Shown one piece after another: positions 1 to 64,000 of a stretch of 64,000 nt of DNA. How positions within the stretch are numbered: the stretch's first letter is position 1; each line of letters opens with the position of its first letter. Below the pieces are notes generated by a model. That model made no database searches. It worked only from the letters and a program-made list of their open reading frames with translations, and was not told the DNA's origin. A program made the position numbers and the translations under genes. The DNA is from Streptomyces dengpaensis (GTDB taxonomy: Bacteria; Actinomycetota; Actinomycetes; Streptomycetales; Streptomycetaceae): contig NZ_CP026652.1 of NCBI RefSeq assembly GCF_002946835.1, forward strand, positions 6,572,001-6,636,000, given 5' to 3'.

Positions 1-2204
<2,204 letters not shown>

Positions 2205-2230
2205 CGCTGAACCCCTTCACGTGCCCACGT

Positions 2231-2408
2231 CGTTGTGTGTCTGCTCGTACGCGCTGTGTGTCCGCTCGTACGTCTTCGATCCTTGCACGCGGTGCTGACA
2301 ACGCCGGTGGCGGGCCGGAGGGCTCCTGCCGGCGACCGTTGGGGCGGACGGGAGGGCTTGTGCGGGGCTTGGGGTGGGCGGACGGGAGGGCTTGTGCTGG
2401 GCCGGAGG
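2231..2408. repeat. two small tandem duplications in the oxidoreductase/polA divergent gap
   Basis: Two adjacent near-identical 21-bp units (2231-2251 and 2252-2272, core TGTGTGTCTGCTCGTACG) are followed by a 34-bp unit present twice (2343-2376 and 2377-2408, core GGCGGACGGGAGGGCTTGTG). Both sit in the only promoter-bearing space between the two divergent genes, so they could be operators or simply expanded low-complexity DNA. No regulator is apparent nearby. Confidence 0.6.
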
Positions 2409-2445
2409 GCTCTCGATGTCAGTGGGCCGTGGCAGGATCGGGGGC

Positions 2446-5172
2446 GTGGCAGAAACAGCATCGAAGAAGACCGAGAAGACCGCAGGTACGGGCCGTCCGC
2501 GCCTCATGCTCATGGACGGGCACTCGCTGGCGTACCGCGCGTTCTTCGCGCTGCCCGCGGAGAATTTCACGACCGCGACCGGCCAGCCGACGAACGCGAT
2601 CTATGGTTTCGCGTCGATGCTGGCGAACACGCTGCGCGACGAGGCGCCCACGCACTTCGCGGTGGCGTTCGACGTCTCGCGCAAGACGTGGCGCTCGGAG
2701 GAGTTCACCGAGTACAAGGCGAACAGGTCGAAGACCCCGGACGAGTTCAAGGGGCAGGTCGAGCTGATCGGCGAGCTCCTCGACGCGATGCACGCCCAGC
2801 GGTTCGCGGTCGACGGCTTCGAGGCCGACGACATCATCGCGACGCTCGCCACGCAGGCCGAGGCCGAGGGCTTCGAGGTGCTGATCGTCACCGGCGACCG
2901 TGACTCCTTCCAGCTGGTGTCCGAGCACACGACGGTGCTGTATCCCACGAAGGGCGTCTCGGAGCTGACGCGCTTCACCCCGGAGAAGGTCTTCGAGAAG
3001 TACGGGCTGACGCCGGCGCAGTACCCCGACTTCGCGGCGCTGCGCGGCGACCCGTCCGACAACCTGCCGGGCATCCCCGGTGTCGGTGAGAAGACGGCCA
3101 CGAAGTGGATCAACCAGTTCGGTTCGTTCGCGGAGCTGGTCGAGCGCGCCGACGAGGTCAAGGGCAAGGCCGGGCAGAACCTGCGCGACCACCTGGAGTC
3201 GGTGAAGCTCAACCGCCGTCTCACGGAGATGGTCACGGACGTCGAGCTGCCCAGGACGGTCGCCGACCTGGAGCGCGCCGCGTACGACCGCAAGTCCGTG
3301 GCGATGGTCCTGGACACCCTGGAGATCCGCAACCCGTCGCTGCGTGAGCGGCTCCTCGCCGTCGATCCGGGGGCCGAGGAGGCCGAGGAGGCGCAGCCGG
3401 TCGCCGAGGGTGTGGAGCTCGACGCCTCGGTGCTGGGCGCGGGCGAGCTGAAGCCGTGGCTCGCCGAGCACGGCAAGGAGGTCCTCGGCGTGGCCACGGT
3501 CGACGCGTGGGCGCTCGGGGCGGGCGCGGTGGCCGAGGTCGCGCTCGCCGCCGCGGGCGGAGCGGCCGCCTGGTTCGACCCGTCGCAGCTGGACGAGGCC
3601 GATGAGAACGCGTTCGCGGCGTGGCTGGCCGACCCCGAGAAGCCCAAGGTCATGCACAACGCCAAGGGCGCGATGCGGGTCTTCGCCGAGCACGGCTGGT
3701 CCATCGAGGGCGTGTCCATGGACACCGCGCTCGCCGCCTACCTGGTCAAGCCGGGGCGTCGCTCGTTCGCGCTGGACGCGCTGTCCCTGGAGTACCTCGG
3801 CCGGGAGCTGGGGCCGGCCGCCGCGGCCGACGGCCAGCTCGCCTTCGGCACGGACGACCAGGCCGAGGCCGAGGCGCTGATGACGCAGGCCCGTACGGTC
3901 CTCGACCTGGGCGAGGCGTTCGGCGAAAAGCTCCAGGAGGTCGGCGCGGCCGATCTGCTGCGCGACATGGAGCTGCCCACGTCCGCTCTGCTGGCCCGCA
4001 TGGAGCGGCACGGCATCGCGGCGGACAAGGCCCACCTGGAGGCCATGGAGCAGATGTTCGCGGGCGCGGTGCAGCAGGCCGTGAAGGAGGCGCACGCCGC
4101 CGCTGGGCACGAGTTCAATCTGGGCTCGCCCAAGCAGCTCCAGGAAGTCCTCTTCGGCGAGCTGGCCCTGCCCAAGACGAAGAAGACGAAGACGGGTTAC
4201 ACGACGGACGCGGACGCGCTGGCGTGGCTGGCGACGCAGACGGAGAACGAACTGCCGGTGATCATGCTCCGGCACCGCGAGCAGGCGAAGCTGCGCTCGA
4301 CGGTCGAGGGCCTGATCAAGACGATCGCGGCGGACGGCCGTATCCACACCACCTTCAACCAGACGGTGGCGGCGACGGGCCGCCTCTCCTCCACGGACCC
4401 GAACCTGCAGAACATCCCGGTCCGTACGGACGAGGGCCGTGCGATCCGCCGCGGCTTCGTGGTCGGCGAGGGCTTCGAATCCCTCATGACCGCGGACTAC
4501 AGCCAGATCGAACTGCGCGTGATGGCCCATCTGTCGGAGGACGAGGGCCTGCTGGAGGCGTTCACGTCCGGCGAGGACCTGCACACGACCGTCGCCTCCC
4601 AGGTGTTCTCCGTGGAGCGGTCCGCGGTCGACGCGGAGATGCGGCGCAAGATCAAGGCGATGTCGTACGGCCTGGCGTACGGGCTGTCGGCCTTCGGCCT
4701 CTCCCAGCAGCTGAACATCGACGCGGGTGAGGCCCGTGCGCTGATGGACACCTACTTCGAGCGCTTCGGAGGCGTACGGGACTATCTGCGCCGCGTGGTC
4801 GACGAGGCGAGGGCGACGGGCTACACGGCGACGCTCTTCGGCCGCCGCCGCTACCTGCCGGACCTCAACAGTGACAACCGGCAGCGCCGTGAGGCGGCCG
4901 AGCGGATGGCCCTGAACGCCCCGATCCAGGGCACGGCGGCGGACATCGTCAAGATCGCCATGCTGAACGTGGACCGGGCGCTGCGCGAGGCGCGCCTCAA
5001 CTCCCGCATGCTCCTCCAGGTCCACGACGAAATCGTCCTGGAGGTCGCCCCGGGCGAGCGCGCCAAGACCGAGGAGCTCCTCCGCCACGAAATGGCGTCC
5101 GCCGTCCAACTCCGGGCTCCGCTGGACGTGTCCGTCGGGCACGGGGCGGACTGGGAGTCGGCGGCGCACTAG
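2446..5172 (+). CDS. polA: DNA polymerase I
   Basis: A 908-aa family A polymerase of usual length, acting in Okazaki-fragment processing and repair gap filling. The N-terminal third is a 5' nuclease (LMLMDGHSLAYRAFF, then IVTGDRDSFQL and GDPSDNLPGIPGVGEKTA). The middle is a 3'-5' exonuclease fold that looks inactive: the first acidic motif is absent and the second reads HNAKGAM where an Asp is expected. The C-terminus has polymerase motif A DYSQIELR (near residue 684), motif B RRKIKAMSYG (about 733) and motif C VHDEIVLE (about 858). GTG 2446 is chosen because homology starts there; the reading frame is open further upstream. Loss of proofreading motifs is usual in actinobacterial PolA. Confidence 0.97.
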   Translation: MAETASKKTEKTAGTGRPRLMLMDGHSLAYRAFFALPAENFTTATGQPTNAIYGFASMLANTLRDEAPTHFAVAFDVSRKTWRSEEFTEYKANRSKTPDEFKGQVELIGELLDAMHAQRFAVDGFEADDIIATLATQAEAEGFEVLIVTGDRDSFQLVSEHTTVLYPTKGVSELTRFTPEKVFEKYGLTPAQYPDFAALRGDPSDNLPGIPGVGEKTATKWINQFGSFAELVERADEVKGKAGQNLRDHLESVKLNRRLTEMVTDVELPRTVADLERAAYDRKSVAMVLDTLEIRNPSLRERLLAVDPGAEEAEEAQPVAEGVELDASVLGAGELKPWLAEHGKEVLGVATVDAWALGAGAVAEVALAAAGGAAAWFDPSQLDEADENAFAAWLADPEKPKVMHNAKGAMRVFAEHGWSIEGVSMDTALAAYLVKPGRRSFALDALSLEYLGRELGPAAAADGQLAFGTDDQAEAEALMTQARTVLDLGEAFGEKLQEVGAADLLRDMELPTSALLARMERHGIAADKAHLEAMEQMFAGAVQQAVKEAHAAAGHEFNLGSPKQLQEVLFGELALPKTKKTKTGYTTDADALAWLATQTENELPVIMLRHREQAKLRSTVEGLIKTIAADGRIHTTFNQTVAATGRLSSTDPNLQNIPVRTDEGRAIRRGFVVGEGFESLMTADYSQIELRVMAHLSEDEGLLEAFTSGEDLHTTVASQVFSVERSAVDAEMRRKIKAMSYGLAYGLSAFGLSQQLNIDAGEARALMDTYFERFGGVRDYLRRVVDEARATGYTATLFGRRRYLPDLNSDNRQRREAAERMALNAPIQGTAADIVKIAMLNVDRALREARLNSRMLLQVHDEIVLEVAPGERAKTEELLRHEMASAVQLRAPLDVSVGHGADWESAAH

Positions 5173-5188
5173 GTTCCGGCGTTGCGGC

Positions 5189-5220
5189 GGGGGGCTTACC
5201 GCCGGACGGTAAGTCCCCCC
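5189..5220 (+). terminator. polA terminator hairpin
   Basis: A 13-bp stem (5189-5201 with 5208-5220 including one G-U pair; CTTACCG pairs with CGGTAAG) with a short loop, 17 nt after the polA stop. There is no U-tract, as is common in Streptomyces. Confidence 0.8.
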
Positions 5221-5323
5221 GGCCGCAGCAACGGTGCGCGATCCGCCGCGGCGGGATCCGGTGACGCGGGTCCGGCGGCGCCGGACACGGGCGGCAGCCC
5301 GCAGGGCAACCCCGGCACGTACC

Positions 5324-5460
5324 GGCCGGTCCCGAGGCACGGCCGGTCCCGAGGCACGGCCGGTCCCGAGGCACGGCCGGTCCCGAGGCACGGCCGGTCC
5401 CGAGGCACGGTCGGCTCCGAGGCACGGCCGGCCCCGAGAGACACGGCCGGCCCCGAGTGC
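5324..5460. repeat. 17-bp tandem repeat, about seven copies
   Basis: The unit GGCCGGTCCCGAGGCAC is repeated head-to-tail: five exact copies from 5324 to 5408, then two diverged ones to 5442 and a partial one. It fills the gap between polA and the next gene (5173-5540), which otherwise holds only the polA terminator and, presumably, the promoter of the secreted hydrolase gene. Perfect identity of the central copies suggests recent expansion. Confidence 0.9.
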
Positions 5461-5540
5461 CACCCCGCACGGAGGTACCCGTCACCCGCGTGGCCCCCGC
5501 AAAAGCGCCCCCCGCCCAGGGCGGCCGTAAGGATGCGGGC

Positions 5541-6524
5541 ATGGGTATACGCATGCTCCACAGCCGTACGGCGGCAGCCACAGCCGTCGTCATCGCGGCG
5601 ACAGCTGTCGTCTCGGCGCTGCTCGCGCCGATACCCGCGGTCGCCGCGGAAGCCAGCACCGCCCAGGTGCCTCCGGTCTGCAGCTCCACCCGTGACCCCG
5701 ACCTCGCCGCCCGGATGTCCAGCGACATCCAGGCGGCGCTGTCGTCTCGCGAGGGCACCGTCTCCGTGGCGGTGCACGACGACGACACCGGCCTGACCTG
5801 TGCCCTCGCCAGTGAGCGGCAGTACGACTCGGCGAGCGTCGCCAAGGTCACGATCATGGAGGGCACCCTGCGCCGGGCGGAGGAGCTCGGCCGCAAACTC
5901 ACCACCTGGGAACAGGACAACATCCGCCCCATGATCACCGTCTCGGACAACGCCTCCGCGATGCGGCTGTGGACCGACCTGGGCCACACCTACCTGAGCC
6001 GCTTCCTGGCCCGCGTCGGGACGAAAGGCACCGTCCTCGGCCCAGGCGGCTACTGGGGCCTGACCCGCACCACGGCCGACGACCAGATGCGGCTGCTGGA
6101 CGTGCTCACCAACGCCGGCTCGTTCCTGAAGACCCGCGCCCAGGGCCTGAAGCTGATGAGTGAGGTCCGCAGCGACCAGCGCTGGGGCGTGCCCGCCGGC
6201 ATGCCGACCGGTCTCACGGCCCAGGTGAAGAACGGCTGGCTGCCCCGGGCCACACACGGCTGGCGCGTGCACAGCGTCGGCGCGTTCACGGGCACCAGCC
6301 GCACGTACCGCATCGTCGTCCTGTCGCACGACAACCCGACGATGGCGTACGGGGTCCGCACCATCGAGCGCATCGCACAGGCCGTGCACCGCGGCCTCAA
6401 CCAGGGCCGCGGCCGGGTCCAGAGCCCCACTCCGGAGGGCGCGATCAGCGAGCGGTCGGACGGCTCGGCTCCGTATGATCCGCTGCCGGGCTGGGACGAG
6501 CCGGAGCCGGACGCCACACCCTGA
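5541..6524 (+). CDS. secreted beta-lactamase/PBP-fold serine hydrolase
   Basis: A 327-aa protein with an N-terminal signal peptide (basic start, hydrophobic AAATAVVIAATAVVSALLA, Ala-rich cleavage region). It carries the three signature motifs of class A beta-lactamases and low-molecular-weight PBPs: SVAK (S99-K102), SDN (S135-N137) and KNG (K230-G232). That supports an acyl-serine hydrolase acting outside the membrane on beta-lactams or peptidoglycan peptides; which one cannot be told. ATG 5541 is chosen because the signal peptide starts there and AAGGA lies just upstream. Its last 80 bp overlap the convergent DUF4184 gene. Confidence 0.85.
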   Translation: MGIRMLHSRTAAATAVVIAATAVVSALLAPIPAVAAEASTAQVPPVCSSTRDPDLAARMSSDIQAALSSREGTVSVAVHDDDTGLTCALASERQYDSASVAKVTIMEGTLRRAEELGRKLTTWEQDNIRPMITVSDNASAMRLWTDLGHTYLSRFLARVGTKGTVLGPGGYWGLTRTTADDQMRLLDVLTNAGSFLKTRAQGLKLMSEVRSDQRWGVPAGMPTGLTAQVKNGWLPRATHGWRVHSVGAFTGTSRTYRIVVLSHDNPTMAYGVRTIERIAQAVHRGLNQGRGRVQSPTPEGAISERSDGSAPYDPLPGWDEPEPDATP

Positions 6525-7299
6525 CACCCACGGCGTAGAGCCCGAGGCCGAGGACCAGGCCCGCGCCCGCGCCGAAACACAGCGTCGGGATCAACTCCCA
6601 GGGCTTCGCGCTGGAGCCCCAGTAGTCCCACCAGCGCGAAGCCCGCTGCACTGCGCCCACCAGCGCGCAGCAGCCGATCACGGCACCGGCCAGCCACCGG
6701 TCCGCAGCGGACAACACCGGCACGCCCACGGGTCCGCCGGGGCGCGTGTGGCGCAGCGCGACGGCCACGAAGGCCACAATCACGACGGCGGCCACCGCCG
6801 AACCCCCGTACTGCAGGTACCAGTACAGCGGCGAACCCGCGATGTCCCGCCCGAGGACGGGGAAGAGCCGCATACCCCACCGGTCGAGATGTGTGAACGC
6901 GTCCCACACGACATGGGTCAGCGCGCCGAGGGCCGCGGAGATGTACCACCACCGCGCCGTCGACGGACGCAAACGTTTACGTGCCGCACCGCAGCGCAGC
7001 AGAGCCGCCGGGCGCCCCTGCCGGCCCCGCGGCAGCAGTGCCACCAGCGGTTCGCGCAGCACCAGCCAGGCGCCCACGAGGGCCCAGGTGATGAGCACGT
7101 CGATGGTGAACACGCCGGTGAAGGAGTGCGTGAAGGTGCCGAACTCCATCGCTCCGGGCAGCGCACTTGCCGCGTAGTAGGTCATGTCGGGAGCGAACGA
7201 ACCGGCCACGAGGACGGCGGGAACCAGCCGGCCGCGCCCGCTTCCGTCACCGCGTACGGCCGGCAGTACGGCCGCGGCATGACTGAGAGTGAAGGGCAA
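6445..7299 (-). CDS. DUF4184 family membrane protein
   Basis: A 284-aa protein opening with MPFTLSHAAAVLP and GSFAPDMTYY, the hallmark of the DUF4184 family (integral membrane proteins related to metal-dependent phospholipase/hydrolase-like proteins by conserved His and Asp). Four or five hydrophobic segments are visible, along with HSFTG and HVVWDAFTHLDRWG, which hold conserved His/Asp residues. No function is established. The 3' end overlaps the convergent serine hydrolase gene by 80 bp, so the two transcripts would be antisense at their ends. Confidence 0.8.
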   Translation of the reverse strand: MPFTLSHAAAVLPAVRGDGSGRGRLVPAVLVAGSFAPDMTYYAASALPGAMEFGTFTHSFTGVFTIDVLITWALVGAWLVLREPLVALLPRGRQGRPAALLRCGAARKRLRPSTARWWYISAALGALTHVVWDAFTHLDRWGMRLFPVLGRDIAGSPLYWYLQYGGSAVAAVVIVAFVAVALRHTRPGGPVGVPVLSAADRWLAGAVIGCCALVGAVQRASRWWDYWGSSAKPWELIPTLCFGAGAGLVLGLGLYAVGVRVWRPAPARPSPAADHTEPSRPTAR

Positions 7300-7537
7300 G
7301 TCGTCCCCCTATGGCTGATGTTGGGCGGTTGTGTCGGCGCCGGTGATCGATGACGCCCAGTATGAGAGACGTGTGAAAACGGCCGAGGGGGCTACTCGGG
7401 GTCGGTGTTCCGTGCGCAACCGCACATGGCCAACTGGTGAAAACCGGGCGCGAACGGGTCCCTGCGCGACGGAAGTTGTCGTAGGGTCACCTGGGTTACC
7501 GTGCTGGGGGCGCGGTCGAACGCCAGCAGGAATACGC

Positions 7538-7597
7538 ACGAAGAAGCGCGTGACGAAGCGTGCGAGGAAACGTACCGAGAAGCGCACAAAGAAGCGC
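7538..7597. repeat. 12-bp degenerate repeat in the leader of the transglycosylase gene
   Basis: Five head-to-tail 12-bp units (7538, 7550, 7562, 7574, 7586; consensus ACNAAGAAGCGC) lie 15-90 nt before the ATG at 7630. Read in the transglycosylase frame they encode EEAR/DEAC/EETY/REAH/KEAR, reading on in frame from a GTG at 7501. In another frame they give TKKR-like tetrapeptides. The rest of the 7300-7629 gap shows only possible promoter sequence. Confidence 0.7.
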
Positions 7598-7629
7598 GGA
7601 AGCGGTCGTCCACGGGAGGGGTTCACTCA

Positions 7630-9342
7630 ATGGCGGCGCATTTCGGCAGGCGGCTGCGCAAGGGGGCGGCGACCACCGCCGTGGCCGCGGTCGCGGTCGC
7701 GGCCCTGTCCGCGTCCCAGGCCCCGGGTGTGGCCACCGACGAGCACGGCAGACAGACGGCCGGCTCCGAGGCCACCCCCGACCCGAACAGCGACGACACC
7801 GCTACCGGCAACTCGCGCTACTACACGGACCTCCCGCCGCTCGACAGCCCCAACCCCTCGCCGACCACCGGCACGCCCGTCGCCCAGGGCGACGCCGAAG
7901 CGGGCATACCCGCGACCGTCCTCGATGCCTACAAGAGGGCCGAGGCGTCGCTGCGCGAGTCCAAGCCGGGCTGCCACCTGCCCTGGCAACTCCTCGCCGC
8001 CATCGGCAAGGTCGAGTCGGGCCAGGCCCGCGGCGGCCGCGTGAACGCCGACGGCACGACGTACTCGCCGATCCTGGGCCCGGTCCTCAACGGCAACGGC
8101 TTCGCGCACATCAGCGACACCGACAACGGCGCGTACGACGGCGACTCCACGTACGACCGCGCGGTCGGGCCGATGCAGTTCATCCCCTCCACCTGGGAGT
8201 GGGCGGGCCGCGACGCCAACGGCGACGGCAAGAAGGACCCCAACAACATCTACGACGCCGCGCTCGCCGCGGGCCACTACCTGTGCCGTTTCGACCACGA
8301 CATGTCGGTCCGGGCGCAGATGAACGCGTCGATCCTCAGCTACAACAACTCGACGGAATACCTCCACACCGTCCTGTCGTGGCTGGAGTACTACCGCAGG
8401 GGCACCCATGAGGTGCCGGACGGCACGGGCACGCTGCCGTCGCACGACAGCGACGACAACGACGCGGCGAGCCCCAGCCCGACGCCGCCCGCGACCACGC
8501 CGCCGAACTCCGCCGAGCCGGGCGGCAACGGCCCGGCGAGTCCCAGCCCGAGCCCGCCGGCTTCGCCGCAACCGACCCCGCCGCAACCGACTCCGCCGGG
8601 ACCCACCCCGCCGCCGACGACACCGCCCACCCAGACGCCCACCGAGACGGTGCACCACCTCGAGGACGCGGGCACCGCGAAGCTCACCGCCACGGCGGGC
8701 GGGACGTTCGCCGAGAAGATCGCCGTACGCACCGAGACCAGGACCAGCCAGGCCGTGGCGAAGGTCCGGGTGCGGTTCACGATCATCGGCGACGACACGG
8801 ACGCCACCTTCACCGGCGGCGAGAGCGTCGCCACCATCGTCACCAACAGCAGCGGCACGGCCACCGCGCCCGCGCTCGTGGCCGGGGAGAAGACCGGCGA
8901 CTTCACGGTCCGCGCCACCGTCGTGGGCCGCACCCTGGCAGGGCTCGACTACACGGCGACCGTCACCCCGCGCCAGGCCGACACCCTCACCCGCACCAGC
9001 GACACGGAACTGACCTGCGTGCCGGGCGGCGAATTCGCCGGCCAGGTCGAGGTGAAGGCCACCTACAAGGGCGCCGCCGCGGGCAAGGTCGCGGCCACCG
9101 CGACGCTCATCAAGTCGGCGGACGACGCGACCGAGAACGACAAGGGCCCGTACTTCAAGGACGCGGACGGCAAGACCGTACGCACCCTCACGGACCTCAC
9201 CACGGACGCCGACGGTCTGCTGAAGCTGCCGAAGCTGTACGCGGACGACACCAGCGGCACGTTCCTGCTCCGCATCAACACCACGGGCGGCGCGACGCTG
9301 ACGGTCGAGCTGAAGGTGGCGGCGGCCCCGGCCACGTCGTAG
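7630..9342 (+). CDS. secreted lytic transglycosylase with C-terminal Ig-like domains
   Basis: A 570-aa exported protein. After a signal peptide (RRLRKGAATTAVAAVAVAAL) and a low-complexity segment comes an MltB/SLT_2-type lytic transglycosylase domain (about residues 95-260). It has the catalytic Glu in KVESGQ (E129) and the core AVGPMQFIPSTWEW, DPNNIYDAALAAGHYLC and ILSYNNS. A Pro/Thr/Ser-rich linker (about 270-335) leads to two beta-sandwich-like repeats (LTATAGGTFAEKIAVR... and LTCVPGGEFAGQVEVK...). It should cleave peptidoglycan glycan strands to 1,6-anhydro ends. GGGAGG before ATG 7630 supports this start; GTG 7501 is an in-frame alternative. Confidence 0.9.
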   Translation: MAAHFGRRLRKGAATTAVAAVAVAALSASQAPGVATDEHGRQTAGSEATPDPNSDDTATGNSRYYTDLPPLDSPNPSPTTGTPVAQGDAEAGIPATVLDAYKRAEASLRESKPGCHLPWQLLAAIGKVESGQARGGRVNADGTTYSPILGPVLNGNGFAHISDTDNGAYDGDSTYDRAVGPMQFIPSTWEWAGRDANGDGKKDPNNIYDAALAAGHYLCRFDHDMSVRAQMNASILSYNNSTEYLHTVLSWLEYYRRGTHEVPDGTGTLPSHDSDDNDAASPSPTPPATTPPNSAEPGGNGPASPSPSPPASPQPTPPQPTPPGPTPPPTTPPTQTPTETVHHLEDAGTAKLTATAGGTFAEKIAVRTETRTSQAVAKVRVRFTIIGDDTDATFTGGESVATIVTNSSGTATAPALVAGEKTGDFTVRATVVGRTLAGLDYTATVTPRQADTLTRTSDTELTCVPGGEFAGQVEVKATYKGAAAGKVAATATLIKSADDATENDKGPYFKDADGKTVRTLTDLTTDADGLLKLPKLYADDTSGTFLLRINTTGGATLTVELKVAAAPATS

Positions 9343-9393
9343 TCCATTCCCGCGGACGTGTCGCCGTACGTCCGCAGGCCCGTACGAGCCTTA

Positions 9394-9428
9394 AGGGCGC
9401 CCCTCCGTTTCCGGCGGAGGGGCGCCCT
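9394..9428 (+). terminator. transglycosylase terminator
   Basis: A perfect 14-bp stem (9394-9407 with 9415-9428, AGGGCGCCCCTCCG) with a 7-nt loop, 50 nt after the stop codon. Confidence 0.85.
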
Positions 9429-9521
9429 CGTCTGTGTGCGCGACGTGTTCTCATCTCGCTCCGCCGTTGCTACGGTGCCGGACCTGACGATGTATCAGCT
9501 CCTGGTCCTCGGGAGGCCCGC

Positions 9522-9656
9522 ATGCGTGCCCTCATCGCCGCCGCGACCGGTCTCGCCGTCGCGCTCGCTCTGGTGCTGACGATCACCGCCATGGGCTCAC
9601 CGGCGGGCAAGACGTCACCGGAGCCGCTGCTGACGACCGTGCCCGCACACCCGTAG
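9522..9656 (+). CDS. 44-aa SPW_0924-like membrane peptide
   Basis: A short ORF starting at ATG 9522 behind GGGAGG. It begins MRALIAAATGLAVALALVL, a single hydrophobic segment that is either a signal peptide or a membrane anchor, and ends with a short Pro-rich tail. I recall a small Streptomyces family named SPW_0924 with this sequence; function is unknown. It ends 21 nt before the DUF3068 gene, so the two are probably co-transcribed. Confidence 0.72.
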   Translation: MRALIAAATGLAVALALVLTITAMGSPAGKTSPEPLLTTVPAHP

Positions 9657-9677
9657 TCCGCAGGGAGGGACGCCGAG

Positions 9678-10670
9678 ATGCGCCGCAAGGCAAGCCTGAT
9701 CCTGCTCGCCTTCGCCGTGTTCCTCACGGCGCTGTCCCCGCTGCTGCGCTGGTACGCCTTCCCGCGTCTGGCGAAGATCCCCGCCAATCAGTACCAGGAC
9801 ATGGTCCTGGAGGCGAAGGACCCGGTCCTCCTCGACTACGGCACCATGAAGGCCAGGAAGGTCCCCAAGGTCACCATCGTGCAGACCCTCAAAGGCAACG
9901 TCGAGGCCTCCGAGAAGATCGAGAGGACCGCGGGCCGGGACGTCGTCGTCTGGGACTCCCTCTCCTACGTCCAGGGCCCCGACGGCAAGATGGTCTCCAA
10001 GCTCCCCGAGCGCTACATCTTCGACGCGCACAGCCAGGAACCCGTGCACGCCACGGGCGAAATGGTCGACGGCGATCCGGTCACCCGCGAGGGCATCGAG
10101 TTCAAGTGGCCCTTCCTGACGGAGAAGCGGGACTACGAGTACTTCGACGCGCAGACGCGGACGGCGGCCCCCATCCACTACAAGGGCACCCAGAACTTCC
10201 GCGGAGTCGAGGTCTACTACTTCGAGCAGACCATCCCCTGGACCAAGGTTGCTCTGCCCAAGATCATGCCCGTCCAGGGCATCACCCCGCAGTCGGTCGC
10301 CAAGACGGGCACCACCCGCTGGTACACCACGGTCCGCAAGTTCTGGGTGGAACCGGTCACCGGAGCGCCCGTCTACGGCGAGGAGATCCACAAGGAGGAA
10401 CTCCGCGGCGGCACGCTGCTCGGCGACCGCGACAAGGTGACGGCATTCGCCGGCCACGTGAAGATGCGCGAGGACTACATCACGTACACGCTCGACCTGG
10501 TCAAGTCCAACCGCACCCTGGTCCTGCTGATGACGTCGTACCTCCCGTGGGGCTTCCTGCTCCTGGGCACGGCCCTGCTGTCCCTGTCCCTGTACCTGGA
10601 GGCCCGGAGCAGGCGTCCGGGCGACCCGGCGACTGCGGAGACCGTGGAACCGGAACCGGTCAACGCCTGA
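9678..10670 (+). CDS. DUF3068 family membrane protein
   Basis: A 330-aa protein with an N-terminal transmembrane segment (SLILLAFAVFLTALSPLL), a large presumably extracytoplasmic middle (for example YVQGPDGKMVSKLPERY, TEKRDYEYFDAQT) and a C-terminal transmembrane helix (LVLLMTSYLPWGFLLLGTAL). This layout and sequence match DUF3068, a porin-PorA-like actinobacterial family of unknown function. It follows a 44-aa membrane peptide by 21 nt. The 3' end overlaps the convergent hrpB gene by 11 bp. Confidence 0.85.
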   Translation: MRRKASLILLAFAVFLTALSPLLRWYAFPRLAKIPANQYQDMVLEAKDPVLLDYGTMKARKVPKVTIVQTLKGNVEASEKIERTAGRDVVVWDSLSYVQGPDGKMVSKLPERYIFDAHSQEPVHATGEMVDGDPVTREGIEFKWPFLTEKRDYEYFDAQTRTAAPIHYKGTQNFRGVEVYYFEQTIPWTKVALPKIMPVQGITPQSVAKTGTTRWYTTVRKFWVEPVTGAPVYGEEIHKEELRGGTLLGDRDKVTAFAGHVKMREDYITYTLDLVKSNRTLVLLMTSYLPWGFLLLGTALLSLSLYLEARSRRPGDPATAETVEPEPVNA

Positions 10671-13416
10671 GCCGCGCGTTGGTGTGCCGCGTCGGCTCGG
10701 CGGTAGCGGGATCCTCGGGCCATGGATGCTTGGGGTACCGCCCTCGCAACTCGGCCCGTACGGCCTTGTAGCCGTCCCTCCAGAAGGAGGCGAGGTCCGC
10801 GGTGACGGCGGCGGGGCGTCCGGCGGGGGAGAGGAGATGGACGAGTACGGGTACGCCGGCGACGGCCGGGGACTCGTGGAGGCCGAACATCTCCTGCAGC
10901 TTGACGGCGAGGACCGGCTGTCCGGGATCGCCGTAGTCGATCCGGATTCTGGACCCACTGGGCACCTCGATCCGCTCGGGTGCGAGTTCGTCCAGACGGG
11001 TCGCGTCCCCTGTGGCCCAGGGCAGCAGCCGGGTCAGCGCCTGCCCGGCGTCGATGCGCGCCAGATCGGCCCGCCGCCGGGCCCGGCCGAGCTCCGGCTC
11101 CAGCCACTCGTCCACGCGCGCGTGGAGCGCGTCGTCGGAGACGTCGGGCCAGGGGGTGCCCAGGTGCAGATGGAGAAAGGCGAGCCGCCGGCGCAGCACC
11201 TCGGCGTCGGGGGACCACCGCAACAGACCGAGCCCGTCCTCCCGCAACCCGTCGAGCAACGCGTCTCGTACGAGGCCGGAGCCGCCGTCCTTGACCGGCC
11301 GCACCGCCAGCTCCACCGCCCCGAGCCGCTCGACCCGCCGGGCGACGACGTCGCCGTCGGCCCAGCGGACCTCGTCGCCCTCGGCGTGCAACGGCGCCGA
11401 GGCCCGCCGCGCCGTGTCCTCGTCCACCACGGCCCCGAGGCGCACGCGCGCGTGCCCGGCACCCACGGGGCGATCGGCCACGGCGACAGCCAGCCAGGGC
11501 GCACCCCGCAGAGCGGAACCGTCTCCGACGTCCGCGCGCGTGCCGTTCACCATGAGATAGGACCCACCCTGCGCCCGAGCGACCCGCTCGGGGAACGCGA
11601 GAGCGGCGACCAGCCCAACGACCTGGTCATCCCCAGCACCGGCCGATCCACCCACCCGGGGCCCGGCACCGCCGACCGGCCCGCCCTGGCGCGCGGGCGG
11701 GGTTTCGCCCACTGTCCCGGCACCGCCGACCGGCCTGCCGTCGCGTGCGGGCCGGCTTTCGCCTACTGTCCCGGCACCGCCCACCTCCCCGGCCCCCGTC
11801 ACGGCCACGTCCCCCGCCGCCAGCCCATCCCCGCCGAGAGCCTCGGCGCTCGGTTCCCCGGGGAGACGGTCCTGCGCGGGTGGCTGCGCATGGCTCTGCC
11901 CCGTAGGCGTGGGTGCCGACGCGGTGCGCAGGCGCCTTGCCTCTGTGCGCCAGCGGGTCGCGTAGGCGTCGCCGCCGCGACGGGCGGTGCGCCAGGCTGC
12001 CGCGAGGTCGTCGCCGTACTCGCGGGGCGGCTCCTCGCTCAGGAGGGCGACCACCTCGGCAGCACGGTTGGCGCCGATCGCAGGGGTCGCGTCCAGCAGG
12101 GCCCGGGCGAGGCGCGGGTGCAGGCCCAGCCGGGACATGCGGACGCCCCGCTCGGTGGCCCTCCCCGCCGAGTCGACCGCGCCGATGGCCGACAGCACGG
12201 CGCGCGCCGCCGCCATCGCCCCACCCGGCGGCAAGTCGAGCAGCGCCAGGCCCGTCGCGTCCGGATCGCCCCAGCAGGCCGCCTGGAGGGCGAACGCCGT
12301 CAGGTCGGCCACCTTGATCTCCGGCGCGGGGAAGCGGACCAGACGGGCGTCCTCCGCCTCCGTCCAGCACCGGTACACCGCTCCGGGCGCCTCACGCCCG
12401 GCCCGTCCCGCCCGCTGCCGCCCGGCCGCCTGCGATGCCCGTACGGTCGTCAGCGCGCTCAGCCCGCGCGCGTGGTCCACCCGCGGCTCCCGCGCGAGCC
12501 CGGAGTCGACGACCACCCGCACTCCGGGAACCGTCAGCGACGACTCCGCCACGGCGGTGGCCAGCACCACCCGGCGGCCGGTCCCCGGAGACAGCACCGC
12601 GTCCTGCACGGCCGCCGGTGCCCGCCCGTGCACCTGGAGCACCTGGACCGGACCCAGGTCCCCCAGCTGACCGGCCACCCGAGCGATCTCCCCGACCCCG
12701 GGCAGGAAGCACAGCACATCCCCCTCACGCTCGGCCAGCGCCCGCCGCACCAGCGACGCCACATGCGTCAGCAGCGCCGGGTCCACCCGCATCCCGTGCG
12801 GTGGCCGTACAGGCCGTACGGGCGGCGCCCAGACCACCTCGACCGGATGCGAGACCCCTTGCGCCTCGATTACCGGCGCGTCGCCCAGCAGCCGGGCCCA
12901 GCCTTCCGCATCCGTCGTCGCGGACGCCGCTACCAGCCGCAGCTCGGGGCGGAGAGCGGCCCGTACGTCCAACAGGAAGGCGGCCACGGTGTCGGCGTCC
13001 AGATGCCGCTCATGGCACTCGTCGAGCACAACCACGTCCACGCCCGCGAGTTCCTGGTCCCGCTGGAGGCGCTGCAGCAGGACACCGGTGGTGACGACCT
13101 CCACGCGCGCGTGCCGGCCGACCACCCGCTCCCCGCGCACGGTGTAGCCGACGCTCTCGCCGACCTTCTCGCCGAGCAGCCACGCCATCCGCCGCGCGGC
13201 GGCACGGGCAGCGATCCGCCGCGGCTCGGCGACGACGACCCGGCGCACCGGCCGCCCGTCGTCGAGAAGTCCGGCGAGCGCCAGTGGCACAAGGGTGGTC
13301 TTGCCGGTACCGGGCGGCGCCACGAGCACCACGCTGCCCTCGCCCTCCAGAGCGTCGTGCAGACCGGGCAGGGCACCGCGCACGGGCAGCGCGTCCAGGG
13401 CGTCGTAACGGATCAC
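10660..13416 (-). CDS. hrpB: HrpB-type ATP-dependent helicase
   Basis: A 918-aa DEAH/RHA superfamily 2 helicase. Walker A is APPGTGKTTL (K39), motif Ia-like is VVAEPRRIAARAAA, Walker B is DECH (132-135), motif III is SATTD, and motif VI lies in RQRAGRAGREAPG. The HrpB C-terminal region is present (RYPKHPWPEDP near the end). Biological role in Streptomyces is not established. Length is above the usual 820-850 because of a Gly/Pro/Arg-rich insert near residues 530-590 built from an 18-aa repeat. Start ATG 13416 fits the family N-terminus. Confidence 0.92.
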   Translation of the reverse strand: MIRYDALDALPVRGALPGLHDALEGEGSVVLVAPPGTGKTTLVPLALAGLLDDGRPVRRVVVAEPRRIAARAAARRMAWLLGEKVGESVGYTVRGERVVGRHARVEVVTTGVLLQRLQRDQELAGVDVVVLDECHERHLDADTVAAFLLDVRAALRPELRLVAASATTDAEGWARLLGDAPVIEAQGVSHPVEVVWAPPVRPVRPPHGMRVDPALLTHVASLVRRALAEREGDVLCFLPGVGEIARVAGQLGDLGPVQVLQVHGRAPAAVQDAVLSPGTGRRVVLATAVAESSLTVPGVRVVVDSGLAREPRVDHARGLSALTTVRASQAAGRQRAGRAGREAPGAVYRCWTEAEDARLVRFPAPEIKVADLTAFALQAACWGDPDATGLALLDLPPGGAMAAARAVLSAIGAVDSAGRATERGVRMSRLGLHPRLARALLDATPAIGANRAAEVVALLSEEPPREYGDDLAAAWRTARRGGDAYATRWRTEARRLRTASAPTPTGQSHAQPPAQDRLPGEPSAEALGGDGLAAGDVAVTGAGEVGGAGTVGESRPARDGRPVGGAGTVGETPPARQGGPVGGAGPRVGGSAGAGDDQVVGLVAALAFPERVARAQGGSYLMVNGTRADVGDGSALRGAPWLAVAVADRPVGAGHARVRLGAVVDEDTARRASAPLHAEGDEVRWADGDVVARRVERLGAVELAVRPVKDGGSGLVRDALLDGLREDGLGLLRWSPDAEVLRRRLAFLHLHLGTPWPDVSDDALHARVDEWLEPELGRARRRADLARIDAGQALTRLLPWATGDATRLDELAPERIEVPSGSRIRIDYGDPGQPVLAVKLQEMFGLHESPAVAGVPVLVHLLSPAGRPAAVTADLASFWRDGYKAVRAELRGRYPKHPWPEDPATAEPTRHTNARLRR
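11662..11786. repeat. 54-bp (18-codon) repeat inside hrpB
   Basis: The motif CCCGGCACCGCCGACCGGC recurs at exact 54-bp spacing (11662, 11716, 11770). It encodes the in-frame 18-aa unit VGGAGTVGE..PAR.GRP in the low-complexity insert of HrpB. The array keeps the frame. Confidence 0.8.
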
Positions 13417-13494
13417 GCCCCCAGTCTCGTACGGGCGTCAAACCGGTCGCGTACGAGCCTCACAACGCCGTCCACGCACGCGTGCAGGCCGCAA

Positions 13495-13620
13495 ACGCCT
13501 GCCCGCGTGCGTGGCCCGCAGACGCCTGCCCGCGTGCGTGCGCCCGCATACGCCTGCCCGCGTGCGTGGCCCGCAGACGCCTGCCCGCGTGCGTGCGCCC
13601 GCATACGCCTGCACACGCGC
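13495..13620. repeat. 55-bp higher-order repeat between hrpB and a methyltransferase
   Basis: A 27-bp unit and a 28-bp unit, both starting ACGCCTGCCCGCGTGCGTG, alternate twice (13495-13549 and 13550-13604) and a partial unit follows. The copies are identical. They fill most of the 13417-13664 gap; no ORF with coding character is seen there. Confidence 0.9.
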
Positions 13621-13664
13621 GCGCTTCCATCCGACCCCGTAGGCCAGTCCCCCGACCCCGTACG

Positions 13665-14471
13665 TCATTCCCGCTCGCACACAAAGATCGCCGTCCCGGG
13701 TATCAGATTCCCGCGCAGCGGGGACCAGCCGCCCCATTCCTGGGTGTTCCAGGCGGGCCACTCCGGCTCGACGAGGTCGAGGAGGCGGAAGCCGCCGGCC
13801 ACGACGTCGCGGACGCGGTCGCCGATCGTGCGGTGGTGCTCGACGTACACCGCGTGGCCCTCCTCGTCCTGCTCCACGTACGGAGTCCGGTCGAAGTACG
13901 AGGCGGACACGCTCAGCCCCTCGGGGCCCGGCTCGTCCGGGAAGGCCCAGCGGATCGGGTGGGTCACCGAGAAGACGAAGCGGCCGCCGGGGCGCAGCAC
14001 CCGGTGCACCTCCCGCAGGACACGGACCGGGTCGGCGACGAACGGCAGCGCGCCGTACGCCGAGCACGCCAGGTCGAAGGAGCCGTCGGCGAACGGCAGG
14101 GCGCCGGCGTCGGCCTCCACCAGGGGCACGCCGCCGATGCGCAGCGCGTGCTGGAGCTGGCGGTGGGAGAGGTCCAGGGCCACCGGGCGGGCTCCCTGGC
14201 GGATCAGCCAGCGCGAGCACTGGGCCGCCCCGGCGCCGATCTCCAGGACGTCCTTGCCCTTGAGGTCCTCCGGCGGGCCGAGCAGCTCGGCCTCCACCTC
14301 GTCGAGGCCCTCGGGACCCCACACGAAGCGGTCGTCCCCGAGGAAGGTGCCGTGCTCGATCTGGTACTCGTCCGCGTTCCGGTCCCACCAGCCCCGGCTG
14401 GCACAGGAACTCTCCGTGTCGCCCGCGTCGCGTCGGGTGGCTTCCGGTTCGAACGGTTCGTGCTCTTGGAT
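13665..14471 (-). CDS. class I SAM-dependent methyltransferase, apparent non-canonical start
   Basis: A protein of about 268 aa with a Rossmann methyltransferase core: motif I VLEIGAGAAQCSRWL, LDLSHRQLQHA, DAGALPFADGSFDL, and LREVHRVLRPGGRFVFS. Substrate unknown. The frame is open back to 14693, but homology-like sequence begins near QEHEPFEP. A strong ribosome site (GAGGGAG, 14478-14484) sits 6 nt before an ATC codon at 14471-14469, where ATG would be expected; no ATG, GTG or TTG lies at a sensible place. Either ATC is used as a rare start, or the start was lost, or ATG 14612 is used without a good ribosome site. Confidence 0.8.
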   Translation of the reverse strand: MQEHEPFEPEATRRDAGDTESSCASRGWWDRNADEYQIEHGTFLGDDRFVWGPEGLDEVEAELLGPPEDLKGKDVLEIGAGAAQCSRWLIRQGARPVALDLSHRQLQHALRIGGVPLVEADAGALPFADGSFDLACSAYGALPFVADPVRVLREVHRVLRPGGRFVFSVTHPIRWAFPDEPGPEGLSVSASYFDRTPYVEQDEEGHAVYVEHHRTIGDRVRDVVAGGFRLLDLVEPEWPAWNTQEWGGWSPLRGNLIPGTAIFVCERE

Positions 14472-14611
14472 GATCGGCTCCCTCGTCGTACTCTTCCGTG
14501 CAACCCGTCTCGGTGTGTCGCGGCAGGGGCGTCCTACCGTCCGCGTGGCCTCGTGAGACAGGTCTTGTGCCGGGAATGCGGCGATCCGCCCCGGGTGTGC
14601 GCCTTCGCGCA

Positions 14612-14640
14612 TTGACCCTGCCCGGCTGCCCCCGTATGCT
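14612..14640 (+). promoter_or_regulatory. rpsA promoter, HrdB-type consensus
   Basis: The -35 box TTGACC (14612-14617) and -10 box TATGCT (14635-14640) are separated by exactly 17 bp. Transcription would start near 14647, giving a leader of about 210 nt before the rpsA ATG. Confidence 0.75.
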
Positions 14641-14858
14641 ACAAGTTGCGCTGCGGGCCTGCGCACCTCAGACGTAGCAGGCTGCGCTCGCATCTGTATG
14701 TATGTCCCCTCGGTTCTCGAGGCGCCATCGGTAAGTGTTCGTGATGAACGCCCGCCGGATACGGCGCTTCCTTGGCTGTCCGGCTTCTACAGGGCGAAAC
14801 GGGCTCCCGGCGTAAGCAGTACCTACGACTCAATGTCCGTACCGGAGCCCTTTCCCAC

Positions 14859-16358
14859 ATGACGAGCAGCACCGAGACCACCGCCACCACCCCGCAGGTT
14901 GCGGTCAACGACATCGGTAACGAGGAAGCCTTCCTCGCCGCGATCGACGAGACGATCAAGTACTTCAACGACGGCGACATCGTCGACGGCGTCATCGTGA
15001 AGGTCGACCGGGACGAGGTCCTGCTCGACATCGGTTACAAGACCGAAGGTGTCATCCCGAGCCGCGAGCTTTCGATCAAGCACGACGTCGACCCGAACGA
15101 GGTCGTGGCCGTCGGCGACGAGATCGAAGCCCTTGTTCTCCAGAAGGAGGACAAGGAAGGCCGCCTGATCCTCTCGAAGAAGCGCGCCCAGTACGAGCGT
15201 GCCTGGGGCACCATCGAGAAGATCAAGGAAGAGGACGGCATCGTCACCGGTACCGTCATCGAGGTCGTCAAGGGTGGTCTCATCCTCGACATCGGCCTCC
15301 GCGGCTTCCTGCCCGCGTCTCTCGTCGAGATGCGCCGCGTCCGCGACCTCCAGCCCTACGTGGGCAAGGAGCTCGAGGCGAAGATCATCGAGCTGGACAA
15401 GAACCGCAACAACGTGGTCCTGTCCCGCCGTGCCTGGCTGGAGCAGACCCAGTCCGAGGTCCGCCAGACGTTCCTCACCACCCTCCAGAAGGGGCAGGTC
15501 CGCTCCGGCGTCGTGTCCTCGATCGTCAACTTCGGTGCCTTCGTGGACCTGGGTGGCGTCGACGGCCTCGTGCACGTCTCCGAGCTCTCCTGGAAGCACA
15601 TCGACCACCCCTCCGAGGTTGTCGAGGTCGGCCAGGAAGTCACCGTCGAGGTCCTCGACGTCGACATGGACCGCGAGCGCGTCTCCCTGTCGCTCAAGGC
15701 GACGCAGGAAGACCCGTGGCAGCAGTTCGCCCGTACGCACCAGATCGGTCAGGTCGTCCCGGGTAAGGTCACCAAGCTGGTTCCGTTCGGTGCGTTCGTC
15801 CGCGTGGACGAGGGCATCGAGGGTCTGGTCCACATCTCCGAGCTGGCCGAGCGCCACGTGGAGATCCCGGAGCAGGTCGTCCAGGTCAACGACGAGATCT
15901 TCGTCAAGGTCATCGACATCGACCTCGAGCGTCGTCGCATCAGCCTCTCGCTGAAGCAGGCCAACGAGTCCTTCGGTGCCGACCCGGCCTCGGTCGAGTT
16001 CGACCCGACCCTGTACGGCATGGCCGCGTCCTACGACGACCAGGGCAACTACATCTACCCCGAGGGCTTCGACCCCGAGACCAACGACTGGCTCGAGGGC
16101 TACGAGAAGCAGCGCGAGGAGTGGGAGCGCCAGTACGCCGAGGCGCAGGCTCGCTTCGAGCAGCACCAGGCGCAGGTCATCAAGTCCCGCGAGGCCGACG
16201 CCGCCGCGGCGGCCGAGGGCGGCGACGCGGCGGGTGCGGCTCCGGCCGCCTCCGGCGGTGGCTCGTACTCCTCGGAGTCCGCAGACAACTCCGGCGCCCT
16301 GGCGTCGGACGAGGCCCTGGCTGCCCTCCGCGAGAAGCTCGCCGGCGGCCAGAGCTGA
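14859..16358 (+). CDS. rpsA: 30S ribosomal protein S1
   Basis: A 499-aa ribosomal protein S1 with four S1/OB-fold repeats. Each starts with a G-x-V-x-(G) strand (IVDGVIVKV, IVTGTVIEV, VRSGVVSSI, VVPGKVTKL), and the third and fourth carry NFGAFVDLGGVDGLVHVSEL and PFGAFVRVDEGIEGLVHISE. An acidic/Ala-rich tail follows. S1 binds mRNA and aids translation initiation; actinobacterial S1 has four repeats rather than six. ATG 14859 matches the conserved N-terminus, with GGAG about 11 nt upstream. A strong promoter and terminator frame it as a single-gene unit. Confidence 0.98.
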   Translation: MTSSTETTATTPQVAVNDIGNEEAFLAAIDETIKYFNDGDIVDGVIVKVDRDEVLLDIGYKTEGVIPSRELSIKHDVDPNEVVAVGDEIEALVLQKEDKEGRLILSKKRAQYERAWGTIEKIKEEDGIVTGTVIEVVKGGLILDIGLRGFLPASLVEMRRVRDLQPYVGKELEAKIIELDKNRNNVVLSRRAWLEQTQSEVRQTFLTTLQKGQVRSGVVSSIVNFGAFVDLGGVDGLVHVSELSWKHIDHPSEVVEVGQEVTVEVLDVDMDRERVSLSLKATQEDPWQQFARTHQIGQVVPGKVTKLVPFGAFVRVDEGIEGLVHISELAERHVEIPEQVVQVNDEIFVKVIDIDLERRRISLSLKQANESFGADPASVEFDPTLYGMAASYDDQGNYIYPEGFDPETNDWLEGYEKQREEWERQYAEAQARFEQHQAQVIKSREADAAAAAEGGDAAGAAPAASGGGSYSSESADNSGALASDEALAALREKLAGGQS

Positions 16359-16386
16359 AAGCTCACCGCTAGGCAGTAGTTCGTGA

Positions 16387-16422
16387 CTGCGGGCCCGCAC
16401 CCAACTGGGTGCGGGCCCGCAG
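16387..16422 (+). terminator. rpsA terminator
   Basis: A perfect 17-bp inverted repeat (16387-16403 with 16406-16422, CTGCGGGCCCGCACCCA) 28 nt after the rpsA stop, with a GC-rich stem and no U-run. Confidence 0.9.
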
Positions 16423-16597
16423 CGCGTTTCCGCCGCGGCACGAACTCCGCGTCCCCGTCCAGGTGTTCACCGGCGTCAACGCGGACGCGCACCTCTGCGA
16501 CGAGTCGGCCGGCATGACCCAGGAGATGCGATACCGCACCGCGAAGTGCGGTCGTCCTCGCAGCCGTTCGTGGTGGCTGGAAAGTCGCTGAGAGGTG

Positions 16598-16640
16598 GCG
16601 GTGCGGAGCGCGGGGCGGGAATGACCGCGCTCCGCACCGC
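16598..16640. repeat. 16-bp inverted repeat upstream of the PAC2 gene
   Basis: GCGGTGCGGAGCGCGG (16598-16613) pairs perfectly with 16625-16640 across an 11-nt loop. The 3' arm ends 35 nt before the GTG of the PAC2 gene. It may be a terminator for upstream read-through or a leader hairpin. The rest of the 16359-16675 gap holds the rpsA terminator and no convincing gene. Confidence 0.7.
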
Positions 16641-16675
16641 GTTGTGGAGGACGAACACGAGGAGGAGCGGTCACA

Positions 16676-17614
16676 GTGCTTGATCCGCAGGGTTTGTACG
16701 CATGGGAGCCGAAGGGCTTGGCCGTTGTCGACGTGGCGCTTGCCCAGGAGTCGGCCGGTCTTGTCATGCTCTACCACTTCGACGGATACATCGACGCGGG
16801 CGAAACCGGCGACCAGATCGTCGACCGGCTGCTCGACTCGCTGCCCCACCAGGTCGTGGCCCGCTTCGACCACGACCGGCTCGTGGACTACCGGGCCCGC
16901 CGCCCGCTGCTGACGTTCAAGCGCGACCGCTGGACCGACTACGAAGAGCCCGCCATCGAGGTGCGCCTCGTGCAGGACGCCACGGGCGCGCCCTTCCTGC
17001 TGCTCTCCGGCCCCGAGCCGGACGTCGAGTGGGAGCGCTTCGCCGCCGCCGTCCAGCAGATCGTGGAACGGCTCGGCGTCCGTCTCTCCGTGAACTTCTC
17101 CGGCATCCCCATGGGCGTCCCGCACACCCGCCCCGTGGGTCTCACCCCGCACGGCAACCGCAGCGAGCTGGTGCCCGGCCACCACAGCCCCTTCGACGAG
17201 GCGCAGGTACCCGGAAGCGCCGAGTCCCTTGTCCAGTACCGCCTCATGGAGGCCGGACACGACGTCCTGGGCATCGCGGCGCACGTGCCGCACTACATCG
17301 CCCGCTCTCCGTACCCGGACGCCGCGCTGACCGTCCTGGAGTCCATCACGGCCGCCACCGGCCTGGTCGTCCCCGGCATCGCGCACTCCCTGCGCAACGA
17401 TGCGCGCCGCACGCAGACGGAGATCGACCGGCAGATCCAGGAGGGCGACGAAGAGCTCGTCGCCCTCGTCCAGGGCCTCGAGCACCAGTACGACGCCCTG
17501 GCGGGCGCCGAGACGCGGGGCAACATGCTCGCGGAGCCGGTGGACATCCCGTCGGCGGACGAGATCGGCCGGGAGTTCGAACGCTTCCTGGCGGAGCGTG
17601 AAGGCGACGCCTAG
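16676..17614 (+). CDS. PAC2 family protein
   Basis: A 312-aa protein starting at GTG 16676 behind GAGGAGGAGCGG. It shows the PAC2 (proteasome assembly chaperone 2-like) fold markers: [49 protein letters not shown] and [15 protein letters not shown]. Bacterial members belong to the actinobacterial branch of this superfamily; a role in proteasome assembly is not shown for them. The C-terminus is helical and charged. coaE follows after 91 nt containing a hairpin. Confidence 0.88.
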
Positions 17615-17636
17615 CCCGGATTTCCCTGTCGACTCG

Positions 17637-17664
17637 GGAGCCCTGGCGCAGAGCCGGGGGCTCC
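17637..17664 (+). terminator. possible PAC2 terminator hairpin
   Basis: GGAGCCCTGGC (17637-17647) pairs with 17653-17664 with one G-U pair and one bulged G around a 5-nt loop, 22 nt after the PAC2 stop. Confidence 0.4.
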
Positions 17665-17705
17665 TGTCGGAGGGCCTGTCAGTGGCAGCCCCTAAGCTGC
17701 TGGGC

Positions 17706-18311
17706 ATGCTGAAGGTAGGCCTGACCGGTGGGATCGGCGCCGGCAAGAGCGAAGTGTCGCGGCTGCTCGTCGAGCACGGCGCGGTGCTGATCGACGCGGA
17801 CAGGATCGCGCGGGAAGTCGTCGCGCCCGGAACTCCCGGGCTCGCGGCGGTCGTCGAGGCCTTCGGCGAGGACGTGCTCGCACCGGACGGCAGCCTGGAC
17901 CGGCCCAAGCTGGGCTCGATCGTGTTCGCCGACCCCGAGAAGCTCGCCGTCCTGAACTCGATCGTGCACCCCTTGGTGGGCGCCCGCTCCCGCGCGCTCG
18001 AAGACGCCGCCTCCGAGGACGCCGTCGTCATCCACGACGTTCCGCTCCTCGCGGAGAACGGTCTGGCGCCGCTGTACGACCTCGTGATCGTCGTCGACGC
18101 CAGTCCCGCGACCCAGCTCGACCGGCTCATACGGCTGCGGGGCATGACCGAAGAGGACGCCCGCGCGCGGATGGCCGTCCAGGCCCCGCGTGAGAAGCGC
18201 CTGGAGATCGCGGACGTCGTCATCGACAATGACGTACCCCTGGAGGAACTGGAGCGGCGCGTCCGGGACGTTTGGGCGGATCTCGTGCGGCGGGCGTCTC
18301 GGAAGGCCTGA
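17706..18311 (+). CDS. coaE: dephospho-CoA kinase
   Basis: A 201-aa enzyme phosphorylating the 3'-OH of dephospho-CoA, the last step of CoA synthesis. The P-loop [14 protein letters not shown] is at residues 5-18, followed by [14 protein letters not shown] and [10 protein letters not shown], with [16 protein letters not shown] in the lid region. Length is typical of a single-domain CoaE (some actinobacteria carry a fused C-terminal domain, absent here). No ribosome site is seen; TAAGCT 12-7 nt before the ATG could be a -10 box for a leaderless message. Confidence 0.95.
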
Positions 18312-18339
18312 CAGAAGCGGGCGAGAGAGGGCGGGGAGC

Positions 18340-18726
18340 GTGGTCGTACTCGCGGCGTTGACCGCCCTGGGCGGTCTGGTGGCCCTGCTGGCAGGGGCGT
18401 ACGGCCTGCGGCAGACGCGGCGCATCCGCGCGGCGGGACGGGTGACCGAGGCGCTGGTGAAGCCGCCGCAGCCGGGGTCGGAGCGGCCGCTGCTGCAGTT
18501 CGAGACGGCGGACGGACGCGTCGTCGAGGTCGTCTCGCCGGTGCCGCGCAGCCGTCGCCGACCGCTCACCGAGGGCGGTCACATACGCCTGTTCTACGAC
18601 GTCGACGATCCCCGCGAGACGGTGCTGCTCGGCAGCGAGCGCGCCGCATCGGACCGGGCTTTCGTGGTGGTCGGCGCGGCGCTGATCGTGCTGGAGATCG
18701 CGCTCGCGGTGTTCGGCCCTCGATGA
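18340..18726 (+). CDS. DUF3592-like membrane protein
   Basis: A 128-aa protein with transmembrane helices at both ends (VVLAALTALGGLVALLAGAYGL and FVVVGAALIVLEIALAVFG). The soluble middle, LLQFETADGRVVEVVSPVP then GGHIRLFYDVDDPRETVL, fits DUF3592. GTG 18340 is chosen because the first helix starts there and AGAGAGG precedes it. It follows coaE by 28 nt and may be co-transcribed. Function unknown. Confidence 0.72.
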   Translation: MVVLAALTALGGLVALLAGAYGLRQTRRIRAAGRVTEALVKPPQPGSERPLLQFETADGRVVEVVSPVPRSRRRPLTEGGHIRLFYDVDDPRETVLLGSERAASDRAFVVVGAALIVLEIALAVFGPR

Positions 18727-18836
18727 CGGACCCGAGGACCACGCGTGTGCGCCGGTGACGACGACGGTGGAACGACCATGGAATAGGGGCCCCTGATCGG
18801 GGCGTTGAACCGCTGCAGTGAGGGAAGGACTCAGCC

Positions 18837-19217
18837 GTGCCCGAGACCAGCGGTTCAACCGGACGTACTCCGGAGACGCATGTCATCGACTTCCGTGCCG
18901 CCGAGCGACTGCTTGCCGCGCGGGACCCGCGGGGCGCGGTGAAGCTGCTCGACTCAGTCATCGCCGCGCATCCGGAGAACACGGCGGCACGGCTGCTGCG
19001 CGCGCGTGCCTTCTTTGCCGCCGCGCAACTGCGCCCCGCCGAGCTGGAGTTCACGATCGTGCTGGAGCGCGAGCCGGACAACGCGTTCGCGCACTTCGCG
19101 CTCGCCCGCACCTATGAGCGCCAACGCCGCCCCGAGCAGGCGAAGCGGCACTTCAGACTGGCGGCGGCGCTCGACCCGAAGCCGCAGTACCTGGAAGCGG
19201 CGCGCTTCGACGCGTAA
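18837..19217 (+). CDS. tetratricopeptide repeat protein
   Basis: A 126-aa protein with about three TPR helices pairs: AERLLAARDPRGAVKLLDSV, TAARLLRARAFFAAAQLRPA and AFAHFALARTYERQRRPEQA, followed by FRLAAALDPKPQY. TPRs mediate protein contacts; the partner is unknown. The GTG start is supported by AGGGAAGGA 8-9 nt upstream. Confidence 0.85.
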   Translation: MPETSGSTGRTPETHVIDFRAAERLLAARDPRGAVKLLDSVIAAHPENTAARLLRARAFFAAAQLRPAELEFTIVLEREPDNAFAHFALARTYERQRRPEQAKRHFRLAAALDPKPQYLEAARFDA

Positions 19218-19265
19218 GGCCTGTTGTGGCTGTCGTAGCTGTCGCAGGGCCCTGGTTGTGGTGGG

Positions 19266-19568
19266 TCAGGGACGGCGATGCTGCGGCGGCCGGTACGGAG
19301 GCCGCGACTGCGGCGGCTCCAGCGGCTCGTACGGCGGGACGTCGCGGCCCGGCTGGTAGTGCGGCCCCTGGCGGATGTGCCGCAGGATCATGGCCATGTC
19401 CACGGTGACGATCAGCCACAGCGCGCCGCAGGCGGCCGCCCATCCGGGCCGCCCCGCCAGGGAGAACGCCACCGTCCCGGCGATCGTCCAGATCAGGCCC
19501 CAGACACTCAGCCAGAAGCGCATCCGCAGAGCACTGCGCGCTGTCGTCGGTTCACTGCCCGTACGCAT
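19266..19568 (-). CDS. DUF6343 family small membrane protein
   Basis: A 100-aa protein starting MRTGSEPTTARSALRMRFWL, with two transmembrane helices (WGLIWTIAGTVAFSLAG; AACGALWLIVTVDMAMILR) and a Pro/Arg-rich cytoplasmic tail (PGRDVPPYEPLEPPQS). The sequence matches what I know as DUF6343, a Streptomyces family of unknown function. It is divergent from the acyltransferase-like gene. Confidence 0.78.
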   Translation of the reverse strand: MRTGSEPTTARSALRMRFWLSVWGLIWTIAGTVAFSLAGRPGWAAACGALWLIVTVDMAMILRHIRQGPHYQPGRDVPPYEPLEPPQSRPPYRPPQHRRP

Positions 19569-19661
19569 CAGGATCACTACTCCTACTGGGAAACGTACTC
19601 TTCGTGGTGCACGTTCACCAAGGGAGAGCGGTCGGACCGACGACCGACGGGGGAGGCTACG

Positions 19662-20648
19662 GTGCTGCTGGAGGCGCTGCGGGCGGACGCGAAGTTCGCG
19701 GAGTGGCTGAGGGACCTGGAGGGCGAGGGCACGCCCCGGGTGGAAGCGGTGCTTCCGGACGCGGACGAGCTGCCGGACGTCCTGCTCGACCTGGCCGTGG
19801 CCCATGAGCACATCAATGAACTCGTCGCGCTGCGCGACCGTTTGGCGGCGGACCCGGAGGCGATGACGCTCCTCGCACGCTGCGTCGGCCGCTTCATACG
19901 GGACATGGGGGAGACGGGAAAGGCCTGGGAGCCGCCCGTGTTCCCCGTGTCGACGGGGGCGCTCGGACGCTGCTTCCCCGTGTACGTCTTCATCGCGGCG
20001 CTTCCCTACGTGCGCGCGTATCACCGTGAGCGCGGCATCCCCGAGGAGGTGTCCCGGCGCACCCTCGCCGACCTCGGCCGGCATGTGGCCGTGCACCACA
20101 GACGGGTCGGCTCGCCCGGACTGCTGTTCCCCTGGTGGATCGCCCTGCACTTCCACGGTGAGCTGTTCCAGCTCGGCCGACTGCAGTTCCAGCGGGCACG
20201 GCTCGGCCGGCGCACGGGCCAGGCCGTCGCGGCGGCCGGCCTGGGCCTGGGCCCCGGCGACCCCTGCCTGAGCCTGCACATAACCGACTTCCGAGGCCCC
20301 CTGACGCCCACCGCCTGCGACCGTTCGCTCGCGCGGGCACGGGAGTTCTTCGCCCGCCACTACCCCGACGAGCGCTACGAGGTCGCCACCTGCCGCTCCT
20401 GGCTGCTCGACCCGCAGCTCAAGCGGTATCTGTCCGCCGACTCCAACATCATCCGCTTCCAGGACCGCTTCGAGGCCGCGTACGAGGAGAAGACCCCCGA
20501 CGACGGAGTGCCCGTCGGCTTCGTCTTCGGCGATCCGGAGCTGCCGGTGGAGCAACTGCCGCGGCGCAGCAGCGTCGAGCGGGCGGTGGGGGACCATCTG
20601 CGCGCGGGCGGCCACTGGTACGGAGGGCAGGGTTGGTTCGCGCTGTGA
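19662..20648 (+). CDS. acyltransferase-domain protein (NAT_N plus GNAT_C type)
   Basis: A 328-aa protein from GTG 19662 with GGGGGAGG close upstream. The N-terminal half (FPVSTGALGRCFPVYVFIAA..., EVSRRTLADLGRHVAVHHRR, WWIALHFHGELFQLGRLQFQ) and the C-terminal half (CLSLHITDFRGPLTPTACD, RSWLLDPQLKRYLSADSNI) match the two-domain actinobacterial acyltransferase family with an N-acyltransferase N-domain and a GNAT-like C-domain. The substrate is unknown. Confidence 0.75.
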   Translation: MLLEALRADAKFAEWLRDLEGEGTPRVEAVLPDADELPDVLLDLAVAHEHINELVALRDRLAADPEAMTLLARCVGRFIRDMGETGKAWEPPVFPVSTGALGRCFPVYVFIAALPYVRAYHRERGIPEEVSRRTLADLGRHVAVHHRRVGSPGLLFPWWIALHFHGELFQLGRLQFQRARLGRRTGQAVAAAGLGLGPGDPCLSLHITDFRGPLTPTACDRSLARAREFFARHYPDERYEVATCRSWLLDPQLKRYLSADSNIIRFQDRFEAAYEEKTPDDGVPVGFVFGDPELPVEQLPRRSSVERAVGDHLRAGGHWYGGQGWFAL

Positions 20649-20767
20649 CGGTACGGTCTCCGATACCCGGGCGGACTCCGAAGCCCGGCTGATGCTCACC
20701 CACCACATCACTCGAACGAGTGGTGGAAGGCGGGAACGGGCTTGCGAGGGCGGCCCGTTGGACGGGT

Positions 20768-21463
20768 ATGAGGATCGAGAAGCGTCAGGGACACGAGGGA
20801 ACCGGACCCGGTGCCATCACACCGGACGGCTGCGCGGTCGAGCTCTACGCACGCCTGCCCGTCAAGGACGAGCCGGACATCATCACCGCGGCGGTGCCCG
20901 CGGGCGCGCACATCCTGGAACTGGGCAGCGGGGCCGGCCGCATGACCCACCCCCTCCTGGAGCGCGGGTTCACGGTCACAGCCGTGGACGAGTCGGCCGA
21001 GATGCTGGTGCGCGTCCGCGGGGCGCGCACCATACGCAGCACGATCGAGGACGTGGACCTGGGCGAGACGTTCGACGTGGTGATGCTCGCGTCGTTCCTC
21101 GTGCACACCGGTGACATAGCGGCACGGCGAGCACTGCTGAAGACGTGCGCCCGCCATGTCGCCGACGACGGCTGCGTGCTGATCCAACGCGAGGGCGAGG
21201 ACTGGCACACGAACGTGCCTCGCGAACGGGTCGACCCCTCCGGCTTCACCGCACGCATCGTCTCTGCGGAGCCGGTGGGCGACGGGGTGAACTCGGTCTA
21301 CGCGGAGTACGAGTTCCCGGACGCCACCTGGACCCAGACCTTCCTCTCCCGCCCGTTGACGAAGGACGAGTTCGAGGGGGCGCTGGCGGAGGCGGGGTTG
21401 AGGGTGGACCGGTATCTGACGGAGGACGGGGTGTGGGTGAGGGCGGTGAGGACCGATTCATAG
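20768..21463 (+). CDS. class I SAM-dependent methyltransferase
   Basis: A 231-aa methyltransferase with motif I HILELGSGAGRMTHPL, TAVDESAEMLVRV, FDVVMLASFLVHT and HVADDGCVLIQREGEDW. The C-terminal region (EYEFPDATWTQTFLSRPLT) resembles small-molecule methyltransferases. Substrate unknown. ATG 20768 is preferred over the GTG 48 nt upstream because the conserved part begins soon after it. Confidence 0.82.
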   Translation: MRIEKRQGHEGTGPGAITPDGCAVELYARLPVKDEPDIITAAVPAGAHILELGSGAGRMTHPLLERGFTVTAVDESAEMLVRVRGARTIRSTIEDVDLGETFDVVMLASFLVHTGDIAARRALLKTCARHVADDGCVLIQREGEDWHTNVPRERVDPSGFTARIVSAEPVGDGVNSVYAEYEFPDATWTQTFLSRPLTKDEFEGALAEAGLRVDRYLTEDGVWVRAVRTDS

Positions 21464-21507
21464 CCCGTCCGGCGTTTGACGAAGAGCGCGGAGCGCGACA
21501 CGGGGGT

Positions 21508-21526
21508 CTGGGGGCGGAGCCCCCAG
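21508..21526 (+). terminator. small intergenic hairpin of a Streptomyces dispersed type
   Basis: CTGGGGGC-GGA-GCCCCCAG (8-bp stem) within a G-rich 3' tail after the methyltransferase. I recognise this GGGGGTCTGGGGGCGGAGCC context as common downstream of Streptomyces genes; it may act as terminator or dispersed repeat. Confidence 0.6.
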
Positions 21527-21647
21527 GTACGGGACGGGAAGGGGCGGAGGGGGCGAAAACAATGGCGGGGCCACGCCGATGAGTTCCGCACACCCACGTG
21601 GTCTACCTCTGTGAAAGCAACAGCGACCGCTGACTCAGGAGACCCCC

Positions 21648-22091
21648 ATGTCCGAGACCACCCTCCCCACCACCTCCGCCCCCCGAGTCGCCGCCGGCAC
21701 CCCCCGCACCCGCCGCGCCCGCATCTCACTCACCGCGCTGCAGATCGTCCTCGGCCTCTTCTACGCGATCGCGAGCGCTTTCCCCAAGCTGATCGCACAC
21801 CCGTCGGCGGCGGAGGGCTTCGACAAGCTCGGCTGGGGCCACACGGGCATGTACATCATCGGCGCGCTCGAACTAGCAGGGGGCATCGCCCTGTTGGTCC
21901 CATTGCTGGACTCCGTGGCGGCGGTGGCGCTCAGCGCGCTGATGGTCGGTGCGTTCATAGCCAACGTCACCGTCATCCACGGCCCGTACGTGGCGACCCC
22001 GCTCGTGCTGATCCTGCCGCTCGCCCTGATCGCGTGGGCCAGGCGCAGCCACACCACTCAACTGCTCCGCCTGGTACGCCGACGGGCGTGA
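21648..22091 (+). CDS. DoxX family membrane protein
   Basis: A 147-aa membrane protein with four hydrophobic helices (ALQIVLGLFYAIASAFPKL; MYIIGALELAGGIALLVPLL; VAAVALSALMVGAFIANVTVI; VLILPLALIAWA). The spacing and the F-x-K and ALELAGG motifs match the DoxX family. AGGAGA precedes the ATG. Role unknown, often linked to redox or thiol homeostasis in other species. Confidence 0.83.
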   Translation: MSETTLPTTSAPRVAAGTPRTRRARISLTALQIVLGLFYAIASAFPKLIAHPSAAEGFDKLGWGHTGMYIIGALELAGGIALLVPLLDSVAAVALSALMVGAFIANVTVIHGPYVATPLVLILPLALIAWARRSHTTQLLRLVRRRA

Positions 22092-22129
22092 CGGTCGTAC
22101 GCGACGAAGGGCTCCCTCTTGCGGCTGGG

Positions 22130-22177
22130 GGAGCCCCGGACGTCGTACGGAGGGGAGCCCCGGACGTCGTACGGAGG
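22130..22177. repeat. 24-bp tandem duplication between convergent genes
   Basis: GGAGCCCCGGACGTCGTACG... occurs twice in a row (22130-22153, 22154-22177) with no mismatch, between the 3' ends of the DoxX and S4-domain genes. Confidence 0.8.
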
Positions 22178-22202
22178 GACAGCGCACGAGCCTCCTGGAA
22201 GG

Positions 22203-22760
22203 TCAGGTGCCGGAGGTCCCGTGACCCCGCTCCTGACCGGAGCCGCTGGCGCCGCGGGAGCCGCCGGTGGCGCTGGAGAAGCCAGGGGTGCCGGCGGCAA
22301 GCCCGCGCAAGCGCTCCAGCTCGCGCCGGTCCCGCTTGGTCGGGCGCCCCGCACCCCGGTCGCGGATGCCCGCGGGGGCGACGGCCTCGCGCGGCGGAGG
22401 CGGCGGACTGTTGTCGACGTAGCACTCGACGGCGACGGGCGCACCGACCCGCTTGCGGATCAGGCGCTTCACGACGACGACCCGCTCCCGGCCCTCGTGC
22501 CGCAGCCGCACCTCGTCGCCGACGCGCACGGCGTGCGCGGGCTTGACGCGCTCGCCGTTCACCCGGACATGCCCGCCCTTGCAGGCGGTGGCGCCCATCG
22601 AGCGGGTCTTGACGAGACGTACGGACCAGATCCAGCTGTCGACCCGCACGCTTTCGCCGCGCGCCGGACCGGCGGACTCGGCCGCGGCCGCCGCGTCGCC
22701 GGAGCCCCGGCCGCCGCCACTCGCGTCCTTCTTGTCCCCGTCCGTACCCTCAGAAGCCAT
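22203..22760 (-). CDS. Hsp15-like S4-domain RNA-binding protein
   Basis: A 185-aa protein. The S4 domain spans about residues 38-100 ([39 protein letters not shown]). It ends in the basic motif [17 protein letters not shown], typical of heat-shock protein 15 (HslR) relatives, which bind stalled 50S subunits carrying nascent chains. N- and C-terminal Gly/Ala/Ser-rich extensions are lineage-specific. Confidence 0.87.
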
Positions 22761-22873
22761 ACCTCGACCTTAGTACTCCCTGTCGGCCGGCCCGGGCGGA
22801 TTTTCCGTCGTACCGACCTCACCAGGACCGACGCGGGCGTACCGGCCGGATGGCACGGCCGTACGGTGGAGGC

Positions 22874-23635
22874 ATGGACAGCAGCGGCCTGGACGGCAGG
22901 GGGCTCGCCGAACTGGACGCGCGGATCACCGGGTGCCGGGCCTGTCCGCGTCTCGTCGCCTGGCGTGAGGAAGTGGCCCGCACCAAGCGCGCCGCCTTCG
23001 CCGGCCAGACGTACTGGGGCCGCCCGGTCCCCGGCTTCGGACCGGCCGACGCCTCGCTGCTCATCGTCGGACTCGCCCCCGCCGCCCACGGGGGAAACCG
23101 GACCGGGCGGATGTTCACGGGAGACCGGTCAGGGGACGTGCTCTACGCGGCGCTGCACGACGTGGGGCTGGCGTCGCGGCGAACCTCGGTGAGCGCGGAC
23201 GACGGCCTGGAGCTGTACGGCGTACGCGTCACCTCACCCGTGCACTGCGCTCCGCCCGCCAACAAGCCGACGCCCGAGGAGCGGGACATGTGCCGCCCGT
23301 GGCTCGTACGGGAGTTGGAGCTGCTGCGGCCCTCGCTGCGGGCGGTGGTGGTCCTCGGGGCCTTCGGCTGGCAGGCCGCGCTGCCCGCCTTCGCCGAGGC
23401 GGGGTGGGCGGTGCCCCGGCCGAGGCCCGTGTTCGCGCACGGGGCGCGGGTCACGCTCCGGCGGGAGGCTGCCGGGGCCGATACGGCCGCGGCGGATGCG
23501 TTCGGATCCGTCGAGCTCTTCGGGTGTTTCCACGTCAGCCAGCGCAACACCTTCACCGGGCGGCTGACCCCCGCCATGCTGCGGGACGTGCTGCGCACGG
23601 CGGCCCGGGCGGCAGGGCTGACGACGCGGCCGTAG
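22874..23635 (+). CDS. family 5 uracil-DNA glycosylase (UdgB type)
   Basis: A 253-aa base-excision repair enzyme. It has an N-terminal cluster CRACPRL (C21, C24) with further Cys in SPVHCAPP and DMCRPW likely to bind [4Fe-4S], the active-site stretch [16 protein letters not shown] (66-81) lacking the usual catalytic Asp, and the DNA-binding motif [12 protein letters not shown]. This combination is diagnostic of family 5 (UDGb), which removes uracil, hypoxanthine and similar bases. ATG 22874 is preferred over 22850 because of GGAGG spacing and family length. Confidence 0.92.
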
Positions 23636-23653
23636 GCGGGTTAGCCTCGCGCC

Positions 23654-24616
23654 ATGGGCCTGTATCCGGAGATCGAACCGTACGACCACGGAATGCTCGA
23701 TGTCGGGGTCGGCAACCGCGTGTACTGGGAGGTCTGCGGGAATCCGAAGGGAAAGCCCGCCGTCATGCTGCACGGCGGCCCCGGCTCGGGGTGCGGCGCG
23801 GGCTTCCGCCGTTACTTCGACCCGGCGGCGTACCGCATCGTCCTGCTCGACCAGCGCGGCTGCGGACGCTCCACACCGCGCGCGAGCGCGTACGGGACGG
23901 ACATGAGCGTCAATACGACGGCCCATCTGATCCGGGATCTGGAGCTGCTGCGCGGCCACTTGGGCATCGGCCGGTGGCTGGTGTGGGGAGTGTCATGGGG
24001 TTCGGCGCTGGGGCTGCGGTACGCGCAGACGCATCCGGACGCCGTGTCCGAGCTGGTGCTGACAGGCGTTACCACCGGATCGAATGCCGAAGTGTCCATG
24101 CTGACCAGGGGACTTGGGCGGATCTTCCCCGAGGCCTTCGAGCGGTTCCTTGCCGAGCTGCCCGAGGACGAGCGCGACGGGAACCCCGCGGCCGCGTACA
24201 ACCGGCTGCTCGAGTCGCCCGACCCGGAGGTGCGGGCACGGGCGGCGCGCGCCTGGACCGACTGGGAGACCGCGATCATTCCCGCGCCGCCGCGGTCGGT
24301 GGAGCGCTACGAGGACCCGGCCTTCCGCATGGGCTTCGCCCGCACGGTCACGCACTACTGGGGCAACGACCACTTCCTGGGGGAAGGGAACGACGAGGGT
24401 GTCGTCCTGCGGGACGTGCCTCTCCTCAAGGGCATCCCCGGCACGCTGGTCCAGGGCAGCCTCGACCTCGGGAATCTGCTGGGCATCGTCTGGCGCCTCC
24501 ATCACGCCTGGCCCGGCAGCGAGTTGGCCGTCGTCGACGACGCGGGCCACAACGCGGGGGCGCCGGGCATGGTGGACGTACTGGTGGCGGCCACCGACAA
24601 GTACGCGACCCGCTAG
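23654..24616 (+). CDS. pip: prolyl aminopeptidase
   Basis: A 320-aa alpha/beta-hydrolase. The oxyanion motif is LHGGPGSGCG, the nucleophile elbow is GVSWGSALGLRYA, DQRGCGRSTPRAS follows strand 4, and a late acid and His occur in GSLDLGNLLG and DAGHNAG. It removes N-terminal proline from peptides in the cytoplasm. It starts 18 nt after the glycosylase stop with TTAGCCT upstream as a possible -10, so it may be leaderless. One oddity: the acid position reads LDLGN where DxxxP/R is more usual. Confidence 0.9.
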   Translation: MGLYPEIEPYDHGMLDVGVGNRVYWEVCGNPKGKPAVMLHGGPGSGCGAGFRRYFDPAAYRIVLLDQRGCGRSTPRASAYGTDMSVNTTAHLIRDLELLRGHLGIGRWLVWGVSWGSALGLRYAQTHPDAVSELVLTGVTTGSNAEVSMLTRGLGRIFPEAFERFLAELPEDERDGNPAAAYNRLLESPDPEVRARAARAWTDWETAIIPAPPRSVERYEDPAFRMGFARTVTHYWGNDHFLGEGNDEGVVLRDVPLLKGIPGTLVQGSLDLGNLLGIVWRLHHAWPGSELAVVDDAGHNAGAPGMVDVLVAATDKYATR

Positions 24617-24646
24617 GCGAGTTGCTCGGGGGTCTCGTCGCCTTCG

Positions 24647-24815
24647 CCCCTCGGCGCCCTGGCCTTCGCCATCGCCACCATGGGCGTCAACATCGTCGCC
24701 AACTTCGTCTCCCCGGCGTACGACCTCGCCAACGTCTGGCCGCAGAAGATCACCTTCAAGGTCGGCGGCATGATCAGCACGGTCGCCGCACTGGTCGTGA
24801 CCCCTGGAACCTCGC
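24647..24815 (+). pseudogene. NCS1-type nucleobase permease fragment
   Basis: About 55 codons (AIATMGVNIVANFVSPAYDL, VWPQKITFKVGGMISTVAAL) match the helix 8-10 region of NCS1 nucleobase:cation symporters (allantoin/uracil permease type). The rest of the roughly 480-aa protein is absent. Near 24803 a one-base loss breaks the frame: ACCCCTGGAACC would read TPWNL with one more C. It abuts a nucleotidyltransferase fragment. Confidence 0.7.
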
Positions 24816-25270
24816 CGCTTCCGCGTGGAGCCCCTCCTCTTCCACCTCGCCGGCATCCCGAGCTACCTCGTCGTCGCCGAACTCGCCATCAACCAGGTCC
24901 TACGGGGTGACCTGCCTCGCCCCAAGACCTACCCGGAGAAACTCCGCCTGGCAGCCTGCGAACGCTGGCACGGCGCTGCCCGCGCGACCCTCGCGTACGC
25001 GAAGGCCAACCACGCGCCGGCCGGTCGCCTCACGGAGGTGGCGGGAGCCATCGCCACGGCGCCATGCAGATGGGGCACGCGGTGCTGGCGGCGCGGGGGG
25101 AGTGGGTCACGAACGAGAAGCGGTTGCTGGAGCGCGCGGAACTGCGAACCATTGACGACGTCATCGAGTCCCTGTCCACGGGATCATCCCCAGACCAACT
25201 GTCCCAAGCGCTCACGGCGGCTCAGACGCTATTCGAGTCACGGGGACCGGCTCAGGCCAGGGGTCTTTGA
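24813..25270 (+). pseudogene. nucleotidyltransferase C-terminal fragment, frameshifted
   Basis: The first part (VEPLLFHLAGIPSYLVVAEL, RPKTYPEKLRLAACERWHG, HAPAGRLTEVAGAIATA) and the second part in a different frame (MQMGHAVLAARGEWVTNEKR, LLERAELRTIDDVIESL) together resemble the C-terminal domain of an actinobacterial nucleotidyltransferase-domain protein. The frame breaks near 25060. The catalytic N-terminal domain (GS..D motif) is missing. Confidence 0.65.
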
Positions 25271-25294
25271 ACGAAAACGAACGGAGATCAAAGC

Positions 25295-25690
25295 GTGCGG
25301 GTGCTCATCTCCCCGTCGTACGGACATCCAGAGACGCGACGCCACTGGGCGGACACCGTCGACCGCCAGGTGGACTTCACGGTGCCGCGCCACGACAGGC
25401 TGCTCGCGGCCGACCAGCGCGCTCAACCTCCGACCCACGGCCACGTACGGCAGGCTCTGGCGCAGCTCCTCGACTACGCACCGCACAGTCCCGTACCCGC
25501 CCAATGCCTTGCGGCGCTGTTCCCCGAGCCGCCGGAACGCGAGGACATAGAACTCTTGCATCGCTACGGGATCGACTCCATACACCGGGAGCGCTCAAAC
25601 AGCTTCCGGCGACTGCCCGCACCGAGCGAAGGGCGCGCGCTCATGCGCGGCGTGTGGACCGGACGGGGAGACGCGAGCCGAACCGTGTGA
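25295..25690 (+). pseudogene. short ORF, probable internally deleted remnant
   Basis: A 131-codon frame starting MRVLISPSYGHPETRRHWAD, which looks like the N-terminus of a larger protein, then after a low-complexity joint HVRQALAQLLDYAPHSPVP and PPEREDIELLHRYGIDSIHR, which looks like a C-terminus. I cannot name the parent family. The two ends without a middle, and the decayed neighbours, suggest an in-frame deletion; it could still be a genuine small gene. Confidence 0.4.
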
Positions 25691-25771
25691 CGTCCGTCCG
25701 GCCATCGGATCGGGTGGGGCATCCGAATAATCCTTCGAGCGAGTGCGGTTGGCGCTGCTAACGTCGCTCGC

Positions 25772-26503
25772 GTGGCGAAACTCAATCAGATCATCGCAGT
25801 GGAGAAGGGCGTCAAGTCCAAGTCTCATCAGGACCTGACGGCCGCTCATCATGGGCTGCAGAAGCCCGCGTTGCTGGCTGGTATCTCGCGGACGTATCAG
25901 CCCAAGGACGAGGAGGGTGAGCAGTTGCCGCCCGAGTCGACTCGGGTGCAGGTGCAGGCTGAGGATGTGTTGCGGGAGACGGCGCGGACGTTGACGCGGC
26001 TGTTTGATGTGACTGCCACCAAGGACTGGGCCAACTGCACGGCCCGCGCGGATGTGAAAGTGGACGGGCGGGTGCTCGTCGCTGATGTGCCGGTGTCGTA
26101 TCTGCTGTTTCTTGAGAAGCAGCTCACCGATCTCAACACCTTTGTGCGGAAGTTGCCCGTGCTCGATGCGTCGGAGTCGTGGGTTCAGGATCCGTCCACC
26201 GACGCCTGGAAGACCGAGCCCGTACGGACGCTGCGTACGAAGAAGGTGCCCCGGAATCATGTGAAGGCCGAGGCCACCGACAAGCATCCGGCTCAGGTCG
26301 AGGTGTACTACGAGGACGTTCCGGTGGGGTACTGGACGACCGTGAAGTTCTCCGGGGCCCTGCCCGCGCGGCGCGTCAATGAACTTCTCGACCGTGTCGA
26401 GAAGGTGCAGCAGGCCGTCAAGTTCGCGCGGGAAGAAGCCAACGGCGTGGACGTCGTCGACCAGCATGTGGGAGATGCTGTTTTCGGCTACCTGTTCGGG
26501 TAG
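25772..26503 (+). CDS. conserved uncharacterised protein (DUF7873-like)
   Basis: A 243-aa protein starting MAKLNQIIAVEKGVKSKS (GTG start). It is hydrophilic, with no membrane segment, and contains ESTRVQVQAEDVLRETARTL, NCTARADVKVDGRVLVADV and RTKKVPRNHVKAEATDKHP. I recall near-identical proteins across Streptomyces, possibly named DUF7873, with no assigned function. Codons are less G/C-biased than its neighbours (many GTG, TTG, CGG and GAT), hinting at a different origin. The N-terminal Lys cluster and the downstream tRNA-like sequence make RNA contact conceivable, which is only inference. Confidence 0.7.
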   Translation: MAKLNQIIAVEKGVKSKSHQDLTAAHHGLQKPALLAGISRTYQPKDEEGEQLPPESTRVQVQAEDVLRETARTLTRLFDVTATKDWANCTARADVKVDGRVLVADVPVSYLLFLEKQLTDLNTFVRKLPVLDASESWVQDPSTDAWKTEPVRTLRTKKVPRNHVKAEATDKHPAQVEVYYEDVPVGYWTTVKFSGALPARRVNELLDRVEKVQQAVKFAREEANGVDVVDQHVGDAVFGYLFG

Positions 26504-26526
26504 GTCCCCAGGTAGCCTCTGGAACT

Positions 26527-26554
26527 CCCCGGCCACCACGCAACACGGCCGGGG
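26527..26554 (+). terminator. hairpin after the DUF7873-like gene
   Basis: CCCCGGCC (26527-26534) pairs with GGCCGGGG (26547-26554) around a 12-nt loop, 23 nt after the stop. Confidence 0.65.
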
Positions 26555-26655
26555 TGCGCGAGGAGCGCAAGCTGAAGCTGAAGCTTGTCGTGACGGAGCG
26601 GCCAGGACTCAGAACCAGCCGCTTTCAATCTCAGACTCTTGCTCCAGACTCAGTA

Positions 26656-26730
26656 TTCGCCGCCGATCGCCGGATCGACCGGGCCCAGGCCCCGGTGCGT
26701 CGAAATGCTGGTTCAAGTCCAGCCCGCGCA
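26656..26730 (+). other. tRNA-like sequence, degenerate
   Basis: From 5' to 3' there is a possible D-stem CGAT/ATCG (26664-26667, 26674-26677), a perfect 5-bp stem with 7-nt loop (26679-26695) with CAG at the anticodon position, an 11-nt variable region, and a perfect T-arm GCTGG-TTCAAGT-CCAGC (26707-26723). The 3' acceptor strand CCGCGCA finds no proper partner upstream and U33 is C. It therefore looks like a decayed or mimic tRNA, resembling tRNA-Leu most. The remaining 26555-27117 gap holds a short repeat and otherwise nothing recognisable. Confidence 0.35.
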
Positions 26731-26903
26731 GCTCGATGCGTGGTGGTCCAAAGGCAGGACGCGGCGACATAACGACTGACCTGGGTTCTCAAGCGTGCCG
26801 GCGTGTGCAGTGGGTGGCATCACAGGGTCCGGGGGCCGGCTACGCCCTCGGGCCCGCTCCGCGTTCAGAATTAACCAGGGCTCCGGTTGAGTAAGCAGGG
26901 CTT

Positions 26904-26974
26904 CGATTGCGGTCAGAGTCATCACGGGCCCGATTGAGGTCAGAGCCATCACGGTCCCGGTTGCGGTCATAAAG
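26904..26974. repeat. 27-bp tandem repeat, 2.6 copies
   Basis: Units begin at 26904, 26931 and 26958 (consensus CGATTGCGGTCAGAGTCATC), with a few mismatches. They lie in non-coding DNA upstream of the FUSC remnant. Confidence 0.75.
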
Positions 26975-27117
26975 AACACCGCATTCCCGGCACGTGTCAC
27001 ATCGCGGAAATCTCCGCGTTGCCTTCTTTCCAGCAACGCGATCTACCCTGGGTACGACAAGAGCCCGGCCGACGTCGCCCGAAGGCATCCCGCCCGCCCT
27101 CGCCCGACAGGAGCCCC

Positions 27118-27960
27118 GTGCCACTCCCCAGTGTCGCCCTACCGCCCTGGCTCGCCCACGCCCTGCGAGCGCGGCGCGAGCCCGTGCCGTGGAACGCGGT
27201 CCTGCGGGGAGCGCTGGCCGCCGGGCCGCTGCTGCTCGCGGCCGTGCTGGCCGGGCGGCCCTCCCTCGGAGTCGTCGCCGCCATCGGGGCCATGCTCGCC
27301 GGGATCAATGACCGGCCCGGGAGCCGGCGGACGGCCGTGAAGCGGCTCGGGGTGCCCGCGCTCGCCGGGGCCGGAGGGCTGCTCGTCGGGTCGTACGCCG
27401 GACAGCACATCGGTGCTGTCGTGCTCACTCTCCTCCTCACCGGACTCGGGCTCGTCGCCGGAGCCGTCAGTGCCGTCGGGCCCGTCGCGAGCGGAGCGGG
27501 TACGCATCTGCTCGTCGGCGCCGCCATCGGGGCCGGAATGCCGTTCCCCGAGCCCGGGTGGCAGCGCGCGGCCTTCTTTCTCGCCGGGGCCGGGTGGCTG
27601 CTCGCGCTGCGGCTCGCTCTGCCGACGTCCCGGGTCGCCACCGGTGACTACCGGTTCGACGGAGAGCGGGCTGCCGTCGGTGCCGTGTACGAGGCGATCG
27701 CCGCGTTGCTCGACGCGGCGGGCGGACCCGACGCGACCGCGCGGCGCGTCGCGCTGACCGCCGCCCTCGATCACGCGCAGGACGCGCTCGCCGGGCCCCG
27801 GCTGCGGCGGTACGCCAGTTCCGCGGCCGAGCGGCGGCTGCACGCGCAGTACGCCGCCGCGTTGCCGCTCGCCGAGGCGGCGACCGCGCTGGCCTGGGCC
27901 GGCGAGGCCGTGCCCGCGCGGACCGCGGAGGGGCCGCGGCGGCTCCCCGCCGCTGTCCGT
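27118..27960 (+). pseudogene. FUSC-family membrane transporter, 3'-truncated
   Basis: From GTG 27118 (AGGAG upstream) about 275 codons match the N-terminal half of an FUSC/aromatic-acid-exporter protein: GALAAGPLLLAAVLAGRPSL, LGVVAAIGAMLAGINDRPGS, GAAIGAGMPFPEPGWQRAAF, then a helical domain (ERRLHAQYAAALPLAEAATA). The family is normally 600-700 aa with a second membrane bundle. Here homology stops near 27950, and the frame runs on antisense through the next gene, whose stop codon is at 27964. A deletion has joined the two. Confidence 0.78.
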
Positions 27961-27963
27961 CCG

Positions 27964-28917
27964 TTACGGCTGCACCCGTACCCACACCGGCGCATGGTCC
28001 GACCCCTCCGCCCCGCGCCGCTCGCCCGGGTCCGCACCCACCGACGGCAGGAGCGGCTGCTCCGTGCCGGGCAGTCCGGTGCCCGCGGCGGTCACACGGT
28101 GGACCAGGCGATGGCTGACCAGGATGTGGTCGATCAGTTCGTGGCGCCCCGAGTTGATGCGGGAGAAGCGCTGGTCGGCCGGGATGAGCGGGGCCACGTT
28201 CCACAGGCGCGTCGCGTCGCCCGAGTCGGGATTGTCGTACCCCGGCGTGCCGATCTCGGAGCCGGGCGGGCCGAGCAGGATCTGGGTGGTCGCGGCCCGC
28301 ACCTCGTCGTTGAGGTCGCCGAGCACCGCCACGTCGCGGGTACGACCCTCACCGGCCAGGAGGTCGTCGGCCAGCGCGCGCAGCGCCGTCGCCTCGGCGG
28401 CCCGCCGGTACAGGGCGTACGCGCCGTAGCGGGCCCGCTCGCCCTCGTCGCGCGGTTGGAAGCGCCCGCCGGGGTAGGACAGCAGCTTCGACTTGAGGTG
28501 GCAGACCGCCACCTTGAGCGTCAGGGCGCGGGTGGCTATCTCCACCGCCAGGAAGCCGCGGCCCGCGCGTGACACGGTGGCACCGGTGTCGTCGGCCTGG
28601 ACGGGGCGCAGCAGTTCGTGGAAGGCATGGGTATCGGCGAGCACCTGCGGGACGACGCGGCTGAGGAAGCCGACCCTGATCCCGCGGTCGTCCGGGTGAG
28701 CGGAGAGCGTGACCTGCCAGTCACCGTCCAGCATTCCGGCCAGGTCCGCGAGCGCGTCCGGGTCCCCGACCTCCTGCACGCCCAGCAGTGTCGGGTCGAG
28801 TTCGGTGATGACGGCGGCCAGGGCGGCGAGCTTCGTCTCGTACGCGGCCTTGTCCTTCGGCCCGAAGGGGCCGCCGGGCCGGTACAGGTTCTCCAGGTTC
28901 CAGGTGCCGAGCAGCAT
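27964..28917 (-). CDS. endonuclease/exonuclease/phosphatase family protein
   Basis: A 317-aa enzyme of the DNase I-like EEP superfamily. Motifs are LGTWNLENLYRP (metal Asn), LGVQEVGDPDAL (metal Glu), HLKSKLLSYPGG, VLGDLNDE (catalytic Asp/Asn), IDHILVS and GSDHAPVW (terminal His). Substrate could be nucleic acid or a phosphoester. ATG 28917 has GGAAGGAG upstream. Its 3' end directly abuts the truncated FUSC gene. Confidence 0.88.
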   Translation of the reverse strand: MLLGTWNLENLYRPGGPFGPKDKAAYETKLAALAAVITELDPTLLGVQEVGDPDALADLAGMLDGDWQVTLSAHPDDRGIRVGFLSRVVPQVLADTHAFHELLRPVQADDTGATVSRAGRGFLAVEIATRALTLKVAVCHLKSKLLSYPGGRFQPRDEGERARYGAYALYRRAAEATALRALADDLLAGEGRTRDVAVLGDLNDEVRAATTQILLGPPGSEIGTPGYDNPDSGDATRLWNVAPLIPADQRFSRINSGRHELIDHILVSHRLVHRVTAAGTGLPGTEQPLLPSVGADPGERRGAEGSDHAPVWVRVQP

Positions 28918-29083
28918 GCCGGCTCCTTCCAGAAGGCGCCCGATGCGCACTGAGCAGGGTGAGTTGGGCTGTCGCGTACTGCCGTGACGCCAGGGTGCCC
29001 CCGGCAGCGGTCCTGCGACAGGGCTGGGACCGGATGCGCGATTCACATCCTCCTGCGGTACGACACCGCCGTACCGTGACGCC

Positions 29084-29691
29084 ATGACGCAGTCTCCCGC
29101 TGATCTCATCATCACCGGATGCACGGCCCTCGTACACGACGAGCAGGAGCGGATCGCGTTCGTCGAGGACGCCACGATCGTCGTACGGGGAGGGGTCATC
29201 GAGTCGGTCACCAGGGACGGGGGCCGCGCTCAGGACCGGGCGGTCACCAGGGACGGGGACAATTCGGGCCAGGACGCCGTCGAACGCATCGACGCCCGCG
29301 GTCAGCTGGCGATGCCCGGCCTGATCAACTGCCACACCCACTCACCGATGGTCGCCCTGCGCGGCATCGCCGAGGACCTGCCCGCCGAGGAATGGTTCAA
29401 CGACTTCATCTGGCCCATCGAGTCCAACCTCACGGAGAAGGACGTGGAGTTGGGCGCGCGGCTCGCCTGCGCCGAGATGATCCGCGGTGGGGTCACCTGC
29501 TTCGCCGACCACTATTTCTCGATGGACACCGTCGCCGCCGTGACGGCCGAGAGCGGGCTGGACGGATCCTGATGCGCGACCGCGAGCTTCTCCCCCTCGA
29601 TCTCCCGGCCACCGTACGAGAGTTGGATCAGCGGCTGCCCGCACTCGTCGACCGCAGCCACGGCAAGCGGATCCAGGAGTACGACACGTGA
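29084..29691 (+). pseudogene. amidohydrolase with large internal deletion
   Basis: The N-terminal 160 codons (ADLIITGCTALVHDEQERIA, LAMPGLINCHTHSPMVALRG, EMIRGGVTCFADHYFS) are those of a TrzN/SAH-deaminase-type amidohydrolase, including the metal-binding HTH. Near 29565 the sequence jumps, out of frame, to what reads as the protein's C-terminus: ILMRDRELLPLDLPATVREL then RSHGKRIQEYDT, stop 29691. Roughly 250-300 residues with the remaining metal ligands are missing. Confidence 0.8.
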
Positions 29692-29816
29692 TCCACTCTG
29701 GCCGGGCTGATGACGCGCTGAAAATATCGAGGCGATAAAAAATCTCTGCGATCCACCGATGAGTTCTGCTCCTCCCCTCGGTCCACCCCCAGAAGGCAAT
29801 TCTGTAGGAGGAGCCC

Positions 29817-30503
29817 ATGACGCTTCCGCAGATCGTTTCGCGCGAGGAGTGGCGCGCGGCGCGCGAGGCACTGCTGGCAAAGGAGAAGGCCGCCACGCGC
29901 GCGCGTGACGCGCTCAATGCCGAGCGGCGCGGGCTGCCGATGGTCGAGATCGACAAGGAGTACCTGTTCGAGGGCGGCGACGGGAAGGCGACGCTGCTCG
30001 ACCTCTTCCGGGGACGGCACCAACTCGTCGTCTACCACTTTATGTTCGCGCCCGAGTGGGACGCGGGCTGCCGCAGCTGCTCGGCGTTCCTCGACCAGAT
30101 CGGGCACCTCGCTCATCTGTGGGCCCGCAGCACGGAGTTCGCCGCCGTGTCCCGGGCGCCGTACACGAAGATCCTGCCGTTCAAGGCCCGCATGGGCTGG
30201 ACGGTGCCCTGGTACTCGTCGTACGACAACGACTTCAGCTACGACTTCGAGGCGTCCTTCGCCGGCGACGAGCCCTACGAGCGCCCCGGACTGAGCTGTT
30301 TCCTGCGGGACCGCGACCGTGTCTGCCACACGTACTCCACCTACGAGCGCGGCCTCGACGGAATCGGCTCGACAACCAGCCTCCTCGACCTCACCGCGCT
30401 GGGACGGCAGGAGGAGTGGGAGGAGCCCAAGGGGCGCGCGTCCGCGCTGGGGGCGCCCGCGGGCAGCGAGCGCATCCGGTACCACGACGAGTACGAGGAC
30501 TGA
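29817..30503 (+). CDS. DUF899 thioredoxin-fold protein
   Basis: A 228-aa protein of DUF899 (thioredoxin-like): MTLPQIVSREEWRAAREALL, LFRGRHQLVVYHFMFAPEW, CRSCSAFLDQIGHLAHL, ILPFKARMGWTVPWYSSYDN, and LSCFLRDRDRVCHTYSTYER. The CxxC occupies the thioredoxin-like position. Function not established. AGGAGG occurs 8 nt before the ATG. Confidence 0.9.
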   Translation: MTLPQIVSREEWRAAREALLAKEKAATRARDALNAERRGLPMVEIDKEYLFEGGDGKATLLDLFRGRHQLVVYHFMFAPEWDAGCRSCSAFLDQIGHLAHLWARSTEFAAVSRAPYTKILPFKARMGWTVPWYSSYDNDFSYDFEASFAGDEPYERPGLSCFLRDRDRVCHTYSTYERGLDGIGSTTSLLDLTALGRQEEWEEPKGRASALGAPAGSERIRYHDEYED

Positions 30504-30579
30504 GAGTTCCTTTACGGGGACTGCACGTTCCCTTGGGATGGGGCGTTCCCTTACGAGGGCTGAGAGTTCCCTCACCTCG
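30502..30579. repeat. degenerate repeats after the DUF899 gene
   Basis: Three or four imperfect units sharing GTTCCCTTACG and TGAGAGTTCC lie directly downstream of the stop codon. They are too diverged for a clear unit length. Confidence 0.4.
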
Positions 30580-30698
30580 GGTTCGCGGCCAAGTGTCGGG
30601 TACGTCTCAGTACCGTCACTTCGCGAGCCGTTCACCCCCTGGAAGGCGTTTAACTCTGTGAGAGCAGCACGAGAGGCTGCGCTACATGGAGGTGCAGG

Positions 30699-30872
30699 GT
30701 GAACGGGCGAACGGTGCTGGAGCGCTTCCCCGCCGGTGGGCCGCGCGGGTCCTGGCCCGCGGAGGAGTTCGCACAGGCGCGCCGCCAGGAGGGCGAGGCC
30801 GCCGAGGTCGTCATGGATCTGACCACGGACGCGTTCTTGGTGATCGTACGAGGTGTCGACGCCGTCGAGTGA
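30699..30872 (+). CDS. 57-aa hypothetical protein
   Basis: GTG 30699 is preceded by GGAGG at a 6-nt distance and follows a plausible -10 (TTTAACTCT at 30648). The product is soluble and acidic (MNGRTVLERFPAGGPRGSWP then EGEAAEVVMDLTTDAFLVIV). No motif is recognised. Good ribosome site and Streptomyces-like codon use support a real small gene. Confidence 0.6.
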   Translation: MNGRTVLERFPAGGPRGSWPAEEFAQARRQEGEAAEVVMDLTTDAFLVIVRGVDAVE

Positions 30873-31005
30873 GCCGAGTTGCCGACGTGCAGACCGGCCG
30901 ACGTGCCCATGCCGCGAGCCATGGCTTCCCGAGCCGGTCGGCGGTCCGCGGATCAGTTGGCCTCGTCGGACGGGTGGGCCTGGCCGGCGTCGTCGGACTG
31001 GTGGC

Positions 31006-31260
31006 CTAGCCGGCCTCCCCGGTCGGGACCTTGGACGTGAACTGCTCCGCCTGCAGTGAGTACAGCTCCGCGTAGATGCCCCCCGAGGCCAGGAGTTCGT
31101 CCGGAGTCCCGGACTCCACGAGGCGGCCCTGGTCGAGGACGTGCACGAGATCGGCGTGGCGTACGGACGCCAGCCGGTGCGTGATGAGGATGACCGTCTG
31201 GCCGGTACCCGCCAGTGCCCTGATCTTCTCGAAGACCTCCAGCTCGGCCCGGGCGTCCAC
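31006..31260 (-). pseudogene. ABC half-transporter, C-terminal remnant
   Basis: Reading leftward, (L)DARAELEVFEKIRALAGTG, TVILITHRLASVRHADLVHV (switch His) and LDQGRLVESGTPDELLASGG are the end of an ABC-transporter nucleotide-binding domain. Everything before the D-loop is missing; homology starts abruptly at 31260. Its probable N-terminal part lies at 31990-32368. Confidence 0.85.
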
Positions 31261-31392
31261 CTTTATCTATAGCTGTCAGGTATCTGTCCGCGTCGGTTGG
31301 CACGGCTGCCCCCAGGCACGTTAGGCACGACCCCGGTCAGCAGGTAGAAAATTGGTTGAGCCTCGGGTGATCATGTGGCAGGCTCGCCAGCC

Positions 31393-31476
31393 TTGACCGG
31401 GATCACCAAGTTGCACGACGACGGGGTGGACATCGATGCATCCCTGGTGGCGCGTCTGCTCTCCACGCGGCGATGA
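31393..31476 (+). pseudogene. possible aminoglycoside phosphotransferase N-terminal scrap
   Basis: Twenty-seven codons, LTGITKLHDDGVDIDASLVA then RLLS, resemble the first residues of APH-family proteins and then stop at TGA 31474. No kinase domain follows. Confidence 0.35.
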
Positions 31477-31512
31477 CATCCGGGGTTTCGGTGAACAGCA
31501 CGTGGAGGGCTG

Positions 31513-31941
31513 ATGGCATCGATCAAGCAGTTCCAAGTCACCTTCGACTGCGCAGAACCTGAGCGCCTCGCTCGTTTCTGGTGCGAGGTGTTGGGGTACG
31601 TCGTACCGCCGCCACCGGAGGGGTTTGCCACTTGGGACGATTTCAAGCGCTCGCAGCCACCTGAGCAGCGGGATTCATGGTTCGCCTGCAGTGATCCCTC
31701 AGGTGTGGGCCCGCGACTGTACTTCCAGCGCGTCCCCGAAGGGAAGGCCGCCAAGAACCGGCTGCATCTTGACGTGCGGGTCGGCACCGGACTCGTAGGT
31801 AAAGAGCGCCTCGCCGCACTTGAGGCCGAATGCGCACGACTGGTCCCGCTCGGCGCGGTACACGTGCGAACGCTGTATGACGGCAATGATTCGTGCATCC
31901 CGATGCAGGACATCGAGGGCAACGAGTTTTGTATCGACTGA
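31513..31941 (+). CDS. VOC family protein
   Basis: A 142-aa two-module vicinal-oxygen-chelate protein: QFQVTFDCAEPERLARFWC, LGYVVPPPPEGFATWDDF, GPRLYFQRVPEGKAAKNRLH, DIEGNEFCID. This layout (glyoxalase-like type 6) is found in small dioxygenase/resistance-like proteins; substrate unknown. It looks intact and its codons are less biased (GCT, CGT, TGT, TTG). It sits inside the segment that replaces the middle of an ABC-transporter gene, so it was probably acquired or rearranged there. Confidence 0.85.
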   Translation: MASIKQFQVTFDCAEPERLARFWCEVLGYVVPPPPEGFATWDDFKRSQPPEQRDSWFACSDPSGVGPRLYFQRVPEGKAAKNRLHLDVRVGTGLVGKERLAALEAECARLVPLGAVHVRTLYDGNDSCIPMQDIEGNEFCID

Positions 31942-31989
31942 GGGGCCGCGAACGCGTCCTCGTTCTGTCCCCATGGGCCAGGACGAAGA

Positions 31990-32368
31990 ACCGCCCCCGA
32001 CCTCAGGGGAGCAGCGCGGGGTGCAGCACCGTCAGGACGCCGGCCGCCGCGCAGCCGGCCCCCGACCGGGCCGCTCGTCATCAGCTGCCCGAGGACGCTG
32101 TTGACCGCCAGCAGGCTGACTGCCTGGGCTCCGCCGCGGGCCACCTCGGCGGCCAGCACGACACGGGCGGCGGGCGGTCCGCCTTCCAGGCCCGGCGGAA
32201 ACTGGACGCGAGCAGCGACGGCAGCCGCCTCACCATCGCGCGGAAGTTCAACTCCATGAACGTGTCGGCGTGTTGGGACCGGCCCATGTCGTAGCGGAGT
32301 TGGCCGCCGAAGAGCAGGAACTCGGAGTCGGACGGCGCCGGCCGGTCGTCGCTGTGCTTCTTTGCCAC
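31990..32368 (-). pseudogene. ABC half-transporter, N-terminal remnant
   Basis: From GTG 32368, behind GGGGGAGG, it reads EFLLFGGQLRYDMGRSQHAD, TFMELNFRAMVRRLPSLLAS, then after a one-base loss near 32182 VLAAEVARGGAQAVSLLAVN and SVLGQLMTSG. This is the N-terminal part of an ABC half-transporter; the membrane domain and most of the ATPase domain are gone. A second frameshift occurs near 32050. Confidence 0.78.
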
Positions 32369-32536
32369 CCGTGGCCTCCCCCGATATCCGACAGCGGACG
32401 AACGATGCACTCCCCAGGAATGCAGTCCTCCACCCCTGCCGGCAAAGAGTTTGCGCCGGACCGTCACACTTCGGACATCGGTGGATTGTCGGGGGTCCTA
32501 CGGCGACCCGTGGTCAGGGTCTGCACCAGGGCCTGC

Positions 32537-32992
32537 TCACGCACTGATCGGACGCGTCCAGGAGGGTGTCGCACCGGTGACCCGGCACAGGGCCAGATAG
32601 AGCGGGATCGGCGGGGTGTACGGAAGGGTGCCGGCCGGTTTGTAGATGAGCCCGGGTGCGCCGGACGCGTCGGGTGCCTCCGGTACCAACGCCCCCGTGG
32701 CGTAGTGCGCGGGTGCCGGCCACTCCAGGGCGACATCGGAGTCGGAGGGCACGATCCACCACCAGTGCGCCCTGTCGGCGTAGACGCAGCCCACGCGGGG
32801 CAGTCGCGGCAGCAGTATCGGCCCGAACCGGGCGGGCACCGACACCGCGTCACAGCCCAGCGGTACGGTCATGCCCTCGGGTACGAGGAGACGCCTCAGC
32901 GGCCCCGGCATCCGCTGGTCGCGCTTCAGGCGGACCAGCGTGTCCAGGCTCAGGACCTGCCTTCCGGGCCCCGCCGCCGACGTACCCCTCAC
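32537..32992 (-). CDS. conserved hypothetical protein coupled to an anti-sigma-like gene
   Basis: A 151-aa protein starting at a GTG that overlaps the stop of the upstream ATP-binding protein gene (GTGTGA), implying translational coupling. Sequence includes VLSLDTLVRLKRDQRMPGPL, VGCVYADRAHWWWIVPSDSD and PYTPPIPLYLALCRVTGATP. No transmembrane segment or known domain is seen. I recall similar proteins next to RsbW-like proteins in Streptomyces. Function unknown. Confidence 0.7.
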   Translation of the reverse strand: MRGTSAAGPGRQVLSLDTLVRLKRDQRMPGPLRRLLVPEGMTVPLGCDAVSVPARFGPILLPRLPRVGCVYADRAHWWWIVPSDSDVALEWPAPAHYATGALVPEAPDASGAPGLIYKPAGTLPYTPPIPLYLALCRVTGATPSWTRPISA

Positions 32993-33792
32993 ACCCTCCC
33001 CCAATCTCGGCTCCGCTCGATCGGGGGGACCCCCATGCTCCCCGTTCCCCAGGACGCTTCCGTCCCGGCGCCCCGGCCGTCGGCCGGTGGCTTCTTCGCG
33101 CTCCAGCCCAGGTCCGAGCGGGCCGCCGTCCAGCCCTGGTCCGAACGGGCCGCCGTCCAGCCCTGGTCCGAACGGGCTGCCGTCCAGCCCTGGTCCGAAC
33201 GGGCTGCCGTCCAGCCCTGGTCCGACCGGGCTTGGGTGCCCGCGTCGGGCCCGTCGGGGGTGTGGTGCCCGTCCGGGGTGCGGTGCCGGTCCGCGGTGCG
33301 TTCTGGCTCCGCGGTGCGCTCCAGCTCCGCCCAGACCAGCAGGCCCTGCCCGGTGTCCTGGACTCCCCAGGCCCGGGACACGGCCGCGACGAGGAGCAGT
33401 CCCCTCCCGTGCTCCTCCTCGGGCCGCTGCGGCGAGGGGCAGGGCCCACCAGGGGCGCAACCCTCGTCCCGCACGGCTATCCGCACCACCTCGTCGCCGT
33501 CGTGCAGTTCGCACACGACGTGCTCGCCGGTGGTGTGCACGATCGCGTTGGTGACCAGCTCGGAGATGACGAGGGCCGCTGTGTCGCAGGTGTCCTCGCA
33601 CACAGCCCATCCGGACAGCCGGGAACGTGCCAGGCGTCTTGCCAGGGCCACGGAGCCCGGGTGTGCGGCGAGCTCGAAGCGGAACCGGCGCTCGGCGGCC
33701 GCGCCGGGGCGGGGCCCTGCGGCGGCACGGAGACCGAGCCGGTCTACGGCGGCGTCTGTTCCTAACGGCGCGGACGGAATCACGCTTGCCAC
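32989..33792 (-). CDS. RsbW/HATPase-type anti-sigma-like ATP-binding protein
   Basis: A 267-aa protein. The N-terminal half has Bergerat-fold motifs: LVISELVTNAIVHT (N box), VRIAVRDEGCAP (G1-like), and EEEHGRGLLLVAAVSRAWGV (G2). This is the RsbW-like kinase fold typical of the AbaA/WhiJ clusters of Streptomyces. The C-terminal tail is Asp/Arg/Gly-rich and contains four 9-aa repeats ARSDQGWTA. GTG 33792 is chosen over TTG 33819 on codon preference. It is divergent from the XRE gene and coupled to the 151-aa protein gene. Confidence 0.85.
   Translation of the reverse strand: MASVIPSAPLGTDAAVDRLGLRAAAGPRPGAAAERRFRFELAAHPGSVALARRLARSRLSGWAVCEDTCDTAALVISELVTNAIVHTTGEHVVCELHDGDEVVRIAVRDEGCAPGGPCPSPQRPEEEHGRGLLLVAAVSRAWGVQDTGQGLLVWAELERTAEPERTADRHRTPDGHHTPDGPDAGTQARSDQGWTAARSDQGWTAARSDQGWTAARSDQGWTAARSDLGWSAKKPPADGRGAGTEASWGTGSMGVPPIERSRDWGRV
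33107..33229. repeat. 27-bp (9-codon) repeat in the anti-sigma-like gene tail
   Basis: CCGTCCAGCCCTGGTCCGAA... recurs at 27-bp spacing four times with one partial diverged copy at each end. It is in frame and encodes ARSDQGWTA. Near-identity of units suggests active expansion or contraction. Confidence 0.9.
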
Positions 33793-33821
33793 TATCGCCC
33801 CGCCGTGAACACTTGGCAAGA

Positions 33822-33853
33822 GTCACTCTGAAAAGTGCAGAGTGCCATGTGAC
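33822..33853. promoter_or_regulatory. inverted-repeat operator candidate between divergent regulators
   Basis: CACTCTG (33824-33830) pairs with CAGAGTG (33838-33844) across AAAAGTG, flanked by an outer GTCAC/GTGAC pair (33822-33826, 33849-33853). It lies in the 202-bp divergent gap between the anti-sigma-like gene and the XRE gene, the expected place for autoregulation by the XRE-DUF5753 protein. Confidence 0.5.
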
Positions 33854-33994
33854 TTCGCGAGGGCCCGTGGCACACTGCTCGCAACAGCACGCCGAGCGGC
33901 GCCAGTTGGGAACGTCGATGAGACTCCGAACGGCGCCGCCAGGGCTGCCCGGACACGGCTGTCCCGTCCGGTCAGGACTCAGTGGAGGTAGGAC

Positions 33995-34855
33995 GTGAGC
34001 GAACCGCGGTCCGCGCCGACGGTCGGTCAGGTCGTCCTCGGGCGGCGCCTGCTGGACCTGCGGGAACGCGCGGGTCTCAGGCGTGAGGAGGCTGCGCGCA
34101 TCCTGCGCGTCGCGCCCGCCACGGTCCGTCGTATGGAGATGGCCGAGGTCTCCCTCAAAATCCCGTACCTGCAGCTCTTGCTGAAGTCGTACGGCGTCAG
34201 CGACGAGGAGGCCGAGGCCTTCGTCCAACTGGCCGAGGAGGCCAACAAGCCCGGCTGGTGGCAGCGGTTCCACGACGTCCTGCCGGGCTGGTTCTCCATG
34301 CACGTCAGCCTGGAGGGTGCGGCCGCCCTGATCCGCTCGTACGAACCCCACTTCGTGCCGGGACTGCTGCAGACCGAGGAGTACGCGCGTGGCGTCCTGA
34401 AGGCGGGCGCCATCGCCCAGACCAGGCCCGAGGACATCGAGCGTCATGTGGCGCTGCGCATGCAGCGCCAGGAGCTGGTCACTCGTGAGGACGCACCCCG
34501 TATCTGGGCCGTGATGGACGAGACGGCCCTGCGCCGCCCCCTCGGCGGCCCCGAGGTGATGCGCGCCCAGATCGACAGACTGCTCGAAGCCGCGAAGCTG
34601 CCCAACGTGACGCTGCAGGTGATCCCGTTCTCCTCGGGTCCGCATCCCGGCACGTACGGGCCCTTCGTGCTGTTCCGCTTTGCCGTGCCGGAGCTCCCGG
34701 ACATGGTCTACAGCGAGTACCTGACCGGCGCGGTCTACCTGGACGCGCGCTCAGAGGTGGCGACACATCTCGAGGTCATGGACCGCATGGCGGCGCAAGC
34801 CGCTACAGCACATCGCACGAAGGAGATCCTGCTGGATCTCCGCAAGGAGCTGTGA
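33995..34855 (+). CDS. XRE-family regulator with DUF5753 domain (WhiJ-like)
   Basis: A 286-aa protein from GTG 33995. A helix-turn-helix occupies residues 9-70 (LGRRLLDLRERAGLRREEAA, RILRVAPATVRRMEMAEVSL). A DUF5753 domain covers about 95-275 (YEPHFVPGLLQTEEYARGVL, VMDETALRRPLGGPEVMRAQ, VTLQVIPFSSGPHPGTYGPF). WhiJ and its paralogues have this architecture and pair with DUF397 proteins to control development and antibiotic synthesis. The DUF397 gene follows with the stop and ATG directly adjacent. Confidence 0.93.
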   Translation: MSEPRSAPTVGQVVLGRRLLDLRERAGLRREEAARILRVAPATVRRMEMAEVSLKIPYLQLLLKSYGVSDEEAEAFVQLAEEANKPGWWQRFHDVLPGWFSMHVSLEGAAALIRSYEPHFVPGLLQTEEYARGVLKAGAIAQTRPEDIERHVALRMQRQELVTREDAPRIWAVMDETALRRPLGGPEVMRAQIDRLLEAAKLPNVTLQVIPFSSGPHPGTYGPFVLFRFAVPELPDMVYSEYLTGAVYLDARSEVATHLEVMDRMAAQAATAHRTKEILLDLRKEL

Positions 34856-35119
34856 ATGGAACGCATCAAGCCGCGGATACGCCCCGTGCGCATCTACAAC
34901 GGAATGCCCGCCCGCGACCTGGGCAACGAGGGCTGGCACAAGCCGTGGAGCGGCGGAAACGGCGGCAACTGCCTGGAGGCGATGAAGCTCGCCGACGGGC
35001 GCATCGCGGTCCGCCAGTCGGCGGACCCGGACGGCCCCGCCCTGATCTACACACCCGGCGAGATAACCGCGTTCATCCAGGGCGCGAAGGCGGGGGAGGC
35101 GGACTTCCTTCTCTCCTGA
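34856..35119 (+). CDS. DUF397 small regulator
   Basis: An 87-aa DUF397 protein: YNGMPARDLGNEGWHKPWSG, GGNCLEAMKLADGRIAVRQS, PALIYTPGEITAFIQGAKAG, DFLLS. Its ATG immediately follows the TGA of the XRE gene, so translation is coupled. In WhiJ-type pairs the DUF397 protein modulates the DNA-binding partner. The N-terminal basic extension (MERIKPRIRPVRI) is longer than in most relatives. Confidence 0.92.
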   Translation: MERIKPRIRPVRIYNGMPARDLGNEGWHKPWSGGNGGNCLEAMKLADGRIAVRQSADPDGPALIYTPGEITAFIQGAKAGEADFLLS

Positions 35120-35204
35120 CCCACTTGAGTCTGTGTTTCTTCTTGAACTCTGTGAACACCCCTAATGTGACGCTGAATTGAAAACATTGGACACGTACCG
35201 CGCT

Positions 35205-35281
35205 GGGCGCGCCGGCGCCCGACAGCCCTCCGGCGAGGGCGCGCCTCCCCACCACAACGCCCCTCGGTGACCGACGGGGCG
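35205..35281. terminator. hairpins between convergent DUF397 and MocR genes
   Basis: A 6-bp stem GGGCGC/GCGCCC (35205-35220) and a 10-bp stem CGCCCC.TCGG/CCGACGGGGCG with one bulge (35259-35281). They sit in the 35120-35358 gap, whose first 75 bp are unusually A/T-rich for the window. Confidence 0.4.
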
Positions 35282-35358
35282 ATGTGTGCCGTCGGCCGGG
35301 TGAGCGGCGTTGCGTGCCGTCAGCCGGCCGGGTTGCAGCGTCAGCCCGGCCGGAGCCG

Positions 35359-36369
35359 TCACCCGGGCGGCAGCACCCCGCACAACGCGTCGAGCGCCGC
35401 CCCATACGCATGCTCCGCGGGCGTCGCGTACCCCACCACCAGCCCGTCCGGCGCGGCCATCACCGCCTCCGGATGCCGGAACTCGCCGTCGTAGTCGTCC
35501 TCCAGAATCACCCCTCCACGCGCGCGTGCCCAGTCGATCACGGCGGCGCGCCGCTCGGCACGCAGCGGACCGCCGGTCGGGAACTGATGTGCTGGCGTGA
35601 GCAATACGGCCCGTTCCCGGCCCAACTCGCCCACCTGCGCGCCGTCTTCGTCCAGCGGCAGTGGCACGGTCCGTACGGACCCGGCGGTCAGCAGCTCGCG
35701 GTGGAAGCCGAGGCCGTACGACTCGACGGCCAGCGGGCCTCGCAGGACCCGCGGGAAGAGCAGCCGCAGGGCATGCGCGAAGCCGGAGCAGATCACGATC
35801 CGTCCGGGCTCCGTGCGGACGCCACGCGCGCGTGCCAGGTACTCGGCGAGCGCCTCGCGCAGTTCGGTCCGCCCCGCCGGATCGCCTGGCCCGAAGGCCT
35901 CGTTGGGCGCCTGCTGGAGGGCGCGGCGGTACGACGCAAGCCAGTCCGCGCGCGGGAACGACGACGCGTCCGGCGTGCCCTGCCGCAGATCGTGCCGGGG
36001 TCCACGCGCGCGTAGAGGTGCCTTTTTGGGTACGCGCGCGGGGGCGCCCGGCGGTGCGGCGCGGTCCGCGACCCGGGTCCCGGAGCGCGGCGGTGCGGCG
36101 CGGTCCGCGACCCGGGTCCCGGAGCCCTGCCGGGCGGTCAGCCAGCCCTCGGCGACGAGCTCGGCATACGCGTCGGCCACCGTGTTGCGCGCGACGCCCA
36201 GGTCGGCGGCGAGCGAGCGGTACGGCGGCAGCCGGGTCCCCGGCGCGAGCCTGCCGCTGCGTACGGCCTCACGCAGCGCCCGCATGAGCGCGGCCCGCCG
36301 CCCGCCCGAGCCCGACAGCTCCAGGTGCAGATCGGCGCCGATCCGCTCCGCAGAATTGACCCAGGATTC
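35359..36369 (-). pseudogene. MocR/GntR-type regulator, 5' loss and internal deletion
   Basis: A winged-helix GntR domain (LPPYRSLAADLGVARNTVAD, AYAELVAEGWLTARQGSGTR) is joined to a fold-type I aminotransferase domain up to AVIDWARARGGVILEDDYDG. At 35475/35476 it jumps in frame to PEAVMAAPDGLVVGYATPAE, the usual C-terminus. Some 130-170 residues including the PLP-binding lysine are missing. The N-terminal part ESWVNSAERIGADLHLELSG is present, but the codon before it is not a start. It would be translated at best from ATG 36285. Confidence 0.82.
36051..36125. repeat. 39-bp (13-codon) duplication in the MocR linker
   Basis: GCGGTGCGGCGCGGTCCGCG... at 36051 is repeated at 36090 without mismatch over 36 bp. 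It is in frame and encodes SGTRVADRAAPP twice in the interdomain linker. Confidence 0.9.
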
Positions 36370-36380
36370 CGCCTGACGCG

Positions 36381-36530
36381 GGCGTGCCCGACGACGTCTA
36401 CGCGGAGGCCGCCGCCCACTTCGACGACCAGGAACTCGCCCACGTCCTGGCCCTGATCCTCACGATCAACACCTGGAACCGGGTGGCGCTGTCCACGGCG
36501 AAGGTGGCGGGCACGGACGAGCGCGGCTGA
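36381..36530 (+). pseudogene. carboxymuconolactone decarboxylase-family C-terminal fragment
   Basis: Forty-nine codons: VPDDVYAEAAAHFDDQELAH, VLALILTINTWNRVALSTAK, VAGTDERG then stop. This is the C-terminal end of an AhpD/CMD-type protein, a common divergent partner of MocR regulators. The N-terminal half (with the Cys-x-x-Cys) and the intergenic promoter region are deleted, so the fragment directly abuts the MocR remnant. Confidence 0.72.
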
Positions 36531-36564
36531 ACCCGCCGCGCCGCCCGCGGGGGCGGGGCGGGTT
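36531..36564 (-). terminator. possible gltD terminator
   Basis: ACCCGCC...GCCGCCC and GGGGGCGGGGCGGGT form an imperfect GC-rich hairpin a few bases after the gltD stop at 36571. Confidence 0.4.
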
Positions 36565-36570
36565 CTCCGG

Positions 36571-38058
36571 CTACACCCTCATCGGCCGGTCGTACGGCCC
36601 TATCGGCGCCGGAAGCCGCGACGCCCCCGTCAGGGCGCGATCGACGGCGGCCGCCACCGCGCGGCCCTCGGCGATGGCCCAGACGATGAGGGACTGGCCG
36701 CGGGCCGCGTCCCCGGCGGCGTACACCCCGGGGACGTTGGTCGCGAAGTCCGCGTCGCGGGCGATCGTGCCGCGCGGGTCGAGAGCCAGCCCGAGCTGGT
36801 CGATCAGGCCGTCATGGCGGTCGGGGCCCGAGAAGCCGAGGGCGAGCAGCACGAGGTCGGCCGGGAGGGTCCGCCCGGAGCCGGGGACCGGGCGGCGCCG
36901 CTCGTCGACCTCGACGAGGTGCAGGGAACGCACCCGCCCGCCCGCGTCCCCGGTGAAGTGGAGCGTGGACGCCGCGAAGAGCCGCGCGTCCGCGTCCGCG
37001 GCGGGCGCCGTCCCGAGCACACCTGCCTCCTCGTGCGCGGCCGAGAGCCGGTAGATCTTCGGGTACGTCGGCCACGGCTCGGCCTCCTCGTCGCGCTCCG
37101 ACTCGGGCTGCGGATAGATGTCCAGCTGCGTCACGGACGCCGCGCCCTCACGTACGGCCGTCCCCAGACAGTCGGCACCGGTGTCCCCGCCGCCCACGAT
37201 CACCACGTGCTTCCCGGCCGCGGACAACGGCGAGACGTCCAGATCCCCTTCGCACACCCGGTCGGCCAGCGGCAGATACTCCATCGCCTGATGGATGCCG
37301 CTCAACTCCCGTCCGGGTACGTCCAGTTCCCGCCATGCGGTGGCGCCGACGGCCAGGATCACCGCGTCGTAGCGCTCCTTCAGCTCGGCGGCGTCGATGT
37401 CCGTGCCGATCCCCGTCGACGTACGGAACTTGGTTCCCTCCGCCAGCATTTGCTCGAGCCGCCGGTCCAGGTGCCGCTTCTCCATCTTGAACGCGGGGAT
37501 CCCGTAGCGCAGCAGCCCGCCGATCCGGTCGGCTCTCTCGTACACCGCGATGGTGTGTCCGGCCCGCGTCAACTGCTGTGCCGCGGCGAGGCCGGTGGGC
37601 CCCGACCCGATCACCGCGACGGTCCGTCCGGAGAGCCGGTCCGGCGGGCGCGGTGGCGTGAAACCGTCCTCCCAGGCGCGGTCGGCGATGGCCACCTCGA
37701 CGTTCTTGATCGTGACCGCCGGCTGGTTGATCGCCAGCACACAGCCCGCCTCGCACGGCGCGGGGCACAACCGCCCGGTGAACTCGGGGAAGTTGTTCGT
37801 GGCATGCAGACGGTCGCTCGCCTGTCGCCAGTCGTCCCGCGAGACGAGGTCATTCCATTCGGGGATCAGATTGCCGAGCGGACAGGCGTCGTGGCAGAAG
37901 GGGATTCCGCAGTCCATGCAGCGGTCGGCCTGCCGGTTGATGATCGGCAGCAGCGCTCCGGGGACGTACACCTCGTTCCAGTCCCGCACGCGTTCCTCGA
38001 CGGGCCGACGCGGGTACTCCTCGCGCGGTGTGGTCATGAATCCTTTGGGATCGGCCAT
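36571..38058 (-). CDS. gltD: glutamate synthase small-subunit-like oxidoreductase
   Basis: A 495-aa protein. It has an N-terminal [4Fe-4S] motif (CMDCGIPFCHDACPLGNLIP plus PAPCEAGC), an FAD-binding GSGPTGLAAAQQL, an NAD(P)H-binding GGGDTGADCLGTA, and a C-terminal FAD site GVYAAGDAARGQSLIVWAI. Full-length GltD passes electrons from NADPH to the large subunit GltB to make glutamate. No gltB lies on either side, so the partner is elsewhere or this stand-alone paralogue serves another acceptor. A partial copy of its first codons lies upstream. Confidence 0.92.
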   Translation of the reverse strand: MADPKGFMTTPREEYPRRPVEERVRDWNEVYVPGALLPIINRQADRCMDCGIPFCHDACPLGNLIPEWNDLVSRDDWRQASDRLHATNNFPEFTGRLCPAPCEAGCVLAINQPAVTIKNVEVAIADRAWEDGFTPPRPPDRLSGRTVAVIGSGPTGLAAAQQLTRAGHTIAVYERADRIGGLLRYGIPAFKMEKRHLDRRLEQMLAEGTKFRTSTGIGTDIDAAELKERYDAVILAVGATAWRELDVPGRELSGIHQAMEYLPLADRVCEGDLDVSPLSAAGKHVVIVGGGDTGADCLGTAVREGAASVTQLDIYPQPESERDEEAEPWPTYPKIYRLSAAHEEAGVLGTAPAADADARLFAASTLHFTGDAGGRVRSLHLVEVDERRRPVPGSGRTLPADLVLLALGFSGPDRHDGLIDQLGLALDPRGTIARDADFATNVPGVYAAGDAARGQSLIVWAIAEGRAVAAAVDRALTGASRLPAPIGPYDRPMRV

Positions 38059-38141
38059 GGCCGTCTCCCTCGCGTACGCGTACGGTGAGGGGCCGCGCGG
38101 CCGTCGGTCATGAATCCCGCATGCATCCCTTGGGATCGGCC
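38032..38141. repeat. duplicated 5' end of gltD
   Basis: The first codons of gltD (GGTCATGAATCC.TTTGGGATCGGCC on the + strand, 38032-38056) recur at 38106-38141 with an 11-bp insertion. The upstream copy would encode ADPKGCMRDS then stop. Confidence 0.65.
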
Positions 38142-38258
38142 CGCAGGCTTCGGCGACACTCCTTTCCCGCCACGATACGTCGGCTGCCTGGTCGCCGCCG
38201 TTCGGGTGAGGGCGCGCTCCTGTCGCAGGTTGGGGCGAGTTTCGACCTCAGCGCGGAG

Positions 38259-38349
38259 GGCGAGTTCGTCCCTCGGCGAGGCCGAGTCCGTCCCTCAGGC
38301 GAGGCGGGGACGTCCCTCAGGTGAGGGCGGGGACGTCCCTCAGGTGAGG
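38259..38349. repeat. 22-23-bp tandem repeat, four copies
   Basis: Units share GGACGTCCCTCAGGTGAG; the two copies nearest the DUF1772 gene are identical and the two further upstream diverge. The array runs into the last codons of the DUF1772 gene. Confidence 0.8.
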
Positions 38350-38819
38350 GCCAGGGTGTACGAGACCGCCGCGGCGGCCGACGCGACCGTGCGCACGTGG
38401 TTCCACCCCGTCCATTCACGGACGTACGTACGCCAGTAGGCGGCCGTCTCCGGCGCCCCGGGATCCATCTTGAGCAGGGCGTCATTGCGCGGCACGTTCG
38501 CCACGATCGTCACCCCGAGCGACCCGAACAGATACAGCGCGCTACCCAGCAGCAGCTCCACCGTCCCCTCGTCCGGCAACAGCACGAACGTCACCACGGC
38601 CAGCACCGCGCACAGCACCGCCGAGCCGAGGAACACCAGCATGAACGCCGGGCGCACGGCGGCGACATTGATCGCATTCATCGCGGCTACCCCCTGCGCG
38701 GGCGGCAACTCGGCGAGCCCCCTCATCACGAACGTCGAGAACCCGCAGAACACCCCGGCCACCAGGCCGCAGCCGAGTACCGCCAACACCGTCAGCACGA
38801 AATACGGCCCATCGATCAT
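38340..38819 (-). CDS. DUF1772 membrane protein
   Basis: A 159-aa protein with four transmembrane helices: YFVLTVLAVLGCGLVAGVFC, FMLVFLGSAVLCAVLAVVTF, ELLLGSALYLFGSLGVTIVA, and a C-terminal one. The motifs GFSTFVMRGLAELPPAQGVA, VPRNDALL and WTGWNHVRT are those of DUF1772, which includes anthrone-oxygenase-like enzymes. ATG 38819 has GGGAG 6 nt upstream. The last codons overlap a tandem repeat. Confidence 0.85.
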   Translation of the reverse strand: MIDGPYFVLTVLAVLGCGLVAGVFCGFSTFVMRGLAELPPAQGVAAMNAINVAAVRPAFMLVFLGSAVLCAVLAVVTFVLLPDEGTVELLLGSALYLFGSLGVTIVANVPRNDALLKMDPGAPETAAYWRTYVREWTGWNHVRTVASAAAAVSYTLALT

Positions 38820-39177
38820 GTCCACTCCCGCGTCACCCCCGGACCCAAAGATCCTGCACGGCACCAACCATCACCACAAGTGAAAACCTGTACGACCACA
38901 GTGACCATGGCCGAGACCCGCAGCCGCATACGCGAGCCTCTTGAGCCTTTGGGCGCGCGCGTCTGCCCCGTCGCGGGCCACTTGAGCGTCCGGGCCTCGG
39001 CCACGCGTGTTGGCAGGCTGTTGGGGGCGCGTGTCCGCCGGGGAGTGGGTCACGCGTGCCTGCCGTGTCGCGGCTTACGTAGGCCTGCCGGGCCTCGGTC
39101 ACGCATGCCGGAGGCGCGTGGCCGCCAGGTCGCGCTTCACGCAGGTCGCTCGTCACGTGGGCCCGCCGCGGAGCCGG
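38820..39177. other. intergenic low-complexity stretch
   Basis: This 358-bp gap between two leftward genes contains short related phrases (GGTCACGCGTGCC, GGCCACGCGTG, GGTCACGCATGCC) suggesting worn-down repeats. I see no coding region, RNA gene or clear hairpin in it. Confidence 0.5.
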
Positions 39178-39873
39178 TCACGCGCCAGGCGTGTGCTCGT
39201 CGCGCCACTCCCGAAGCCGCTCCTCCACCGTGGCCGCGATCCGCCGCCGCGCCTCGTGCCGCGGCACGCCGCTCATCAGCAGCTGATCGTACGGGGTGTC
39301 CGTGTGCCGTGCGGAGGCGCGGACCGCCGCGGTCACCGCCGCCTCGGACAGCGCTCGGCCCGCGGCGCTGCGCCCGACCCGCCCGCTTCCGCGCGTCGCG
39401 GCGTGCGCGGCGACCGCCCGCGCGCGGTCGGCCGGGCAGCCGGGAAACAGCCGGCGTATCTCCCGCTCGAACGCGTCCGTGAACCGCAGATCCTCCGCCT
39501 CCCGCCGCCGCGCGTCCCGCACCCGGCGGCGCTGCCGCGCCTCCGCGTCCGCGAGGCACCGCTCCTCGGCCAGGGCGAGCGCCTCCTCCTCGACGAGGAT
39601 GCCTTGCCGCTCGTACCGGCTCCGCCGCCGGTTGAACCGCACCACCACCGCCGACAGCGCACTGCTCTCACGCGACCTCCGTGTCAGCGCGGCGTCCCCC
39701 CGCGGCAGGAACACCAGATGACCCAGATCCGCGCAGTCCAGACACCGCGGCGCCCCCTCCTCCAGCACCAGCAGCGCCAGCGGCCCGGTCCGGCACTCGG
39801 CACAGCGCCGCTTCTTGAGCGGCTGGATGACGACAAGTCCGGTGCCGTGCGGGGGAGTCGCGATCGGTTCCAT
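39178..39873 (-). CDS. DUF2293 zinc-ribbon protein
   Basis: A 231-aa protein. The N-terminal zinc ribbon CAECRTG (C24, C27) and CLDCADLGHLVFLPRGDAAL (C44, C47) is followed by a basic helical segment and a C-terminal DUF2293 domain (EREIRRLFPGCPADRARAVA, YDQLLMSGVPRHEARRRI). No function is established. Start ATG 39873 places the zinc ribbon near the N-terminus. Confidence 0.82.
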   Translation of the reverse strand: MEPIATPPHGTGLVVIQPLKKRRCAECRTGPLALLVLEEGAPRCLDCADLGHLVFLPRGDAALTRRSRESSALSAVVVRFNRRRSRYERQGILVEEEALALAEERCLADAEARQRRRVRDARRREAEDLRFTDAFEREIRRLFPGCPADRARAVAAHAATRGSGRVGRSAAGRALSEAAVTAAVRASARHTDTPYDQLLMSGVPRHEARRRIAATVEERLREWRDEHTPGA

Positions 39874-40047
39874 ACCCGGTTCATTCCCCCGCCCGACCCT
39901 TGATCCACGTCGCCGGGGCCGCGCGCCGGGGGGCCGTCCTCGAGGGCAGCCGGAGCGTGAGCCAGAGATGATCCGCGGGGCCGGCTCGGGGTGCCCTCGC
40001 GCGCGGCACCCGCCACGCTCGCGAGCTTGCCCCCAGGTCGCGGCATC

Positions 40048-40689
40048 ATGGGCCGTGTGCGACTCGAAGCGATCACCTGGGAACGGCTCGGCGACCTCCT
40101 CGCCCAGCGCCTGCTCGACCTGAAACTGGACGACGGCAGCCCCTGGCCGCGCATCGCCTTCGACGGAGCCCCGGCCGCCCGCCCCGGCGACCTCGCGCAC
40201 CGCGTCTCCGAGGCGCTGCGCATACGCGGCCGGTCCTCGCTCGTTGTCGGCACGGAGGGTTTCCTGCGGCCGGCGTCGCTCCGGCTCGAATACGGGCACC
40301 AGGACGTCGAGGCGTACTACGACGGCTGGTTCGACACCGGCGCCCTCTGGCGTGAGGTCTTCGGCCCCCTCGAAGCGGACGGCGACGGCCGCGTCCTGCC
40401 CGACCTCTGGGACCCGGCCACCGACCGCGCCACCCGCAGCTCCTACGTCCAACTCCCGCCCGGCGCCTTCCTGTTGCTGCACGGCCCCTTCCTCCTGCGC
40501 CACTGGTTCCCCTTCGACTTCAGCGTCCATGTGCTCCTCTCCCCGGGCGCCCTCCGCCGCCGTACGCCCGAGGCCGAGCACTGGACCCTCCCGGCGTTCG
40601 AGCGCTACGAGACCGAGGCCGACCCGAGCGCCACGGCCGACGTCCTGGTGCGTGCCGACGATCCGCGCCATCCGGCCTGGAACGGCTGA
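40048..40689 (+). CDS. uridine kinase-like protein without a standard P-loop
   Basis: A 213-aa protein similar in layout to actinobacterial uridine kinase relatives: RIAFDGAPAARPGDLAHRVS where a Walker A would be, LVVGTEGFLRPASLRLEYGH, YYDGWFDTGALWREVFGPLE, LPDLWDPATDRATRSSYVQL, FLLLHGPFLLRHWFPFDFSV. The Walker A lysine and GKS/T are absent, so phosphotransfer is doubtful, though the whole subfamily seems to share this. GTG 40057 is an alternative start. Confidence 0.75.
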   Translation: MGRVRLEAITWERLGDLLAQRLLDLKLDDGSPWPRIAFDGAPAARPGDLAHRVSEALRIRGRSSLVVGTEGFLRPASLRLEYGHQDVEAYYDGWFDTGALWREVFGPLEADGDGRVLPDLWDPATDRATRSSYVQLPPGAFLLLHGPFLLRHWFPFDFSVHVLLSPGALRRRTPEAEHWTLPAFERYETEADPSATADVLVRADDPRHPAWNG

Positions 40690-40749
40690 TCGGATCCGCG
40701 CCGCCCGGTGTGGAGCGGCTGAGTCGCCGTCTCCGCAAAGCGCTTTTAT

Positions 40750-40761
40750 ATGCACGTGCAT
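40750..40761. promoter_or_regulatory. 12-bp palindrome before the PPOX gene
   Basis: ATGCACGTGCAT is a perfect palindrome ending 17 nt before the ATG of the PPOX gene and overlapping an A/T-rich TTTTATA that may be its -10. A regulator bound here could block transcription directly. Confidence 0.45.
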
Positions 40762-40778
40762 GCAGTTGGCCTGTGTTC

Positions 40779-41192
40779 ATGACGCTCTCCGCCGACCCTT
40801 CGGTCTCCTTCGACGGCTCCGTACGCGCCCTCCTCGACGGCAAGAACTTCGCCAGCGTCGCCACCCTCGGCCCCGGCGGCGCACCCCAGAACTCGGTTGT
40901 CTGGATCAAACGTGAGGGCGACACCGTCCTCTTCTCCTCGACCGCCGGACGCCAGAAGGTGCGCAACCTCCAGCGGGACCCCCGCATCAGCCTCTCGGTC
41001 TTCGACCTCGCCAAGCCCTACACCTCGGTCGAGATCCGCGGCACCGCCGAGATCCTCCCCGACGACGCCAAGCGCCTGCCGTACGAGCTCTCGCACAAGT
41101 ACCTCGGCATCGGCCCTCCCGCGGAGAAGGACGACGAGGTCCGCTTGATCATCCGCGTCGTCCCGCGGAAGATCGTCGGGTTCTCGGTCTGA
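40779..41192 (+). CDS. PPOX-class flavin/F420-dependent oxidoreductase
   Basis: A 137-aa split-barrel protein: LLDGKNFASVATLGPGGAPQ, NSVVWIKREGDTVLFSSTAG, RQKVRNLQRDPRISLSVFDL, VEIRGTAEILPDD, VRLIIRVVPRKIVGFSV. This is the compact Rv1155-type family that binds F420 or FMN; substrate unknown. No ribosome site is evident before ATG 40779, so a leaderless transcript is possible. Confidence 0.88.
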   Translation: MTLSADPSVSFDGSVRALLDGKNFASVATLGPGGAPQNSVVWIKREGDTVLFSSTAGRQKVRNLQRDPRISLSVFDLAKPYTSVEIRGTAEILPDDAKRLPYELSHKYLGIGPPAEKDDEVRLIIRVVPRKIVGFSV

Positions 41193-41329
41193 CCCGGGGC
41201 GATGGCGTGCAACTTCGGTAAGCCCGGACTTCCGGGTGCGCATCCCCGGTGACGCGGCAAGAATGTAGGGCGCCGGGACTAGCGGTGTGTTCCGCGCCGC
41301 GCCGGCCGTCCGGCACCGGGAGGTACTTC

Positions 41330-41758
41330 ATGACCACCGCCGGAGAAATCATGCACCGTGGTGCCCAGTGGATTCCCGCCCACGAGACCCTGGACCGCGC
41401 TGCCCAGCTGATGCGCGAGCTCAACGTGGGGGCGCTGCCCATTAGTGACGAGAACGAACGGCTCTGCGGCATCCTCACCGACCGCGACATCGTGGTCGGC
41501 TGTGTGGCCATGGGCCACGACCCGGCACGCGTGACCGCGGGCGAGATGGCTCAGGGCACGCCGCGCTGGATCGACTCGGGCGCCGATGTCCGCGAGGTGC
41601 TCCAGGAGATGAAGGGACACCAGATCCGCCGGCTTCCGGTGATCGAGAACAAACGACTGGTCGGCATGATCAGTGAGGCCGATCTGGCCCAGCATCTGAC
41701 GGAGGAACAGCTCGCCGACTGGGTCGAGAGTGTCTACGCGAAGAGCGAGCGGCGCTGA
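41330..41758 (+). CDS. tandem CBS-domain protein
   Basis: A 142-aa protein made of two CBS domains: GEIMHRGAQWIPAHETLDRA, LMRELNVGALPISDENERLC, GILTDRDIVVG; then GEMAQGTPRWIDSGADVREV, HQIRRLPVIENKRLVGMISE. Such stand-alone pairs bind adenosyl nucleotides and act as sensors. GGGAGG precedes the ATG. Confidence 0.92.
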   Translation: MTTAGEIMHRGAQWIPAHETLDRAAQLMRELNVGALPISDENERLCGILTDRDIVVGCVAMGHDPARVTAGEMAQGTPRWIDSGADVREVLQEMKGHQIRRLPVIENKRLVGMISEADLAQHLTEEQLADWVESVYAKSERR

Positions 41759-41890
41759 CCCTGCCGGTCCGCCCGATGGTGCTGACCCGACCGGTCCGCC
41801 CGATGGTCTCGAAACCTTACGGTCGCCCGATAGTCACGATCCTTGCGATCGCCCGATAGCTGAATCCTCGCGATCCTCGCGATCCTCGCG
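41754..41890. repeat. 27-bp duplication and 9-bp triplet repeat after the CBS gene
   Basis: GCTGACCC..CCGGTCCGCCCGATGGT occurs at 41754 and 41781 (two mismatches), the first copy overlapping the CBS stop codon. ATCCTCGCG is repeated three times at 41864-41890 within a CGAT-rich tract. Confidence 0.8.
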
Positions 41891-41949
41891 ATCGCCGCAT
41901 CGTCTCGATCGTGCGATCCACCGGTTCCCGCAGTCCAGTCCCCCCGAGT

Positions 41950-41988
41950 GCGCTCCCCGTCCGGCCGGCCGTGCCGAATGGGGAGCGC
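41950..41988. terminator. bidirectional terminator between CBS and corA genes
   Basis: GCGCTCCCC (41950-41958) pairs with GGGGAGCGC (41980-41988) around a 21-nt GC-rich loop, immediately before the corA stop at 41990 and after the CBS gene. Confidence 0.65.
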
Positions 41989-41989
41989 C

Positions 41990-43117
41990 TCAGAGCCAGC
42001 CGTTGCGCCTGAACCCCCGGTACACGACGAGGCAGGCGACGGATATCACGCCGATGACCAGGGGGTAGCCGAACCGCCAGTGCAGTTCCGGCATGTGGTC
42101 GAAGTTCATGCCGTACATCCCGCAGACCATCGTCGGTACGGCGACGATCGCCGCCCATGCCGTGATCTTCCGCATGTCCTCGTTCTGCGCGACCGTCACC
42201 TGCGCGAGGTGTGCCTGCAGGATTGAGTTGAGCAGGTCGTCGAAGGCGGCGATCTGCTCGGTGACCCGCAGCAGATGGTCGCAGACGTCCCGGAAGTAGG
42301 CCTGTATCTCCGGGTCGACCACCCGTATCGGCCGGGTGGCGAGCTCTTGGACCGGCCGGGCGAGCGGGACCACGGCCCGCTTCAGTTCGAGGAGTTCACG
42401 CTTGAGCTGGTAGATGCGACCGGCGTCGGCCCGAGCGCCGTTCTCGGTGAACACATCGGCCTCGACGTGGTCGATGTCCGCCTGGACCGAGTCCGTGACG
42501 CTCATATAGTCGTCGACCACATGGTCCGCGATCGCGTGCAGCACCGCGGCCGGTCCCTTGGTGAGCTGTTGAGCGTCCGCCTCCAGCTCCTCACGCAGCG
42601 GACCCAGGGAGCCGTGCCGTCCGTGCCGCACGGTAATGACGAAGTCGGGCCCGACGAACACCATGATCTCGCCGGTGTTCACCACTTCGCTGGTCGCGGT
42701 CAGTTCTTTGTGTTCGACGTAGCAGACGGTCTTGAACACCGCGAACAGCGTGTCGCCGTACCGCTCCAGCTTCGGGCGCTGATGGGCCTCCACCGCGTCC
42801 TCGACGGCGAGAGGGTGCAGGTCGAAGAGCTCGGCGAGACCGGCGAACTCGCGGTCCGTCGGCTCGTGCAGTCCGAGCCAGACGAATCCTTCGTCGCTCT
42901 TGCGGATCCGCTCCACGGTGTCGACCAGATCGCGGCCGCCGGGGACTCGGGCGCCGTCCTGGTATGCCACGCAGTTCACCACCGCGGAGCCCAGCGGAGA
43001 CCGGGCGGGGTGACTCAGGTCGACACGGGCGCGCCGCCGTGTCAGCCGCGCCACTTTGCGGAGGCTGCCGACCGCTCCTAGGGCCGTGACCTTCCGCAGA
43101 TTCCCTGCCATGGACAT
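41990..43117 (-). CDS. corA: CorA-type magnesium/cobalt transporter
   Basis: A 375-aa member of the CorA family. It has a long cytoplasmic domain (RKSDEGFVWLGLHEPTDREF, DLHPLAVEDAVEAHQRPKLE), a helical stalk, and two C-terminal transmembrane helices flanking YGMNFDHMPE, which contains the GMN selectivity motif. It mediates Mg2+/Co2+ uptake as a pentamer. ATG 43117 has AAGGAG 6 nt upstream. It is divergent from a methyltransferase gene across a palindrome-bearing gap. Confidence 0.95.
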   Translation of the reverse strand: MSMAGNLRKVTALGAVGSLRKVARLTRRRARVDLSHPARSPLGSAVVNCVAYQDGARVPGGRDLVDTVERIRKSDEGFVWLGLHEPTDREFAGLAELFDLHPLAVEDAVEAHQRPKLERYGDTLFAVFKTVCYVEHKELTATSEVVNTGEIMVFVGPDFVITVRHGRHGSLGPLREELEADAQQLTKGPAAVLHAIADHVVDDYMSVTDSVQADIDHVEADVFTENGARADAGRIYQLKRELLELKRAVVPLARPVQELATRPIRVVDPEIQAYFRDVCDHLLRVTEQIAAFDDLLNSILQAHLAQVTVAQNEDMRKITAWAAIVAVPTMVCGMYGMNFDHMPELHWRFGYPLVIGVISVACLVVYRGFRRNGWL

Positions 43118-43208
43118 CTGGATCTCCTTGCGTGGATCTCCTCGCGCCGCACTTTGCGCCTTGGCACGCCAGTCTGCCAGGCCTGATCGAGTGCCCGAGA
43201 AGCCTGTG

Positions 43209-43228
43209 GGAACGGAATATTCCGTTCC
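43209..43228. promoter_or_regulatory. 20-bp perfect palindrome
   Basis: GGAACGGAATATTCCGTTCC reads identically on both strands. It sits in the 213-bp divergent gap between corA and the methyltransferase gene, 91 bp before the corA ATG and 102 bp before the other. A perfect A/T-cored 20-bp dyad in this GC-rich genome is a good operator candidate. Confidence 0.7.
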
Positions 43229-43330
43229 GGCGCGAAGCGAGGGCGGGCGGTGCCTGGCCGTTCGTGCGGGTATCGGCAAACGGGAGCGTCGGCGATTTCA
43301 GGTAAGTAAGGCAAATGGGATGATCTCCCC

Positions 43331-44143
43331 ATGACGCGAACCGACGGCTATCTCCTCGACAACCGGCAGACCGAGGCGGGGCAGCGCTTCGACGCCTTCG
43401 CCACTCTCTTCGACCCCACGACGTTCCGGCACATCGAGCGCTTCGGCATCGGCTCCGGCTGGCGCTGCTGGGAGGTCGGCGCGGGCGGCACGTCCGTGGT
43501 GTCCTGGCTCGCCAAGAAGGTCGGCCCGACCGGGCGGGTCGTCGCGACCGACATCGACACCTCACTGGTGGCCTCGGCTGCCCGGCCGCCAGTTGAGGTC
43601 CGCGTGCACGACGTGGGCGCCGAGGAACCGCCGGGGGAGGGCTTCGACCTGGTGCACGCCCGGCTCGTGCTCGTCCATGTCCCTGACCGGGAGCGGGCGT
43701 TGCGGTCGATGGTCAAGGCCCTGCGCCCCGGTGGCCGGCTCCTCGTCGAGGACGGGGACCCCGCGCTGCAGCCCCTGATCTGCCCCGACGAGTACGGCCC
43801 CGAGCAACAGCTCGCGAACCGGCTGCGCCAGGGCTTCCGCAGTCTGCTCGCGGAGCGCGGCGCCGACCTCGCGTACGGCCGCAAACTCCCGCGCCTGCTG
43901 CGCGAGGCGGGACTGCACGGCGTGGAGGCCGACGCGTACTTCCCCGTCACGTCGCCCGCCTGCGCCGCCCTGGAGTCCGCGACGGTCCGTCAGATCCGCG
44001 ACCAGCTCGTCACCGCGGGCCTGGCCACCCACCAGGACATCGACCGCCACCTGGCCAACGTCGCCTCCGGCTCCATGGACCTGGCGACGGCACCGATGAT
44101 CTCGGCGTGGGGCGCAAAGGGTAAGAGGAGACAGAGGAGTTGA
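43331..44143 (+). CDS. class I SAM-dependent methyltransferase
   Basis: A 270-aa methyltransferase with RCWEVGAGGTSVVSWLAKKV as motif I, VVATDIDTSLVASAA, FDLVHARLVLVHVPDRERAL and ALRPGGRLLVEDGDPALQPL. It resembles Streptomyces small-molecule methyltransferases; substrate unknown. ATG 43331 follows ATGATCTCCCC without a strong ribosome site. Confidence 0.87.
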   Translation: MTRTDGYLLDNRQTEAGQRFDAFATLFDPTTFRHIERFGIGSGWRCWEVGAGGTSVVSWLAKKVGPTGRVVATDIDTSLVASAARPPVEVRVHDVGAEEPPGEGFDLVHARLVLVHVPDRERALRSMVKALRPGGRLLVEDGDPALQPLICPDEYGPEQQLANRLRQGFRSLLAERGADLAYGRKLPRLLREAGLHGVEADAYFPVTSPACAALESATVRQIRDQLVTAGLATHQDIDRHLANVASGSMDLATAPMISAWGAKGKRRQRS

Positions 44144-44238
44144 CGCGGGGTGCCGTGGGTGCGACCGTCCACCTGCGCGAGGGTCCACTGGTCGGCGTCG
44201 TCCGGGCACCTGGACGTCGGTCTCGTCGGCTCGCCCTC

Positions 44239-44271
44239 CTGTAGGGGGCACCCTGCATGTGTCCCCTACAG
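44239..44271. terminator. hairpin between convergent methyltransferase and psuK genes
   Basis: CTGTAGGGG (44239-44247) pairs with CCCCTACAG (44263-44271) around a 15-nt loop, 7 nt before the psuK stop. Confidence 0.65.
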
Positions 44272-44277
44272 CAGCCG

Positions 44278-45225
44278 TCAGACGCCCGCCGGCGGCCTTC
44301 CCCCGAGCCGCTCCACCGCCATCGCACCCGCCTCGCACCCCTGGACCGCCGCTTCCTCGGGTTCTGCGCCCCCGAGCAGGGCGGCGAGGAAGGCTCCCGT
44401 GAAGGCGTCGCCTGCGCCCGTGGTGTCGCGAGGTGCGGCGGGCACGGCCGGGACACGGGCCCGGACCGCTCCCGAGCGGGCCACCAGGGCCCCATCGGCT
44501 CCCTGCTTGGCGACGACCAGGGGGACGTGGCGGCTCAACTTGGCCGCCGCGTCCGCGGGATCGGGCAGCCCGGTCAGCAGGTACGCCTCGTCGCGGCTGG
44601 GAAGCAGGACGTCGACGCCCTCGGAGAGTTCGAGAAAGCGGTCGACGCCCAGCTCGGTGAGGAATCCCGCCGACGCCGGATCCACGCTGACCGGTACGCC
44701 ACGCGAGCGTGCCGACTCCAGCGCCACCGACACCAGCGCCCGGCTCGGCTCGGAGAAGAACAAGTAGCCCGACAGATGCAGCCGCGCGGCACCGTCGAGC
44801 AGCGCCGGTGACCAGTCATCGGGGGCGAGCCGCAGGGAGGCCCCGCTGTCCGTGAGGAACGTCCGCTCCGCCGAAGCCCCCGTGTCCACCAGGCAGATCA
44901 CCGTCCCGGTCGGCGCCTGGGGATCAACGACGAGAAGGGGACGTACGCCGCAGGCCCCGAGCTCTCGCTCGTGCCATCCGGCCGCGTCCGCGCCCACCCG
45001 GCCGAGCAGCCGTACGTCCGCGCAGCCCCAGTGCGCCGCCCAGCACGCCACGTTGGCGCCCGCGCCGCCCGGCAGAGTGCGGATCGCGGCGGCCGTGTCG
45101 GTGCCCGCCGCGAGCGGCCCGCGGTGCCGGGCGACGACGTCCGTGACCACGTCCCCGACGACGAGCAGAGCGCCCGCGGGCACCGTCGTATCGCGCCCGG
45201 CGCCCCCGTGATCCGTCCCGCTCAC
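44278..45225 (-). CDS. psuK: PfkB-family pseudouridine kinase (probable)
   Basis: A 315-aa PfkB sugar kinase: LLVVGDVVTDVV at the N-terminus, TLPGGAGANVACWAAHWG, VDPASAGFLTELGVDRFLEL, and the catalytic anion-hole motif DTTGAGDAFTGAFLAALLGG. Its GTG start overlaps the psuG stop (GTGA), so the pair is translationally coupled. Coupling with psuG argues that it phosphorylates pseudouridine to the substrate of PsuG. Confidence 0.88.
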   Translation of the reverse strand: MSGTDHGGAGRDTTVPAGALLVVGDVVTDVVARHRGPLAAGTDTAAAIRTLPGGAGANVACWAAHWGCADVRLLGRVGADAAGWHERELGACGVRPLLVVDPQAPTGTVICLVDTGASAERTFLTDSGASLRLAPDDWSPALLDGAARLHLSGYLFFSEPSRALVSVALESARSRGVPVSVDPASAGFLTELGVDRFLELSEGVDVLLPSRDEAYLLTGLPDPADAAAKLSRHVPLVVAKQGADGALVARSGAVRARVPAVPAAPRDTTGAGDAFTGAFLAALLGGAEPEEAAVQGCEAGAMAVERLGGRPPAGV

Positions 45226-46127
45226 GCCCCGGCCCAGGCCGCCGCGATCCGCGCCGCGAGCCGTACGTTGCCGCGCACCGCCGCCAGATTGGCGTTCAGG
45301 GAGGCGCCGTCGGTGTGCCGCACCAGATAGTCGAGCAGGAACGGCGTCACGGCCTGTCCGGCCACGCCTTCGGCCTCGCACGCGCGCAGCGCGTCGGCGA
45401 GCACGCGCGCGTGGAGCTCGGGATCGAGCTGCTCCTCTTCAGGGACGGGGTTCGCGACGATGAGCGCCGACTCAGGAGCGCCCAGGGCGTCCTGCGCGCG
45501 CATGACCTCCGCAACCTGCCCGGGGGTCTGCAGCGTCCAGTCCACCGGATATCCCGAGTCCGACAGGTAGAAGCCGGGGAAGCGATCGGTGCCGTACCCG
45601 GTCACCGCCACGCCCAGCGTCTCCAGGCGCTGCAGCGTCGCGGGCACGTCCAGGATCGACTTCACGCCCGCACAGACCACCGTGATCCGGGTACGCGCCA
45701 GCAGGCCCAGGTCGGCCGACTCGTCCTGCGTCACCGTCCACTCCCGGTGCACGCCGCCGAGCCCGCCCGTCGCGAACACCCGTACGCCGGCGCGGGCGGC
45801 CAGCAGAGCCGTCGCGGACACGGTCGTCGCCCCACTCGCGCCCGCCGCCACCGCGAGCGGCAGATCGCGGTGACCGAGCTTGCGGATCCCGTCCTCGTTC
45901 GCGACCCGCTCCACCTGCTCCTTGTCGAGTCCGACATGGGGCCGCCCGTCGAGCACGGCGATCGTCGCGGGGACGGCACCCTCCCGCCGTACGACACCCT
46001 CCAGCTCCAGCGCGACCTGCAGATTGCGCGGGCGGGGCAGCCCATGCGCGATGATCGTCGACTCCAGGGCCACCACCGGCCGACGCGCGTCGAGCGCCTC
46101 CCGCACCTCTTCGGACACCACGATCAC
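45222..46127 (-). CDS. psuG: pseudouridine-5'-phosphate glycosidase
   Basis: A 301-aa enzyme splitting pseudouridine 5'-phosphate into uracil and ribose 5-phosphate. Signature stretches are ALESTIIAHGLPRPRNLQVA (catalytic Glu), GASGATTVSATALLAARAGV, FATGGLGGVHR, and VVCAGVKSILDVPATLQRLE (Schiff-base Lys). GTG 46127 is chosen for the AGGAGGT ribosome site just upstream. It is the first gene of the psuG-psuK unit and diverges from a VOC gene. Confidence 0.95.
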   Translation of the reverse strand: MIVVSEEVREALDARRPVVALESTIIAHGLPRPRNLQVALELEGVVRREGAVPATIAVLDGRPHVGLDKEQVERVANEDGIRKLGHRDLPLAVAAGASGATTVSATALLAARAGVRVFATGGLGGVHREWTVTQDESADLGLLARTRITVVCAGVKSILDVPATLQRLETLGVAVTGYGTDRFPGFYLSDSGYPVDWTLQTPGQVAEVMRAQDALGAPESALIVANPVPEEEQLDPELHARVLADALRACEAEGVAGQAVTPFLLDYLVRHTDGASLNANLAAVRGNVRLAARIAAAWAGA

Positions 46128-46229
46128 GCGCCTACCTCCTGTCGGCCGTACCTCACCCCTGGATCTCTGGCGAGTGGGGCGCCCGGTCAAACCCTTGCGA
46201 CCTCCGGCGTACGCCACCAGCCTGGGAGC

Positions 46230-46658
46230 ATGACGGACAACCCGACACGTCTCGACCACGTCGTCCTGTGGGTGCGCGATCCGGTGGCCTCCGCCGACTT
46301 CTACGAGAAGGCGGTCGGCCTGGAGCCCCTGAGGGTCACCGAATTCGCCGCCGGCAAGGCGTCGTTCCCCTCAGTACGCCTCAATGACGAGACCATTTTC
46401 GACCTCGCGCCCCTTCCCATGGCGGCGAACATGGACATGGTCCCGGGAGGCGCCGACAGCGCCGGGCACCCGGTCAACCACGTCTGCCTGTCCCTGCAGG
46501 CAGACGATTTCGACGCACTGCGAGCACGTCTGGAGGAGCGCGCCGTCCCCGTTTCTGGCTTCTCGTACGACTCCTACGGCGCCCGCGGAAAGGCCAAGCG
46601 CAGTTTCTACTTCCGCGACCCGGACGGAAACGTCTTCGAGGCACGGCACTACGAGTAG
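46230..46658 (+). CDS. VOC/glyoxalase family protein
   Basis: A 142-aa protein with two VOC modules: RLDHVVLWVRDPVASADFYE, KAVGLEPLRVTEFAAGKASF, HPVNHVCLSLQADDFDALRA, and RSFYFRDPDGNVFEARHYE. The metal-ligand pattern His...Glu in the second half is typical of glyoxalase I-like and bleomycin-resistance proteins. Substrate unknown. Confidence 0.9.
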   Translation: MTDNPTRLDHVVLWVRDPVASADFYEKAVGLEPLRVTEFAAGKASFPSVRLNDETIFDLAPLPMAANMDMVPGGADSAGHPVNHVCLSLQADDFDALRARLEERAVPVSGFSYDSYGARGKAKRSFYFRDPDGNVFEARHYE

Positions 46659-46763
46659 CCGGCCAGGGGCACCCAGGACGGCACGACCTGCGGACACTAG
46701 ATTGCGCGCTGTCGCGTGGCCGTGCGAGACCGCTCAGCGATCCCTCGGATCACCGGTGAGGCG

Positions 46764-47318
46764 TCAGAACAGCGGCTCCGGAAGCACCCCTTCCAGCGCG
46801 AGCAGCTTCCGCTTGGTCTCCAGACCGCCCCCGAACCCGCCGATACCCCCGTCGCTCTCGACCACCCGGTGGCACGGCACGACGACCGGCAGCGGATTCG
46901 AGCCCATGGCCACCCCCACGGCCTGCGCCGCGCCCGGCTGGCCGACTCGCCCGGCCAGGTCGCCATAGCCCACGACCGAGCCGTACGGGACGCCGGACGC
47001 CAGCTCGCGCAGCACCTGGCGGTTGAATCCGGAGATCAGCGACCAGTCAAGCGGCAGTTCGAAGTCGTGCCGCTCGCCCGCGAAGTAAGCCGCGACCTGA
47101 CCTATCGCATCGGTCAGCAGCGGAGACTCGGGTGCCTCGACGGGCTCGGTGCCCAGACGGGAAGCGAGGTGGCCGAGCGCCTTGTCACGCACCGCGTCCG
47201 TGGCGTGGAACACGACGTTCACCAGGCCGTCGCGCGTCGCCGCCAGCAGCAGCGGACCGATGTCCGTGCCGACGACGGTCCATACGACCTGCTGTTCGTA
47301 CTGCCCATGACTGTCCAT
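46764..47318 (-). CDS. ogt: methylated-DNA-protein-cysteine methyltransferase
   Basis: A 184-aa suicide repair protein that moves alkyl groups from O6-alkylguanine to its own cysteine. The active site is VVVPCHRVVESDGGIGGFGG, and the helix-turn-helix wing is YGSVVGYGDLAGRVGQPGAA. Length fits single-domain Ogt rather than Ada. ATG 47318 gives the usual N-terminus. Confidence 0.94.
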   Translation of the reverse strand: MDSHGQYEQQVVWTVVGTDIGPLLLAATRDGLVNVVFHATDAVRDKALGHLASRLGTEPVEAPESPLLTDAIGQVAAYFAGERHDFELPLDWSLISGFNRQVLRELASGVPYGSVVGYGDLAGRVGQPGAAQAVGVAMGSNPLPVVVPCHRVVESDGGIGGFGGGLETKRKLLALEGVLPEPLF

Positions 47319-47349
47319 GCGATCCACCGTACGGCGCGCCACTGACAAC

Positions 47350-47389
47350 GCCCGTGGCGCGGCCGCCGCCACATGGCCGCACCACGGGC
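47350..47389 (-). terminator. GDPD-gene terminator
   Basis: GCCCGTGGCGCGGCC (47350-47364) pairs with GGCCGCACCACGGGC (47375-47389), 14 of 15 pairs, 28 nt beyond the phosphodiesterase stop. Confidence 0.7.
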
Positions 47390-47417
47390 GGGGAAGCCGA
47401 TCGACGTCCTCCCGGTG

Positions 47418-48308
47418 TTACGGGAGAGCCTTGCGGACCACGTCGGGCATGTTCGTGATGATGCCGTCCACGCCGAAACCCGCCACGCGCCGGGCGCCGT
47501 CCGCGTCGTCCACGGTCCAGGCGAAGACTTCCATCGGCGTGCCGTGCGGCCCGTCGACCCCGTGAACCGCGGAGACGTAGGCGGACGAGAGCGTGGCGTG
47601 ATCCGGGTTGATCGCGTCGGCGAACCGGGCGTATTCGGGCAGCAGCGCGATCGACGGCCGGCCGAGGAAGGCCGTCTTGATGCCGGGGCTCAGATCGTGG
47701 ACGGTCCGCACGCTGTTCACGCTGAAACTCTGAATGATCAAGCTGCCCGTGAGATGCGCCGGGTCGAGCCAGCCCTCGTTGCTCAGCAGCTTGAGGGTCT
47801 GCTGCTCGATGCCCGGATAGAGGTCGGGATTCTTGATCTCCAGGACGATTTTCTGGTGGTTGTGCGAGACACGGTCCATGTACTGCTTCAGCGTCGGTAC
47901 GCGCGCGCCCGCGTACCGGGGGCTGAACCAGCTCCCGGCGTCCAGGCGGGCGATCTCCGCGGCGGTGAAGTCCTTGACGTTCCAGGGAGCCCTGTTGGGA
48001 TAGACCTCCTCGACGTCGGTCGTGCGGGCCAGCGTGGCGTCGTGGAGGACGACGAGTTCACCGTCCTTGGTGCGCTGGACGTCGTTCTCGACCCAGCTGA
48101 ATCCCATCTGGGCCGCCTTGTCGATGGCTGCCAGGGTGTTCTCGGGTGCGTATGCGGAGGCGCCGCGGTGGGAGACGATCACGGGACCGGTGCTCTGGGA
48201 CCCTGGACCGGTGCTCTGGGACCCCGCACGGGCGTGCGGGCTGGGCGGCATCAGAAAGGCACCCCCCAGAAGCGCGGCGGTCGTAACGGCGGCAACGCGC
48301 GCGTGCAT
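47418..48308 (-). CDS. secreted glycerophosphodiester phosphodiesterase
   Basis: A 296-aa exported enzyme with signal peptide (VAAVTTAALLGGAFLMPPSP) and GDPD motifs: VSHRGASAYAPENTLAAI (HR, E-N-T), WVENDVQRTKDGELVVLHDA (E-x-D and HD), KIVLEIKNPD, and DGIITNMPDVVRKAL. It hydrolyses glycerophosphodiesters to glycerol 3-phosphate. The mature N-terminus contains a 21-bp duplication (48186-48227) encoding GSQSTGP twice. Confidence 0.92.
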   Translation of the reverse strand: MHARVAAVTTAALLGGAFLMPPSPHARAGSQSTGPGSQSTGPVIVSHRGASAYAPENTLAAIDKAAQMGFSWVENDVQRTKDGELVVLHDATLARTTDVEEVYPNRAPWNVKDFTAAEIARLDAGSWFSPRYAGARVPTLKQYMDRVSHNHQKIVLEIKNPDLYPGIEQQTLKLLSNEGWLDPAHLTGSLIIQSFSVNSVRTVHDLSPGIKTAFLGRPSIALLPEYARFADAINPDHATLSSAYVSAVHGVDGPHGTPMEVFAWTVDDADGARRVAGFGVDGIITNMPDVVRKALP

Positions 48309-48473
48309 ACCTACTCCTCATCCTCGCGTCGGTGATCACAGACAGCACAAGAGTCGCAGCGGAGCGTCAAGGGGAGGGGGTGCGAGATGGCCACAGATTG
48401 AATGGAGTTGTCCAAGTCCGCTCACCGGCGCCGCACAAGTGGGGCAAGGCCGTGATTCTTTGCCGGAAAATCG

Positions 48474-48502
48474 TTCGACCAATCCGGTCCGAGTCATACT
48501 CT
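48474..48502 (+). promoter_or_regulatory. promoter of the MHYT gene
   Basis: TTCGAC (48474-48479) and TACTCT (48497-48502) with 17-bp spacing, 90 nt before the ATG. Confidence 0.5.
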
Positions 48503-48591
48503 CTGCCTCAACCCAGTCCGCTCTTGCGGTCCTGAGGGTGGGGACATTTCAGAGAATTTCAGGAGCAACAGGGCGGGAAGGGCAGCCGCGC

Positions 48592-49458
48592 ATGCAGGGC
48601 ACGGTCGACGGCTTCACTTACGGACTCGTCACACCGCTGGTGGCGTATCTCATGGCCTGCCTGGGCGGAGCGCTGGGACTGCGCTGCACCAACAGATCGA
48701 TGCTCGTCGCCCGCTCGTGGCGCGCCGGCTGGCTCGCGCTGGGCTCGGCCGCGATCGCTTCGGGCATATGGACCATGCACTTCATCGCGATGATGGGGTT
48801 CACGGTCGAGGAGACCCCGATTCACTACGACCCACTGACGACGTTCGCGAGCCTGGGCGTGGCCATCGTGATGGTCGGCATCGGGATCTTCATCGTCGGC
48901 AACCGGGGTTCCACCGGAACGGCGCTGTTCACCGGAGGCACCATCACCGGCCTGGGCATCGCCTCGATGCACTACCTGGGCATGGCGGGCATGCGCCTCA
49001 ACGGGAAGCTCGAATACAACACCCTCACCGTCGCCGCCTCGGTCGTCATAGCCGTCGCGGCCGCCACCGCCGCCCTGTGGGCGGCGGGACAGGTCCGCGG
49101 ATTCCTCTGGAGCGTGGGCGCGAGTCTCGTCATGGGGCTCGCCGTCAGCGGCATGCACTACACCGGCATGGCCGCCCTCAGCGTCCACCTGCACAGCTCG
49201 ACCAGCACGCTCTCCGGTGACTCGCCCGCGGCCCTGCTCGCGCCCATGATGATCGGCCCGCTGGTCTTTCTGTGTCTGGCCGGCGTGGTGGTGATGTTCG
49301 ACCCGCTGACGGTCATGGGCAGGCCCAAGGGGATCCCCGTGGAGAACAGGCCCGGCGTTCCTGCGCACCCCACTGCTCCGCAGCCCGGCCGCCGTCCTCA
49401 GCCACGCCCCGGGCGGAGCCGTGGACAGCGAGGCTCCCGCACCCCGCAGAGCTGGTGA
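48592..49458 (+). CDS. MHYT-domain membrane sensor
   Basis: A 288-aa integral membrane protein with seven predicted helices and three MHYT repeats: [30 protein letters not shown] and [19 protein letters not shown] domains are thought to bind copper and sense O2, CO or NO. No output domain (GGDEF/EAL or kinase) follows; the C-terminus is a Pro/Arg-rich tail. GGGAAGG lies about 10 nt before ATG 48592. Confidence 0.92.
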
Positions 49459-49498
49459 TCCGGCCACGTTGTCAGTGCGGGGTCGTACGGTGGATTCC

Positions 49499-51631
49499 AT
49501 GCGGCCCGTATCAAAGATCGAACGTTCGGTGGCGCCCTTCGAGGTCGTCAGCTCCTACCAGCCAAGCGGTGACCAGCCCACGGCCATCACCGACCTGGAA
49601 AAGCGCATCCGCGCAGGTGAGAAGGATGTCGTTCTGCTGGGCGCGACCGGCACCGGCAAGTCCGCCACCACCGCGTGGATGATCGAGAAGCTCCAGCGCC
49701 CCACGCTCGTCATGGCGCCGAACAAGACGTTGGCCGCCCAGCTGGCCAACGAGTTCCGCGAGCTGCTGCCGAACAACGCCGTCGAATACTTCGTCTCGTA
49801 CTACGACTACTACCAGCCCGAGGCATACGTCCCGCAGTCGGACACCTACATCGAGAAGGACTCCTCGATCAACGAGGAGGTCGAGCGCCTGCGCCACTCC
49901 GCCACCAACTCGCTGATCACCCGCCGCGACGTGGTCGTGGTCGCCTCGGTCTCCTGCATCTATGGCCTCGGTACGCCGCAGGAGTACGTGGACCGGATGG
50001 TCAACCTGAAGGTCGGCGACGAGATCGACCGTGACGACCTGCTGCGCCGCTTCGTCGACATCCAGTACACGCGCAACGACGTGGCGTTCGCACGCGGCAC
50101 CTTCCGCGTTCGCGGCGACACCATCGAGATCTTCCCGGTCTACGAAGAGCTGGCCGTCCGCATCGAGATGTTCGGCGACGAGATCGAGGCCCTTTCCACG
50201 CTGCACCCGCTCACCGGCGAGGTCATCAGTGACGACACCCAGCTCTACGTGTTCCCGGCGTCCCACTATGTGGCGGGCCCCGAGCGCATGGAGCGTGCTG
50301 TCAACGACATCGAGAAGGAGCTGGGGGAGCGCCTCGCCGAGCTGGAGAAGCAGGGCAAACTCCTGGAGGCCCAGCGCCTGCGCATGCGTACGACGTACGA
50401 CATAGAGATGCTCCGCCAGATCGGCTCCTGCTCCGGCGTGGAGAACTACTCGATGCACTTCGACGGCCGCGAACCCGGCTCCCCGCCGAACACCCTGCTC
50501 GACTACTTCCCGGACGACTTCCTGCTCGTCATCGACGAGTCGCACGTCACCGTGCCCCAGATCGGCGCGATGTACGAGGGCGACGCGTCCCGCAAGCGCA
50601 CCCTCGTGGACCACGGCTTCCGGCTGCCGTCCGCGCTGGACAACCGCCCCCTGAAGTGGGAGGAGTTCCAGGAGCGCATCGGGCAGACGGTCTACCTCTC
50701 GGCGACCCCGGGGCAGTACGAGCTCTCCCGCGGCGACGGCCAGGTCGAGCAGATCATCCGCCCCACCGGCCTGATCGACCCCGAGGTCGTCGTCAAGCCC
50801 ACCGAGGGCCAGATCGACGATCTGGTGCACGAGATCCGCAGGCGCACCGAGAAGGACGAGCGCGTCCTGGTCACCACGCTCACCAAGAAGATGGCCGAGG
50901 ACCTCACCGACTACTTCCTGGAGCTCGGCATCCAGGTGCGCTACCTCCACAGCGACGTCGACACCCTGCGCCGCGTCGAGCTGCTGCGCGAGCTGCGCGC
51001 CGGTGAGTACGACGTCCTGGTCGGCATCAACCTCCTCCGTGAGGGCCTCGACCTGCCCGAGGTGTCCCTGGTGGCGATCCTCGACGCCGACAAGGAGGGC
51101 TTCCTGCGCTCGGGCACCTCGCTGATCCAGACCATCGGCCGCGCGGCGCGCAACGTCTCCGGCCAGGTCCACATGTACGCCGACAAGATCACCCCGGCGA
51201 TGGAAAAGGCCATCGAGGAGACCAATCGCCGCCGGGAGAAGCAGATCGCCTACAACACGGAGCGGGGCATCGACCCGCAGCCGCTCCGCAAGAAGATCAA
51301 CGACATCGTCGCGCAGATCGCCCGCGAGGACGTCGACACGGAGCAGCTGCTCGGCTCGGGCTACCGCAAGTCGAAGGACGGCAAGGGAGCCAAGGCCCCG
51401 GTGCCCGCGCTCGGCAAGGCGGCCAAGTCCGCCAAGGGCAAGGGCAAGGGCGAGGAGACGGTGCCGACCGACCGTCCCGCGGCCGATCTCGCCGAGCAGA
51501 TCGAGGAGTTGACCGAGCGGATGCGTGCCGCCGCGGCCGATCTCCAGTTCGAGATCGCCGCCCGGCTGCGCGACGAGGTGTCGGAGATGAAGAAGGAGCT
51601 GCGCCAGATGAAGGAGGCGGGCCTGGCCTGA
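49499..51631 (+). CDS. uvrB: excinuclease ABC subunit B
   Basis: A 710-aa damage-verification helicase-like subunit of nucleotide excision repair. It shows Walker [16 protein letters not shown], the beta-hairpin region [36 protein letters not shown] (motif II), [29 protein letters not shown], and the UvrC-binding UVR motif near the C-terminus ([20 protein letters not shown]). A Lys/Gly-rich linker precedes the UVR motif. uvrA is 11 kb further on in the same orientation. Confidence 0.98.
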
Positions 51632-51791
51632 CGCCCACGCCGGCCGTTCCGGACCTCGGCATATGCGCGCTGTGTTGCAAGACCGACACAAAGCACGCCC
51701 CGGGGTTCGGCACTGTCAGTGGCGCTGCGTAGGGTTCAGCTCATCCGCGGGTTCCGCGGCAACAGGGGACAGTTCGAGAGGGGAACAGCGC

Positions 51792-52370
51792 GTGACGGTC
51801 AACATGACCAAGGGTCAGGCCATCAGTCTGCAGAAGAACGACGGGGGCACCCTGACCGCGGTGCGGATGGGGCTCGGCTGGCAGGCGGCCCCCCGGCGCG
51901 GGCTGTTCGGCTCGCGCACCCGGGAGATCGACCTCGACGCCTCCGCCGTGCTGTTCGCGGACAAGCAGCCCGTCGACGTCGTGTTCTTCCGCCACCTCGT
52001 CAGCGATGACGGCTCCGTACGGCACACCGGTGACAACCTGGTCGGTGGTGTGGGCCAGGGCGGCGACGACGAGGCGATCCTCGTCGACCTGCAGCGCGTC
52101 CCGGTCCACATCGACCAGATCATCTTCACCGTGAACTCGTTCACGGGCCAGACGTTCCAGGAAGTGCAGAACGCGTTCTGCCGTCTGGTCGACGAGACCA
52201 ACGGCGACGAGCTCGCCCGCTACACGCTGGCGGGCGGCGGACAGTACACGGCCCAGATCATGGCGAAGGTGCACCGCGCGGGCCCGGGCTGGCAGATGAC
52301 GGCCCTCGGCACCCCGGCCAACGGCCGCACGTTCCAGGACCTGATGCCCGCGATCCTGCCGCACCTGTAA
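51792..52370 (+). CDS. TerD-family protein
   Basis: A 192-aa TerD/CABP-type protein: MTVNMTKGQAISLQKNDGGT, VRMGLGWQAAPRRGLFGS, DLDASAVLFADKQPVDVVFF, DNLVGGVGQGGDDEAILVDL, IDQIIFTVNSFTGQTFQEVQ. The acidic residues around GDDEAI and DLDAS are the Ca2+ sites of the fold. Linked to tellurite and general stress responses; mechanism unsettled. GTG 51792 matches the conserved N-terminus. Confidence 0.93.
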   Translation: MTVNMTKGQAISLQKNDGGTLTAVRMGLGWQAAPRRGLFGSRTREIDLDASAVLFADKQPVDVVFFRHLVSDDGSVRHTGDNLVGGVGQGGDDEAILVDLQRVPVHIDQIIFTVNSFTGQTFQEVQNAFCRLVDETNGDELARYTLAGGGQYTAQIMAKVHRAGPGWQMTALGTPANGRTFQDLMPAILPHL

Positions 52371-52415
52371 GCAGCCGGGCGCGCACCGCACGAAGCGACA
52401 TAGGGGGACTAGGCG

Positions 52416-54440
52416 ATGACGGCCGAGCTGGTCCGGGGGCAGAACCATCCGCTCTCCGAGGCCCGTCTTGAGGTCCGTGTTTCGGCCGGCAAGCCGATCG
52501 TGGCCGGGGCCACGCTCAGCGATGAGCAGGGCAAGGTCCGCGGCGTCGAGTGGGTGGCCCACCCGGGTGCGCCCACCCTGCCCGGACTCGAGGTGTCCAA
52601 GCAGGCGGCGGCCGACCACCGGCTCGCGTTCGACCTGGACGCCCTGCCCGAGACCGTGCACCGGGTCACTGTGCTGCTCGCGCTGCCGTCCGGGGGCGCA
52701 GGCCCGGTCCGGTTCGGCGCCGTCGCCGCCCCCTTCGTCGCCGTCACCGGCCTCGACGGCCGCGAGGTCGCCAGCTACACCATCACCGGCCTGGACACCG
52801 AGTCGGCGGTCGTCGCCCTGGAGCTCTACCGCAGGCAGGGTGCGTGGAAGGTCCGCGCGGTCGGCCAGGGGTACGCGGGCGGCCTCGCCGAACTCCTCGC
52901 CGACCAGGGCCTTCATGAGGCCCGGCAGCTCGCGGGCAGCATCAACGAGGCGGTGGCCCAGGGACTGGCCCGCTCGGTGGCGGCACCCCCGCCGCGTACG
53001 CCCGATGGGGACCGCTCACGACAGGCGGCCACCTCGGCGCCGGGACCGGACCAGCCGCACACCGGACCCCAGATCGCCGCTGGGGACGCAACGCCGCAGC
53101 AGTCCCCGTACGACGCGCCGGGTCCGCAAGGGGCCTCGGCGCCGCAGACCGGCTACCAGGGGGCCCCGGCACCGTCGGACCCCTCCGCCGTCACCCAGCC
53201 GTCCGCTCCCGCCGTCGGCGGCGGGATCAACTACAGCCACCCCGGCCGGCAGAACGCGGCCCCGCCCCCGCCCCCGCCGACCGCACCACCGGCTCCGCCC
53301 GGGCAGTCCGCGCAGCCCGTCGCGGGCGACGCGACCGGCTGGTCCATGGAAGAGCGGCTCTACAACCAGGTGTGGGGCATGTTCGAGGACCTGGCCCGTA
53401 CCGCCGCCGCATATCGCAGCGCCGTCGACTTCGCCGACTCGCGCATGGAGCAGGAGCTCGACAAGGTTCTGTCCGACCCGCGCAGCCGGATCGGCGGACA
53501 GGGCGACGCCGCGCGCGAGGTGGCCCGCGCCAAGCACGCCCAACTGGTCGACCAGGCCCGCATGGCCCTCGACCGGGATCTCGCCCAGCTCGCCGCCGAG
53601 GCCCAGGTCGTCGAGCCCGCGCTGCCCGCGGCGTACGCGCGCTGGGACAACCCGGTCTGGCACGGCTACCGGGTACCCATGGAGATCCCCATGGCGCTGC
53701 GCCTCGGCGATCTCCATCTGCCCGAGAGCGAGGACCTGAGCATCCCGATGCTGGTCCGGCTGCCGCTGGAGCGCGGCCTGTGGATCGACAGCGGCCGCGC
53801 CGGCCTCGACGACGCGCTCGCCGACTCCGATCAGCTGCGCCGCCTCGCCATGGACACGGCGGTGGCACATGCCGCGCGGCTGCTCGCCGTCTATCCCGTC
53901 GGCGAGTTCACGGTGCACGTCATCGACCCGGCCGGTTCGGGAGCCTCGTCCCTCGCGCCACTGGTGCAGTCAGGGGTGCTCGACGGCGCGCCCGGCGTCG
54001 GTGCCGCGGGCGTGGCCGACGTCCTCGCCAAACTCACCCAGCGCGTCGACCTGGTGCAGATGGCGGTGCGCGGGGGAGCGGCCGACTCGCTGCCGCCGGG
54101 CCTCGACACCGCCGAGCAACTGCTGATCGTCAACGACTTCCCGCACGGCTTCGACGACCGCGCCGTAACGCAGCTGCGCTACCTCGCGGACGAGGGCCCG
54201 GCCGTCGGCGTCCATCTGATGATGGTGGCCGACCGGGACGACGCCGCCGCCTACGGGCCGCTGCTCGATCCGCTGTGGCGCTCGCTGCTTCGACTGACCC
54301 CGGTCGCCGACGACCACCTCGCCGACCCGTGGGTCGGGCACGCGTGGACATACGAGCCCGCGCTCGTACCGCCGGGCAGCCAGGTTCTCCAGCAGGTGCT
54401 CGCACAGGTGGCTGCGGCCCGCCGCTCCTGGAACCGCTGA
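52416..54440 (+). CDS. long TerD-domain protein with C-terminal extension
   Basis: A 674-aa protein. The N-terminal domain (ELVRGQNHPLSEARLEVRVS, VAGATLSDEQGKVRGVEWVA, ITGLDTESAVVALELYRRQG) is TerD-like. A Pro/Gln/Ala-rich linker (about 190-300) leads to a soluble C-terminal region with WSMEERLYNQVWGMFEDLAR, ELDKVLSDPRSRI, and an FtsK/SpoIIIE-like nucleotide-fold look (LLAVYPVGEFTVHVIDPAGS, EQLLIVNDFPHGF). It follows the small terD by 45 nt and is likely co-transcribed. Confidence 0.82.
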   Translation: MTAELVRGQNHPLSEARLEVRVSAGKPIVAGATLSDEQGKVRGVEWVAHPGAPTLPGLEVSKQAAADHRLAFDLDALPETVHRVTVLLALPSGGAGPVRFGAVAAPFVAVTGLDGREVASYTITGLDTESAVVALELYRRQGAWKVRAVGQGYAGGLAELLADQGLHEARQLAGSINEAVAQGLARSVAAPPPRTPDGDRSRQAATSAPGPDQPHTGPQIAAGDATPQQSPYDAPGPQGASAPQTGYQGAPAPSDPSAVTQPSAPAVGGGINYSHPGRQNAAPPPPPPTAPPAPPGQSAQPVAGDATGWSMEERLYNQVWGMFEDLARTAAAYRSAVDFADSRMEQELDKVLSDPRSRIGGQGDAAREVARAKHAQLVDQARMALDRDLAQLAAEAQVVEPALPAAYARWDNPVWHGYRVPMEIPMALRLGDLHLPESEDLSIPMLVRLPLERGLWIDSGRAGLDDALADSDQLRRLAMDTAVAHAARLLAVYPVGEFTVHVIDPAGSGASSLAPLVQSGVLDGAPGVGAAGVADVLAKLTQRVDLVQMAVRGGAADSLPPGLDTAEQLLIVNDFPHGFDDRAVTQLRYLADEGPAVGVHLMMVADRDDAAAYGPLLDPLWRSLLRLTPVADDHLADPWVGHAWTYEPALVPPGSQVLQQVLAQVAAARRSWNR

Positions 54441-54509
54441 CACCTCGTTCCTGGAGCCGTGGACGTCTCGTTCCTGGACCGTGGACGCCCTCAGAAGACA
54501 GTGTCAAGC

Positions 54510-54556
54510 ATCAGTAAAGTGCTCTGACCAGGGGATTTGGTCCATCCTTTACTGAT
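54510..54556. terminator. nested inverted repeat before the terC promoter
   Basis: ATCAGTAAAG (54510-54519) pairs with CTTTACTGAT (54547-54556), enclosing GACCA/TGGTC (54526-54530, 54538-54542). It lies 70 nt after the long terD stop and just before the -35 box of terC. It may be a terminator, but its A/T-rich outer arms also suit an operator. Confidence 0.6.
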
Positions 54557-54560
54557 CTCT

Positions 54561-54589
54561 TTACCTTTACTTGGTGATTCGGGTACTCT
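54561..54589 (+). promoter_or_regulatory. terC promoter
   Basis: TTACCT (54561-54566) and TACTCT (54584-54589), 17-bp spacing. Transcription would begin close to the first pairing strand of the riboswitch. Confidence 0.55.
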
Positions 54590-54593
54590 CTTT

Positions 54594-54735
54594 CCCACGG
54601 AGGGGAGTATTCCCTGCCTACTTCGGCGCACCCGTCAATACGGATCAGGCCCGATCCCGGGGCGTCGGCCCGCAGGCACCGGACGCATCACGCGCCCCGG
54701 CTGCCACGCGGGTGGAAGAGACCTCCGGTAGCGAC
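54594..54735 (+). ncRNA. yybP-ykoY manganese riboswitch
   Basis: The leader of the TerC gene has the conserved elements of this aptamer: the basal stem CGGAGG/CCTCCG (54598-54603 with 54722-54727), GGGGAGTATTCC in the first internal loop, TCAATACGGATC in the region that matches the conserved UCAUACGG loop, and GGAAGAGACC before the closing strand. The class senses Mn2+ (RF00080) and commonly controls TerC/Alx-type exporters, which is the gene downstream. Exact edges are approximate. Confidence 0.75.
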
Positions 54736-54776
54736 GACGACGCTGACATCTGCCGTTACGTACTGCCGGAGGCGCA

Positions 54777-55766
54777 GTGGATGCTTCTTTGACCCTGTGG
54801 GTCCTGACGATCTTGGGCCTTGGTGCCCTGATCGCGGTCGACTTCTTCATCGGCCGCAAGCCGCACGACGTTTCGATCAAGGAAGCCGGAATCTGGACGG
54901 TCGTCTGGATCGTCCTGGCCGGACTGTTCGGACTGGGATTGCTCCTCTTCTCCGGCGGCCAGCCCGCCGGAGAGTTCTTCGCGGGCTTCATCACCGAGAA
55001 GTCCCTGAGCGTCGACAACCTCTTCGTCTTCGTCCTGATCATGGCGAAGTTCGCGGTGCCCTCGCAGTACCAGCAGCGGGTGCTCCTCGTCGGTGTGCTC
55101 ATAGCCCTCGTCCTGCGCACGATATTCATCGCAGCGGGTGCCGCGATCATCGCGAGCTTCGCGTGGGTCTTCTACATCTTCGGCGCGTTCCTCATCTACA
55201 CCGCCTGGAAGCTGATCCAGGAGGCCCGGGCCGACGAGGAGGACGAGGAGTACGAGGAGAACCGGCTGCTCAAGGCCGCCGAGCAACGCTTCGGCGTGGC
55301 CGACCGCTACCACGGCACCAAGCTGTGGATCCAGCAGAACGGCAAGCGCGTCATGACGCCGATGCTCGTAGTGATGCTGGCGATCGGCACCACCGACGTG
55401 CTCTTCGCGCTCGACTCGATCCCCGCGATCTTCGGACTGACCCAGGACCCGTACATCGTCTTCACGGCCAACGCGTTCGCGCTGATGGGGCTGCGGCAGC
55501 TGTACTTCCTCATCGGCGGGCTGCTCAAGAAGCTGGTCCACCTCAGCTACGGCTTGTCGGTCATCCTCGGCTTCATCGGCGTCAAGCTCGTGCTGCACGC
55601 GCTGCACGAGTCCGGCGTCCATGTCCCCGAGATCTCCATCCCGGTTTCCCTCGGCGTGATCCTCGCGGTCCTGGTGGTCACCACGATCACCAGCCTGATC
55701 GCCTCCAAGAAGCAGACGGCGCGCGAGGAGACCGAGAGCGCTCCGAAGGACAGCATCGAGGTCTGA
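54777..55766 (+). CDS. TerC/Alx-family membrane transporter
   Basis: A 329-aa protein with about eight or nine transmembrane helices from GTG 54777. Conserved acidic membrane motifs are IAVDFFIGRK, ITEKSLSVDNLFVFVLIMAK and GTTDVLFALDSIPAIFGLTQ, diagnostic of TerC. The cytoplasmic loop is acidic (ARADEEDEEYEENR). Given the Mn2+ riboswitch in its leader, manganese export or metal loading of exported enzymes is the likely role. Confidence 0.93.
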   Translation: MDASLTLWVLTILGLGALIAVDFFIGRKPHDVSIKEAGIWTVVWIVLAGLFGLGLLLFSGGQPAGEFFAGFITEKSLSVDNLFVFVLIMAKFAVPSQYQQRVLLVGVLIALVLRTIFIAAGAAIIASFAWVFYIFGAFLIYTAWKLIQEARADEEDEEYEENRLLKAAEQRFGVADRYHGTKLWIQQNGKRVMTPMLVVMLAIGTTDVLFALDSIPAIFGLTQDPYIVFTANAFALMGLRQLYFLIGGLLKKLVHLSYGLSVILGFIGVKLVLHALHESGVHVPEISIPVSLGVILAVLVVTTITSLIASKKQTAREETESAPKDSIEV

Positions 55767-55792
55767 CCACGTCAGACGCAGCACGACCATCG

Positions 55793-55833
55793 CCGGGAGC
55801 GGTGCGCGGCTCATGACCGAGCACCGCTCCCGG
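55793..55833 (+). terminator. terC terminator
   Basis: CCGGGAGCGGTGC (55793-55805) pairs perfectly with GCACCGCTCCCGG (55821-55833) around a 15-nt loop, 27 nt after the stop. Confidence 0.85.
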
Positions 55834-55970
55834 TGCGTGAAGCCCGGCCCGCATGGTCCCGGACAGAGGGCTTTGGACAGAGGGCCCTGCATGGCGGGCC
55901 GTGTCACGGTCCCGGCGCGAGCCTCTAGCCACCGAGTGCGGTGCCCGCGTACGCCTGCGACGATCGCAGC

Positions 55971-57071
55971 ATGATCGTTAGGCTCCGGTCACTTGTGACG
56001 CGGTGGACGGCCGTAGTGCCCGTGGTCGCGGTGATCCTGCTGGCCTTCACCTGGGGACGCGACCTGACCGCGGCGGTCGTCGTCCTCGTGACGCTGGTGC
56101 TGGCCGGGGCTGTGCTGGCCGCCGTCCACCACGCCGAGGTGGTCGCACACCGGGTCGGCGAACCCTTCGGCTCGCTGGTCCTCGCCGTCGCCGTCACGAT
56201 CATCGAGGTCGCGCTGATCGTCACGCTGATGGCGGACGGCGCCGCCAAGGGTGCGACCCTGGCGCGCGACACGGTGTTCGCGGCCGTGATGATCACCTGC
56301 AATGGCATCGTCGGTCTGTGCCTGCTCGTCGCGTCCCTCCGTCACGGGCTCGCCGTCTTCAACGCGGAAGGCACCGGCGCCGGCCCTCGCGACCGTCGCG
56401 ACGCTCGCCACGCTCACCCTGGTCTTCCCGACGTTCACCACCAGCAAGCCGGGCCCGGAGTTCTCCACGGCCCAACTCACCTTCGCCGCGCTCGCCTCAC
56501 TGGTCCTGTACGGCCTGTTCGTGGCGACCCAGACCGTACGCCACCGCGACTACTTCCTGCCGATCACCCGGCAGGGCGTGGTGATCGACGCGGACCACCA
56601 CGCCGGCGTCCCGTCCACCCGCACGGCCGCGATCAGCCTGGGGCTCCTCGGTATGGCCCTGGTCGGCGTGGTCGGCCTCGCCAAGGGTGTGTCGCCCACC
56701 ATCGAGTCCGCCGTCCAGGCGGCCGGTATGCCGCACGCCGTCGTCGGTGTGATCATCGCGCTGCTCGTCCTGCTCCCCGAGACCATCGCCGCGCTGCGAT
56801 CGGCCCGCCGCGACCGGGTGCAGACCAGCCTGAACCTCGCCCTCGGTTCCGCGATGGCCAGTATCGGACTGACGATCCCCGCCGTCGCCCTGGCATCCGT
56901 GTGGCTCTCCGGGCCGCTAGTCCTCGGCCTCGGCCCCACCCACATGGTGCTGCTCGCGCTGACCGTGGTGGTGAGCTCCCTGACGGTGGTTCCCGGACGG
57001 GCGACCCCCTCCAGGGAGGCGTCCATCTGGTGATCTTCGCGGCCTTCCTGGAACTGGCGATCAACCCCTAG
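55971..57071 (+). pseudogene. ChaA/CaX-type calcium:proton antiporter, two frameshifts
   Basis: Frame 1 from ATG 55971 gives VVPVVAVILLAFTWGRDLTA, AVTIIEVALIVTLMADGAAK and GLCLLVASLRHGLAVFNAEG. Near 56385 homology moves to another frame: LATVATLATLTLVFPTFTTS, VGLAKGVSPTIESAVQAAGM, LVLLPETIAALRSARRDRVQ, ALGSAMASIGLTIPAVALAS. Near 57010, at a run of C residues, it returns to frame 1 for the usual end VHLVIFAAFLELAINP. All antiporter parts are present, so this is either a recent pseudogene or contains two sequencing errors. Confidence 0.82.
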
Positions 57072-57131
57072 AGACACTTGGACCAACCCCTAGGGACCCC
57101 TGGACGCTGTTCGCTGCGACGACGGGGTTTG

Positions 57132-58433
57132 TCACTCGGTCGCTTGTACAACCGCCAGTCGGGGCACCGGCCGGGTCTCCGGCAGCAGCGCGAAACACCC
57201 CAGGCTGAGTAGCGCGATCGCCGTCAGGTACGCGGCCACGCCCCACGGGACGCCCTCGCCGCTCGCCACCGCCGTGGCCACGATCGGCGTGAGCGCGCCT
57301 CCGAGAACGCCGCCCAGGTTGTAGCCCACCGCCGCGCCCGTGCAGCGCACCCGGGGCTCGTACAACTCCGGCAGATAAGCGGCGATCACGGCGAACATCG
57401 TGATGAACGCGATCAGCGCCACCAGGAAGCCGAGGAACATCAGCAGCGGTTCGCCGGTCGACAGCAGCGCGACCATCGGGAACATCCACAGCGCCGTGGC
57501 CGCGGCGCCGGCCAGACACAGTGGTCGCCGCCCGTAGCGGTCGCCGAGCAGGGCCATCAGGGGCGTCAGGGAGCCCATAACCACCACGGCCGCCATGATG
57601 CAGGCCAGCATGACGGTACGGCTCACACCGAGCCGTTCGACTCCGTAGGCGAGCGCCCAGGTCGTCACCGCGTAGAACACGGCGTAGCCGACCGCGAGTC
57701 CGCCGGCCGTCAGCAGCACGAGCCGCCAGTGATCGCGCACCACCTCGGCGAGCGGCACGCGCGCGTGGTCCCGCATTTCCAGAAAGCGCGGGCTCTCCGC
57801 GAGCGAACTGCGCAGCCACAGACCCGCCGCCGCGAGCGCCCCCGCGGCCCAGAACGGCACGCGCCACCCCCACGCCGCGAACTGCGCGTCGGACAGTGTC
57901 GCCGACAGCACCAGCATCACGCCGTTGGCCAGCACGAACCCCAGCGAGGGCCCGACCTGCGGGAAGCTCGACCACAGCCCGCGCCGCTCGGCGGGCGCGT
58001 GCTCCGCGGTCAGCAGCACCGCCCCGCCCCATTCCCCGCCGAGACCGAGCCCCTGCAGAAAACGCAGCACAAGAAGGAGGACGGGAGCGGCCACACCGAT
58101 GCGGTCGTACGACGGTACGCAGCCGACCGCGACGGTCGCCGCGCCGGTCAGCAGCAGCGAGGCGACCAGGACGGGTCGTCGCCCGCGGCGGTCCCCGATG
58201 TGCCCGAACAGCACCGAGCCGAGAGGGCGTGCGACGAACCCGACGCCGAACGTCGCGAAGGCCGCCAGCGTCCCCGCCAGCGGTGAGAACGTCGGGAAGA
58301 ACAGGGGGCCGAGGACCAGCGCGGCCGCCGTCCCATAGATGAAGAAGTCGTAGAACTCGATGGCTGTCCCGGCGAGCGAGGCGGCCGCGAGCCGGAGCAT
58401 GGAGGGCGCACTTACGGTGCGTACGTCGTGCAT
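57132..58433 (-). CDS. MFS transporter of the metabolite:H+ symporter type
   Basis: A 433-aa protein with 12 predicted helices. The signature SLAGTAIEFYDFFIYGTAAA, GHIGDRRGRRPVLVASLLLT between helices 2 and 3, and LRFLQGLGLGGEWGGAVLLT are typical of the MHS family (shikimate, proline/betaine or alpha-ketoglutarate permeases). Substrate unknown. The 3' end is 60 bp from the frameshifted antiporter gene, convergent to it. Confidence 0.9.
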   Translation of the reverse strand: MHDVRTVSAPSMLRLAAASLAGTAIEFYDFFIYGTAAALVLGPLFFPTFSPLAGTLAAFATFGVGFVARPLGSVLFGHIGDRRGRRPVLVASLLLTGAATVAVGCVPSYDRIGVAAPVLLLVLRFLQGLGLGGEWGGAVLLTAEHAPAERRGLWSSFPQVGPSLGFVLANGVMLVLSATLSDAQFAAWGWRVPFWAAGALAAAGLWLRSSLAESPRFLEMRDHARVPLAEVVRDHWRLVLLTAGGLAVGYAVFYAVTTWALAYGVERLGVSRTVMLACIMAAVVVMGSLTPLMALLGDRYGRRPLCLAGAAATALWMFPMVALLSTGEPLLMFLGFLVALIAFITMFAVIAAYLPELYEPRVRCTGAAVGYNLGGVLGGALTPIVATAVASGEGVPWGVAAYLTAIALLSLGCFALLPETRPVPRLAVVQATE

Positions 58434-58492
58434 GCCGCGTCAACTACCCACGGTGACCATCAGTTACGGGGGCGTACGGGGGCGCGCTCACG

Positions 58493-59539
58493 TCAGTACG
58501 TCACGGTGATGCGCCGGGCGGGGCCGTCCACGCGAAGGGCGCCCCCATAAGGGATCACAATTTGCGGATCGGTGTGACCGAAGTCCACATCGACAACGAC
58601 CATCATGTCCGGGGCATATATGTCGACGGCGCGGAGCAGCGCCTCGCGTTGTTCCCGCGCGTAACGGGCCTTGGCGTCGGCTTCGTTGGGCTGCGCGAAG
58701 GACCACGCCTTGGGCCGGCCCATCAGGAGAGCCGGAAAGCGCCGCAGCAGCCCTCGCTCCCCCATGCTGCGCAGGATCCAGAAGACGTCGTCGGCCTTCG
58801 GCATATCCTCCGAGGTCTCCAGGAACAGCACATGGCCCTCGTACACGGAAGGGTCGCGGGCGATCTCGCGGTCGGCCATCAGCAGCCAGGACAGGATCTC
58901 GATGTTGCCGCCCCAGGAGCGGCCCTCGACGACACGCTCCGGGCGGTGCCAGGTCCAGCCGTTGCCCGGTTCCATGGGCGGCTCGGAGTCGAAGGTGGCG
59001 GGGTCCTCCCACGGGCCGTCCACGTCACCGAAGCATTGCGCGGGGCGCAGTTCGTACGGCCCGGACGTGAACAGCGCGGCCCGCAGCGACTCGGCGGTCA
59101 GTGGGTCCATGGCGCCTGGACGGCCGAGCTCGCACATGACGGACCCGCCGTGGTAGCCGACGATTCCGGTGTTCCCCAGGTACGCGAGGAGGTTGGTGTT
59201 GTCGCTGTAGCCGAAGAACGGCTTCGGGTTGGCGCGGATCAACTCCCGGTCCAGCAGCGGCAGCACGGTGATCTGGTCATCGCCGCCGATGGACGCGATG
59301 ACCGCCTTGATCGTCGGGTCGGCGAACGCCGCGTGGATGTCGTCCGCCCGTTCCTGAGGGGTCGAGCCCATTTTCCGGGTCGCCGGATACTCGACCGGTT
59401 CGAGGCCGTACTCCATGCTCAGCCGCTCCAGGCCCAGTTCGTACGGCAGCGGGAAGAGCCCCGGCAGTCCCGCGGACGGTGAGATCACGGCTATCCGGTC
59501 ACCGGGTGAAGGCTTGGGAGGGTACGAAGGCATGGTCAT
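58493..59539 (-). CDS. S66 family LD-carboxypeptidase-like protein
   Basis: A 348-aa serine peptidase fold. The catalytic triad is readable as Ser in PFFGYSDNTNLLAYLGNTG, Glu in WGGNIEILSWLL and His in DFGHTDPQIVIPYGG. The N-terminus PGDRIAVISPSAGLPGLFP is conserved. The family includes LD-carboxypeptidases trimming murein tetrapeptides and microcin C self-immunity peptidases; which applies is unclear. No good ribosome site precedes ATG 59539. Confidence 0.9.
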   Translation of the reverse strand: MTMPSYPPKPSPGDRIAVISPSAGLPGLFPLPYELGLERLSMEYGLEPVEYPATRKMGSTPQERADDIHAAFADPTIKAVIASIGGDDQITVLPLLDRELIRANPKPFFGYSDNTNLLAYLGNTGIVGYHGGSVMCELGRPGAMDPLTAESLRAALFTSGPYELRPAQCFGDVDGPWEDPATFDSEPPMEPGNGWTWHRPERVVEGRSWGGNIEILSWLLMADREIARDPSVYEGHVLFLETSEDMPKADDVFWILRSMGERGLLRRFPALLMGRPKAWSFAQPNEADAKARYAREQREALLRAVDIYAPDMMVVVDVDFGHTDPQIVIPYGGALRVDGPARRITVTY

Positions 59540-59640
59540 GCCGGGAGGGTATGGGCGGTCACCTCTCCGGTGCACCGTGATAAACCGGGTCCGAGCAGCG
59601 GTCCTCAACGGGCCGGCAGACCTGAAGGACCGGAGGAATT

Positions 59641-60114
59641 GTGCCCCGCACCCTCGCCAACGCCCCGATCATGATCCTCAACGGGCCCAACCTGAACATC
59701 CTCGGGCAGCGTCAGCCGGAGATCTACGGCTCGGACACACTCGCGGACGTGGAGGCGCTGTGCGCCAAGGCGGCGGCCGCGCATGGCGGCACGGTGGACT
59801 TCCGGCAGTCCAACCACGAGGGCGAACTCGTGGAGTGGATCCACGAAGCGCGTCTGCATCACGCCGGAATCGTGATCAACCCGGCCGCCTACTCGCACAC
59901 TTCCGTCGCGATCCTGGATGCGCTCAACACCTGTGACGGCCTTCCTGTGGTGGAGGTCCACATCTCCAACATCCACCAGCGCGAGGAGTTCCGGCACCAC
60001 TCATACGTCTCGCTCCGCGCCGACGGGGTCATCGCGGGCTGCGGTGTGCAGGGGTACGCGTTCGCGGTGGAGCGGGTCGCTGCGCTGGCGGGAGCGGGGC
60101 ACGCGGACGCCTGA
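59641..60114 (+). CDS. aroQ: type II 3-dehydroquinate dehydratase
   Basis: A 157-aa enzyme of the shikimate pathway making 3-dehydroshikimate. Conserved blocks are [19 protein letters not shown] (catalytic Tyr), [37 protein letters not shown] and [20 protein letters not shown] (catalytic His). GGAGG lies just before GTG 59641. The 3' end is convergent with a TetR-like gene. Confidence 0.96.
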
Positions 60115-60225
60115 CGCGTCCGCTCCTCCCGCGGGTCCCAAGGAATGCCATCGGCAGACCCGACGAGGATCGGGGAGGGGCGCCGAGCGGTGTGGTTCAC
60201 CGAACCGGGCCTCTCCTCCAACTCC

Positions 60226-60807
60226 TCAGTGCCGCCAGGGTCGCAGCGCCAGTTCCGTCGCCTGTCGTACCCGCGCACGCAGGTGGTCGGCGTCCGCGCC
60301 GGCTGTGCCCTCCTCGCCCATGAGCGCGTCGAGTGCGCCACTCACCGCTCCTGTCAGCGCCCCGGCGAGCGCCGCCGCGGTCACCCGGTCCAACTCGTCG
60401 GGGAACACCACGTGCAGCTCCCGGGCGATCTCCCGCTGCGCCGCGAGTTGGTCTTGCAGCGCCTTGCCCCGCACCGCGGGGACGGTGTGGAACAGTCGCA
60501 TCCGCACGGAGGCCATCGGGCTCCCCATGTCGGCGTCGCTCTCGGCGATGGTGTCGAGCGCCCGTAGCAGCACGTCCACCGGACCCTCGGTCGGGTCGCG
60601 GTCGCTGATCGCCGCGATCGTTGCCCGCGCACGCGCGTCGCTGTCGGGGAACAGGATGTCCTCCTTGCCGGCGAAGTACCCGAAGAAGCTGTCGGCGTAA
60701 CCGGCCACGTGGGGCGCACACCGAGGCGGCTCACGTGAGGCGGCGTGCGCTCGCAGCAACGCGCGGAGCGTGCGCTCGCGCGCTGACGCGAGGAGCGCAC
60801 GTTTCAT
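60226..60807 (-). CDS. TetR-like regulator with degenerate DNA-binding domain
   Basis: A 193-aa frame. From FFGYFAGKEDILFPDSDARA onward it is a normal TetR C-terminal ligand-binding domain (LLRALDTIAESDADMGSPMA, RMRLFHTVPAVRGKALQDQL). The N-terminal 45 residues (MKRALLASARERTLRALLRA, SREPPRCAPHVAGYADS) lack a recognisable helix-turn-helix although the following FFGYFAGKED is its usual end. Rearrangement or a compensated frameshift is likely, so DNA binding is doubtful. Confidence 0.7.
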   Translation of the reverse strand: MKRALLASARERTLRALLRAHAASREPPRCAPHVAGYADSFFGYFAGKEDILFPDSDARARATIAAISDRDPTEGPVDVLLRALDTIAESDADMGSPMASVRMRLFHTVPAVRGKALQDQLAAQREIARELHVVFPDELDRVTAAALAGALTGAVSGALDALMGEEGTAGADADHLRARVRQATELALRPWRH

Positions 60808-60831
60808 ACGTCGCGCCTCCGAGGGCCGGGC

Positions 60832-61488
60832 TCACCAGCCCCGTGCGTGCCACTCCGCCAGATGCGGTCGCTCCGCGCCCAGCGTTGTGTCGTTGCCATG
60901 CCCCGGGTAGACCCAGGTCTCGTCCGGCAGGACGTCGAAGATCTTGGTCTCGACGTCGTGGATGAGGCTGGCGAACGCCTTCGGGTCCTTACGTGTGTTG
61001 CCCACGCCGCCCGGGAAGAGACAGTCCCCCGTGAACACGTGCGGATGCCCGTGCGGGTCGTCGTAGACCAGGGCGATCGAGCCCGGCGTATGCCCCACCA
61101 GGTGACGCGCGGTGAGTTCCACGCGCCCGACCCGGATGATGTCGCCGTCGTCGACGCGGACGTCGGTCGGCACCGGGATGCCGTCGGCGTCGTCCCGGCC
61201 CGCGTAGGTGCGCGCGCCCGTGACCCCCACGACCTCCGCGAGCGCCTGCCAGTGGTCGCCGTGCTGATGGGTGGTGACGACGGACGCGATGCCGTCGTCA
61301 CCGACCAGCGTGAGCAGCGTCGCGGCGTCGTTCGCCGCGTCGATGAGCAACTGCTCGTCGGTGGCCCGGCAGCGCAGCAGATAGGCGTTGTTGTCCATGG
61401 GGCCGACGGCGACCTTGGAGATCATCAGGTCCTGCAGCTCGTGCACATCGGCAGGGCCGCCGACCTTCACCGCTCCGCTGTACGTCAT
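60832..61488 (-). CDS. MBL-fold metallo-hydrolase (glyoxalase II-like)
   Basis: A 218-aa metallo-beta-lactamase-fold protein. The metal motif is TTHQHGDHWQALAEV (HxHxDH), with further ligands in LVGHTPGSIALVYDD, VFTGDCLFPGGVGNT and WVYPGHGNDTTLG. The layout resembles glyoxalase II-type hydrolases of bacillithiol/mycothiol organisms. It sits next to a mycothiol-type MDMPI gene in the same orientation, 9 bp away, suggesting an operon with a thiol-linked role. Confidence 0.9.
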   Translation of the reverse strand: MTYSGAVKVGGPADVHELQDLMISKVAVGPMDNNAYLLRCRATDEQLLIDAANDAATLLTLVGDDGIASVVTTHQHGDHWQALAEVVGVTGARTYAGRDDADGIPVPTDVRVDDGDIIRVGRVELTARHLVGHTPGSIALVYDDPHGHPHVFTGDCLFPGGVGNTRKDPKAFASLIHDVETKIFDVLPDETWVYPGHGNDTTLGAERPHLAEWHARGW

Positions 61489-61497
61489 GTCGGCAGC

Positions 61498-62187
61498 CTA
61501 TAGCGGGGGAAGGGTGGGAAGCAGACCACCGTCGACGCTGAGGTCGGACCCGTCACGGCGTCCCGCCAGCCAGCCGAGGAGCGCGGGCGTGGGACCGGTC
61601 ACGGTGACCTCGGGGCCGCCCTCCGCGACGCGCCCCGTGCTCCACGCGCGCGTGCCGTCGGTGACGCGGGTGGGAGGCACATCGGGATGTCCGCCGAAGC
61701 GGTCGGCGAGGAACTCGATCTCCCGCTCCACGAACTCCGCCGGAAGATCTTCGAGTTCGTATCCGATGCCCAGATCCACATGGTGCAGCTCGACCTCGAC
61801 CCACCGCCGGAACGGTACCCGGGCCGCGGAGTCGGTGACTCCGTTGCGCAGCTCCACCGTGCGGGACCAGTCCGCGGGAGCGGCCCCCGCCTCCTGGAAG
61901 CGGGCCGCGCTCTCGCGTACGTCGGTGAGCTGCGCGTCCAGGGACCGCGGCGCGTCCCGCTCGATGTCGGCGTCCCGTGCGGCGCCGGTGGTGTACATGG
62001 GGCGCCCTTCCAGGACGTTCACGAGAGCGTCCGCGTTGCGGGCGAGGTGGGCGAGCACGTGGCCCCGGCTCCAGCCGGGGAGCCGTGACGACTCGGTCAC
62101 GGATGCGTTGTCCAATGCGGCGGCTGCGATGAGCAGTCGGTCGGTCGCGTCACGTACAGACGCCAGGTCGCACACATGATCAATCAT
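61498..62187 (-). CDS. MDMPI-type maleylpyruvate isomerase family protein
   Basis: A 229-aa protein of the mycothiol-dependent DinB-like family: ALDNASVTESSRLPGWSRGH, VLAHLARNADALVNVLEGRP (metal His), FRRWVEVELHHVDLGIGYEL (metal Glu/His), and a C-terminal sterol-carrier-like segment VTVTGPTPALLGWLAGRRDG. It could isomerise maleylpyruvate or modify another mycothiol adduct. ATG 62187 is chosen because conserved sequence starts there. Confidence 0.87.
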   Translation of the reverse strand: MIDHVCDLASVRDATDRLLIAAAALDNASVTESSRLPGWSRGHVLAHLARNADALVNVLEGRPMYTTGAARDADIERDAPRSLDAQLTDVRESAARFQEAGAAPADWSRTVELRNGVTDSAARVPFRRWVEVELHHVDLGIGYELEDLPAEFVEREIEFLADRFGGHPDVPPTRVTDGTRAWSTGRVAEGGPEVTVTGPTPALLGWLAGRRDGSDLSVDGGLLPTLPPL

Positions 62188-62410
62188 GAGGCCGACCCTA
62201 GCCCCGCCACACGTTTGGGTGAAGGCGGTCGACCAGCCCCGCAAATCGAATGTGCGTGCTATAGGCTCGGATGCGGCGTCGGGCATGCTGGAGAGCCCGG
62301 GATTGTTGTGAACCAGGGAAACCAACCGGCGCTGTCAGTGGCTCCCCCTAGTCTGAGGAAGACGGGGGCCTCGGCCCCTGTCACTACTCTCAAGAAAGGT
62401 GCGGACCGGC

Positions 62411-64000
<1,590 letters not shown>

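Follow-up and report, generated by a model that had tools for sequence, protein, structure and literature searches.

Streptomyces philanthi, an insect symbiont, is reportedly undergoing genome erosion and is said to carry many pseudogenes with small mutations. In Salmonella, 346 of 378 pseudogenes carried one inactivating mutation, mostly deletions of at most 20% of the ORF or point mutations (Kuo and Ochman 2010, PMC2916853). In Streptomyces ambofaciens, I-SceI scars comprised deletions of 191-23,591 bp; 50% showed microhomology of 1-6 nt, 40% had gained nucleotides, and genomic pieces were also found inserted (PMC5869714). We analysed a stretch of 64,000 nucleotides of Streptomyces dengpaensis (hereafter the window) and within it an island of broken genes (24617..36530). 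The island resembles the S. ambofaciens scars in deletion sizes, in mostly little or no homology and, less clearly, in pieces of DNA from other sites at some joins; those scars were induced in the laboratory, whereas the present ones are inferred from a natural genome (PMC5869714). The island shares little-decayed broken genes and a deletion bias with the young pseudogenes of Salmonella and, unlike them, is dominated by large deletions (Kuo and Ochman 2010, PMC2916853). It further resembles S. philanthi in that a Streptomyces lineage is shedding genes.

Comparison with the sister species S. albiflavescens or the outgroup genome G007 revealed that all seven genes named as broken in the original prediction (NCS1 permease, nucleotidyltransferase, FUSC transporter, amidohydrolase, ABC half-transporter, MocR regulator and CMD protein) are fragments in the window genome and longer in relatives. 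The features of the island and its flanks are given below by coordinates and strand.

23654..24616, +: intact alpha/beta hydrolase of the left flank (PF00561; stop TAG 24614-24616), which we take to be iminopeptidase-like
24617..24648, no strand: junction A, a stretch of 32 nt where an FCD/GntR regulator and the N-terminal part of NCS1 were lost
24649..24813, +: NCS1 permease remnant, both ends gone (residues 338-389 of 512; PF02133 in the G007 homologue), lacking one C that relatives have close to the end of this piece
24814..25237, +: nucleotidyltransferase C-terminal remnant, frameshifted near 25061-25076 and fused to the NCS1 remnant (residues 109-250 of 261; PF01909 in the G007 homologue)
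25772..26503, +: intact DUF7873 gene (PF25283, E 2e-121), truncated in S. albiflavescens
27133..27960, +: FUSC transporter N-terminal remnant (residues 9-284 of 683; PF13515 in the G007 homologue), its C-terminus deleted at junction C (27959-27965)
27963..28917, -: intact endonuclease/exonuclease/phosphatase gene (PF03372 in the G007 homologue)
29084..29560, +: amidohydrolase N-terminal remnant (PF01979 in the G007 homologue)
29561..29691, +: amidohydrolase C-terminal remnant after junction D; residues 2-151 and 414-454 of 454 are left in the two pieces
29692..29737, no strand: position from which a P450 gene of about 1.18 kb has disappeared (PF00067 in S. albiflavescens)
29817..30503, +: intact DUF899 gene (PF05988)
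31006..31260, -: ABC half-transporter C-terminal remnant (residues 705-780 of 788; PF00005 in the S. albiflavescens homologue)
31461..31983, +: relocated segment inside the ABC gap, carrying an intact glyoxalase-like gene (31513-31941, PF18029)
32007..32044, -: ABC remnant of 38 nt (88-95% to relatives)
32045..32450 (outer limit approximate), -: ABC N-terminal remnant with a frameshift, bordered by a deletion of 275 bp that falls on a 7-bp repeat
33995..34855, +: intact XRE-type regulator (89-91% to relatives; family name by reading)
34856..35119, +: intact DUF397 gene (PF04149)
35120..35355, no strand: site of a lost methyltransferase gene (PF04672), whole in G007 and already truncated in S. 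albiflavescens
35359..36375, -: MocR regulator (residues 1-299 and 429-469 of 469) with an in-frame internal deletion of 432 bp on an 8-bp repeat (35477-35484); its start codon was removed by the CMD deletion
36374..36530, +: CMD protein C-terminal remnant (residues 149-197 of 198; PF02627 in the G007 homologue)
36571..38058, -: intact glutamate synthase-like oxidoreductase of the right flank (PF07992, PF14691), presumably similar to the small subunit

Judged from these alignments, the 12-kb stretch has lost parts of seven genes by separate deletions without counterpart in close relatives. Retention of both termini around a missing middle, ascribed to several genes in the original prediction, holds for three of the seven genes (amidohydrolase, MocR and ABC) and not for the other four. 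Intact genes do lie between the broken ones, for example the DUF7873, endonuclease/exonuclease/phosphatase, DUF899, XRE-type and DUF397 genes, and losses extend beyond the seven to the FCD/GntR regulator, the cytochrome P450 and the methyltransferase gene. The middle of the ABC gene was swapped for a segment whose glyoxalase-like gene sits elsewhere in relatives (95% identity to G061 C1:1002168, 83% to G024 C33), and a second deletion adjoins this segment. For the 32 nt of junction A, nothing in the S. albiflavescens sequence that is deleted here matched significantly, and positions 25170-25760 had short or weak matches at most in 99 other genomes. The breakpoints of the window recurred against 13 genomes and five named loci, but not every breakpoint in every one. 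A probe across the amidohydrolase junction found matches in 171 of 392 genomes of the genus; among the matches listed, only the window genome spans the junction. The deletions themselves, the polarity of six of them (via G007) and most junctions were observed directly, and intact copies in relatives back further deletions as lineage-specific.

Intact copies were counted in 80 named loci found via the endonuclease gene. This analysis revealed intact copies of amidohydrolase in 70, FUSC in 65, ABC in 58, methyltransferase in 43, nucleotidyltransferase in 41, P450 in 27, MocR in 22, FCD in 21, NCS1 in 11 and CMD in 1, the NCS1 and CMD counts being lowered by N-terminal differences. The controls were intact in 69 (XRE), 62 (DUF899) and 79 (the locus-defining endonuclease). 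For the lost or broken genes, loci without a match numbered from 6 (FUSC) to 63 (CMD), which may reflect either real absence of the gene or a locus cut short.

Deletions of at least 150 bp were polarised over three regions (about 546 kb) with S. albiflavescens as sister and G007 as outgroup. We identified 29 on the window lineage versus 1 on the S. albiflavescens lineage (by region 20:1, 4:0 and 5:0; a gap of 4300 versus 4459 bp was left out under a stricter filter, giving 20 and not 21 for the island region). Identity to the outgroup was nearly equal for the two lineages (83.85 and 83.58%), and total size was 8.71 Mb for the window lineage versus 10.9 Mb for the sister. Outgroup-conserved genes were absent or truncated in 38 of 236 cases in the window genome versus 8 of 216 in the reverse comparison, counts in which about eleven of the 29 genes scored as absent fall in one 21-kb deletion and several of the frameshift or stop calls (7 in the window genome, 6 in the sister) may only reflect differing start sites. 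This excess came from the island's own 330-kb region (33/177 versus 2/162); the core sample gave no clear excess (4/34 versus 2/29) and the left sample went in the opposite direction (1/25 versus 4/25). The proposal that the lineage is losing accessory functions was partly supported, by the lineage-specific deletions and their excess over the sister; gene counts outside the island's region gave no clear excess. Six polarised deletions fall in the island's 12 kb, the regional maximum (P about 0.01 under uniform placement), and another six are scattered across about 15 kb at roughly 110-135 kb beyond it. Completeness of the window genome was 100%, so core genes were spared. Taken together, the island is a local concentration within a wider loss of DNA in its part of the chromosome since the split from S. 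albiflavescens.

To characterize the joins, 17 clean junctions were scored with a stricter filler cost against a null of 300 simulated blunt deletions, the reference relative being 10% diverged. Thirteen of the 17 carried 1-2 bp of homology in register, like the simulated deletions (mean 1.72), and the remaining four carried 7-10 bp, a class in which at least 7 bp was reached by 1 of 300 in the null. Two of these four lie in the island (ABC, CGCCGCG, 7 bp; MocR, CGGAACTC, 8 bp) and two outside it, at 10 bp; nine of the 17 junctions were without G007 polarity, both 10-bp ones among them. A rank test of the 17 junctions versus the simulated set gave no overall shift (Mann-Whitney, P = 0.34), so the claim for repeats rests on the tail and not the mean. 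Microhomology of 4-10 bp, suggested as the feature to look for at each junction, was present in the smaller class and absent from the larger. The idea that most deletions arose between direct repeats of 4-10 bp, via slippage or annealing, draws on these four junctions and on the CMD junction, where CGCC stands on either side together with one extra T by eye; it is opposed by the 13 junctions with 1-2 bp and by the NCS1/nucleotidyltransferase, FUSC and amidohydrolase joins, which have 0-1 bp of homology (junction D, at 29560, lost 778 bp on 1 bp), and we regard it as unlikely. Short homology is a minority route. The 7-10-bp repeats are longer than the 1-6 nt given for S. ambofaciens (PMC5869714), which suggests another route for those events. 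Added bases, also part of that comparison, were seen in the window genome by eye only, where FUSC and CMD are joined to their new neighbours; in the script's fit, none of the 17 junctions received filler. Fillers near 23 nt from a first junction script were absent under the stricter filler cost and were probably a scoring effect.

An assembler that dropped segments of intact genes would also leave little-decayed remnants. We consider such an artefact very unlikely given the blunt joins without repeats, the relocated gene in one gap, the small indels that mark what is left of NCS1, nucleotidyltransferase and ABC, the two deletions that halt at neighbours' stop codons and the full completeness score despite 38 outgroup-conserved genes gone or cut. 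A single catastrophe that shattered the region, which was then rejoined with losses, would fit the clustering of deletions and the one relocated piece; native pieces retained in the order and orientation seen in relatives, the second deletion beside the relocated segment and similar deletions elsewhere make it highly improbable. We give as little credence to deletions adjacent to an insertion sequence that was lost later. An IS110-like copy does lie about 40 kb away, but no IS end was seen at the junctions by eye. As predicted, no transposase was found among the island ORFs called or scanned, and the nearest insertion sequence among ten inspected segments specific to the window genome was IS110-like (name by reading), 14-16 kb before the window.

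The most likely reading of the deletions is Ku/LigD end joining. As a whole, this explanation, which we hold to be probable, is that about ten separate deletions, each of about 0.3-2.7 kb and specific to this lineage, cut down a run of accessory genes. Dispensable genes would have suffered breaks whose ends were trimmed before being rejoined, for the most part by Ku/LigD non-homologous end joining; a smaller share of the deletions would have arisen at direct repeats of 7-10 bp. Homology to relatives stops at the stop codon of the hydrolase (relatives align to 24607-24615) and the FUSC deletion ends at that of the endonuclease/exonuclease/phosphatase gene, presumably because selection discarded deletions reaching a needed neighbour. 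Ku and the LigD polymerase domain were present in 7/7 genomes checked, including the window genome, and a search for a repair defect found none, with Ku, the LigD polymerase domain and NucS in all seven. One Ku locus is broken in the window genome.

We also examined coding constraint in the remnants. dN/dS was 0.07-0.34 in eight remnant segments versus 0.04-0.16 in seven intact ones; five of the eight exceeded the highest intact value, indicating some relaxation. Nine remnant segments were free of stops, in part because open stretches had been selected for the comparison. Coding constraint can still be seen in the remnants, which suggests that the losses are fairly recent. A recent chromosome-wide burst of end-joining deletions, perhaps hundreds, with core genes intact, genes cut before point mutations disable them and the pace of shrinkage set by break repair, not by symbiosis-type decay, is a tentative extension that we think doubtful.

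The processes involved are known ones, clearly laid out here. Break repair in the genus has been studied with induced cuts, and the island adds deletion scars from nature that can be read, many of them polarised by sister and outgroup. These scars make it testable whether end joining drives natural gene loss, and how near needed genes selection tolerates deletions.

Comparison of the island (24617..36530) with relatives revealed recurrent DNA alignment breaks at 24649, 24813-24816, 27959, 29560, 31257-31259, 32045, 35477-35488 and 36370-36375, although not every breakpoint was found in every relative. S. albiflavescens carried extra DNA at these breakpoints (e.g. 1359, 777, 1181, 420 and 429 bp). 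These breaks, together with protein-level remnants, bear out the original prediction that the NCS1, nucleotidyltransferase, FUSC, amidohydrolase, ABC half-transporter, MocR and CMD genes are broken. Protein comparison showed that both termini were retained with the middle lost, as had been claimed, in the amidohydrolase, MocR and ABC genes, but not in the other four: the NCS1 remnant was an internal piece only, FUSC had lost its C-terminus, and nucleotidyltransferase and CMD had lost their N-termini. Small indels were present in NCS1, nucleotidyltransferase and the ABC N-terminus. Genes for an FCD/GntR regulator and a P450 were wholly missing from the island, and a methyltransferase gene that is whole in the outgroup G007 was truncated in S. 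albiflavescens and absent in the window genome. For positions 25170-25760, between the nucleotidyltransferase remnant and DUF7873, all matches among 99 other genomes were short or weak. DUF7873 itself was intact in the window (25772-26503) and had lost its N-terminus in S. albiflavescens (L059), beside the FUSC gene; thus, decay at this locus is not limited to the window lineage.

A 251-bp probe with the amidohydrolase junction at query position 121 had matches in 171 of the 392 genomes of the genus, including the window genome. Among the matches listed, only the window genome spanned the junction and the others ended or began near it; the match extending furthest across it from the left, in genome G188, went 10 nt past, with the second piece present separately. 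Of 80 named loci, many had full-length copies of FUSC (65), amidohydrolase (70), ABC (58), nucleotidyltransferase (41) and P450 (27). Copies that were incomplete for reasons other than the end of a locus numbered 5, 3, 3, 3 and 1, respectively; some of these matched over the full length but had a stop within the alignment, and some belonged to a single locus (L077) rich in broken genes. The ABC middle was replaced by a segment covering at least 31461-31983, which carries an intact glyoxalase-like gene (PF18029) and had no second full match in the window genome. This segment sits elsewhere in S. albiflavescens (C1:1002168, 95%), G007 (C1:5411643), G024 and G032; in S. albicerus (L103), a related segment occurs inside the same 20-kb locus. 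In the window genome, the sequences that flank the S. albiflavescens copy are apart, so the segment may have been moved, copied or acquired from outside.

The window genome consists of 3 contigs totalling 8,710,171 bases (completeness 100%, contamination 0.88%). The nearest named relative found was S. albiflavescens CGMCC 4.7111 (listed size 10.9 Mb; 93% protein identity for the island endonuclease gene), with 89.8% nucleotide identity over 330 kb compared; the same comparison gave 83.9% for G007, an outgroup of the same genus with a genome of ~10 Mb. Both were aligned to the 6.42-6.82, 4.00-4.16 and 2.00-2.14 Mb regions of the window genome (330, 93 and 124 kb actually compared). With one common filter (≥150 bp), 29 deletions were assigned to the window lineage alone (20, 4 and 5 by region) and 1 to S. 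albiflavescens alone. The G007 branch, which is longer and may also include gains that preceded the split of the other two, had 10 events. Unpolarised length differences comprised segments present only in S. albiflavescens (42) or only in the window genome (25), and frameshift or stop calls were alike (7 in the window genome, 6 in S. albiflavescens). Counted by gene, the window genome had lost 38 of the 236 S. albiflavescens genes with an intact G007 counterpart (29 absent, 9 truncated), and the reverse comparison gave 8 of 216 (3 absent, 5 truncated). By region, in the same order, these losses were 33/177 versus 2/162, 4/34 versus 2/29 and 1/25 versus 4/25, a gene-loss excess clear solely in the island's own region. 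The gene loss suggested for the lineage was supported by the deletion counts, but its gene-level excess was clear in one region only. Among the 20 polarised deletions in its region, 6 lay in the island (12-kb maximum, P ~0.01 under uniform placement), and the deletion excess of this region is striking. One 21-kb deletion, at G000:C1 ~6718063-6718090, was also seen in comparison with S. albiflavescens; 89% of it aligned in G007, and about eleven outgroup-conserved genes were removed.

Individual junctions differed in form. Junction A (24617-24648) contained 32 unexplained bases, junction B (24813) joined NCS1 to nucleotidyltransferase with zero shared bases, junction C (27959-27965) apparently had ~5 added bases (TCCGT, by eye), junction D (29560) had one shared base and junction E had a partly duplicated right flank. 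Junction G (ABC, 275 bp) lay on CGCCGCG and is backed by intact copies in relatives; junction H (MocR) lay on CGGAACTC, a repeat that S. albiflavescens, G024 and G007 each carry at the two ends. Junction I (CMD) had CGCC on both sides plus one extra T (by eye), and its deletion takes away the MocR start codon. One script applied to 17 clean junctions, 8 of them polarised by G007 (MocR included), required filler bases at none. The short-homology deletions originally proposed were found at 4 of the 17 (7-10 bp), but the other 13 had 1-2 bp and a rank test of homology over all junctions was not significant (P = 0.34). Of 300 blunt deletions simulated at 10% divergence, one gave ≥7 bp. Both 10-bp junctions were unpolarised and may instead reflect gains in S. 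albiflavescens.

Judged from the junction sequences, end joining by Ku and LigD fits the deletions best, and the junctions at 7-10-bp repeats may represent a second route. All 7 genomes checked carried Ku and the LigD polymerase domain, and similar scars are reported after induced breaks in S. ambofaciens (PMC5869714). NucS was present as well, and thus no repair defect among Ku, the LigD polymerase domain and NucS was found to account for the asymmetry with S. albiflavescens. One Ku gene of the window genome (G000:C1:8211604-8212033) lies in two open frames with a TGA within one; a further Ku gene lies on contig C2. An IS110-like element (family by reading) occupies G000:C1:6556148-6557625, where S. 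albiflavescens has none. A dispersed GC-rich repeat of ~100 nt (21462-21560) had 17 matches in 400 kb of the window genome, 11 in 397 kb of S. albiflavescens (~30 places listed genome-wide) and 7 in 400 kb of G007; a 45-nt repeat (32993-33037) had ~26 further places listed in the window genome (80-97% identity).

The dN/dS to S. albiflavescens was 0.07-0.34 in eight remnant segments (5 above 0.16) and 0.04-0.16 in seven intact ones. No stop codons occurred in nine remnant segments, themselves picked as open stretches. The G-B and A-B dN were alike in the remnants, which suggests that most of their divergence precedes inactivation. Two deletions end where intact neighbours have their stop codons (24616 and 27963-27965), which suggests that selection set their limits.

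Among the titles listed by a literature search of partial coverage, none concerned this locus or a lineage-wide end-joining deletion burst in natural Streptomyces, which is weak evidence of absence because of that coverage. Taken together, the original observation was real and its reading mostly, not wholly, right. The island is an unusually legible example of an ordinary process in which accessory genes are lost by deletion.
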